DNA of 40,977 nt, taken from the NCBI GenBank assembly GCA_014859465.1, contig JACUUF010000024.1, positions 1-40,977 of the forward strand, read 5' to 3'. This stretch comes from Methyloprofundus sp. Its GTDB lineage: Bacteria > Pseudomonadota > Gammaproteobacteria > Methylococcales > Methylomonadaceae. The position numbers and the translations under genes are program-made. Numbering within the stretch: position 1 is the stretch's first letter; the number at the start of each line of letters is the position of its first letter. The notes under the pieces are model-generated. The model was not told where the DNA came from and did no database searches. It saw only the letters and a program-made list of their open reading frames with translations. This document shows positions 1 to 40,977 of the stretch, piece after piece.

Positions 1-116
1 ATGTCGTAACTTCAATTATATTGAAAATCACAGATTTCACCCACTACCCATTTTTATTTGTTCAATAGTACATTAGAGGCGCTTGCTTTTGAAGTCCGTT
101 TTATTAAACGTGAATC

Positions 117-1205
117 TTAGCTGGCTTGTAATGCAAATTTTAGTGCTTTTATAAAGGCATTATTTTCTTCTGGCTTGCCTATAGTGACGCGTAAACAATC
201 ACTCAGTAAGCCTTTTTGTGGGGCTAAGTTTTTAATTAACACTCCTTGTTCTTTTAAGTGGTTGAAAATCTTTGTCGCGCTATCTTTTTGCGTACGGAAA
301 AGAATGAAATTTGCTGCGCTCGGGCAGGGAGTGACTGCTTTAATGACGCTTAACTGGAGAAACATGCGCGCACGCTCAGCGCAGATTGTCTCCGTTTGCT
401 CGGCAAACATATCCGGATGGCTTAAAGCAAATTCTACGCTTGCTTGAGTCAGTACATTAATATTGTAGGGTAATCTTGCTTTATTGAGTTCGCTAATAAT
501 AGCGGGATTGCCAGCAATAAAACCTAAGCGTAAACCCGCTAAACCGAGCTTAGAAACGGTACGCATAACTAGTAAGTTGTTATATTTCTTTAGTTGTTGG
601 ATGAAACTAAAATCAGTAAAAGGCGCGTAAGCTTCATCAATAATAACTAAGCCTTTGCTCTGTTGAATAATCTGTTCAATCGCTTCACTATCAAATAAAT
701 TACCGGTAGGATTATTCGGGTAAGCTAAAAAGATGATTTCCGGTTGCTGCGCGTTAATAGTAGCTAAAATCGCTTGTAAATCGAGTTCAAAATTATCTGC
801 GAGTAAAGGGATGCCTTGATAATTTAATCCTAAGCATTGCGCAATTTGTTGGTACATGACAAAGCTTGGCTCGGGTGCCATTACCGTTGAATTAACAGGC
901 AATGCCATCAGTAATAACTGGATAATTTCATCTGAGCCATTACCTAATAAAATATCACTTGCTGCGGGAATTTGATTGTATGCTTTGAGAATACGGCACA
1001 AGGATTTAGCTTCTGGATCAGGGTAACGATTGATTTCAGCTTCGTGCATTACCTTGAGCCATTGGGCTTTAACATCTTCAGGCCAGGTGTATGGGTTTTC
1101 CATGGCATCTAATTTAATAAAGCCTGAGGCATCGGCGACTTTATAAGCCGTTAACGCTCTTATTTCAGGACGAATAACAGAAGTAATCAGTTCTTGCTCA
1201 GTCAT
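117..1205 (-). CDS. hisC: Histidinol-phosphate aminotransferase HisC
   Basis: PLP-dependent class I/II aminotransferase that transfers an amino group from glutamate to imidazole-acetol phosphate in histidine biosynthesis (cytoplasm). From the chosen start it is about 362 residues, a normal HisC length. Visible motifs are the substrate-side DAMENP near residue 33, AYPNNPTG near 161, the PLP-contacting Asp190 in IIDEAY, and the Schiff-base lysine K219 in RTVSKLGLAGLRLGF. I place the start at the ATG read from 1205, because upstream codons in the same frame overlap the end of the preceding ASCH gene and have no aminotransferase similarity. No strong Shine-Dalgarno is visible, so coupling to the upstream gene (19 bp away) is likely. 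It is the last gene of the mla-murA-his run; no T-run terminator is seen in 1-116. Confidence 0.95.
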   Translation of the reverse strand: MTEQELITSVIRPEIRALTAYKVADASGFIKLDAMENPYTWPEDVKAQWLKVMHEAEINRYPDPEAKSLCRILKAYNQIPAASDILLGNGSDEIIQLLLMALPVNSTVMAPEPSFVMYQQIAQCLGLNYQGIPLLADNFELDLQAILATINAQQPEIIFLAYPNNPTGNLFDSEAIEQIIQQSKGLVIIDEAYAPFTDFSFIQQLKKYNNLLVMRTVSKLGLAGLRLGFIAGNPAIISELNKARLPYNINVLTQASVEFALSHPDMFAEQTETICAERARMFLQLSVIKAVTPCPSAANFILFRTQKDSATKIFNHLKEQGVLIKNLAPQKGLLSDCLRVTIGKPEENNAFIKALKFALQAS

Positions 1206-1224
1206 GTATGCGGTTATTATTTGA

Positions 1225-1554
1225 TTAATCGACGCGTTTAAAGTGATGTACCCAAACTGGAGCGGATTCATTCCACTCCATACCGGCATGCATTCTTAAT
1301 ATTAAATCACGATACATGACTAGACTTGGGTAGCCTTCGGCTTGTGCTTCGGCATCGGTCATATCGCCAATTGTTTCTCGCGTTAGGTCGGTAACAATAA
1401 ACGCTTGTCCTTCTAAAGTGAAAGTTTCATTGGGATAGGCGTAAACGCCGTCGCGACGTTGCTGGGTTTTTCTGCCGCTCAATGCCGCTTCGACTAATTT
1501 AGGGTGGGTGATTAAGCGATCTATGCTACAGGTTTTTTCTGGTAGGTCAGACAT
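1225..1554 (-). CDS. Small ASCH-domain protein (YqfB-like size)
   Basis: A 109-residue soluble protein. The stretch from about residue 24 to 90 looks like an ASCH domain, a beta-barrel fold related to PUA that binds RNA or modified nucleosides. The signature region reads SGRKTQQRR (26-34). G27, K29 and R34 fit the GxKxxExR family pattern, but the acidic position is Q32. E. coli YqfB, an N4-acetylcytidine amidohydrolase of similar size, uses Lys21, Thr24 and Glu74; by my alignment Lys is kept and the Thr24 position is Gln32. Hydrolase activity therefore cannot be assumed. The gene sits between hisD and hisC, with a purine-rich AAGAGAAAA ahead of the ATG. Its place in a histidine operon suggests co-expression only; the function is unknown. 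Confidence 0.8.
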   Translation of the reverse strand: MSDLPEKTCSIDRLITHPKLVEAALSGRKTQQRRDGVYAYPNETFTLEGQAFIVTDLTRETIGDMTDAEAQAEGYPSLVMYRDLILRMHAGMEWNESAPVWVHHFKRVD

Positions 1555-1617
1555 ATTATTTTCTCTTATTTAATAAGGTGATAATGTATTGGCTATACAC
1601 TTTAACGCAGGATATTG

Positions 1618-1665
1618 ACTCTATTTGTAGAGTGCGGTTTTAACCTGCCTTTAAGTACTTACAGG
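1618..1665. promoter_or_regulatory. Two inverted repeats in the hisD-ASCH gap
   Basis: The 196-bp gap between hisD and the ASCH gene has a perfect 6-bp hairpin (ACTCTA-TTTG-TAGAGT, 1618-1633) and a nearly perfect 18-bp palindrome centred on AAGTACTT (1648-1665, one mismatched pair). They could be a processing site, a weak attenuator or an operator. Neither is followed by a T-run on either strand, so a terminator is unlikely. Function is a guess. Confidence 0.3.
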
Positions 1666-1750
1666 TATTGACCAGCTAAAACTGCGCCCTATAGATTTTA
1701 ATATGTTTTGCGTTAAAAGGGTGGTCGATTGTTCCAGCGTTTAATTCAAA

Positions 1751-3064
1751 CTAGGTACTTGGTTGTTTTAAACGATATTCTGCTGAGCGGGCATGTGCGG
1801 TTAAGCTTTCGCCGCGCGCTAGAACTGAAGCTGTTTTTCCTAAAGTGTTAGCGCCTTCTGCTGAGCAGAAAATCAAACTGGAGCGTTTTTGGAAATCATA
1901 GACGCCTAATGGCGAAGAGAATCGTGCTGTTCCCGATGTCGGTAGAACGTGATTAGGTCCAGCACAATAATCGCCTAATGCTTCCGCAGTATAACGGCCC
2001 ATAAAAATAGCACCGGCATTATTAATATGCGCACATAGGGCAATTGGATCTTCTACCGATAGCTCTAAATGTTCAGGTGCAATGGTATTACAAACTTGAG
2101 CCGCTTCTTCTAGTGAGGTCACTTTAATTAATGCCCCACGACTTGATAGTGAGGCTTTAATAATCTCAGCACGCTCCATTTCTGGCAGTAGTTTGTCTAT
2201 GCTTTGCGCGACAGCATCAAGAAAATCTGCGTCATCAGAAAGTAGAATAGCTTGCGCGTCTTGGTCATGCTCTGCTTGGGAAAATAAATCCATCGCAATC
2301 CAATCCGGATTAGTTTTGCCATCACAAATAATGAGGATTTCTGAAGGGCCGGCAATCATATCGATACCGACTTGGCCAAAAACTAATTTTTTTGCCGTCG
2401 CCACGTAGATATTGCCTGGGCCAACGATTTTTTCTACTGCGGGTATAGTTTCGGTGCCATACGCTAATGCCGCAACGGCTTGCGCGCCACCAATAGCAAA
2501 GGCGCGGTCTACGCCCGCTAAATAAGCCGCCGCTAAAACAAGCTCATTAGTAAGGCCTTGTGGCGTTGGGACAACCATAATTAATTCACGCACGCCGGCC
2601 ACTTTAGCAGGAATAGCATTCATCAATACCGATGAGGGGTAAGCCGCTTTGCCGCCAGGAACATAAAGTCCTGCGCGATCTAAAGGTGTTACTTTTTGGC
2701 CTAAAACCGTGCCATCTGCTTCAGTATATTGCCAGGATTCCATTTTTTGCTTTTCCGCATAAGCGCGTACGCGTGCAGCGGCTGTTTCTAGTGCTTCAGC
2801 TTTATCTGTAGGTAAATTATCCCAAGCTGCTTTTAATTGTGTTTGGGAGATTTCCAGCTGTGCGGCAGCAGTGACCGAGCAATGATCAAATTGATTGGTG
2901 TACTCAATGACGGCTTGATCGCCATTTTTGCGGACATTATCAATAATATCTAAAACTCGCTGATGAATTTCATGATCTGAGCTTTCTTCCCAGGCTAATA
3001 GGTTTTGTAATTGCGCTTGAAAGTCTGAGTCAGTGCTATTTAGGCGTGTGATGGATTTAGTCAT
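1751..3064 (-). CDS. hisD: Histidinol dehydrogenase HisD
   Basis: NAD+-dependent zinc enzyme that oxidises L-histidinol to L-histidine in two steps, the end of the histidine pathway. At 437 residues it is full length. The glycine-rich [12 protein letters not shown] (215-226) and [10 protein letters not shown] (236-245) blocks are family hallmarks. The expected zinc ligands are all present: Q263 and H266 in [11 protein letters not shown]365 in GDYCAGPNH, and H424 in SLTAHARS. The start is the ATG at 3064, 6 bp after hisG stops, which fits co-translation from the same message. A 196-bp gap to the next gene downstream leaves room for an internal promoter or processing site. Confidence 0.97.
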
Positions 3065-3070
3065 ATACTT

Positions 3071-3697
3071 TTATCGTTCAGCTAATGTTTTTTCAAATTG
3101 ATCAAGTAAGGGCTGAATTACTTGATGTTTCATTTTCATTGAGGCTTTATTAACCACTAGGCGTGAGCTAATATTCATAATCAGTTCGCGCGGCTCTAAA
3201 CCGTTTGCTCTGAGGGTATTGCCAGTATCGACGACATCAACAATACAATCGGCTAAGCCAACAATCGGGGCGAGTTCCATCGCGCCATAAAGCTTGATGA
3301 TTTCTGCTTGTATACCTTTGCTAGCAAAATAACGCTCTGCCGTCTTGACATACTTCGTAGCTACTCGAACGCGACCTAAAATGTCTGGCGCATTTTTACG
3401 TGTAGCTGTCATTAATTTACAGCAGGCAATATTTAAGTCGAGAGGCTCATATAAATTATTTGAGTCATGTTCAATTAAGACATCTTTGCCGGCGATGCCT
3501 AAATCAGCGGCGCCATATTCTACAAAAGTAGGCACGTCTGTGGCGCGAATAATGACTAGTTGCACATCGGGGTGATTGGTTCTTAAAATGAGTTTACGAC
3601 TCGTTTTTGGGTCGTCTATGGGAATGATGTTTGCTTCTGCCAATAGGGGCAGAGCTTCATCGTATATTCTGCCTTTGGAAACAGCGATAGTTAACAT
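3071..3697 (-). CDS. hisG: ATP phosphoribosyltransferase HisG, short form
   Basis: Catalyses the first step of histidine synthesis, ATP + PRPP to phosphoribosyl-ATP. The product is only 208 residues, the short HisG class that lacks the C-terminal ACT-like feedback domain. Family knowledge says this class works as a hetero-octamer with HisZ, a HisRS-like regulatory subunit. Visible motifs include the N-terminal [15 protein letters not shown] and the PRPP-binding [17 protein letters not shown] (about 152-168). hisZ is not in the window; in many proteobacteria it lies next to purA, so it is expected elsewhere. The gene follows murA by 14 bp and precedes hisD by 6 bp, as in Pseudomonas murA-hisG-hisD-hisC. 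Confidence 0.96.
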
Positions 3698-3711
3698 GAA
3701 TAAAGTCCCGT

Positions 3712-5294
<1,583 letters not shown>

Positions 5295-5298
5295 GGTT

Positions 5299-5763
5299 TT
5301 ATTCGGATTTATTCGATGAATTGAATAAAAACTGGCTGATGAGTCGTTCCAGTACTAAGGCGGATTGAGTTAATTCGATGGTGCTGCCTTCTTGTAAAGA
5401 GTCATCTAGTCCACCGGGTGTTAAGCCTATATATTTTTCACCTAATAAGCCTGAGGTGAGTATACTTGCTGAGGTATCGCTAGGCAGTGCATTGTAACGC
5501 GAGTCTATGCGCATAGTGACTAGGGCATCAAATTTATTAGTATCAAAACGGATCTCGGTAACACGGCCAATAGGCACTCCAGCCATCGACACTAAGGATT
5601 TGGTTTTTAGTCCTCCAACGTCTTCAAAGTGTGCATTCACGTTATAGCTGCCATTATCTTTTAAAGCGCTAAAATTACTCACTTGCAGGGCAAGAAAAAA
5701 AAGGGCAGCAATGGCGATACTGACAAAAAAGCCGACTAAAATCTCTAGGGATTTGTACTGCAT
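5299..5763 (-). CDS. mlaD: MCE-family lipid-binding protein MlaD
   Basis: A membrane-anchored periplasmic protein that forms a hexameric lipid channel on top of the MlaE permease. At 154 residues it has the single MCE-domain architecture. An N-terminal anchor helix (about 8-28, GFFVSIAIAALFFLALQVS) follows a short cytoplasmic segment. The MCE domain (about 38-117) contains the hallmark VGGLKTKSLVSMAGVPIGRV and the later SGLLGEKYIGLTPG. A hydrophobic C-terminal helix (SALVLERLISQFLF) would line the central pore. Gaps to mlaE (2 bp) and mlaB (4 bp) imply coupled translation. Its usual partner, the soluble carrier MlaC, is not encoded here. Confidence 0.95.
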   Translation of the reverse strand: MQYKSLEILVGFFVSIAIAALFFLALQVSNFSALKDNGSYNVNAHFEDVGGLKTKSLVSMAGVPIGRVTEIRFDTNKFDALVTMRIDSRYNALPSDTSASILTSGLLGEKYIGLTPGGLDDSLQEGSTIELTQSALVLERLISQFLFNSSNKSE

Positions 5764-5765
5764 GG

Positions 5766-6545
5766 TTAGTTTGCTCCGAACATAAGGGCGGTTAATAAAA
5801 AATCAAATAAAAGAATGCTAAACGCAGAGTTAACCACGGTGCGTGTCGTTGCTCGGCTAATACCCTCTGAGGTAGGAAGGGCGTCGTAACCTTCAAATAA
5901 GGCAATCCAGGAAACTAGCCAAGCAAAAATAATGCTTTTTATAATGCCATTGACAATATCATCATAAAAATCAATGGCACTTTGCATTTGCGACCAGTAA
6001 GCGCCTGCATCGACGTTTAATAATTCTACGCCCGCTAAATGCCCGCCTAAAATGCCAATGGCGCTAAATAAAGCGGCAAGCAGCGGTAGAGAAATAAAAC
6101 CAGCAAAAAAGCGTGGAGCAATAATGTATTTAAGCGGGTCAATGGCCATCATTTCCATGCCTGAAAGTTGCTCGGTCGCTTTCATTAAACCAATCTCAGC
6201 GGTTAAAGCAGAGCCGGCTCGACCGGCAAAGAGTAAGGCGCTAACCACCGGGCCCAGCTCCCTAACTAAAGATGCCGCGACCATAATGCCTAATGATGAT
6301 TCAGCGCCAAAGGTAGATAAAGTGTATACGCCCTGTAATCCAAGCACCATGCCAACAAAAAGCCCAGAGATACAAATTAGCCAGAATGTTAATACGCCAA
6401 CGCTATAGAGTTGTTTAATTAGTAAAATCGGGTGTTTTAATAAATAGCTTAAGCCACTTAATATGGATATAAAAAACAGGCTGCTACGCCCTAGTTTTGC
6501 CAGTATTTTTAAGGTGGATTGACCTAGTGATTGGAAGATATTCAT
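5766..6545 (-). CDS. mlaE: Lipid ABC transporter permease MlaE
   Basis: Integral inner-membrane permease of the Mla (Ttg2) phospholipid transport system, 259 residues, the usual size. It shows an N-terminal amphipathic stretch followed by about five hydrophobic segments. The best-conserved part is the middle, with [20 protein letters not shown] and the following [18 protein letters not shown], diagnostic of the MlaE family. It probably dimerises and couples MlaF ATP hydrolysis to movement of phospholipid between the inner membrane and MlaD. It starts 3 bp after the mlaF stop codon and ends 2 bp before mlaD. Confidence 0.96.
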
Positions 6546-6548
6546 TGC

Positions 6549-7337
6549 TTAGTTATTAGCGAGTAGGTCATTGGTAAGATTATTTGCTGGGTAATGAAAA
6601 GGCACGGGCCCGTCTGCTTTGGCTTGCATAAACTGCTGAACCCAAGCGGATGGTGAATTATTAAGCTCTTGCGGCGTACCTTGTCCGGCAATTTTGCCTT
6701 CAGATAATAGGTAAATATAGTCGGCAATCGCAGCGGTTTCTTGTACATCATGGGAAACAATAATGCTGGTTAAGCCTAATGTTTGGTTAAGTGTTTGAAT
6801 GAGTTTTACTAAAACGCCCAGTGAAATGGGATCTTGTCCAGTAAATGGCTCATCATACATAATCATATTAGGGTCAAGCGCCAAAGCTCTTGCCATGGCC
6901 ACGCGCCTGGCCATGCCACCGGATAATTCGCTGGGCATTAAGTGACGTGCACCACGTAAACCGACAGCGTTTAGTTTCATTAAGACCAGGGTGCGAATCA
7001 TCGATTCAGGCAGTTTGGTATGCTCTCGAATAGGGAAAGCAATATTATCGTAAACAGACATATCAGTGAGTAATGCGCCACTTTGAAAGAGCATGCCCAT
7101 CTTTTTGCGCAACGTGAAGAGTTTGCTGCGAGAAAGCGTGTGTACGTTTTGTTGGCCGACTAATACGCTGCCGCTATCAGGTTTGATTTGTCCGCCTATA
7201 AGCTTTAGTAGCGTGGTTTTTCCTGTGCCACTTGGCCCCATAATGGCGGTAATTTTGTGCGGCATAATATCAAGAGAGATAGTGTCAAAAATTTTTCTGT
7301 CGCCACGCGAGAAAGTTAGGTTACGTATGGAAATCAT
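6549..7337 (-). CDS. mlaF: Lipid ABC transporter ATPase MlaF
   Basis: ATP-binding subunit powering the Mla phospholipid transporter, 262 residues from the chosen start. Walker A is GPSGTGKTT (34-42), the ABC signature is LSGGMARRVAMARAL, Walker B is MIMYDEP, and a switch histidine lies in SIIVSHD. LSGGM (Met after the second Gly) and the C-terminal extension after the Walker modules are typical of MlaF. A longer frame begins with a TTG at 7364, but the ATG at 7337 starts exactly at the usual family beginning (MISIRNLTF). It leads the mla-murA-his run. A TATAAT box sits about 37 bp upstream. Confidence 0.95.
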   Translation of the reverse strand: MISIRNLTFSRGDRKIFDTISLDIMPHKITAIMGPSGTGKTTLLKLIGGQIKPDSGSVLVGQQNVHTLSRSKLFTLRKKMGMLFQSGALLTDMSVYDNIAFPIREHTKLPESMIRTLVLMKLNAVGLRGARHLMPSELSGGMARRVAMARALALDPNMIMYDEPFTGQDPISLGVLVKLIQTLNQTLGLTSIIVSHDVQETAAIADYIYLLSEGKIAGQGTPQELNNSPSAWVQQFMQAKADGPVPFHYPANNLTNDLLANN

Positions 7338-7373
7338 AAGAAAAATTTTTACCGATTGCGTCAAAATTAGAAC

Positions 7374-7379
7374 ATTATA
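7374..7379 (-). promoter_or_regulatory. Probable -10 box of the mlaF operon
   Basis: Read on the minus strand this is TATAAT, 36 bp upstream of the mlaF ATG. A recognisable TTGACA does not appear at 16-18 bp spacing, so the -35 side is weak and the call rests on the -10 hexamer and its place between divergent genes. Confidence 0.4.
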
Positions 7380-7421
7380 ATTGAAAGCTTGGTCGTACTG
7401 CTATTTTTTCAGTATCGAGGT

Positions 7422-7449
7422 AGCTTTATCAAAAGCTGCACACTATAAT
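7422..7449 (+). promoter_or_regulatory. Probable xfp promoter with overlapping palindrome
   Basis: A perfect TATAAT (7444-7449) lies 47 bp upstream of the xfp ATG. The matching -35 region has no good TTGACA. It is occupied by a short inverted repeat (AGCTTT-ATCA-AAAGCT, 7422-7437), the sort of place where an activator or repressor could bind. The operator role is inferred. Confidence 0.4.
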
Positions 7450-7496
7450 TTGGGCTTATCTTTTGTGTGTTTGTCTATCTATTGGGAAATTTAAGT

Positions 7497-9869
7497 ATGA
7501 GCATTGAAGAACAGCCTTTATCGAGTGATGAGTTGGTTAAAATACATGCTTATTGGCGTGCGGCTAACTATTTGTCTGTTGGCCAGATTTACTTAATGGA
7601 TAACCCTCTATTGCGGCAGCCATTAACGTTAGAGCATGTGAAGCCACGGCTATTGGGGCACTGGGGGACAACGCCTGGGTTGAACTTCATTTATGCACAT
7701 ATGAATAGAGTGATTAAAGCACAAGATTTAAATGCGCTTTATATTGCAGGGCCTGGACATGGTGGCCCTGGAATTGTTGCGAATACTTGGTTAGAAGGCA
7801 CTTATAGCGAGTATTACCCGGATATTTCTGAGGATGCCGTGGGTATGCGGCGTTTATTTAAGCAATTCAGTTTTCCGGGCGGCATTCCAAGTCATGTCGC
7901 TCCTGAAACACCAGGATCTATACATGAAGGCGGCGAGTTAGGCTATTCGGTTTCTCATGCTTATGGCGCAGTGTTCGATAATCCAGACCTGATCGCTTGT
8001 TGTGTCGTGGGTGATGGCGAAGCAGAAACGGGACCATTAGCGGCTTCATGGCACTCGAATAAATTTTTAAATCCGATTCGTGATGGTGCGGTACTGCCCA
8101 TCTTGCATTTGAATGGCTATAAAATTGCTAATCCAACTCTTTTGGCGCGTATGCCGAAAGAGGAGTTAGAGAGTTTATTTGTCGGTTATGGCTATAAGCC
8201 TTATTTTGTTGAGGGTTCTGATCCCGAGTTAATGCATCAGAAGATGGCGGCAACAATGGATGTTGTTATTGCTGAAATTAAGGCAATTCAAAAACAAGCG
8301 CGTGACTCGGGCATCCCAGCTCGAGCCACTTGGCCGTTGATTATTTTGCGTTCACCTAAAGGTTGGACGGGACCTAAAGAGGTTGATGGTAAGAAAACAG
8401 AAGATTTCTGGCGTTCGCATCAAGTACCTTTTGCTGAAGTGCGGGAAAATCCCGAGCATTTAAAGTTATTAGAAACTTGGCTGAAAAGCTATAAAGCCGA
8501 AGAATTGTTTGATGAGAAAGGTGCTTTTTTAGCTGAGCTGAAAGCATTAGCGCCGACTTATCAAAAGCGTATGAGTGATAATCCGCATACTAATGGTGGT
8601 TTGTTGCTGAAAAAATTACATATGCCTTGGTTTGGTGATTATGCGGTTGACGTGCCTCAGCCGGGCGCTACCAAGGCGGAAGCGACGCGCGTACAAGGTG
8701 CCTTTTTACGCGATGTAATGAAATTAAATGCAAAAGAGCAGAATTTTCGTTTATTTGGCCCGGATGAAACCGCTTCAAATCGTTGGAGTGCAGCATTTGA
8801 AGCAACCGGTAGAACTTGGTTAGATGCGACAATTCCTGAAGATGACCATTTGGCGGCTGATGGTCGCGTGATGGAAATCTTATCTGAGCATACCTGTCAA
8901 GGTTGGCTGGAAGGCTATTTGTTGACCGGTCGGCATGGTTTTTTTAATTGTTATGAAGCGTTCATTCATATTATTGATTCGATGTTTAATCAGCATGCGA
9001 AATGGTTGAAGACAACGCGCGATATTGAATGGCGTCGCCCTGTGGCATCATTAAACTATTTATTGTCATCCCATGTATGGCGTCAAGATCATAATGGCTT
9101 TTCACATCAAGATCCTGGCTTTATCGATCATGTAGTGAATAAAAAATCTTCGGTGATTCGGGTTTATCTGCCGCCAGATGCTAATACTTTATTATCGGTA
9201 ACAGATCATTGCTTGCGCAGTCGGAATTATATTAATGTTGTTGTTTGTGGTAAACAAAATGCCGAGCAATGGCTGGATATGGATGCGGCCATCAAGCATT
9301 GTACGGCGGGTGTTGGTGTTTGGGATTGGGCGAGTAATGATCAAGAAACTGGCGAGCCAGATGTAGTTATGGCTTGTGCGGGTGATGTGCCTACGCTAGA
9401 GACTTTAGCTGCGGTTAAAATTTTACATAAGTTATTGCCTGAGTTAAAAATTAGGGTCGTTAATGTGGTTAATTTAATGAAGTTGATGCCACAAGAAGAG
9501 CACCCGCATGGCTTGTCTGATCGTGAATTTGAAGATATTTTTACGCCTGATAAGCCCGTGATTTTTGCTTATCATGGTTATCCTTGGTTGATTCATCGCT
9601 TGACTTATCGACGCCCTAATCACGCTAATATTCATGCGCGTGGCTATAAGGAGGAGGGGACAACTTCAACGCCATTTGATATGGTGGTGATGAATGATTT
9701 GGATCGTTTTCATTTGGTATTGGATGTGGTTAAGCGTGTGCCATCATTACGTCATCGTGCCGTGTATGTGCAGCAAATGATGCGTGATAAGTTAATTGAT
9801 CATCAGCAATACGTACGTCAGCATGGCGATGATATGCCAGAAATTCGTGATTGGAAGTGGCGTGATTAG
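7497..9869 (+). CDS. xfp: Xylulose-5-P/fructose-6-P phosphoketolase
   Basis: Thiamine-diphosphate enzyme that splits xylulose 5-phosphate (and often fructose 6-phosphate) with phosphate into acetyl phosphate plus glyceraldehyde 3-phosphate (or erythrose 4-phosphate). About 790 residues, normal for the family. Signatures seen are [18 protein letters not shown] near the N-terminus, GPGHGGPG, the loop [18 protein letters not shown], and the ThDP/Mg motif GDGEAETG followed by [11 protein letters not shown]. The second domain keeps [13 protein letters not shown] and [20 protein letters not shown] take the ATG at 7497 rather than a GTG 30 bp earlier. In methanotrophs this enzyme can convert RuMP-cycle sugar phosphates to acetyl units without losing carbon. 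It is transcribed alone, divergent from mlaF, with a terminator behind it; no acetate kinase or phosphotransacetylase is adjacent. Confidence 0.97.
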
Positions 9870-9912
9870 TTTTTAATTGCATTATCATCTTGCTGTTGCT
9901 ATAAAAAAGTAG

Positions 9913-9953
9913 GCGGTTATGGTTGCTGAGTCAGCCATAACCGCTTCTTTTTT
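9913..9953 (+). terminator. Rho-independent terminator after xfp
   Basis: GCGGTTATGG (9913-9922) pairs perfectly with CCATAACCGC (9935-9944) and can be extended by about 3 inner pairs. TTCTTTTTT follows. A run of A's precedes the left arm, so it could also work in reverse. It isolates xfp from the downstream kds-lpt genes. Confidence 0.9.
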
Positions 9954-10037
9954 GTGCTGGTTTTTTATTTATGATGATAGCTTAGGGGTTGCTTTGTTTT
10001 TTATGGCACAATAGGCAACTTTTGCACTAAAAGAATT

Positions 10038-11003
10038 ATGTTGATTGATTTTATTGCTTTAGCTCTAGGTTTAGTCGTCTTGGTTTTTGCTGCGGATTGG
10101 TTTGTTGAGGGAACTTCATCGATCGCGCGCAATTTGGGTGTTTCGCCCTTATTGATTGGTTTGACTATTGTTGGCTTAGGAACTTCGGCGCCTGAAATTT
10201 TAGTTTCGGCCTTAGCATCAATGCAGGGTAATTCAGGTTTGGCAATCGGTAATGTTATTGGTTCTAATATCGCTAATATAGGCTTGGTATTAGGGGGTAC
10301 CGCTCTGATTGCGCCCTTGGCTTTTCATTCGGGTTTATTAAAGCGTGAATTGCCTGTGTTAATGGTTATTAGCATTTTCTGTTATGTCCTGGCTTTAGAT
10401 GGCTTAGCGCTTGTTGATGGTGTGTTGATGCTGTTGGTACTGGCGGCTTTTTTATGCTGGTTAATTCGCACTGCCTTAGTGGAGCGTAAGCATGATATTT
10501 TAGCTCAAGAGATGGCGGCTGAAATACCTAAGAGCATGTCCAATAGTAAAGCTTGGATGTATTTTGCTGTTGGCTTGGTCGGGCTATTTATTAGTTCAAA
10601 AGTTTTAGTTTGGGCGGCGGTGAATATTGCCCAAGCTATGGGAGTCAGTGATTTGGTGATTGGCTTGACTATCGTCGCGCTTGGCACTAGTTTACCTGAG
10701 CTGGCAGCATCCATTGGCAGTGTCTTAAAAGGAGAGGATGATTTAGCGGTAGGCAATGTAATTGGCTCTAATGTCTATAATTTGTTAGCTGTGTATTCTT
10801 TACCTGCTTTGATAGCTCCAGGACCTGTCGACCCGAATGTTATTAGTCGTGATTTTCCGGTTTTATTAGGCATGACCGGGGTATTATTTATTTTGGGTGT
10901 AGGGCTTTCTAAAGCAGGTAATATTAATCGCTGGGAAGGCACTGTGTTATTGTCAGCTTACTTGTTTTATCAGTGGACTATTTTTCAAACTACTGCTTTA
11001 TAA
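10038..11003 (+). CDS. yrbG: YrbG-type calcium/sodium antiporter (CaCA family)
   Basis: Inner-membrane cation/Ca2+ exchanger-like protein, 321 residues with about ten hydrophobic segments. The two internally repeated alpha motifs typical of the CaCA superfamily are clear: GLGTSAPEI followed by IGNVIGSNIANIGLVLG in the first half, and ALGTSLPEL followed by VGNVIGSNVYNLLAVY in the second. The acidic residues in the PE pairs would bind the ion. E. coli has yrbG in the same position, directly before kdsD, which supports the name; the true substrate of YrbG is not settled. It ends 11 bp before kdsD and is probably the first gene of the kds-lpt transcript. There is no sign of truncation. Confidence 0.9.
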   Translation: MLIDFIALALGLVVLVFAADWFVEGTSSIARNLGVSPLLIGLTIVGLGTSAPEILVSALASMQGNSGLAIGNVIGSNIANIGLVLGGTALIAPLAFHSGLLKRELPVLMVISIFCYVLALDGLALVDGVLMLLVLAAFLCWLIRTALVERKHDILAQEMAAEIPKSMSNSKAWMYFAVGLVGLFISSKVLVWAAVNIAQAMGVSDLVIGLTIVALGTSLPELAASIGSVLKGEDDLAVGNVIGSNVYNLLAVYSLPALIAPGPVDPNVISRDFPVLLGMTGVLFILGVGLSKAGNINRWEGTVLLSAYLFYQWTIFQTTAL

Positions 11004-11014
11004 GGTGAGTAAAT

Positions 11015-11986
11015 ATGGATGATGACCAATTAATGGCCAAGGCTTGCGAAGTTATTAATATAGAAGCGCAGGCTGTTAGTGCGCTAAGCGCCAAAATTGA
11101 TGAAAATTTTATTCAAGCTTGCCATTTAATCGCGGCTTGTAAGGGTCGAGTTGTGGTCACAGGCATGGGTAAGTCGGGGCATATTGCAAGGAAGATTGCT
11201 GCAACTTTGGCGAGTACCGGAACGCCGGCTTTTTTTGTGCATCCGGGTGAGGCTAGTCATGGTGATTTAGGTATGATTACTCGACAGGATGTCGTATTGG
11301 CTTTATCTAATTCAGGTGAGACGGCTGAGATTGTCACGCTATTGCCCTTAATTAAACGTCTTGCAGTCCCGATGATAGCTATGACGGGTAGGCCTGACTC
11401 TACTCTGGCTAAATTTTCTTCGGCACATATTAGTAATGCTGTAGAAAAAGAGGCCTGCTCTTTAGGTTTAGCTCCTACTGCGAGTACCACGGCTGCACTT
11501 GTTATGGGCGATGCGCTTGCGGTCACGTTGATGACCTTACAGGGATTTACGCGTGATGAGTTTGCATTATCTCATCCTGGGGGTAGTTTAGGGCGGCGTT
11601 TGCTGGTTTTAGTGAGCGATATTATGCATGCCGGCGATCAATTGCCTGTTGTTTTGGGTGATGTTGGTGTTATGGATGCGTTGCTTGAAATGACGGCTAA
11701 AAAGTTAGGTATGACCTCGGTTGTTGATGCACAAGGTTGTTTGTTGGGTATTTTTACGGATGGCGATTTGCGTCGATTATTGGCCAAATCAATTGATCTT
11801 AATACTGCGCAGGTGGCTGATGTCATGACTGCAAATTGTCAGGTGATACGCTCGGATATTTTAGCGGCGCAAGCGATGCAAGTAATGGAAGAAAAGAAGA
11901 TTAATGCTTTAATCGTAGTCGATGATGGCAATAAAGTCGTTGGTGCGCTTAATATGCACGACTTAATTCATGCGGGAATAGTCTGA
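11015..11986 (+). CDS. kdsD: Arabinose-5-phosphate isomerase KdsD
   Basis: Interconverts ribulose 5-phosphate and arabinose 5-phosphate, the first step toward Kdo, the inner-core sugar of LPS. The 323 residues comprise an N-terminal SIS sugar-isomerase domain (about 35-170), with GMGKSGHIARKIAATLASTG, FFVHPGEASHGDLGM and ALSNSGETAE, followed by two CBS repeats (about 205-320). The HPGGSLGRRLL linker is typical of KdsD/KpsF. A purine-rich AAGGTGAG ahead of the ATG is a good ribosome site. kdsC follows after one base, so both Kdo steps are made together next to the LPS export genes. Confidence 0.96.
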   Translation: MDDDQLMAKACEVINIEAQAVSALSAKIDENFIQACHLIAACKGRVVVTGMGKSGHIARKIAATLASTGTPAFFVHPGEASHGDLGMITRQDVVLALSNSGETAEIVTLLPLIKRLAVPMIAMTGRPDSTLAKFSSAHISNAVEKEACSLGLAPTASTTAALVMGDALAVTLMTLQGFTRDEFALSHPGGSLGRRLLVLVSDIMHAGDQLPVVLGDVGVMDALLEMTAKKLGMTSVVDAQGCLLGIFTDGDLRRLLAKSIDLNTAQVADVMTANCQVIRSDILAAQAMQVMEEKKINALIVVDDGNKVVGALNMHDLIHAGIV

Positions 11987-11987
11987 T

Positions 11988-12515
11988 ATGCAAGATAGAA
12001 CGGAAAAAGCTAAAAAAATTAAAGTGTTAATTTTGGATGTTGATGGGGTTTTAACAGATGGCAAGCTTTATTTTGACCAGCAGGGTCAGGAGTATAAATC
12101 CTTTAATGTGCGTGATGGTTTAGGGATTAATTTAGTGCAAAAATCGGGTATCAAAGTGGCGATAATTTCTGGTCGAGGCTCTAAGCCGGTTGCTTTACGT
12201 ATGAAAATGTTAGGTATCGATTTGGTCTATCTTGAGCAGCTAGATAAGGCTGTTGCATTACAGGATATTATGCTAAAAACCGGCTGTACTCTTGAGCAAA
12301 TAGCGCATGTGGGCGATGATTTAATTGATTTGCCGGTATTAACCCAGGTCGGTTTAGCGATTGCTGTGCAAGATGCTAATGAACAAATATTACCTTATGT
12401 AGATTGGCAGACGCGGCAACTTGGTGGGCTGGGCGCGGTGCGTGAGGTCTGTGATTTTATTTTGCAAGCGCAAGGCAAGATGGCTGTGCTAGTCGAGTCT
12501 TATAAGGCTGGCTAA
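11988..12515 (+). CDS. kdsC: Kdo-8-phosphate phosphatase KdsC
   Basis: HAD-superfamily phosphatase that removes phosphate from Kdo-8-P to give Kdo. At 175 residues it has the small, cap-less form that works as a tetramer. Motif I is LDVDGVLTDGKLYF, with the nucleophile and acid/base aspartates in DVDG. Motif II is the IISGRGS region, and motif III/IV is HVGDDLIDLPVL. The stop codon overlaps the lptC start (TAATG), so lptC is translationally coupled. In E. coli the same order kdsD-kdsC-lptC-lptA-lptB is kept. Confidence 0.96.
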   Translation: MQDRTEKAKKIKVLILDVDGVLTDGKLYFDQQGQEYKSFNVRDGLGINLVQKSGIKVAIISGRGSKPVALRMKMLGIDLVYLEQLDKAVALQDIMLKTGCTLEQIAHVGDDLIDLPVLTQVGLAIAVQDANEQILPYVDWQTRQLGGLGAVREVCDFILQAQGKMAVLVESYKAG

Positions 12516-13084
12516 TGATGTTGCCGCAACATAAAGGGGCTATTTTTTTGTGTTTGATTTTCTTGGCTTCGATGTGGGCGGCTAATCGTGGCGATGATAA
12601 TAGTGTTCAGCAGCCCTTAGAAAAATCTAGGCATAGTGCAGACCATTTTGCGGTAAATTATAGTAAAACACAGATGAGTGAATTGGGTGTTGTAAAAGAA
12701 AGATTAGAGGCTGATTATGCCGCGCATTACAGTGATAATGATGAAACGCAGTTGACTAAGCCGATAATGACCTTATATCAAGGTCTTTTGCCGCCTTGGA
12801 TTGTTCGTGCACAGGCAGGGATTGTTACTTCAGCGGGCGAGAAGGTGTTTTTGCAAGGGCGCGTGACTATTGATCGTGCTGCTACAGAATCGGTGCGCGA
12901 AGTTAATATTAAAACAACGAATTTACGCATAGAGCCGAAACGGAATTATGCAGAAACGGATGATTGGGCTGAATTAGTGAGTGAATCCGATAAGATGTCG
13001 GGAACAGGAATGAGGTTGGTTTATCAAGATCCTTTGTATATTGAGTTATTAGCAAATGTTAAAGGCAGACATGCATATGAATAA
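12515..13084 (+). CDS. lptC: LPS export protein LptC
   Basis: Bitopic inner-membrane protein that receives LPS from the LptB2FG ABC transporter and passes it to periplasmic LptA. About 189 residues, with one N-terminal transmembrane helix (about 8-24, AIFLCLIFLASMWAA) and then a periplasmic domain ending in the beta-strand region typical of DUF1239. Sequence conservation in this family is low. The name rests on size, anchor and exact position between kdsC and lptA. Two adjacent ATGs (12515 and 12518) are possible starts; the first overlaps the kdsC stop. Its last codons overlap the start of lptA. Confidence 0.9.
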   Translation: MMLPQHKGAIFLCLIFLASMWAANRGDDNSVQQPLEKSRHSADHFAVNYSKTQMSELGVVKERLEADYAAHYSDNDETQLTKPIMTLYQGLLPPWIVRAQAGIVTSAGEKVFLQGRVTIDRAATESVREVNIKTTNLRIEPKRNYAETDDWAELVSESDKMSGTGMRLVYQDPLYIELLANVKGRHAYE

Positions 13085-13583
13085 ATGGTTATTGAACATA
13101 TTTTTCACATTGATATTGTCTTATTGTGTGCATGGATATGCGTTAGAAAGTGATAATAAACAGCCAATTACTATTGAGTCAGATTCGGGTTTTTATGATG
13201 ATAAAAAAGGCCTGAGTACTTATACTGGCAAGGTGGTTATTATTCAAGGGAGTATGCGCTTAGATGCCGATAAAGTTGTGGTCTATTTAGAGAATAGAGA
13301 AATAAATAAAATGATTGCGACTGGTGCGCCAGTAAAATTTCAGCAAACACCTGAAGCGGGCAAAGAAGAGGTGCACGGTAATTCTTTAATTGCCGAATAT
13401 TATCCGAAAAATGAATTATTAGTTATGATGCAAAAGGCGGTGGTCTGGCAGGGTGGCAATAGCACCGCTAGTGAAAGAATAGAATATGATCGTGTCAGCG
13501 AGGTAGTTAAGGCTGGACAAGTGGGGTCATCAAGTAAACGTGTGCATGTCATTTTGCAGCCTAAAAGTGAGTCAAATAAGTAA
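13071..13583 (+). CDS. lptA: LPS transport periplasmic protein LptA
   Basis: Periplasmic OstA-like beta-jellyroll protein that forms the bridge carrying LPS from LptC to LptD. About 170 residues with a cleavable signal peptide ([18 protein letters not shown], cut probably after Ala near residue 25). The mature part begins with [20 protein letters not shown], matching the family pattern of overwriting Asp/Tyr strands, and continues [20 protein letters not shown]. Start choice: ATG at 13071 lies 5 bp after AAAGG; ATG at 13077 is an equally reasonable alternative. The frame could open at 13056, but that adds residues before the signal peptide. It overlaps the lptC end. Confidence 0.93.
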
Positions 13584-13585
13584 TT

Positions 13586-14311
13586 ATGGCTATTTTGTCA
13601 GCAAAAAATATTGGCAAGACTTATGGTAAGCGTACTGTAGTTGATGATGTGTCTTTGCATGTCGGTAGTCGTGAGATTGTTGGTTTATTAGGGCCAAATG
13701 GCGCGGGTAAAACCACTAGTTTTTATATGGTAGTTGGCCTGGTGCGTGCTGACTATGGGCATATTTTTTATGACGATAAAGATATTACTCAATACCCAAT
13801 GCATATACGCGCTAAGATGGGGGTAGGATATTTGCCGCAGGAAGCTTCAGTCTTTCGTAAGTTAAGTGTTGAAGATAATCTGCGTGCCGTATTGGAACTG
13901 CGAAAAGAGCTGAGTAAGGAAAAAATAGAGCTAATTATTGATGAATTATTAGCTGAGTTTAGTATTTCGCATATTCGCCATAATATCGGCATGAGTTTGT
14001 CCGGTGGTGAGCGTAGAAGAGTTGAAATTGCTAGGGCTTTGGCGACAGATCCTGAGTTTATTTTATTAGATGAGCCTTTTGCGGGGGTTGATCCAATTTC
14101 GGTGATTGAAATTCAAAAAATTATCGCTCATTTAAAAAATAGAAATATAGGTGTGTTGATTACTGAGCATAATGTGCGTGAGACCTTAGGTATTTGTGAT
14201 CGGGCTTATATTTTAAATGCTGGACAGGTCATTGCTGAAGGCTCTTCGGCTGATATTGTCGCTAATGAAGAAGTGCGACGCGTTTATCTGGGCGAAAATT
14301 TTAGTCTTTAA
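13586..14311 (+). CDS. lptB: LPS export ABC transporter ATPase LptB
   Basis: Cytoplasmic ATPase of LptB2FG, which extracts LPS from the inner membrane. 241 residues, the usual length. Walker A is GPNGAGKTT, the Q-loop lies in [13 protein letters not shown], the signature is [15 protein letters not shown], Walker B is [13 protein letters not shown], and the switch histidine is in LITEHN. The gene begins 2 bp after lptA and is followed 49 bp later by rpoN. lptF and lptG are not in the window, as is normal for gammaproteobacteria, where they form a separate pair. Confidence 0.97.
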
Positions 14312-14360
14312 GGGATGATTTATGATGTTTTTTTGTTTGATCTCAAGGTAAGCTAACTGA

Positions 14361-15812
14361 ATGAAACAGTCTTTGCAGCTCCGTATGGGTCAGCAGTTGT
14401 CTATGACTCCCCAATTGCAGCAGGCAATTAAGTTACTGCAGTTATCAACGCTCGATTTGCAGCAAGAAATTCAGCAGGCATTGGATTCAAATATGATGCT
14501 GGAGGTTGTTGAAGATGAGGCTTCCTCTTTAAATGAGCACAAAGTCGTTGAAAATTCTGTAGATAGAACTGACCAGCTGAGTAGTGAAGGCTCGCAAACA
14601 GATGTGCCTGATGAGTTGCCTACCGATAGTTCTTGGGAGGATGTGTTCGAATCTGTACAGATGGACGCGGCAGCCGGACCCGCTGGTGATATGCCAGATT
14701 TTGAAGTACAGCGCAGTAAAGCCGATAGCTTACAGGATCATTTGTTATGGCAAATGGAGATGGCGCCTTTTACTGAAAGGGATCGCGCTATAGCTATGGC
14801 GATTATTGATTCGATAAATGGTGATGGTTATTTGAATGCTACACCAGAGGATATTTATCAAGGCTTAGTTGAACAGTTGGAAGATCTGGAAATAGATGAG
14901 CTGTATGCAGTTTTGCATCGGGTGCAGCGATTTGATCCTGCCGGGGTTGCTGCGGAGAATTTGCAGGATTGTTTGCGCCTGCAATTAGTACAACTACCTG
15001 ATGCTACGCCTTTTAAAGCCCAAGCTTTAGAGTTGGTCGAGCGATTTTTGGATTTATTGGCAGCACAAGATCAAGTGAAATTGATGCGTAAGTTGGCTGT
15101 TTCAGAAACTAAATTGACGGAAATTATTGCTTTAGTGCGCTCTCTGGATCCGCAGCCTGGGCGATCTATTGAAGAGAGTGAGTTCGAATATATTGTGCCT
15201 GATTTGTTTGTTTTTAAGGCTAACGGGGAATGGCGAGTCGAATTAAATCCGGATATTGCACCTAAATTACGCGTTAACCCTTTTTATTTAAGCATGATTA
15301 AGCGTGCAGATAATAGTAAGGATAATGTCTGCATGAAAGAGCATTTGCAGGAAGCAAGGTGGTTTATTAAAAGTTTACATAGCCGAAATGATACTTTGTT
15401 ACGCGTTGGGCGTAGTATTATTTCTAAGCAATTAGATTTCCTTGAACATGGGGCGATTGCCATGAAGCCTATGGTGTTAAGGGATATTGCAGAGGAATTG
15501 GAGCTGCATGAGTCAACTATTTCTCGGGTAACTACGCAGAAATATATGCATTTACCCAATGGCGTGATTGAATTTAAGTATTTTTTTTCCAGCCATGTTT
15601 CGACATCTGCTGGAGGAGAATGTTCGGCTACCGCTATTAGGGCGTTTATTAAAGAGTTGGTTAGTACAGAAAATCCAGCAAAGCCATTAAGCGATAGTAA
15701 AATTGCGGATTTATTGGAGGAAAAGGGAATTAATGTTGCAAGGCGAACCATTGCTAAGTACCGCGAAGCAATATCTATTCCATCGTCTAGTCAAAGAAAG
15801 CGACTTTTGTAA
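14361..15812 (+). CDS. rpoN: RNA polymerase sigma-54 factor RpoN
   Basis: Alternative sigma factor that recognises -24/-12 promoters and needs AAA+ activators; in proteobacteria it serves nitrogen assimilation and other stress or motility genes. 483 residues with the standard layout. A glutamine- and leucine-rich activator-responsive region I occupies the N-terminus (QLSMTPQLQQAIKLLQLST near 13-31), followed by an acidic linker (about 52-110) and the core-binding and helix-turn-helix regions (ELELHESTISRVTTQKYM). The RpoN box is at 460-468 (ARRTIAKYR). The linkage lptB-rpoN-hpf is conserved from Escherichia to Pseudomonas. No deletion is apparent. Confidence 0.97.
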   Translation: MKQSLQLRMGQQLSMTPQLQQAIKLLQLSTLDLQQEIQQALDSNMMLEVVEDEASSLNEHKVVENSVDRTDQLSSEGSQTDVPDELPTDSSWEDVFESVQMDAAAGPAGDMPDFEVQRSKADSLQDHLLWQMEMAPFTERDRAIAMAIIDSINGDGYLNATPEDIYQGLVEQLEDLEIDELYAVLHRVQRFDPAGVAAENLQDCLRLQLVQLPDATPFKAQALELVERFLDLLAAQDQVKLMRKLAVSETKLTEIIALVRSLDPQPGRSIEESEFEYIVPDLFVFKANGEWRVELNPDIAPKLRVNPFYLSMIKRADNSKDNVCMKEHLQEARWFIKSLHSRNDTLLRVGRSIISKQLDFLEHGAIAMKPMVLRDIAEELELHESTISRVTTQKYMHLPNGVIEFKYFFSSHVSTSAGGECSATAIRAFIKELVSTENPAKPLSDSKIADLLEEKGINVARRTIAKYREAISIPSSSQRKRLL

Positions 15813-15867
15813 GAAAGTAGTATAATCTTGTTTTATTATTTTTTGAGCACTATTAGGAGTTAAAAAT

Positions 15868-16161
15868 ATGCAAGTTAGCATAACGGGTCACCATATTGAA
15901 GTAACAGAAGCAATGAAGCAGCATGTAGAAGAGAAAATCGGTAAATTGAAACGTCATTTTGATCATGTAACTGATGTGCATGTTATTTTGACGGTAGAAA
16001 AATTAGAGCAAAAAGCAGAAGCGACAGTGCAAATCAGTGGTGCAACATTATTTGCTGATGATGTTCAAGATAATATGTATACAGCTATTGATAATATGGC
16101 TGATAAATTAGATCGTCAAATTATTAAATATAAAGAAAAAATTCAAGCACACCGCAGTTAA
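15868..16161 (+). CDS. hpf: Ribosome hibernation promoting factor, short form
   Basis: Small RaiA/HPF-family protein (97 residues) that binds the decoding channel of the 30S subunit in slow growth and promotes 100S dimers or inactive 70S. The fold signature is visible from MQVSITGHHIEVTEAMKQHVEEKI through KLKRHFD and VILTVEKLEQ. It lacks the C-terminal dimerisation domain of long HPF, which fits gammaproteobacterial short HPF. A good AGGAG lies 8 bp before the ATG. A TATAAT just after the rpoN stop (near 15823) might give it its own promoter. ptsN, normally next, is missing. Confidence 0.93.
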   Translation: MQVSITGHHIEVTEAMKQHVEEKIGKLKRHFDHVTDVHVILTVEKLEQKAEATVQISGATLFADDVQDNMYTAIDNMADKLDRQIIKYKEKIQAHRS

Positions 16162-16167
16162 TTTGTG

Positions 16168-16215
16168 CTGCATGCATGGATTTAATATGAATAAATAGCA
16201 AGCCCATGCATGCAG
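16168..16215. repeat. Perfect 12-bp inverted repeat after hpf
   Basis: CTGCATGCATGG (16168-16179) is matched exactly by CCATGCATGCAG (16204-16215), with a 24-nt A/T-rich loop. The arms have no T-run behind them, so an intrinsic terminator is doubtful. It could be an RNA stability element for hpf mRNA, a protein-binding site or part of a small RNA. It starts 7 bp after the hpf stop. Confidence 0.6.
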
Positions 16216-16228
16216 AAATGAGTTTATC

Positions 16229-16252
16229 AAGAATATAGAGGACTATATTCTT
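16229..16252. repeat. Perfect 10-bp hairpin before rapZ
   Basis: AAGAATATAG (16229-16238), loop AGGA, CTATATTCTT (16243-16252). It lies 44 bp upstream of rapZ. It resembles a compact RNA stem with a tetraloop. Because the loop holds AGGA it could hide or present a ribosome-site-like motif, although it is too far from the rapZ ATG to be its own Shine-Dalgarno. Confidence 0.55.
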
Positions 16253-16296
16253 CGTTTAGGCTTCATTCCTGAAGGATAGTATTCCCTACTGAGACT

Positions 16297-17154
16297 ATGA
16301 AATTATTGATTTTGACTGGTTTATCCGGCTCAGGAAAAAGTATTGCTTTAGACACGCTTGAGGATTGCGGATTTTACTGTATAGATAATTTGCCACTTAC
16401 CTTATTAGATGATTTCATCGCTAATGTGATGCAGCAAGATCCTAAGACTTATAACAAAGTAGCGATTGGCATTGATGCGCGAAACCAAGGTGAAAGTTTA
16501 TATGCCTTTGCTGATAAGTTGACTTTAATAAGAGCGCAAGGTATCGGTTGCGATGTGATTTATATGCAGGCAGAGGCTGAAGTTTTACTTAAGCGCTATA
16601 GTGAAACAAGACGACGACATCCGCTAACTGATTTTAATGTGCCATTAAAAGAAGCAATTAACATCGAGAAAGATATGCTTAAGTCGGTCGCAAAATGTGC
16701 CGATTTAGTGGTTGACACCAGCCGTACTCACTATCATCAATTAAGAGAACTGATTAGGCAGTATGTACAAGAAAGCACGCAGCAAAAAATTTCCATACAA
16801 ACCCAATCTTTTGGCTTTAAGCATGGCTTACCTTTAGACGCCGACTTTGTCTTTGATGCGCGCTGTTTACCTAATCCATATTGGAGTCCCGAGCTTCGAG
16901 GGTTTACTGGGAAAGATCAGCCGGTAATCGATTTTTTAAGTTCAGAATCAATAGTTATAGAGTTCTTTCAAGATATTTCAGGCCTTTTAGAGCGCTGGAT
17001 TCCACACTTTGAGAAGGAAAATCGTAGTTATTTGACTGTTGCTATCGGTTGTACCGGCGGGCAACATCGTTCGGTATTTTTAGTGGATAGTCTAGCGCGA
17101 TACTTTCAGGGCAAGGCATTCAATGTCATTATCAGGCACCGAGAGTTACCGTGA
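16297..17154 (+). CDS. rapZ: RNase adapter / P-loop protein RapZ
   Basis: P-loop protein that in E. coli delivers the small RNA GlmZ to RNase E and so controls GlmS and amino-sugar supply for cell-wall synthesis. 285 residues. Walker A GLSGSGKS is at 8-15 and a Walker-B-like region is near DLVVDTSR. The conserved C-terminal domain contains DARCLPNPYW (187-196) and GCTGGQHRS (251-259), implicated in metabolite and RNA binding. The usual partners ptsN and ptsO/npr are absent on both sides, and GlmY/GlmZ are not expected outside enterobacteria. The regulatory target in this organism is therefore unknown. Confidence 0.95.
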   Translation: MKLLILTGLSGSGKSIALDTLEDCGFYCIDNLPLTLLDDFIANVMQQDPKTYNKVAIGIDARNQGESLYAFADKLTLIRAQGIGCDVIYMQAEAEVLLKRYSETRRRHPLTDFNVPLKEAINIEKDMLKSVAKCADLVVDTSRTHYHQLRELIRQYVQESTQQKISIQTQSFGFKHGLPLDADFVFDARCLPNPYWSPELRGFTGKDQPVIDFLSSESIVIEFFQDISGLLERWIPHFEKENRSYLTVAIGCTGGQHRSVFLVDSLARYFQGKAFNVIIRHRELP

Positions 17155-17205
17155 AAAAGGTGGCTTGCCTGCTTAGTCGGTTGCTAGGAAATAATAAGGA
17201 TAGAT

Positions 17206-18558
17206 ATGCAAGTAAATAGACCGCAAGATCATTCTGATATACATTTAGAACGAATTATGAAGCACTTAGATGATGGCGCGCTTTATGATGCGCGTAATCA
17301 TTTGTTAAGTTTGTACCCGGCTGAAATTGCTTTATTACTTAGGTCATTGCCTATGGATTATAGGTATCAACTTTGGAGTATTGTTGCGCCAGAAGTGATG
17401 GGGCAGATTTTAGTGATGCTTCAGGGTGAAGTGCGCGTTGGGCTTATCGAGCATACTTCTGCTCAGGATTTGGTGGTCGGTGCAAGCGAATTAGATGCGA
17501 GAGATTTAGCTGATTTGGTGGGGGATTTTTCTGCTGAAGTCAGAGATAAGGTTTTGCACAACAAGAAAGATAGCCGACTTGAGGCGGCACTGGCTTATGA
17601 TGGGCATACTGCTGGCGGTCTAATGACACTGGATGTTTTGACTATCAGGGCAGATGTCACCATAGATGCCGTTTTGCGCTTATTGCGCAAGCAAAAGAAA
17701 ATGACCGGAAACATGGATAGTCTATTTGTTGTAGATCGCACAAATCATTATCAAGGCATGTTGTCTGCGGCTACGATTTTGACGAGTGACCCTCTTATGG
17801 TTGTTGCTAAATTAATGGATGTTACTACTATGGCAATTCCTTTGAATATGCCAGTTTCCGAAGTGGCCATGATTTTCGAACACAGGGATATTTTATCAGC
17901 TGGTGTTGTCGATGAGCAGGGTCTGCTAGTAGGCCGAATTAAAGTCGATGATGTGGTTGATGTTATTCGAGAGCAAGCTGATCACGCTATTTTTAGCTCG
18001 GCAGGTTTGGATGAGGAACATGATTTGTTCTCGCCCGTTTTGGTTAGTGCTAAGCGACGAGCTGTATGGTTGGGTGTGAATTTATTTACCGCCTTCTTAG
18101 CCTCATGGGTCATTGGTTTATTTGAAGCGACGATTGATGAAATTGTTGCTTTAGCGGTATTGATGCCAGTGGTTGCAAGTATGGGGGGGATTGCCGGTAG
18201 TCAAACCTTGACTTTGGTGATTCGCGGTCTAGCATTGCATCAAATTAGCTCGGCTAACGTTATCTCCTTTTTGTTTAAGGAGTTGGCCGTTGGCGCGTTA
18301 AATGGTATTGTTTGGTCTATTGTTGTTGCTTTGATTGCCGCAGCCTGGTTCGCGGATATGCCATTAGGCATGATGCTCGGCGGGGCAATGATTATTAATT
18401 TAACTTGTGCAGCTTTTGCTGGCGTTATGATTCCTTTGTTTTTACAAAAAAGAGGCGTAGATCCAGCGTTGGCGGGAGGCGTATTATTAACTACTGTAAC
18501 TGATGTGATTGGCTTTATGTCCTTTTTAGGGTTGGCGACAATTTTCCTATTGGCTTAA
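17206..18558 (+). CDS. mgtE: Magnesium channel/transporter MgtE
   Basis: Mg2+-gated Mg2+ channel of the inner membrane; homologues also pass Co2+. 450 residues. The N-terminal superhelical domain (about 1-130) includes GGLMTLDVLT at its junction with the tandem CBS domain (about 140-255). A connecting helix then leads to about five transmembrane helices (about 285-450) with PVVASMGGIAGSQTLTLVIR and the pore-end DPALAGGVLLTTVTDVIGF, where the conserved TD(V) aspartate sits. AAGGA 9 bp ahead of the ATG is a good ribosome site. The 51-bp gap from rapZ is too short for a Mg2+ riboswitch. It ends 35 bp before the Cys-rich peptide gene and may be co-transcribed with it. Confidence 0.96.
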   Translation: MQVNRPQDHSDIHLERIMKHLDDGALYDARNHLLSLYPAEIALLLRSLPMDYRYQLWSIVAPEVMGQILVMLQGEVRVGLIEHTSAQDLVVGASELDARDLADLVGDFSAEVRDKVLHNKKDSRLEAALAYDGHTAGGLMTLDVLTIRADVTIDAVLRLLRKQKKMTGNMDSLFVVDRTNHYQGMLSAATILTSDPLMVVAKLMDVTTMAIPLNMPVSEVAMIFEHRDILSAGVVDEQGLLVGRIKVDDVVDVIREQADHAIFSSAGLDEEHDLFSPVLVSAKRRAVWLGVNLFTAFLASWVIGLFEATIDEIVALAVLMPVVASMGGIAGSQTLTLVIRGLALHQISSANVISFLFKELAVGALNGIVWSIVVALIAAAWFADMPLGMMLGGAMIINLTCAAFAGVMIPLFLQKRGVDPALAGGVLLTTVTDVIGFMSFLGLATIFLLA

Positions 18559-18593
18559 AACCGTCTTTAAATAATTATATTGAGGAAATAAAA

Positions 18594-18962
18594 ATGAGTA
18601 TAAAAAAATCACCTTTAGCAATTGTAGTGGGAACCACATTATTTTCAGGCTTGGCTGTAACAGCAGTTCAAGCGGCAGAATTTGTTGGTGTTGAGAATGA
18701 TCCATTTGCACTGACTGAATTAGCTAATGGCTATATGCAAGTTGCACAAGCTGATAAGTCTAAGCAAGGCGATACAAAAATGAAAGCAGGCGCTTGTGGA
18801 GAAGGCAAGTGTGGCGCAAGCATGACTCCTCCTGGCGCCTTGGAAAAAACCGCAGAAGGTAAATGTGCAGGTAATAAACCTGTGCCTGCAGAGAAAAAAG
18901 CTGATGCGAAAGCTACGGAAGGCAAATGCGGTGAAGGGAAGTGCGGAAGTAGTATGCAGTAA
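18594..18962 (+). CDS. HvfA-like Cys-rich secreted peptide with EGKC motifs
   Basis: A 122-residue precursor. It has a clear Sec signal (residues 6-27, ending VQA before AEF), a short conserved-looking segment NDPFALTELANGYMQVAQA (35-53), and a Lys/Gly/Ala-rich tail with five cysteines: 68, 73, 91, 112 and 117. Four of them lie in EGKC motifs (70-73, 88-91, 109-112, 114-117). This layout matches my knowledge of HvfA-type precursors, in which the cysteine of EGKC is turned into an oxazolone-thioamide copper ligand by a DUF692 (MNIO) enzyme with a partner protein. Those enzymes (HvfB/HvfC) and HvfD are not adjacent: mgtE precedes it and the dcw cluster follows. It may be modified in trans, or be an unmodified metal-binding protein. 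A strong GAGGAA ribosome site and a downstream terminator support a real gene. Confidence 0.8.
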   Translation: MSIKKSPLAIVVGTTLFSGLAVTAVQAAEFVGVENDPFALTELANGYMQVAQADKSKQGDTKMKAGACGEGKCGASMTPPGALEKTAEGKCAGNKPVPAEKKADAKATEGKCGEGKCGSSMQ

Positions 18963-19003
18963 GGCGTAAATATTGCCAGAATAATTACTGGCGGCGTGAT
19001 TTT

Positions 19004-19046
19004 AAGCTCATAAAGTGCACTTATGTGACATTTTATGAGCTTTTTT
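19004..19046 (+). terminator. Rho-independent terminator after the Cys-rich peptide gene
   Basis: AAGCTCATAAA (19004-19014) pairs with TTTATGAGCTT (19032-19042), 11 bp, with a 17-nt loop. The T-run to 19046 completes a standard terminator. It closes the rapZ-mgtE-peptide transcript and separates it from the dcw cluster. Confidence 0.88.
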
Positions 19047-19261
19047 ATTGCCTGTATTTGTTGTAGCGCAGGGGGGGGAGGTTTTTACTTAATCCCTTGT
19101 AAAGGGATGGTTATATTTTGGTGCTATAAATTACATTAACAAAATTTTTTAAATACTTGATAGCTATTGTTATTTTTTCAATAAAAAAAATATGGGTGTG
19201 AGCTATAACATAGTGATATTTAAGAAATATTGAGAAAAATAATGTTTATTTTTAAACAGCC

Positions 19262-19290
19262 TTGACTAACGAATGCTAGAAAACTATAGT
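19262..19290 (+). promoter_or_regulatory. Sigma-70-type promoter of the dcw cluster
   Basis: TTGACT (19262-19267) and TATAGT (19285-19290) are separated by exactly 17 bp. The A/T-rich DNA upstream could add an UP element. Transcription would begin near 19297, immediately before the MraZ-type repeats, as at the known Pmra promoter of E. coli. Confidence 0.75.
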
Positions 19291-19297
19291 TATCGAC

Positions 19298-19337
19298 AGT
19301 GGTGAAAAGTGGCGAAAAGTAGTTTTTTTTGGGAAAG
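19298..19337 (+). promoter_or_regulatory. MraZ-binding direct repeats
   Basis: Four 10-bp-spaced units start at 19298, 19308, 19318 and 19328: AGTGGTGAAA, AGTGGCGAAA, AGTAGTTTTT, TTTGGGAAAG. The first two are near identical, the third is degenerate, and the fourth carries the classic TGGG. MraZ is known to bind TGGGN5-type repeats in this position and repress its own operon. The spacing is seen directly; binding is inferred. Confidence 0.7.
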
Positions 19338-19362
19338 CAGGGGTTATTTCAAGGGGAAAAGG

Positions 19363-19830
19363 ATGTTTCGAGGCGTCACTGCAATTAATTTAGATGCAAA
19401 AGGGCGTTGTGCAATTCCTACTCGGTATCGGGAGGAGTTACAGTTGTGCTGTGAGTGCCAATTAGTTGTAACTGTCGCTGTAAACGAACGCTGTGTTGGT
19501 GAGCCTGGGTGTTTGTGGATCTATCCCCTGCCTGAATGGAATAAATTAGAGCTTACTATTAGTAAGCTGCCTACCTTGGATAAAATGGCTGGAAAATTAC
19601 GCCGTTTTGTTATCGGTTATGCTGCTGAGGCAGAAATGGACGCTCAGGGGCGAATCTTATTGTCAGAAAAACTAAGAAAATTTGCAGGAATGGAAAAAAA
19701 ACTGATTTTAGTCGGTCAGTTGAATAAGTTTGAAATATGGAATGAAGCCTCTTGGAACGCCAAAGAAGATGAATGGATGTGTGGCGACCAAGATGATGAT
19801 TTGAGTGAAGTAAGTAATTTATCTTTTTAA
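19363..19830 (+). CDS. mraZ: Transcriptional regulator MraZ
   Basis: AbrB-like (SpoVT fold) DNA-binding protein, first gene of the dcw cluster, which represses its own promoter. From the chosen start it has 155 residues with the two tandem half-domains: the N-terminal MFRGVTAINLDAKGRCAIPTRYRE and the C-terminal AEAEMDAQGRILLSEKLR. The DxKGR and DxQGR motifs are the DNA-facing parts. The frame can be opened at a GTG at 19309, but that would translate through the operator repeats. The ATG at 19363 follows AAGGGG by 6 bp and gives the universal MFRG start. The C-terminal tail is acidic (GDQDDDLSE). Confidence 0.95.
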   Translation: MFRGVTAINLDAKGRCAIPTRYREELQLCCECQLVVTVAVNERCVGEPGCLWIYPLPEWNKLELTISKLPTLDKMAGKLRRFVIGYAAEAEMDAQGRILLSEKLRKFAGMEKKLILVGQLNKFEIWNEASWNAKEDEWMCGDQDDDLSEVSNLSF

Positions 19831-19841
19831 TTGAGAAAATC

Positions 19842-20765
19842 ATGCATTTACCGGTGTTATATAGCGAAGCTTTGCGTGAATTAACAATTAAACCTGATGG
19901 GATTTATATCGATTGTACTTTTGGTCGGGGTGGACATAGTAAGGGGCTGCTGGAGCAATTAAGCTCTAAGGGAAAATTGCTGGCTTTAGATAGGGATTTG
20001 GATGCGATTAACTCTGATATTGCGCAGGCGTTATCTAAAGATCCGCGTTTTGAGTTAGAGCATTGTTGTTTTTCACAGTTACAAAATGTCGTAAAGAAAC
20101 GCGGATGGATGGGCAAAGTTGATGGGATTCTCATGGATTTTGGAGTTTCTTCCCCGCAATTAGATAATGCCCAACGTGGTTTTAGTTTTATGCAAGATGG
20201 TCCGCTAGATATGCGTATGGATTGTAGTACTGGAATGTCGGCAGCTGAATGGTTGGCTAGTGTCTCAGAACAAGATTTAGTACGTGTGCTTTATGATTAT
20301 GGTGAAGAGCGCTTTGCTCGGCGCATTGCCGCTGCTGTCGTAGCGCAGAGATTAAAAGCGCCTTTGCAAACAACGAAGCAATTTGTTGACTTATTGGTTG
20401 AGGCAATTCCCTTTAGAGAAAAGCATAAGCACCCCGCTACACGTAGTTTTCAGGCAGTAAGAATAGCGGTAAATCATGAGTTAGATGAAATAAGCACTGT
20501 ATTAGAGCAAGCCGTTAATGTTTTGGCGAGTGGTGGTAAGCTTGCGGTTATTTCTTTTCATTCTCTAGAAGATAGAATTGTTAAGCGTTTTATTCGGGAT
20601 CAGTCGCGGGGCAAATATAACGCCGCTAAACTACCTATACAGGCTGATGAGTTGGCTGCAATAAGGCTAATAAAGAGTGGTAAAGCTATTAAGGCTGGGG
20701 CAGAAGAGTTAGCACGGAATACTAGGGCGCGCAGTGCTGTTATGCGTGTTGCAGAACGTAAGTAA
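19842..20765 (+). CDS. rsmH: 16S rRNA m4C1402 methyltransferase RsmH (MraW)
   Basis: SAM-dependent enzyme that methylates N4 of C1402 in the ribosomal P site. 307 residues. The SAM-binding motif is near 24-33 (DCTFGRGGHS). The family blocks LMDFGVSSPQLDNAQRGFSF, GPLDMRMD, HPATRSFQAVRIAVN and VISFHSLEDRIVKRF are all present. The short C-terminus is rich in Arg. It begins 11 bp after mraZ with only a weak GAGAAA ribosome site. Position two of dcw is its invariant place. Confidence 0.97.
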   Translation: MHLPVLYSEALRELTIKPDGIYIDCTFGRGGHSKGLLEQLSSKGKLLALDRDLDAINSDIAQALSKDPRFELEHCCFSQLQNVVKKRGWMGKVDGILMDFGVSSPQLDNAQRGFSFMQDGPLDMRMDCSTGMSAAEWLASVSEQDLVRVLYDYGEERFARRIAAAVVAQRLKAPLQTTKQFVDLLVEAIPFREKHKHPATRSFQAVRIAVNHELDEISTVLEQAVNVLASGGKLAVISFHSLEDRIVKRFIRDQSRGKYNAAKLPIQADELAAIRLIKSGKAIKAGAEELARNTRARSAVMRVAERK

Positions 20766-20774
20766 TACTGAATT

Positions 20775-21038
20775 ATGGAACGCATGTTTGTCGTGGTTTT
20801 ACTAATAATGTTGCTTGGTTCGGGCTTGGCGGTTATTTATGCTAAGTATAATTCTCGACTGGTTTTTATTGAGATACAAAAATCTGAGCAAGAGCTGGAT
20901 CGATTGGAGGTCTTGTGGGGAAGGTTAACACTCGAAGAGCGGATGTTGGCAGAACATAATAGAGTTGAAGAAACGGCTAGAAAATCAATGGGTTTAGTAG
21001 AATTAGACCGAAAATCTATCGTTTATATAAAACTTTAG
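20775..21038 (+). CDS. ftsL: Cell division protein FtsL
   Basis: Small bitopic divisome protein, 87 residues. It has one N-terminal transmembrane helix (about 4-23, MFVVVLLIMLLGSGLAVIYA) and a periplasmic coiled coil with regularly spaced hydrophobics (FIEIQKSEQELDRLEVLWGRLTLEE, about 31-55). In E. coli it forms a complex with FtsB and FtsQ and activates FtsWI. Sequence is poorly conserved, and the call rests on topology, size and location between rsmH and ftsI. The conserved ARKSMGL in the tail is common among FtsL proteins. The gap to ftsI is 2 bp. Confidence 0.92.
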   Translation: MERMFVVVLLIMLLGSGLAVIYAKYNSRLVFIEIQKSEQELDRLEVLWGRLTLEERMLAEHNRVEETARKSMGLVELDRKSIVYIKL

Positions 21039-21040
21039 CT

Positions 21041-22795
21041 ATGTTGGGCACTGAAAAGAAAAAGAATACTAGTAAAACAGGCGATTTTTCAGGAAGAAGA
21101 AAGCTAGTGCTTGTTTTTATGTTCCTTGGGATGTGTGTGCTTATTCTGAAAGCAATCCAGTTGCAAGTTATGGATACCCAGTTTTTGCAGAAACAAGGGC
21201 AAAGTAGGCAGGTTGGTACGGTTAATATTGCCGCTTATAGAGGGCAAATTAAGGATCGTAACGGTGAAAGCCTCGCTGTTAGTGCGCCAGTGGAATCAAT
21301 TTGGATTAACCCGCAGTATTGTAAAGAGACAGAGATTGATGAATCCAAATTAGTCTGTAGTGATTTAACGGACATCCGGTTTAAGCAAGCGGCGGAACTT
21401 TTGGATATGCCTTTAACTCAGTTGCTAAAAGCTTTTGATGCTTCAACAAATAAGCAATTCGTTTATTTAAAAAGACATATTGAGCCTAGCGTAGCGGCCG
21501 AAGTTAAGGTCTTAGATTTGCCGGGTATAGGTTTTATCCGAGAGTTTAAGCGTTTTTATCCTGCCGGAGAGGTCGCTGCCCACCTGCTAGGCTTTACCAA
21601 TATAGATGATAAAGGCCAAGAGGGTTTAGAGTTAATGTATGATGCAAGTTTGAAGGGCGTTGCTGGCAGCAAACGAGTCATTCGTGATGGTAAACGGCGT
21701 ATTATTGAAGAACAAAACCTAGAAAGCATTAAGCAGCCTATAGATGGACAAGATTTACAGTTAAGTATTGATGAGCGTTTACAGTATTTAGCTTATAAAG
21801 AATTAAAAGCTGGCGTAGTAAAACATAAGGCGAAATCTGCTTCTTTGGTCATATTGGAAGCGGAAACAGGGAATGTTTTAGCGGTTGTTAATCAGCCATC
21901 TTTTAATCCTAATATGCGTAAAAACTTAAAGATATCGCGTTATCGAAATAGAGCGATAACCGATGTTTATGAGCCTGGCTCAACGATGAAACCTTTGGTG
22001 GTGGCGGCAGCGTTAGAGGGTGGTTTTATTACATCGAATCAGTTATTTGATACCCGAGACTTTAAAATTAAGGGTAAGTGGGTTAGAGACGAGCATAAGT
22101 ATGGCACCATTGATTTAACTACCGTGTTAAAAAAATCAAGTAATGTGGCGGCCAGTAAAATTGCTTTCTCTATGCCGCCCGACTATTTTTGGCGATTCTA
22201 CCATGACCTTGGCTTCGGTGTATCGCCTGGAGTTAATTTTCCTGGTGAAGCGAGTGGCACTTTACCAGAGTATTCTAGTTGGAGTGATTTTGAACAGGCT
22301 ACTTTGTCATTTGGTTATCGAGTCTCCATGTCAACCTTGCAGTTGGCACGTGCTTACACCGCGCTAGCAGATGATGGGGTGTTGCATTCCTTAAGTTTGC
22401 TGAAGCGTGAAAAAGATGAATATGCTACACAGGTTTTATCGCCTAAAACAGCCATAAAAGTAAGAGCAATGATTGAGCAGGTTGTCCAGCAAGGCGGTAC
22501 AGCGACTAGGGCGAGAGTTGATGGATATCGAGTGGCGGGCAAAACGGGAACGGTGAAGAAAGTCAGTAAATCTGGTGGTTATGGTGATGATTATTTGTCT
22601 GTGTTTGTTGGCATGGCACCAGCCAGTGACCCTAAATTGGTCATTGCTGTCATGGTCGATACACCGCAAGGAAATGAATATTATGGTGGTTTAGTGGCTG
22701 CTCCCATTTTTGCAAAAGTAATGGGTGAGGCTTTAAGGGTTTTAGGCATTGCTCCTGATGAAGAGCAATCCATGTCTGTATTATTGACTAAGTAG
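21041..22795 (+). CDS. ftsI: Septal transpeptidase FtsI (PBP3)
   Basis: Class B penicillin-binding protein that cross-links septal peptidoglycan. 584 residues. A cytoplasmic N-terminus precedes one membrane anchor (about 21-41). A pedestal domain with RGQIKDRNGESLAVS (67-81) leads to the transpeptidase domain. Catalytic motifs are S314-T-M-K317, S367-S-N369 and K502-T-G504, all intact. The GFTNIDDKGQEGLELMYD block is typical of FtsI. It works with FtsW, encoded downstream in the same run. The start ATG at 21041 is 2 bp after ftsL ends. Confidence 0.97.
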   Translation: MLGTEKKKNTSKTGDFSGRRKLVLVFMFLGMCVLILKAIQLQVMDTQFLQKQGQSRQVGTVNIAAYRGQIKDRNGESLAVSAPVESIWINPQYCKETEIDESKLVCSDLTDIRFKQAAELLDMPLTQLLKAFDASTNKQFVYLKRHIEPSVAAEVKVLDLPGIGFIREFKRFYPAGEVAAHLLGFTNIDDKGQEGLELMYDASLKGVAGSKRVIRDGKRRIIEEQNLESIKQPIDGQDLQLSIDERLQYLAYKELKAGVVKHKAKSASLVILEAETGNVLAVVNQPSFNPNMRKNLKISRYRNRAITDVYEPGSTMKPLVVAAALEGGFITSNQLFDTRDFKIKGKWVRDEHKYGTIDLTTVLKKSSNVAASKIAFSMPPDYFWRFYHDLGFGVSPGVNFPGEASGTLPEYSSWSDFEQATLSFGYRVSMSTLQLARAYTALADDGVLHSLSLLKREKDEYATQVLSPKTAIKVRAMIEQVVQQGGTATRARVDGYRVAGKTGTVKKVSKSGGYGDDYLSVFVGMAPASDPKLVIAVMVDTPQGNEYYGGLVAAPIFAKVMGEALRVLGIAPDEEQSMSVLLTK

Positions 22796-22799
22796 GCAT

Positions 22800-24260
22800 A
22801 TGTGGTTATCTGAGTTATTAGCAGGGGCTGCAGAGGTACAGCAAAATATAGAATTTACACATATTGCTTTGGATAGTCGCGCAGTTGGCAGGGGTGGTGT
22901 TTTTTTTGCCTTAGCTGGCGCTAAGGTGCATGGTCTGAGTTTTGCGCATCAAGTTCAGCAGCATGGTGCTGTCGCTATTATTTATGATCCGGCGCATGGT
23001 GGTGATTTATTGGCTGAGTCTGTCACTGGTTTAAGTTTAATTGCTGTTGAGCAGTTAACCAATAAATTAGGTGAGTTGGCCGCTAGATATTATGCTTGGC
23101 CTACTCAGAAGTTGCAGGTAATAGGCATTACCGGAACCAATGGTAAGACCTCATGCAGTCAGTTTTTAGCGCAAGTGCTCGATGACTGTGCGGTGATTGG
23201 CACGCTTGGCTGGGGTATTTATCCGAATTTACAAAGAACCTGCAACACGACGCCTGATGCGTTAATGTTACAAAAAATCTGTGCTGAGTTTGTCGCGCAA
23301 AATATAAAACATGTTGCGCTGGAAGTGTCATCGCATGGCTTAGGGCAAGGGCGCGTTAATGCTATTAACTTTAGCGGCGCAGTGTTTAATAACTTGAGTC
23401 GTGATCATTTAGATTATCACGGCAGTTTGGAGGCTTATTTTCAAACTAAATTACGTTTAGTGCAATGGCCAGATTTGCAGTATGTCGTGGTCAACTTGGA
23501 TGATGCTTATGCGCAGCGGGTTTTAGCGGTTATTTCTAGGCAAGTGCCAGTATTTACTTATAGCCTGCAAAATAAAAGCTATGCCAAAGATACCAGCATT
23601 CAAGTAACAAATGTGCAATATTCGCTATCGGGTATTGAATGTGACCTATTTTGGCAGGCGCAGCAACATAAGCTTAAGGTTGCTTTGTTAGGTGATTTTA
23701 ATTTGCAGAATTGTTTGGCGGTATTGGCGGTATTGTTGGCGATGGGCAAACCTATTGCTGAGTGTTTGCAGGCGATAGAAAGAATTAAACCGATTATTGG
23801 CCGTATGGAGTGCTTTACAGGGGATATGACTAAGCCAATGGTGGTCGTCGATTATGCACATACACCGGACGCATTGGAAAAAGTATTAACAACTTTAAGG
23901 CGGCATTGCACGGCTAAGTTAACGGTTATTTTTGGTTGTGGTGGTGACCGAGATAAGGGTAAGCGCGCACAAATGGGGCGTATTGCTGAAGCGCTTGCCG
24001 ACTGTGTAATTGTTACTGATGATAACCCGCGATTTGAAGTTGGGCAGGCCATTATTGATGAGATTATCGCCGGCCTTTCAATGACCAAGATTTGTGTGAT
24101 TAATGATAGAAAAAGTGCCATACAGCAAGCGATTTTAATGAGCTCAGATAAGGATATAGTTTTAATTGCTGGCAAAGGTCATGAGGATTATCAAGAGATA
24201 AAAGGCGTACAACTGCCCTTTAGTGATCGTGAAATTGTAAAGGAATTATTGGATTTATGA
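22800..24260 (+). CDS. murE: UDP-MurNAc-tripeptide synthetase MurE (meso-DAP type)
   Basis: Adds the third amino acid to UDP-MurNAc-L-Ala-D-Glu. 486 residues. The ATP loop TGTNGKTS is at 111-118. The DNPR box at 408-411 (TDDNPRFE) is the marker for meso-diaminopimelate rather than lysine as substrate, so the wall has ordinary Gram-negative peptidoglycan. VEVSSHGL-like ALEVSSHGL and NNLSRDHLDYH, contacting substrate and Mg2+, are kept. Its stop overlaps the murF start by 4 bases (ATGA). Confidence 0.97.
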   Translation: MWLSELLAGAAEVQQNIEFTHIALDSRAVGRGGVFFALAGAKVHGLSFAHQVQQHGAVAIIYDPAHGGDLLAESVTGLSLIAVEQLTNKLGELAARYYAWPTQKLQVIGITGTNGKTSCSQFLAQVLDDCAVIGTLGWGIYPNLQRTCNTTPDALMLQKICAEFVAQNIKHVALEVSSHGLGQGRVNAINFSGAVFNNLSRDHLDYHGSLEAYFQTKLRLVQWPDLQYVVVNLDDAYAQRVLAVISRQVPVFTYSLQNKSYAKDTSIQVTNVQYSLSGIECDLFWQAQQHKLKVALLGDFNLQNCLAVLAVLLAMGKPIAECLQAIERIKPIIGRMECFTGDMTKPMVVVDYAHTPDALEKVLTTLRRHCTAKLTVIFGCGGDRDKGKRAQMGRIAEALADCVIVTDDNPRFEVGQAIIDEIIAGLSMTKICVINDRKSAIQQAILMSSDKDIVLIAGKGHEDYQEIKGVQLPFSDREIVKELLDL

Positions 24261-25621
24261 TTTTAATGACTTTGCAAGAAATAGCTGACGCTGTACAAGG
24301 ACAATTAATCGGTGTTGATGCAACGGTTTCGGGTGTTTGTATTGATACGCGCATTTTGCTAGCCGGTGATTTGTATGTCGCTGTTAAAGGCGAGCAATTT
24401 GATGGCCATGATTTTATTGCCCAAGCTGAAGCGATGGGGGCATTAGCCTTATTGGTTGCCAAACAAGTTGTTACTGATAAAGCGCAAATTATTGTATCGG
24501 ATACACGTTTAGCTTTGGCTAAGTTGGCTGGCGCTGTTAGAGATAAAGCACAAGTAAAAGTGTGTGGCATTACAGGGAGTAATGGCAAAACGACAGTAAA
24601 AGAGATGGTCGCCACTATTTTGGCGGTTAATTATCGGGTTTTGTTTACTCAGGGTAATTTTAATAACGATATAGGCGTGCCTTTAACTTTATTGCGTTTG
24701 CAAGCGGCGAATGAATTTGCGGTAATAGAAATGGGCGCAAATCATACCGGTGAGATTGCTTATACCAGTGCTTATGCACGACCTGATGTGGCTGTTATTA
24801 CTAATGTTGGTGCCGCGCATATTGAAGGCTTTGGCAGTGTCGCAGGCGTAGCGCAAGCGAAAGCAGAAATTATTGCGTCATTAACTGAGCAAGGTGTTGC
24901 GATTTTAAATGCAGATGATGCTTTTTTTGCGCAGTGGCTCGCGATTGCTGGGCAACGTAAAGTGCTTACCTTTGGCTTGCATGCCAATGCTGATGTCACA
25001 GCAGAAAATGTCGTAACCGGTTTTGCAGGTGAGCAGTTTTGCACGCAGTTTGATTTGCTTAGTGACAATAAGCGAGTGCCGATACGATTGGCTTTGGCTG
25101 GCGAGCACAATGTTAAAAATGCTTTGGCTGCTAGCGCCGCCTGCTTGGCGTTAGGTATTGAAATAAAACAGATTCAAGCGGGTTTAGAGCAAGTTACAGC
25201 GGTAAAAGGCCGCTTGCAGTTAAGTGTCACTAAAACTGGATATAGCGTTATTAATGATACTTATAATGCTAATCCTGATTCATTGGCCGCTGCTTTAGAA
25301 GTACTCAAAAATTGTAAAGGTGAGTTATGGCTGGCTTTGGGTGCATTCGGTGAGTTGGGTGCAGAGAGCGAACAATTACATAGCGAAATGGGCGAACAGA
25401 TTAAACGGGCAGGTGTCACGCGCTTATTTGCGACCGGGACACTGGCTGAAAATACGGTAAGAGCCTTTGGTGCTGGTGCCGAGTTTTTTGCACAGCAAGA
25501 AGATTTGATAGTAGCAGTACAGCAATCAATCTGCTCTAAGGTTGTGTTATTGGTCAAAGGGTCAAGAGCACAAAGAATGGAAAATGTGGTTAATGCATTG
25601 GTGAATAAGGTGGAAAAATAA
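24257..25621 (+). CDS. murF: UDP-MurNAc-tripeptide:D-Ala-D-Ala ligase MurF
   Basis: Adds D-Ala-D-Ala to complete the UDP-MurNAc-pentapeptide. 454 residues, normal length. The ATP loop TGSNGKTT is at 106-113, followed by [13 protein letters not shown] and [10 protein letters not shown], the conserved MurF substrate-binding blocks. [15 protein letters not shown] in the C-terminal domain is diagnostic. I use the ATG that overlaps the murE stop; a second Met three codons later would also work. The gap to mraY is 2 bp. Confidence 0.97.
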
Positions 25622-25623
25622 GC

Positions 25624-26706
25624 ATGTTACTGTATTTATTTGAATATTTAGCTCAGTTTCATCCTGGTTTTAAGGTGTTTCAATACCTGACCTTACGCGC
25701 TATTTTGAGCGCCTTAACAGCCTTGATTATTTCATTCATGGTTGGCCCAACCATGATTCGCCGCTTAAGTAATAACAATATTGGTCAAAGTGTGCGTGAG
25801 TGCGGCCCCGAAAGTCATTATCAGAAGGCGGGAACACCCACAATGGGTGGTACCTTGATTTTGGTAGGGGTTGCGGTTAGTACTTTGCTTTGGAGTGATT
25901 TAGGCAATAGTTATGTTTGGGTCGCGTTATTGGTCACCATGGCTTATGGCGTGGTCGGCTTTGTTGATGATTATAAGAAAATTAAATTACGTAATAGCGA
26001 TGGCTTATCCGCCCGGGCTAAATATTTTTGGCAATCTTTTATTGCTTTAACTGCGGCAATTTTTTTATTTAAAACAGCTCAAGTTCCCGCGGAAACTCAA
26101 TTTATCGTGCCGTTTTTTAAAGAGGTCGTCATTGATATGGGCTGGACTTATGTGCTTCTGACCTATTTTGTTATTGTTGGCACTAGTAATGCGGTGAATT
26201 TAACCGATGGATTGGATGGTTTGGCAATTATGCCAACCGTTATGGTTGCTGGAGCATTAGCGATTTTTGCTTATTTAAGCGGACATGTCGGGTTCGCTGA
26301 ATATTTGGTTATTCCCTATATTCCAAAAGCTGGAGAATTGGTTATTTTTTGCGCGGCATTAGTCGGTGCAGGCTTGGGCTTTTTATGGTTTAACGCTTAT
26401 CCAGCAATGGTTTTTATGGGTGATGTTGGGGCCTTAGCTTTAGGTGCGGCTTTAGGTGTTGTGGCTGTTTTAGTGCGCCAAGAAATTGTTTTGATAATTA
26501 TGGGCGGAGTGTTTGTCATGGAAACGGTGTCCGTAATTATGCAGGTTGCTTCGTTTAAATTGACGGGTAAGCGGGTCTTTAGAATGGCACCTATACACCA
26601 TCATTTCGAATTAAAAGGTTGGCCAGAGCCACATATAATTGTCAGGTTTTGGATTATTACCGTGATTTTAGTATTGATCGGATTATCTACCTTAAAGTTG
26701 AGATAG
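25624..26706 (+). CDS. mraY: Phospho-MurNAc-pentapeptide translocase MraY
   Basis: Polytopic inner-membrane enzyme that joins phospho-MurNAc-pentapeptide to undecaprenyl phosphate, making lipid I. 360 residues, the same length as in E. coli, with about ten hydrophobic helices. Catalytic blocks are GFVDDYKKI (the first aspartate pair), [20 protein letters not shown] and the [14 protein letters not shown] loop, whose three histidines are typical. It lies in its canonical place between murF and murD, with very short gaps. Confidence 0.97.
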
Positions 26707-26709
26707 CAG

Positions 26710-28083
26710 ATGAATAATGGGGTGATTTTAAAAGCATTAGATAAACAGTTCTCCCTAAATAAGGAGACGGCTAAAGTTTTGGTTGTTGGTTTAGGTAAAA
26801 CGGGTTTGTCGGTGGCTTATTATTTACGTCAGTTAGGTATTCAGTTTGCGATTGTTGATAGTCGGGATAAACCACCATTTAATGATGATTTATTGGCTGA
26901 GATGCCTGATATTCCAGTATTTACTGGCGGCTTTGATGCGGCAGTGTTTGCTTTGGCGACGCATATTATTGTCAGTCCTGGCGTTTCTATGGAGGAGCCT
27001 CTGATTAAGCAAGCGCTGGCACGAGGCGTTTACTCTTTAAGTGATATAGATTTGTTTGCTTGTTCGGTAGATAAACCGATTGTTGCCATTACAGGTTCTA
27101 ATGGTAAAAGCACGGTAACAACCATGTTGGGTGCAATGGCTAAAGCGGCTGGGAAGCATACAGCGGTGGGTGGTAATTTAGGTACTCCAGCACTCGACTT
27201 GCTGGCTGATGACGTAGAGATTTATGTACTTGAGTTGTCTAGTTTTCAGTTAGAGCGAACCACTCAATTAAATGCAGTTGCAGCGACCCTACTTAATGTC
27301 TCAGCTGATCATTTAGATAGATATGTAAGTATGGCGGCTTATGCGGAACAAAAGCGCAAAGTCTACGGCGGCAATGGCGTAATGCTTTTTAATGCAGATG
27401 ATCCCGCAGTTATTGCAATGCGTGATGCAGGTAGAAATGCGTTAACTTTTGGTCTGCAACAAGAGGCTGATTACGCTGTTATTAGCATCCCAGAAGGTGA
27501 ATTTTTAGCATTGCATGGCCGGCCTATATTGGCAGTTAATGAGTTGTTGGTCGCTGGGATACATAATCAGGCTAATGCTTTGGCTGCATTAGCATTGGGT
27601 GGTGTATTAGGGTTGCCAGAAGCGGCAATGTGTGAGGCTTTACGTCACTATAAAGGCTTAAAGCATCGAATGCAGTTTGTCGCTAATATAGATGGAGTTA
27701 GTTGGGTCAATGACTCTAAAGCAACCAATGTAGGTGCGTGTATCGCAGCTTTGCAAGGCTTCAAAAATGCCGATGTTATTTTGATCGCTGGTGGTGAGGC
27801 AAAAGGCGCAGATATGAGCGAATTAGTGCCTATATTAAAAGAAAAAGTTAAGGCTTTACTGTTAATTGGTAAAGATGGCGTGCTGATTAAGCAAGCTGTG
27901 AATGATGCTGTGCCCGTATATGAACTGGGTACATTGAAAAAAGCGATTAAGAAAGCAGCAAAAATTGCTCAATCTGGTGATACCGTATTATTGTCGCCTG
28001 CTTGTGCGAGTTTGGATCAATTTTCTAATTACCAAGAAAGAGGCTCCGTGTTTATCAGCGAGGTAAAGGCTTTAGAAAAATGA
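26710..28083 (+). CDS. murD: UDP-MurNAc-L-Ala:D-Glu ligase MurD
   Basis: Adds D-glutamate to UDP-MurNAc-L-Ala. 457 residues. The UDP-binding N-terminal fold starts at VLVVGLGKTGLSVAYYL (about 23-39), the ATP loop TGSNGKST is at 128-135, LNVSADHLDRY follows, and NDSKATNVGA marks the C-terminal domain. About 20 residues precede the usual family start. The only in-frame ATG is the one at 26710 (a GTG a few codons later is possible), so the short extension may be real. It overlaps ftsW by 4 bases. Confidence 0.96.
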   Translation: MNNGVILKALDKQFSLNKETAKVLVVGLGKTGLSVAYYLRQLGIQFAIVDSRDKPPFNDDLLAEMPDIPVFTGGFDAAVFALATHIIVSPGVSMEEPLIKQALARGVYSLSDIDLFACSVDKPIVAITGSNGKSTVTTMLGAMAKAAGKHTAVGGNLGTPALDLLADDVEIYVLELSSFQLERTTQLNAVAATLLNVSADHLDRYVSMAAYAEQKRKVYGGNGVMLFNADDPAVIAMRDAGRNALTFGLQQEADYAVISIPEGEFLALHGRPILAVNELLVAGIHNQANALAALALGGVLGLPEAAMCEALRHYKGLKHRMQFVANIDGVSWVNDSKATNVGACIAALQGFKNADVILIAGGEAKGADMSELVPILKEKVKALLLIGKDGVLIKQAVNDAVPVYELGTLKKAIKKAAKIAQSGDTVLLSPACASLDQFSNYQERGSVFISEVKALEK

Positions 28084-29246
28084 ATATCAGTGAGCAGTTA
28101 GCAAAACTGGCGAATGCAAATATTTATTTTGATAAAACATTGGTGTTTGTTTGCGTAACGTTGGTTGTTTTTGGTTACCTTATGGTGTCTTCTGCTTCTT
28201 TGCATTTAGGCGCGAAGTTAACTGGGAATTTATTGCATTATCCTATGCGGCAATTGCTGCATATTGTTTTAGGTTTAGTGATTGGTTTTTGTGTTTGTTT
28301 GGTGCCTATGAGTTTTTGGGAGAAAACAGGGCCTGTCTTGTTTTTTGTCGGTTTAGTTTTATTGGTCGTGGTGTTAATCCCTGGGGTTGGTATAAAAGTG
28401 AATGGCAGTATGCGCTGGCTATCACTGCTAGGCATCAGAGTGCAAGTCTCAGAAATCATGAAACTTGTTGTCGTTATTTATATGGCTGGATTTGTGACAA
28501 GGCATCATGATTTTGTGCGTGAATCTGTTTATGGCTTAATTCGCCCGCTGTTATTGTTGTCTAGCGCTTGTGTTTTATTGTTATTCGAGCCAGATATGGG
28601 TTCTGCTGTGGTGATTGTTACTATTGCCATGGGGGTTATGTTTTTAAGTGGTGCGCGCTTGCAGCAATTTGTGGTCTTAATCTTTGGCATTATTGGTGTA
28701 GGTGTTTTAGCTATTGTGTATTCGGATTATCGTTCAGCAAGGGTGACTAGCTTTTTGCATCCTTGGGAGGATCCTTTTGGTAAAAGCTTTCAATTAGTGC
28801 AAGCTTTGATTTCCTTTGGTCGCGGTGAATGGACAGGAGTAGGCTTGGGTAGCGGGGTACAAAAACTTTTTTATTTACCCGAAGCACATACGGACTTTTT
28901 ATTTTCAGTGATTGCTGAGGAGATGGGTTTACTGGGTGTTGTGGGTGTCATTATCTTGTTTGCTTTGCTGGTATGGCGGGCCTTTGTGATTGCTGCACTG
29001 GCCGAGCAATTAAATGAGAAATTTTCCGCCTTTATTGCTTATGGCTTAGGTATTTGGTTTGCCTTCCAGTCTTTTGTCAATATGGGCGTCAATATGGGCG
29101 TGTTGCCTACTAAAGGCCTGACTTTACCGTTTATGAGTTATGGTGGCGGCAGTATGATTGTTATGTGTGCTGCAATGGCTCTGCTTTATAGAGTGTATAG
29201 TGACATGATTACTTTACAGAAAAATAAGGCATCTAGGCATGAGTAA
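28080..29246 (+). CDS. ftsW: Septal peptidoglycan glycosyltransferase FtsW
   Basis: SEDS-family membrane protein that polymerises lipid II at the division site in complex with FtsI. 388 residues with about ten hydrophobic segments. Visible signatures are the GIKVNGSMRWLSLLGIRVQ loop, LLLFEPDMGSAVVI with the conserved acidic residue, and GLGSGVQKLFYLPEAHTDFLFSVIAEE, whose SEDS aspartate is needed for catalysis in RodA/FtsW. GLTLPFMSYGGGSM closes the family set. The start overlaps the murD stop and the end overlaps murG by 8 bases. Confidence 0.96.
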   Translation: MNISEQLAKLANANIYFDKTLVFVCVTLVVFGYLMVSSASLHLGAKLTGNLLHYPMRQLLHIVLGLVIGFCVCLVPMSFWEKTGPVLFFVGLVLLVVVLIPGVGIKVNGSMRWLSLLGIRVQVSEIMKLVVVIYMAGFVTRHHDFVRESVYGLIRPLLLLSSACVLLLFEPDMGSAVVIVTIAMGVMFLSGARLQQFVVLIFGIIGVGVLAIVYSDYRSARVTSFLHPWEDPFGKSFQLVQALISFGRGEWTGVGLGSGVQKLFYLPEAHTDFLFSVIAEEMGLLGVVGVIILFALLVWRAFVIAALAEQLNEKFSAFIAYGLGIWFAFQSFVNMGVNMGVLPTKGLTLPFMSYGGGSMIVMCAAMALLYRVYSDMITLQKNKASRHE

Positions 29247-30294
29247 ACGTATCGTTATTATGGCAGGTGGAACCGGAGGGCATGTATTTCCTGCTCTTGC
29301 GGTGGCGCAATATTTAGCAGAGCAAGGCTGGCAAGTCAGCTGGATTGGTACGCATAAAGGCATGGAAAGTCGTGTTGTGCCTGCAAATAAGATTGAAATT
29401 GATTGGTTAACGGTTAATGGTTTGCGCGGTAAAGGTGTGTGGGCTTTGTTTAAGATGCCGCTAATGCTTATAAAATCTTGTTTGCAAGCGAGAAAGATTT
29501 TACAAGCCAGAAAGCCAGATGTTGTTTTAGGTATGGGGGGATTTGTTGCTGGGCCAGGTGGTTTAATGGCTAAATTGATGGGTATTCCTTTGCTGATTCA
29601 TGAGCAAAATCGAGTGCCCGGTACTACCAATCGCTTGTTATCGGCTATCGCGGATAAGGTGCTGCAGGCTTTTCCGGATAGTTTTGCAACGGCGAAATCG
29701 GCTATTTTTACGGGTAATCCCTTGCGCCAGACATTAACTCAACAGCGCAGTGAAAAAAAGCATTATTCTGACACATTACATATTTTAGTTATGGGTGGTA
29801 GTTTAGGCGCCCAGCGTTTAAATGAAGTGGTTCCTGAGGCGCTAGCTTTACTGGATAAGTCTATAGAGGTTAGGCATCAAACTGGTGCCGCAATGCGTCA
29901 GTTAGTAGCGCGGGCCTATCAAAATAAATCGCTAAAGGCACAAGTTACAGAATTTATTGACGATGTGCTTGATGCCTATACATGGGCTGATCTGGTGATT
30001 TGCCGTGCTGGAGCTATGACAATAAGTGAAGTTGCGGCCTTAGGTGTGCCTAGTATTTTAGTGCCTTACCCTTATGCGATAGATGATCATCAAACAGCCA
30101 ATGCACAGTATTTAGTGGCTTCAGGTGCAGGAATTTTAATTGCACAGCAACAGTTAACGGGGCCATTTTTGGCAGAACAAATTACACATTGCTCGACACG
30201 CTTAGCAGAAATGGCAAAAGCAGCACGACAAAGCGCAAAGTTGAATGCAACCGAGTTAGTCGCAGAGCAGTGCATGATAGAGGCGGTAGCATGA
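29239..30294 (+). CDS. murG: Lipid II synthase MurG
   Basis: Membrane-associated GT-B glycosyltransferase that adds GlcNAc to lipid I to form lipid II. 351 residues. The N-terminal glycine loop [16 protein letters not shown] and the second loop [12 protein letters not shown] bind the lipid-linked acceptor side. [19 protein letters not shown] and [22 protein letters not shown] form the UDP-GlcNAc site. Its last bases overlap the murC start (ATGA). Confidence 0.97.
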
Positions 30295-31727
30295 ACAATT
30301 CAATTGATCAGATTATTCGGGAACGTTTAACAAACATGCGTAAAGTCCATTTTGTCGGTGTCGGTGGCACAGGCATGAGTGGTATTGCAGAGGTCTTATC
30401 TAATTTGGGTTGTGAAGTTTCTGGTTCAGATATAAAAGAAAGTCTTGTGACTGATCGGTTAAGAGCTGTGGGTGTTACTGTTTTTATTGGTCATGACGCG
30501 AAAAATGTTGCGGATGTCGATGTGCTGGTGACTTCGACAGCGGTGAATAAGCAAAACGTAGAAGTAAAGTATGCTTACGAAAATCGTATTCCGGTGATTC
30601 CGCGTGCAGAAATGCTAGCCGAATTGATGCGCTTTCGCTTTGGTATTGCAGTGGCGGGCACGCATGGTAAAACAACGACGACCAGTTTAGTCGCAAGTAT
30701 TTTGGCGAAAGCTGATTTAGATCCTACTTTTGTCATCGGTGGTCGTTTAAATAGTGCAGGAACGAATGCTCAACTAGGTCAAGGTCAGTATTTGGTCGCT
30801 GAAGCGGATGAGAGTGATGCCTCTTTTTTACACCTACAACCGATTATTGCGGTGATCACTAATATTGATCAGGATCATATGGAGACCTATGAGGGGAGCT
30901 TTAAGCGATTAAAGGACACCTTTATCGAGTTTTTATATCATATCCCTTTTTATGGCTTAGCGGTTCTGTGTATAGATGATCAAGGTGTGCGTGAAATTTT
31001 ACCGCAACTCTCTAAACCTATGCGAACTTATGGCGTATGTGCTGAGGCTGATGCGCATATTTTTGATGTTAAACAGCAAGGTATGTGCACTACTTTTACT
31101 GTTAGGCGCTGGGGGGAGCATAAAGATTTAACCGTTACCTTAAATATGCCAGGTTGGCATAATATGTTAAATGCTGTTGCTGCGATTACTGTAGCCACGG
31201 AATTAAATGTTAATGATGCCGCAATCATTGAAAGTTTAGCTAATTTTAAAGGTGTTGGTCGCCGGTTTCAGTTAAATGGTGAGCTAAAACTAGCGCAAGG
31301 TTCTGTTACTTTAGTTGATGATTATGGGCATCATCCTAGAGAAGTTGCGGCAACTTTAGAGGCGTTAAAGCAAGCTTGGCCTGATAGACGTTCGGTGGTC
31401 GTGTTTCAACCGCATCGTTACTCTCGAACTAGAGATTTATTTGAAGATTTTGTTAATACCCTATCAAGTGCTGATGTACTGATTTTATTGGAAGTTTATG
31501 CCGCAGGTGAAGAGCCAATAAATGGTGCAGATGGTCGTGCATTAACGCGAGCTATTCGTATTAGAGGGCAAGTTGATCCTGTATTTGTGGAAAATATTGA
31601 AGATTTAGCGAGTATTTTGGCAGGTATTATTCAGGCTAATGATGTCTTGCTGACCATGGGCGCAGGTAATGTTGGGCATCTTGCTACGCAGCTACCACAG
31701 CAGATAGCTGAGTTATTGGTGCAATGA
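30291..31727 (+). CDS. murC: UDP-MurNAc:L-Ala ligase MurC
   Basis: Adds the first amino acid, L-alanine, to UDP-MurNAc. 478 residues from the ATG at 30291. Key parts are the UDP loop [17 protein letters not shown] (20-36), the ATP loop GTHGKTT (123-129), and [14 protein letters not shown] with [14 protein letters not shown] in the C-terminal domain. The frame stays open 102 bp upstream, but that extension lies inside murG and is unlike MurC. Overlap with murG and murB is 4 bases each. Confidence 0.97.
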
Positions 31728-32620
31728 ATCAGTTAAGTCAATCGTTTAATGGGCAACTATTAGAGCGTGAGTCATTAGCGAAATATACTAGCTGGCGCGT
31801 GGGTGGTGAGGCAGAAAGATTATATCTACCGGTTGATAAACAAGACTTGCAATTGTTTTTAGCTAGTTTAACTGATAACGAACCTGTCCTTTTGTTGGGC
31901 TTGGGCAGTAATGTGTTGATTCGTGATGGCGGCCTCAAGGGTACGGTAATCAACACCAAAGGCAAAGTAAAGCAAATGTACTTGCTAGATGAGGTGCGTG
32001 TTTATGTCGAATGTGGTGTGCCTTGTGCTCATGTAGCACGTTTTTGTTCTGAACATCGCTTATCGGGTGCTGAGTTTTTGGCTGGTATACCTGGCACTAT
32101 GGGGGGGGCATTGAAAATGAATGCCGGCGCTTTTGGTGCTGACACGTGGAGCTTGGTTGAAAGTGTTGAAATGATATCTCGTGGTGGCACAATAAGTTCG
32201 CGCGGTGCTCATGAATTTGAGGTTGGTTATCGTGCGGTCAACGGGGTAAATAATGCATTTTTTTTATCCGCCATTTTAAGGTTAAGTGCTGATATTGATT
32301 TGGCTGGACAAGATAAGATAAAGAGGCTATTGGCACAAAGAGCTGCGACTCAGCCGACAAACTTACCAACCTGTGGTTCTGTCTTCAAGAACCCTGAGCA
32401 TGATTTTGCAGCACGATTAATCGAGGCGAGTGGCTTAAAATCGTATGTCATTGGAGGTGCCGTTGTTTCGGAAAAGCATGCTAATTTTATTGTTAATACA
32501 GGAACCGCCACGGCGTTAGATATCGAGCAGTTAATTGGCTATGTAAAAAGCGAAGTTTCTAGGCAGCAAGGGGTCGAGTTACAGACAGAAGTTTGTATAA
32601 TAGGGGATAAATTGGCATGA
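31724..32620 (+). CDS. murB: UDP-N-acetylenolpyruvoylglucosamine reductase MurB
   Basis: FAD/NADPH enzyme that reduces the MurA product to UDP-MurNAc. At 298 residues it is the shorter type II form, lacking the loop insert of the E. coli enzyme. FAD-binding blocks are [33 protein letters not shown] and [21 protein letters not shown]. The catalytic serine is S219 (TCGSVFKNP) and the C-terminal glutamate is E289 in QTEVCIIG. Together with murA far to the left, both UDP-MurNAc steps are in this window. Confidence 0.96.
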
Positions 32621-33549
32621 AATCTGTTGCGTTAAAAGATGCCAAAGATTTTGGACGTGTTGCCGTGTTAATGGGCGGCACCGCCGCCGAAAGAGGCATT
32701 TCTTTAAGCAGTGGCAACGCAGTGTATCAAGCTTTATTAAATAATAAAGTAGATGCCCATGTGATTGATGTAAAAACCAATGCTTTAGAAGCTTTGAGTG
32801 GCGCCTCTTTTGATCGCGTGTTTAATATCATACATGGGCGTGGTGGTGAAGATGGCGTGTTGCAAGCTTTACTGCAGACCTTGGGGATACCTTATACAGG
32901 TAGTGGAGTTCTGGCTTCTGCTTTAAGCATGGATAAGTTGCGTACTAAGCTGTGTTGGCAGGGGGCAGGCTTACCGACGCCAAAATGGGTATTATTGCAA
33001 AACGAACGTGATATTAAGCGCTGTATAGATGCGTTAGGTTTCCCCGTTATTGTTAAGCCAGCCCAAGAAGGATCTAGTTTAGGCATGAGTAGGGCGGAAA
33101 CTAAACAGGAGTTGCTTGATGCCTGGAAAGCTGCAGCCGAATATCAGTGTGATGTTTATGCTGAAGCATGGGTTAAAGGTAAAGAGTATACGGTTGGTAT
33201 TTTAAAGGGCGAAGGGTTGCCTGTTATTCGCTTGCAAACGCCTAATGCGTTTTATGATTTTGATGCTAAGTATCGAGCTAATACAACGCAGTACCATTGT
33301 CCAGCAGGCTTGAGCGATGCCCTTGAAGCTGAACTGATTCGCTTGTCCTTAGAGGCTTGTGCTGTGCTGGGCGTGACTGGTTGGGGGCGTGTCGATGTGT
33401 TTATTGATGAGCAAGGGCAAGCTCAGTTAATTGAGGTGAATACTGTCCCTGGTATGACGGATCATAGCTTGGTACCCATGGCGGCGAAAGCCAAAGGATT
33501 GAGTTTTGAACAGTTAGTGTGGCGTATTTTAGAAACGAGTTTTAAATGA
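32617..33549 (+). CDS. ddl: D-alanine-D-alanine ligase Ddl
   Basis: ATP-grasp enzyme that makes D-Ala-D-Ala for MurF. 310 residues, like E. coli DdlB. Signatures are MGGTAAERGISLSSGN at the start, IIHGRGGEDGVLQALLQ, the PYTGSGVLASALSMDK loop, PVIVKPAQEGSSLGMS (ATP-binding lysine), and the metal-binding end LIEVNTVPGMTDHSLVP. The conserved serine/tyrosine pattern is that of dipeptide (not D-lactate) ligases by eye. It overlaps murB and ftsQ by 4 bases each. Confidence 0.96.
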   Translation: MKSVALKDAKDFGRVAVLMGGTAAERGISLSSGNAVYQALLNNKVDAHVIDVKTNALEALSGASFDRVFNIIHGRGGEDGVLQALLQTLGIPYTGSGVLASALSMDKLRTKLCWQGAGLPTPKWVLLQNERDIKRCIDALGFPVIVKPAQEGSSLGMSRAETKQELLDAWKAAAEYQCDVYAEAWVKGKEYTVGILKGEGLPVIRLQTPNAFYDFDAKYRANTTQYHCPAGLSDALEAELIRLSLEACAVLGVTGWGRVDVFIDEQGQAQLIEVNTVPGMTDHSLVPMAAKAKGLSFEQLVWRILETSFK

Positions 33550-34262
33550 TCGCTTGGCGAGCACAGATAAAAATCGCTGTGGGCGCATTAATAGTGGCGG
33601 TTAGCATGCTCGTTTGGCCATTATTACAGGACATGATAAAAGAAGCGAGGCCGATAAGACATGTCGGCGTTGAAGGGGAGTTCCAATACATTAGTAAAGA
33701 AGATATACAAAGCAAGATAATCCCCTTGATTCAAGATGGCTATTTTGCAATTGATTTACAAGAAATACAGCAAGCGGTAATGAGTTTGCCATGGGCAGAA
33801 AAGGTTCAGGTACAGCGGATTTGGCCTGATGGTGTTAAGCTGAAGCTATATGAGCAAAAACCCGTAGTGCGTTGGCAAACGGACGGTTTATTAAATGTTC
33901 GTGGCGAGGTTTTTAAACCATTAAATATAGACGAATTTAAGTTTTTGCCGGCGTTATATGGTCCTGCAGAGCAACGGCAGCAACTACTGGAAATCATGTA
34001 TGGCTTGAGAGTTAGTCTTATGGATCAAGGTTTGCGCTTAACAGAATTTCGAGTGAGTAATCGACAATCTTGGTTGTTAGTAATGGAAAATGGCATGACA
34101 GTGCAGTTAGGTAGGTTTGAGCCATTGAATAAACTGACATTGCTGCTCAAAGCCTTTGTTGTATCAGGCAGTGAGTTGGTGAATAAGATGGCTTATGTGG
34201 ATATGCGTTATCCAAATGGCTATGCCGTGCGGTGGCGAGAAAATGAACAGATCAGATGGTAA
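33546..34262 (+). CDS. ftsQ: Cell division protein FtsQ
   Basis: Bitopic divisome scaffold that recruits FtsL-FtsB and the FtsWI synthase. 238 residues: a very short cytoplasmic end, one transmembrane helix (about 9-28, IAVGALIVAVSMLVWPLLQD), a POTRA domain (about 35-105, beginning IRHVGVEGEFQYISKEDIQ), and a beta domain ending in AYVDMRYPNGYAVRWRE, the typical FtsQ close. PWAEKVQVQRIWPDGVKLKLYEQKPVVRW is also characteristic. The first gap wider than a few bases since the mraZ-rsmH-ftsL region (71 bp) follows it before ftsA. Confidence 0.94.
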   Translation: MIAWRAQIKIAVGALIVAVSMLVWPLLQDMIKEARPIRHVGVEGEFQYISKEDIQSKIIPLIQDGYFAIDLQEIQQAVMSLPWAEKVQVQRIWPDGVKLKLYEQKPVVRWQTDGLLNVRGEVFKPLNIDEFKFLPALYGPAEQRQQLLEIMYGLRVSLMDQGLRLTEFRVSNRQSWLLVMENGMTVQLGRFEPLNKLTLLLKAFVVSGSELVNKMAYVDMRYPNGYAVRWRENEQIRW

Positions 34263-34333
34263 GTTATTGAGAATTAAGGATTTAAAGGGTAAGGGCAATC
34301 TGGCTCTTAAAAGCAGCGTGAAAGGCAAAAGTA

Positions 34334-35560
34334 ATGGCAAAAAAAACAGATCGTAATTTAATTGTAGGCTTAGATATTGGAACATCTAAAGTCGCGGCTA
34401 TCGTTGGCGAAATAAATGATGCCGGTGAGGTTGAAGTGATCGGTATTGGCTCAACGCCTTCGCGTGGATTAAAAAAAGGCGTAGTGATTAACCTAGAGTC
34501 GACTGTCAATTCAATTCAGCGAGCAGTGGAGGAAGCTGAGTTAATGGCGGGCTGTGAGATTACGTCTGTGTATGCGGGGATTGCAGGAAGCCATATTAAG
34601 AGTTTAAATTCTCATGGAATTGTCGCGATTAGAGATAAGGAGGTGTCGCAATATGATATTAACCGTGTTATTGATTCAGCTCGTGCTGTTGCTATTCCTG
34701 CCGATCAGAAAATACTGCATATATTACCGCAAGAATTTATTATCGATATGCAGGAGGGGATTAAAGAGCCTATCGGTATGTCAGGTATACGCCTAGAAGC
34801 AAAAGTGCATATGGTAACGGGTAGTGTCAGCGCCGCGCAGAATATTATTAAGTGTATACGTCGTTGCCAATTAGATGTTGATGATATCGTTTTAGAGCAG
34901 CTAGCTTCTTGTGCTTCAGTCTTGACTGAAGATGAAAAAGAGCTAGGTGTATGTCTTATCGACATAGGGGGGGGCACAACAGATATTGCTATTTTTTCGC
35001 GTGGCGCGATTAAGCATACGGCGGTGATTCCTATTGCCGGAGATCAGGTTACTAATGATGTTGCCGTAGCTTTACGCACGCCTACGCAAAATGCTGAAGA
35101 AATTAAGCTATTGCATGCTTGTGCTTTAACGCAATTGGCAGATGTTAATGAAATGATTGATGTGCCAAGTATTGGTGATCGGCCATCACGTAAAATTTCA
35201 AAACAAAATTTAGCGGAAATTATTGAGCCGCGCTATGAAGAGTTAATGCTTTTAGTGCAGGCTGAATTGCGCCGTAGTGGTTATGAAGGCTTGATTGCCG
35301 CCGGTATGGTTTTGACCGGTGGTAGCTCTAAGGTGGCAGGGCTTGTTGAGTTGGCTGAGGAGATTTTTCATATGCCAGTGCGTTTAGGGTTTCCACAACA
35401 TGTCTCGGGTTTGACCGATGTTGTGCAAAACCCAATTTATTCAACTGGTGTTGGCTTATTGATTTATGGGAGAGATCACTTTCTAAGTAACGAGCAGTTG
35501 TTGGAGACGAATGAAGGTATCTTTTCAAGAATGAAAAGTTGGTTTCAAAATAATTTTTAA
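34334..35560 (+). CDS. ftsA: Cell division protein FtsA
   Basis: Actin-like ATPase that tethers FtsZ filaments to the inner membrane and signals to the septal synthases. 408 residues. The phosphate-1 motif is GLDIGTSKVAAIVGE (about 13-27) and the phosphate-2 region is CLIDIGGGTTDIAIF. The adenosine motif is MVLTGGSSKVAG. A C-terminal amphipathic helix (IFSRMKSWFQNNF) provides membrane targeting. AAAGG lies about 10 bp before the ATG. ftsZ starts 23 bp after the stop. Confidence 0.97.
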   Translation: MAKKTDRNLIVGLDIGTSKVAAIVGEINDAGEVEVIGIGSTPSRGLKKGVVINLESTVNSIQRAVEEAELMAGCEITSVYAGIAGSHIKSLNSHGIVAIRDKEVSQYDINRVIDSARAVAIPADQKILHILPQEFIIDMQEGIKEPIGMSGIRLEAKVHMVTGSVSAAQNIIKCIRRCQLDVDDIVLEQLASCASVLTEDEKELGVCLIDIGGGTTDIAIFSRGAIKHTAVIPIAGDQVTNDVAVALRTPTQNAEEIKLLHACALTQLADVNEMIDVPSIGDRPSRKISKQNLAEIIEPRYEELMLLVQAELRRSGYEGLIAAGMVLTGGSSKVAGLVELAEEIFHMPVRLGFPQHVSGLTDVVQNPIYSTGVGLLIYGRDHFLSNEQLLETNEGIFSRMKSWFQNNF

Positions 35561-35583
35561 ATAATGTTTATTGGGCAAGCATC

Positions 35584-36741
35584 ATGAAATATGAATTAAT
35601 GGATTTAGGTTTGGAGAATGCGGTTATTAAGGTTATCGGTGTCGGTGGCGGTGGCGGTAATGCTGTTAATCATATGGTGAATAGTCATTTTGATGGCGTT
35701 GAATTTATTTGTGCCAATACCGATGCGCAAGCATTACGCCGTTTAAAGGTTGACAGTGTTATTCAGTTAGGCGCTGAGTTAACCAGGGGCTTAGGGGCTG
35801 GGACAAATCCAGATATCGGTAGAGAGGCGGCTGAAGAGAATAAGGAGGTTATTCGCGATGTTTTGGAGGGCGCGAATATGTTGTTTTTGACAGCAGGAAT
35901 GGGCGGGGGGACAGGTACGGGTGCTATTCCCGTTATTGCACAAATTGCTAAAGAAATGAATATCTTAACGGTTGCTGTAGTTACTAAGCCATTTGATTTT
36001 GAAGGCAAAAAGAAAAAAGACGTCGCTGAACTGGGTATAATTGAACTGGAGAAATATGTTGATTCGTTAATTATTATTCCTAATCAAAAGCTGTTGCCTG
36101 TATTAGGTGCCAATGTTTCCATGATGAAAGCATTTTCAGCGGCCAATGATGTCTTACTTGATGCTGTGCAAGGTATTACTGAGCTCATTACCCACCCAGG
36201 TATGATTAATGTTGATTTTGCTGATGTTAAAACTGTCATGTCAGGCATGGGGGCGGCGATTATGGGAACGGGTGTTGCTAGTGGCGAAAATAGAGCAAGA
36301 ATGGCGGCTGAGAAAGCGATTTCTTGTCCTTTATTGGAAGATATTAACTTGCAAGGTGCGCGTGGAATCTTGGTAAATATTACGGCCTCTGATATGGGCA
36401 TTGCCGAGTTTGATGAGGTCGGTAATATTGTCCATAGCTTCGCATCGGATGAGGCTATTATTAAGATTGGTACCGCTATTGATGAGAGTTTGGGTGATGA
36501 AATTAAAGTAACCGTAGTTGCAACCGGGATGGGTGGTCAAAAAGCAGCGAGTGCGCCGGTGAAATTAGTTCCTCCCAGTATTGCGACTGCAGGTAATGAC
36601 TATTCTAATTTAGATACGCCATCTGTTGGTCGTAAACATGCCGCTGATGGTAGAGAAACGCGTTTTGGTGTGCAGCCTAAAAATAGCTCGGATATGGATT
36701 ATTTAGATATCCCCGCTTTTTTAAGACGCCAAGCTGATTAA
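35584..36741 (+). CDS. ftsZ: Cell division GTPase FtsZ
   Basis: Tubulin homologue that assembles the Z-ring. 385 residues. The first nucleotide loop is VGGGGGNAVNHM (about 20-31) and the tubulin signature GGGTGTG is at 107-113. The T7-loop region includes NVDFADVKTVM, whose aspartates activate GTP hydrolysis of the next subunit. A variable linker (about 320-370) leads to the conserved tail DYLDIPAFLRRQAD, which binds FtsA and ZipA. A possible hairpin terminator lies 14-65 bp after the stop, so lpxC may have its own promoter. Confidence 0.98.
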   Translation: MKYELMDLGLENAVIKVIGVGGGGGNAVNHMVNSHFDGVEFICANTDAQALRRLKVDSVIQLGAELTRGLGAGTNPDIGREAAEENKEVIRDVLEGANMLFLTAGMGGGTGTGAIPVIAQIAKEMNILTVAVVTKPFDFEGKKKKDVAELGIIELEKYVDSLIIIPNQKLLPVLGANVSMMKAFSAANDVLLDAVQGITELITHPGMINVDFADVKTVMSGMGAAIMGTGVASGENRARMAAEKAISCPLLEDINLQGARGILVNITASDMGIAEFDEVGNIVHSFASDEAIIKIGTAIDESLGDEIKVTVVATGMGGQKAASAPVKLVPPSIATAGNDYSNLDTPSVGRKHAADGRETRFGVQPKNSSDMDYLDIPAFLRRQAD

Positions 36742-36754
36742 TTTTCAGTAAAGT

Positions 36755-36806
36755 TATCTAGCGTACTGTTAAGATCTCTCTCCTAGCATGCGCTAGATAC
36801 TTTTTT
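36755..36806 (+). terminator. Possible terminator after ftsZ
   Basis: TATCTAGCG (36755-36763) pairs with CGCTAGATA (36791-36799) across a 27-nt loop, and CTTTTTT follows. A competing inner hairpin (CTAGC-ATGC-GCTAG) is possible. The large loop makes this a weaker candidate than the other two terminators. Confidence 0.45.
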
Positions 36807-37040
36807 ACGCTTAAAAGTGCAATATTAATTAAAATACTCAGTCGTGTGTTTTTAGGTGTAAATAAAGCTCTCAAAAAGAAACACGTCTAAAAATATACGA
36901 AAAAGATTCATTATTTCGCGCCCCTTATTTTCTTCTTATGGAACGAGAATGAAATACTATCTGTACAGTGCAGTATCGGTGTGATTTTTTTTTATTATGT
37001 TTCTCGCGCTCCCAACAGGTAATAGAGAGGTGTAGTAGCT

Positions 37041-37059
37041 AAGCTTATTTAATAAGCTT
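37041..37059 (+). promoter_or_regulatory. Hyphenated palindrome in the lpxC leader
   Basis: AAGCTTATT (37041-37049), one T, AATAAGCTT (37051-37059): a 19-bp near-perfect palindrome ending 14 bp before the lpxC ATG and 1-6 bp before the candidate Shine-Dalgarno sequences (TTAGG 37061-37065, TAAGG 37066-37070). It may act as a DNA operator or as an RNA hairpin influencing ribosome access. Confidence 0.5.
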
Positions 37060-37073
37060 GTTAGGTAAGGTTA

Positions 37074-37994
37074 ATGATTAAACAAAGAACATTAAAAAAT
37101 ACGATTAGAGCAACAGGTGTCGGTTTACACACGGGCGATAAAATTTACTTAACCTTGCATCCTGCTGCGGTTAATACAGGAATAAAATTTAGGCGGGTAG
37201 ATCTAGCTGAGCCAGTGATAATTGATGCTGTGCCACATAATGTTGGTGAAACAACGTTATCGACAACGCTGGTGCAAAATGGAGTGAAAATATCAACGAT
37301 TGAGCACTTGCTGTCCGCTATGGCTGGACTTGGTATTGATAATGCCTTGGTTGATGTCACTGCCGCTGAAGTACCGATCATGGATGGGAGTGCGGGTCCT
37401 TTTGTATTTTTAATTCAATCTGCTGGAGTGCAGGAGCAAGATGCACCTAAGCAATATATTAGAATTAAACGTGAAGTCAAGGTGTTTGATGGCGATAAAT
37501 GGGCCGCTTTTTTGCCTATGGATGGCTTTAAAGTAACATTTACTATTGATTTTGAGCATCCTGCAATTGCTGATAATGTAAAAACCGCTACGATGGACTT
37601 TTCCTCAACAACTTTTGTCAGAGAAGTAAGCCGCGCACGTACTTTCGGTTTTATGAAAGATATTGAGTTTTTAAGAGAAAATAACTTAGCCTTAGGCGGT
37701 AGCTTAGATAATGCTATTGTTATTGATGATGACAAAATCATCAATGAAGGCGGTTTGCGTTACGCTGATGAGTTTGTTAAGCATAAAATGCTGGATGCTA
37801 TTGGTGATTTATATTTATTAGGGCATAGTTTAATTGGTGAGTACCAAGGCTATAAATCAGGTCATGGCTTAAATAATCAGTTACTAAGGGCGCTAATTGC
37901 TGAGCATGATGCTTGGGAAATGGTCACTTTTGAAAATGATGATGACGCACCTATTCCTTTTATGCGTTCCGCTGAAAGCCGGTCTGGCGAATAA
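37074..37994 (+). CDS. lpxC: UDP-3-O-acyl-GlcNAc deacetylase LpxC
   Basis: Zinc deacetylase that commits UDP-3-O-acyl-GlcNAc to lipid A. 306 residues, usual length. Zinc ligands are H78 (STIEHLLSA), H237 and D241 ([12 protein letters not shown]); the catalytic H264 lies in [20 protein letters not shown] is also diagnostic. In E. coli LpxC turnover by FtsH depends on its C-terminal residues; the tail here ends SAESRSGE and is unlike that degron. The gene converges on dciA with only 10 bp between the two stops, and no intrinsic terminator is visible there. Confidence 0.97.
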
Positions 37995-38004
37995 GTTGTG
38001 GCAA

Positions 38005-38439
38005 TTATTTATTTTGTTTGAGTAAGGTATTAGTTAAACTTAATAAAGCATTTTTGAGTCTTCCTTCCGGAAGTGCATACGCATTATTTCGGAGGGATTC
38101 TATATTTTCAGCAGAAGGAATGATTTTTGGCGATTTCTTTTCTGCTTTAAATGGGGTGGCTGTCAGCACTCTAACTCTAACCTTCTTGATGTTTTCCTTG
38201 CTTTGAGTGTTAACGGCAGTTTGTATTTGTGCGCTGCAAAAGCGTAACTGCGATGCCCAGACTGCCGAGCTCACATAAATCATTAAACTTTCTTCATTGA
38301 CCACACAGTCTTTTATATAGGGCTTTAGTTGAGCAGGACTGACCGATAAAATAATACCCAAGACTCTTTGGTTCTTGGCTAAATTTAGTTGAATAGCAGT
38401 AGGTATTCTGGAAAAAGATGATGCGTTTTTAAAGCTCAT
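38005..38439 (-). CDS. dciA: DciA-family (DUF721) protein, replicative helicase operator
   Basis: About 144 residues. DUF721/DciA proteins load or assist DnaB helicase in bacteria that lack DnaC. The domain here lies at roughly residues 10-95, and contains LAKNQRVLGIILSVSPAQLKPYI and the later SSAVWASQLRFCSAQI, where the Trp-Ala-(S/N)-Gln-Leu block is the best family mark. The C-terminal tail is basic and loosely structured. I use the ATG at 38439, which overlaps the end of the upstream permease gene by 11 bp and follows CAAGG. In Pseudomonas a DUF721 gene also lies beside lpxC, ahead of secA, which supports the identity; secA is not here. Confidence 0.8.
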   Translation of the reverse strand: MSFKNASSFSRIPTAIQLNLAKNQRVLGIILSVSPAQLKPYIKDCVVNEESLMIYVSSAVWASQLRFCSAQIQTAVNTQSKENIKKVRVRVLTATPFKAEKKSPKIIPSAENIESLRNNAYALPEGRLKNALLSLTNTLLKQNK

Positions 38440-39151
38440 AGTTAAGCCTTGAGTAAAAAGATTTAACAAAGCTTAGATAGAGCGCTGTCGATAAGCCGGA
38501 AGCACCAAAAATCATAGCCATCACCATAATTTGATAGCGTGCGGCAATAAATGGCGAAATACCCGATAAAATTTGTCCTGTCATCATGCCAGGCAAAGAA
38601 ACCAAACCGACGGCGAATAAAGAATTAACCACTGGGATCATTGCCGCCTGAAAAGCAATATTGCGCGCGGGGATGTAGGTGTTATTTTGTAACTCTGAGT
38701 GGAAACGCTCTGCTGCTAGGCTGACACTGTTCATGGACCCAGCAAAAATCATTCCTGCAATAGGAATCATATAATGCGGTGCATACCAAGGGTCTAATGT
38801 TAGTACACCTTGGGTAATTAAAGTCAAAGTCAGTCCGCTAGCTAAAAAGATAGCAAAGAAAGCGTGTTGATATAATGTCGTTCGGTATTCTTTTATCGAG
38901 CCTAAGGCAATCCAACTTGAGGCTACACACATAACGCATAAAATGAATAAAATCAGCGAGCTATCCTGTGATTCAAAGATAAAGGCTAAAGCATAACCGA
39001 CCAATAACAATTGGCTGAGCATACGAGTTAGTGCATACACTGAGTTTGTGATATTCAGCGACCAGCGTGTAAAAATCAGTAGCACTAAAAGCGCAGGTGT
39101 TAATGAAAGGGCAAGACTGGTTAGGCTAATTGTTACGATGCTGTTACTCAT
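38429..39151 (-). CDS. FetB/YbbM-like (UPF0014) ABC transporter permease
   Basis: Polytopic membrane protein, 240 residues with about six to seven hydrophobic segments. The block VVNSLFAVGLVSLPGMMTGQILSG followed by ARYQIMVMAMIFGASGLSTALYL is the signature of the UPF0014 family, whose E. coli member FetB (YbbM) with ATPase FetA (YbbL) protects against iron and peroxide stress. No ATPase gene is adjacent in this window, although fetA is normally coupled. The start lacks a clear ribosome site. It overlaps dciA by 11 bp. The family assignment is firm; the substrate is uncertain. Confidence 0.85.
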   Translation of the reverse strand: MSNSIVTISLTSLALSLTPALLVLLIFTRWSLNITNSVYALTRMLSQLLLVGYALAFIFESQDSSLILFILCVMCVASSWIALGSIKEYRTTLYQHAFFAIFLASGLTLTLITQGVLTLDPWYAPHYMIPIAGMIFAGSMNSVSLAAERFHSELQNNTYIPARNIAFQAAMIPVVNSLFAVGLVSLPGMMTGQILSGISPFIAARYQIMVMAMIFGASGLSTALYLSFVKSFYSRLNYEL

Positions 39152-39291
39152 AAAGCTAAATAATTGGGGGTTAATCTTTGACCTGCGTATTGAGAATTAA
39201 GTATCGCGCTTTAAAGTTAATTTAGTCAGGATAAGCGACAGAGAGTATATCGTTAAAGAAACAGCTATCCTTCTGTTATTTTGTAGATTTA

Positions 39292-39897
39292 TCATTGTAG
39301 TTGTTTGGGCTTAAGTTGCTGTAAATCATCGCGTAGAGTAAGGTCCACGCCGACACTAATAATAAAACTGGTTGCTTCTTCTATATTCATTTTTGATTTG
39401 ACGATTTTTGATTCGTGGACAATCACGGTAAAGCCGGAAGTCGGGTTGGGTGATGTCGGTATAAATAGCACATACATATCCTCTTTTTTATTGGTTACAT
39501 AAGCAGGAACCCAGACATCTTCTTTGGGGTATTCAGTAAAGACAACTTCGCGGGCACCTTTTTTTTCATGACCAGAAAACATATTAACCACTTTTTTGGT
39601 CACTCGATAAATGGTATTTAGTAAAGGAATACGATTAACAATATTATCAATTAAGCCAATAATCCAAGAGCTGCCCGCCATAGTTAAACGGTAGCCAACA
39701 TAAGCAAATAAATAAAAGCTGACAGCGAAAATAGTAATAGTAATTAAATAATTATCCCAGTAACCGTAAACGACTTGAAAAGCGCCTGAGATCAGCTCTT
39801 TCATAAATAGTACGATTTGCAAAATAACCACAATAGGAATAAAAGCTAAAATACCGATTAGAAAATAATTGGCGCTACGCTTTAAAAATTCATTCAT
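39292..39897 (-). CDS. DUF502 inner-membrane protein
   Basis: A 201-residue membrane protein of unknown function. It has two hydrophobic segments (about 11-33 and 50-72), then a soluble part with the DUF502 blocks NRIPLLNTIYRVTKKVVNM, REVVFTEYPKEDVW and the highly typical FIPTSPNPTSGFTVIV. DUF502 proteins are widespread in bacteria and plants (COV1-like), but no biochemical role is established. A GGAG lies 7 bp before the start codon. It follows the TSUP permease by 28 bp and precedes the UPF0014 permease by 140 bp. Confidence 0.9.
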   Translation of the reverse strand: MNEFLKRSANYFLIGILAFIPIVVILQIVLFMKELISGAFQVVYGYWDNYLITITIFAVSFYLFAYVGYRLTMAGSSWIIGLIDNIVNRIPLLNTIYRVTKKVVNMFSGHEKKGAREVVFTEYPKEDVWVPAYVTNKKEDMYVLFIPTSPNPTSGFTVIVHESKIVKSKMNIEEATSFIISVGVDLTLRDDLQQLKPKQLQ

Positions 39898-39925
39898 AGG
39901 ATTCTCCGTTTATTATTGTTTTTAA

Positions 39926-40654
39926 TTAAGAATTTAATGATTTTAAGAGTAATAAAACTCCAGAAAGAGCAAGGAATACAGCAAATAATTGTGTATATCT
40001 TTTATTGTCAATTTGATTGTAAATGAACTCTTCGGTGAGTAAAAATACCACGATAGAAGTTTGCAATAGCAGCATATTGTCAGCGTACGGCATGCCGCCC
40101 TCATAGCCTATAAAATACAAGGTAAGCAGTTGGAATAGAGCAAAGGTCGCATAGCATATAGCTATCGTTGCGCGGGTAATGTTTTTGGGTTGATTCTGTT
40201 CATGCGCTAATGCGGTAAGCAATGAACCACCGAGATTAGTGATGCCATGAACGATACCCATTGAGATAAGGTACAGTTTTTCATAGCGAATCATGGCTTT
40301 AAGTGTCTGATCGATACGAGGGAAAAAACTTTTTAACGCGACAAATATTAGAAAAATACCGATGATTAAACCGAGATTTAATTGAATATTGGTAATAATA
40401 AATAAGAACAGCACAATGAAAGGAATGCTGTATAGCAGTACATTTTTATACAGCTTTAAATTGATATAACTGTAATGCTTTAGTACCTGAAGTATATTGA
40501 CTGCGATAGAAATCGGCAACAAAACTGAGAGGGCATAGCTAAACTCATAGCCAAGCAATAACATTAGAGGCGTGCCAAATAGGAGGATGCCGACACCAAA
40601 TAAAGATTGGATAACAGTTGTTAGGAGTAAAGTAGCTAAAATATCAACTGGCAT
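39926..40654 (-). CDS. TSUP-family (TauE/SafE) membrane permease
   Basis: A 242-residue polytopic protein with about seven hydrophobic segments. The duplicated TSUP pattern is seen as SLFGVGILLFGTPLMLLLGY near residues 17-36 and, in the second half, GIVHGITNLGGSLLTALA. The family exports or takes up small organic anions such as sulfite, taurine-related sulfonates or sulfoacetate. Substrate cannot be told from sequence, and no sulfur metabolism gene is adjacent. The start ATG has a pyrimidine-rich CTCCTT instead of a Shine-Dalgarno directly upstream, so a different start or leaderless translation should be considered. Confidence 0.85.
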   Translation of the reverse strand: MPVDILATLLLTTVIQSLFGVGILLFGTPLMLLLGYEFSYALSVLLPISIAVNILQVLKHYSYINLKLYKNVLLYSIPFIVLFLFIITNIQLNLGLIIGIFLIFVALKSFFPRIDQTLKAMIRYEKLYLISMGIVHGITNLGGSLLTALAHEQNQPKNITRATIAICYATFALFQLLTLYFIGYEGGMPYADNMLLLQTSIVVFLLTEEFIYNQIDNKRYTQLFAVFLALSGVLLLLKSLNS

Positions 40655-40977
40655 AAGGAGTTCATAGAGTCTTATTTAAAATTAGTTTAAGTATACCTTG
40701 TCGGCTCATTTCTGTATAAGCATTCTGCTCAGAATAAAGAGACTCTCATCTGATGTAGAAAAGATATCTTGATTATCTATGGGCGAAATACGTGCGTAGA
40801 TTTCACTGGATTTCAAATAAATACAGTGTCGCTTGGTAAGCTTTAATTATTAGCCAGATAGCAGTCGAAGTAATGGCGGGCACCGCTAAACTAAAGTAGC
40901 TGCTTTTCAGCTATCCCTTAAACAAAAGGGTGGAGTAGTTGCCAATGTCATTCTTGGCTGATGAACACAATAGTTAA
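40655..40977. other. 323-bp region at the right edge, no gene
   Basis: I see no convincing gene. An 11-codon reading frame (ATG at 40945) ends exactly at the window edge and is probably chance. The right half contains the structured segment listed separately. The left part (40655-40780) should hold the promoter of the TSUP permease, but I find no clear hexamers. Confidence 0.6.
40879..40943. ncRNA. Possible three-way-junction RNA fold
   Basis: Two perfect hairpins stand side by side: TAGCTG-CTTTT-CAGCTA (40897-40913) and CCCTT-AAACAA-AAGGG (40915-40930). They are enclosed by AACTA (40889-40893) pairing with TAGTT (40936-40940), and by GGC (40879-40881) with GCC (40941-40943) across a one-sided bulge. 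I do not recognise a known riboswitch consensus. It could be read on either strand. The call is a hypothesis from hand folding only. Confidence 0.3.

Follow-up and report, generated by a model that had tools for sequence, protein, structure and literature searches.

A conserved HvfA-type precursor gene behind mgtE stands apart from the HvfB/HvfC pair in Methyloprofundus-type methanotrophs

Introduction

What becomes of a peptide precursor whose gene stands far from the enzymes expected to modify it? The question is raised by hvfA1, a gene in a 40,977-nucleotide stretch of Methyloprofundus sp. DNA (contig JACUUF010000024.1, hereafter the window), which the initial annotation described as an orphan HvfA-like copper-peptide precursor without its maturation enzymes. 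HvfB requires HvfC, and the pair turns the cysteines of HvfA into 5-thiooxazoles with a mass change of −4 Da each (PMC13419390). The oxazolone-thioamide product named in the initial annotation is thus outdated, the cysteine product now being assigned as 5-thiooxazole (PMC13419390, PMC13097082). Stand-alone precursor genes are already in print, as are several precursors per single MNIO/partner pair, and two options have been posed for the stand-alone genes: modification from another locus, or none (PMC12452194).

Results

The features of the gene itself are as follows.

18594..18962, forward strand: hvfA1, HvfA/Buf_EGKCG-type precursor standing alone, 122 aa (open reading frame; NF050137; NF050188 below cut-off; dN/dS)
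18582..18586, forward strand: GAGGA, Shine-Dalgarno-like (sequence; upstream alignment of 16 loci)
18594..18674, forward strand: predicted Sec signal peptide, residues 1-27 (by eye and hydropathy)
18702..18737, forward strand: PF..TEL..GYM segment, residues 37-48, a putative recognition segment (conservation)
18795..18944, forward strand: five-cysteine core with GACGEGKCG, EGKCAGN and EGKCGEGKCG (cysteine positions)

The hvfA1 reading frame is real. It opens with ATG, GAGGA lies 7 bases 5' of the start, and an AGGAA-type sequence occupies the Shine-Dalgarno position in most orthologues of the 16-locus upstream alignment. EGKC occurs four times (residues 70, 88, 109 and 114), whereas 100,000 shuffles of the 95-residue mature protein never gave more than two and gave two in just 3 cases. 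The four motifs had been noted before, with the fifth cysteine, in GACGEGKCG, left out; the cysteines stand at residues 68, 73, 91, 112 and 117. In an alignment of 21 sequences C68, C73 and C91 were invariant and C117 was kept in at least 90%. Against the two closest orthologues, the sole pairs with a dS to the window below 1, dN/dS was 0.086 and 0.072, indicating purifying selection; since most other pairs for hvfA1, and likewise for hvfBC and hvfA2 below, had dS near or above 1, close pairs alone are quoted.

Upstream of the cysteines the protein shows the layout of a signal peptide, with MSIKK followed by a hydrophobic stretch and VQA/AE (by eye and hydropathy) and with A27 nearly invariant in the 21 sequences; judged by this layout it is probably secreted. 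HvfBC prefers HvfA peptide that still bears its signal sequence (PMC13419390), and by analogy the signal peptide of hvfA1 possibly doubles as leader for HvfBC. P37, F38, E42, G46, Y47 and M48 were invariant in the same alignment, and a PF....L..GY-type segment was found in 44 of 49 precursor rows far from HvfB and in 34 of 36 near it. AlphaFold2, run with the 21 aligned sequences, gave a mean pLDDT of 48 and no fold, so that the protein is predicted to be disordered.

Family profiles uphold the assignment as an HvfA-type precursor at the domain level. NF050137 (NCBIfam KCGExKCG_twice domain) matched with 30.1 bits against a cut-off of 19.5, while the strict HvfA equivalog NF050188 was failed with 40.6 bits against 95. 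No Pfam family passed for the protein, the sole listing being Synapsin_N (E 0.33), and PF10048 (DUF2282, Buf1) was absent from these matches.

The neighbourhood agrees with the initial annotation, which placed mgtE before the gene, the dcw cluster after it and a strong terminator in between.

17206..18558, forward strand: mgtE, 3' end 35 bp before hvfA1 (Pfam MgtE, MgtE_N, CBS)
about 19004..19042, forward strand: predicted intrinsic terminator, hairpin and T run 3' of hvfA1 (RNA fold)
19309..19830, forward strand: mraZ reading frame from its first start codon, the real start perhaps later (by eye; position before rsmH-ftsL-ftsI)

The fold of positions 18963-19055 gave −35.7 kcal/mol and z −6.07, a strong hairpin 3' of hvfA1 and 5' of mraZ, beyond which the dcw genes follow (mraZ and dcw named by eye). 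An automated search for terminators in relatives was imprecise, choosing wrong hairpins in some loci, the window's among them, and no count is drawn from it. A promoter scan of 17000-19500 found five promoter-like sites against 5.8 in shuffles. With no excess over shuffles, a promoter of hvfA1's own was rejected and we infer read-through from the mgtE side, with mgtE and hvfA1 possibly in one transcript. Genes named by eye as lptB, rpoN, hpf and rapZ lie upstream of mgtE on the same strand (13586-17154), so hvfA1 may end a long housekeeping transcript. No hvfB-, hvfC- or hvfD-like gene was seen by eye among reading frames of at least 80 aa in 10000-28000, as the initial annotation had stated.

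Probing with the window's proteins showed that this arrangement is not peculiar to the window. The mgtE-hvfA pair was kept in 16 of the 18 genus genomes (G000-G017), with mgtE directly 5' of the orthologue in all 16 loci (split over two frames in G011); no orthologue was found in G006 and G008, which are 66% and 86% complete. mraZ lay 3' of the gene in 14 of the 16 loci; that of G007 is a contig end, and mraZ was not found in the stretch fetched for G012. Among the 21 best matches, those from outside the genus (G019, G023, G025, G028, G033) had neighbours other than mgtE and mraZ. hvfA1 is a member of a conserved subfamily with a locus conserved through the genus.

The host was regarded earlier as a probable methanotroph, and this is borne out: the genome holds a PF02461 (PmoA/AmoA) gene, and the closest named loci include a bin titled 'bacterium' (88%), several Methyloprofundus bins and the gill-symbiont methanotrophs of Bathymodiolus puteoserpentis (87%) and B. 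platifrons (70%). A few bins are titled Methylomonas. On these matches the window's genome is that of a Methyloprofundus-type methanotroph.

The absence of maturation enzymes held locally and failed for the genome as a whole. One PF05114 and one PF09836 match were present (E <= 0.001), as overlapping genes hvfB and hvfC on another contig (C162), where a DAHP synthase gene (aroF) lies next to them in divergent orientation. The initial annotation had taken the lack of any DUF692 enzyme in the genome as the outcome that would speak against it; one HvfB and one HvfC were found. HvfB exceeded the curated HvfB-family maturase cut-off of 360 with a score of 444, and HvfC the HvfC cut-off of 142 with 288. 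The suggestion that enzymes may act in trans gains a candidate pair. As closest solved structures, 3BWW was obtained for HvfB and 3DEE for HvfC. The DVNN and VDTHG motifs, which contain the counterparts of N175, D242 and H244 (alignment to 3BWW), are kept in HvfB; alanine variants of these three residues are inactive in HvfB (PMC13419390). Compared with two relatives, dN/dS of HvfB/HvfC was 0.046-0.103, again purifying selection.

The genome bin is given as 7% contaminated. Contamination as the source of the contigs with hvfBC and hvfA2 was rejected: in the tree this HvfB falls within the genus clade, next to the copies of G005 and G008, and the SucD encoded beside hvfA2 shares 84-97% identity with 11 copies from the genus, so that C162 and C294 very likely belong to the genome.

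A search for further EGKC precursors, as had been proposed, gave one, hvfA2 (L086:7777-8460, contig C294 of the window's genome, G000). The gene lies 50 bp 3' of sucD and 5' of a hemW-like gene and encodes 227 aa with nine cysteines and Met-rich CGAMMKGKEGACG-type repeats. It has one EGKC and an N-terminal segment in common with hvfA1, and its dN/dS of 0.13 points to purifying selection; no NCBIfam or Pfam family matched at E <= 0.01. Genes of this type (typed by eye) occurred in 16 of the 18 genus genomes and adjoined sucD and/or hemW in 13 of these 16, while neither was in the stretch fetched for those of G001, G003 and G009.

Could hvfBC have another substrate? C162 continues for more than 5 kb on either side of the pair, and a hidden precursor next to it was rejected, there being no EGKC-like peptide among cysteine-containing reading frames of 12-150 aa in L085, 6300-8500. 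A DUF2282 (PF10048) bufferin was rejected as well, with no match in the genome at E <= 1. Precursor-like matches were restricted to hvfA1 and the sucD-linked hvfA2. Taken together, these results leave the distant precursors as the only visible substrates of HvfBC. Two DoxX matches (C71, 53.2 bits; C264, 23.7 bits and one internal stop) were rejected as a partner; neither shares a contig with a precursor or with HvfBC.

A third kind of EGKC precursor, with a lipobox-like cysteine (for example LVTGC, LTTGC or LTAGC, by eye), was seen in the genus as eight genes in seven genomes (L186:1768-2076; single genes in L179, L184, L185, L192, L199, L217 and L226); none was found in the window's genome. 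Lipoprotein signals are reported for about 16% of Buf2 bufferins (PMC12452194), and the genus genes may encode membrane-anchored copper peptides.

In order to count the split layout, 61 genomes (the window's own and 60 others) were surveyed, with a precursor match (E <= 0.01) in 51, PF05114 in 57 and PF09836 in 58. None of the 21 best precursor matches (at least 83 bits, one per genome) stood beside HvfB; all were more than 3 kb from any MNIO place or on a different contig. The remaining 65 precursor rows gave 64 proteins, 36 within 3 kb of an MNIO place and 28 not, where rows are not equal to genes (one G031 gene makes two rows, one near row is a stub in G015) and 75 of the 77 MNIO places were used, two partial G031 places at contig starts being left out. 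Separate contigs of a draft assembly are weak evidence of separation when taken alone; where precursor and MNIO gene share a contig, about 89 kb (G009), 342 kb (G010) and 237 kb (G025) lie between them.

The named collection gave the same picture, with HvfB in the fetched stretch for none of 49 hvfA1-type loci (L106-L154) as against 17 of the 22 with lower scores (L155-L176), of which those without HvfB in reach include three Methylovulum and one Methylophaga. One of the hvfA1-type loci, L140, is from Methylomonas sp. LW13, a cultured methanotroph whose genome is complete. Among loci flanked by 2 kb or more on each side, the numbers were 0 of 38 for the hvfA1 type and 11 of 15 for the more distant precursors. 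Because the genomes are related, these counts lack independence and Fisher p-values are given no weight; moreover, the search patterns, built from the stand-alone alignment, favour the stand-alone subfamily. The CAGN motif alone was rejected as a mark of the stand-alone type, being present in six precursors near HvfB too; the subfamily split rests on the full-length score. The word orphan holds for the distance from the enzymes and undersells the gene, which is one of a conserved subfamily that no examined locus places beside HvfB.

Separation did not mean absence of the enzymes, as 19 of the 21 genomes with an hvfA1-type gene also had PF05114 and PF09836. Neither domain was found in G013 (90% complete, 7% contaminated) and G023 (98% complete, about 180 contigs). 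HvfB and HvfC adjoin each other in relatives, so a single assembly gap could lose both. In G023 an ECF-sigma-like gene (by eye, L083:6242-6811) accompanies the precursor at 6918-7301, which it follows on the locus.

Within the genus PF05114 was present in 17 of 18 genomes, G013 being the exception. In 12 of the 17 the main HvfBC adjoined aroF and had no detected precursor beside it; neither aroF nor a precursor was detected at that of G002, G012 and G017, and in G004 a precursor adjoins HvfB. G015 has a 61-residue cysteine-free precursor stub just before hvfB (L102:4822-5007) with a Cys-Gly stretch in another frame, which is either a cis precursor in decay or a fault of the assembly. G002 and G010 carry in addition a second, divergent and complete hvfABC with its own precursor (L089:2167-2559; L098:7872-8237) and an HvfB 60% identical. 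The 17 main genus HvfB form a clade (99/97) within the HvfB of other family genera, many of which have an adjoining precursor. The tree (52 rows, bootstrap not settled) was used solely to place this clade, and its automatic cis/no-cis labels are imperfect, as 8 of the 24 no-cis rows do have an adjoining precursor (G010_L098, G032_L218, G034_L234, G039_L195, G046_L220, G051_L206, G054_L034, G060_L201). From this nesting it is likely that the cis precursor was lost in the genus, with G004 as an exception or a regain.

Discussion

With respect to the question posed at the outset, we consider it probable that the distant HvfBC modifies hvfA1 in trans and that the product buffers periplasmic copper. 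Recognition, trans modification, product chemistry, export, copper function and co-transcription are inferred here by analogy with characterised systems. On this reading hvfA1 would be a precursor of the captophorin/oxazolin (Buf_EGKCG) class, transcribed probably from the mgtE side and ending at the hairpin. The cytosolic HvfB-HvfC from the aroF locus would recognise the signal peptide, and perhaps the PF..TEL..GYM segment, and would oxidise the five core cysteines to 5-thiooxazoles, at about −4 Da each and up to about −20 Da in total. FonBC accepts Ala in the third and fifth positions of the repeat (PMC13097082), and none of the five cysteine contexts of hvfA1 conflicts with this; a shortened FonA with one repeat was left unmodified and one with two repeats was modified (PMC13097082), so HvfBC may pass over the lone EGKCAGN cysteine. 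Modification would precede export, and Sec export and cleavage would release a disordered periplasmic peptide of roughly 9.5-9.6 kDa that buffers copper. Its calculated average mass is 9599.8 Da without modification and 9579.6 Da with full modification for cleavage behind residue 27, or 9528.7 and 9508.5 Da for cleavage behind residue 28. hvfA2 would be served by the same pair. Against trans modification stand the score of hvfA1 below the HvfA equivalog cut-off and the genomes G013 and G023, whose lack of HvfBC could reflect draft gaps or a gene working unmodified there.

More tentatively, and with somewhat less than even confidence, one HvfBC may be the hub for scattered precursors (hvfA1, hvfA2 and, in some genus genomes, the lipoprotein type) that sit behind housekeeping genes as a standing periplasmic copper-buffering layer. 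Both precursors of the window's genome lie close behind housekeeping genes and in no stress operon, and on this reading uncoupling in the genus would be so advanced that the main HvfBC is mostly without an adjoining substrate gene.

It is unlikely, if the best of the competing explanations, that hvfA1 is modified for a purpose other than copper detoxification, namely to provide particulate methane monooxygenase with copper, or to deal with a different thiophilic metal or with redox stress. The PmoA/AmoA-family gene of the genome fits such a role, the best 49 loci carry methanotroph, Methylococcales-level or unspecific bacterial titles, and the physiological role and metal specificity of these peptides are described as still open (PMC13097082). 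The characterised relatives, however, generally bind copper (captophorin-type peptides included) and are described as sequestering it or protecting against it (PMC12452194, PMC13097082).

That the protein works unmodified, as a periplasmic thiol/methionine metal sponge, appears improbable to us. The empty neighbourhood, the two of 21 genomes in which the HvfB/HvfC domains were not seen and the failed equivalog would suit a sponge, but the enzyme pair accompanies the gene in the other 19, and both the repeats and the N-terminal segment are kept and shared with HvfB-adjacent precursors, although free thiols alone need neither. Moreover, Antoine et al. found Buf_EGKCG without an MNIO gene in just 67 of 2,583 complete genomes (PMC12452194).

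Poorer still are the prospects of HvfBC acting on hvfA2 alone while hvfA1 has diverged to a different task. HvfB-adjacent precursors of several other family genera contain CGAMMKGKEGACG repeats, which makes hvfA2 a possible former cis substrate; on the other hand, hvfA1 has four canonical EGKC to the one of hvfA2, the N-terminal segment is common to both, and purifying selection acts on each of them (0.07-0.09 and 0.13). Finally, hvfA1 is short, repetitive and disordered (mean pLDDT 48), yet an artefact, be it a chance low-complexity frame or a pseudogene, is refuted by the shuffles, dN/dS and synteny in 16 genomes.

The locus offers a clean natural test case for the question of PMC12452194, whether precursors without an adjoining MNIO are modified from elsewhere or not. 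There is one conserved enzyme pair, next to which no substrate gene was detected, and the few candidate substrates each keep a fixed place. The value of the finding is that of a test case and not of a new principle. If modification does occur in trans, genome mining restricted to MNIO neighbourhoods misses substrates. The locus furthermore points to a copper-handling layer of methanotrophs distinct from methanobactin.

In comparison with Haemophilus influenzae HvfA/HvfB/HvfC (PMC13419390), hvfA1 shares the EGKCG-type repeats, the presence of both enzyme families and, by prediction, the signal peptide. The H. influenzae genes form one operon including a DoxX-like gene, whereas the enzymes of the window's genome are on a separate contig, and hvfA1 does not adjoin hvfB and hvfC as the precursor of an hvfABC operon does; HvfA has three AEGKCGEGKCG with six modifiable cysteines, hvfA1 five cysteines and an EGKCAGN unit. 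Fontiphorin (FonA/FonBC), a captophorin, resembles hvfA1 in its EGKCG repeats, a DUF2063-type partner and the expected 5-thiooxazole, and differs in being clustered with its enzymes (PMC13097082). The bufferins Buf1 (DUF2282) and Buf2 are secreted, MNIO-modified copper buffers as well, from precursor families different from that of hvfA1. Methanobactin (MbnA/MbnBC) is likewise a methanotroph copper peptide made by an MNIO, but hvfA1 has a predicted signal peptide and repeats, and the genome's HvfB is far below the MbnB cut-off (54 against 325).

With the Buf_EGKCG/oxazolin precursors of PMC12452194 hvfA1 has EGKCG repeats and a predicted signal peptide in common. A mid-size first-type member is modelled there as a beta-helix, in contrast to the predicted disorder of hvfA1. 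Of the stand-alone genes in that survey, some form single units and the neighbours of others are not conserved; as described there, they are not placed like hvfA1, whose locus is conserved genus-wide and defines a subfamily. Among the matches listed from the open-licence literature there was no paper on the mgtE-hvfA1 locus or its subfamily. Relative to these known systems, what is new is the conserved subfamily with its locus, and a genus whose HvfBC mostly has no adjoining substrate.
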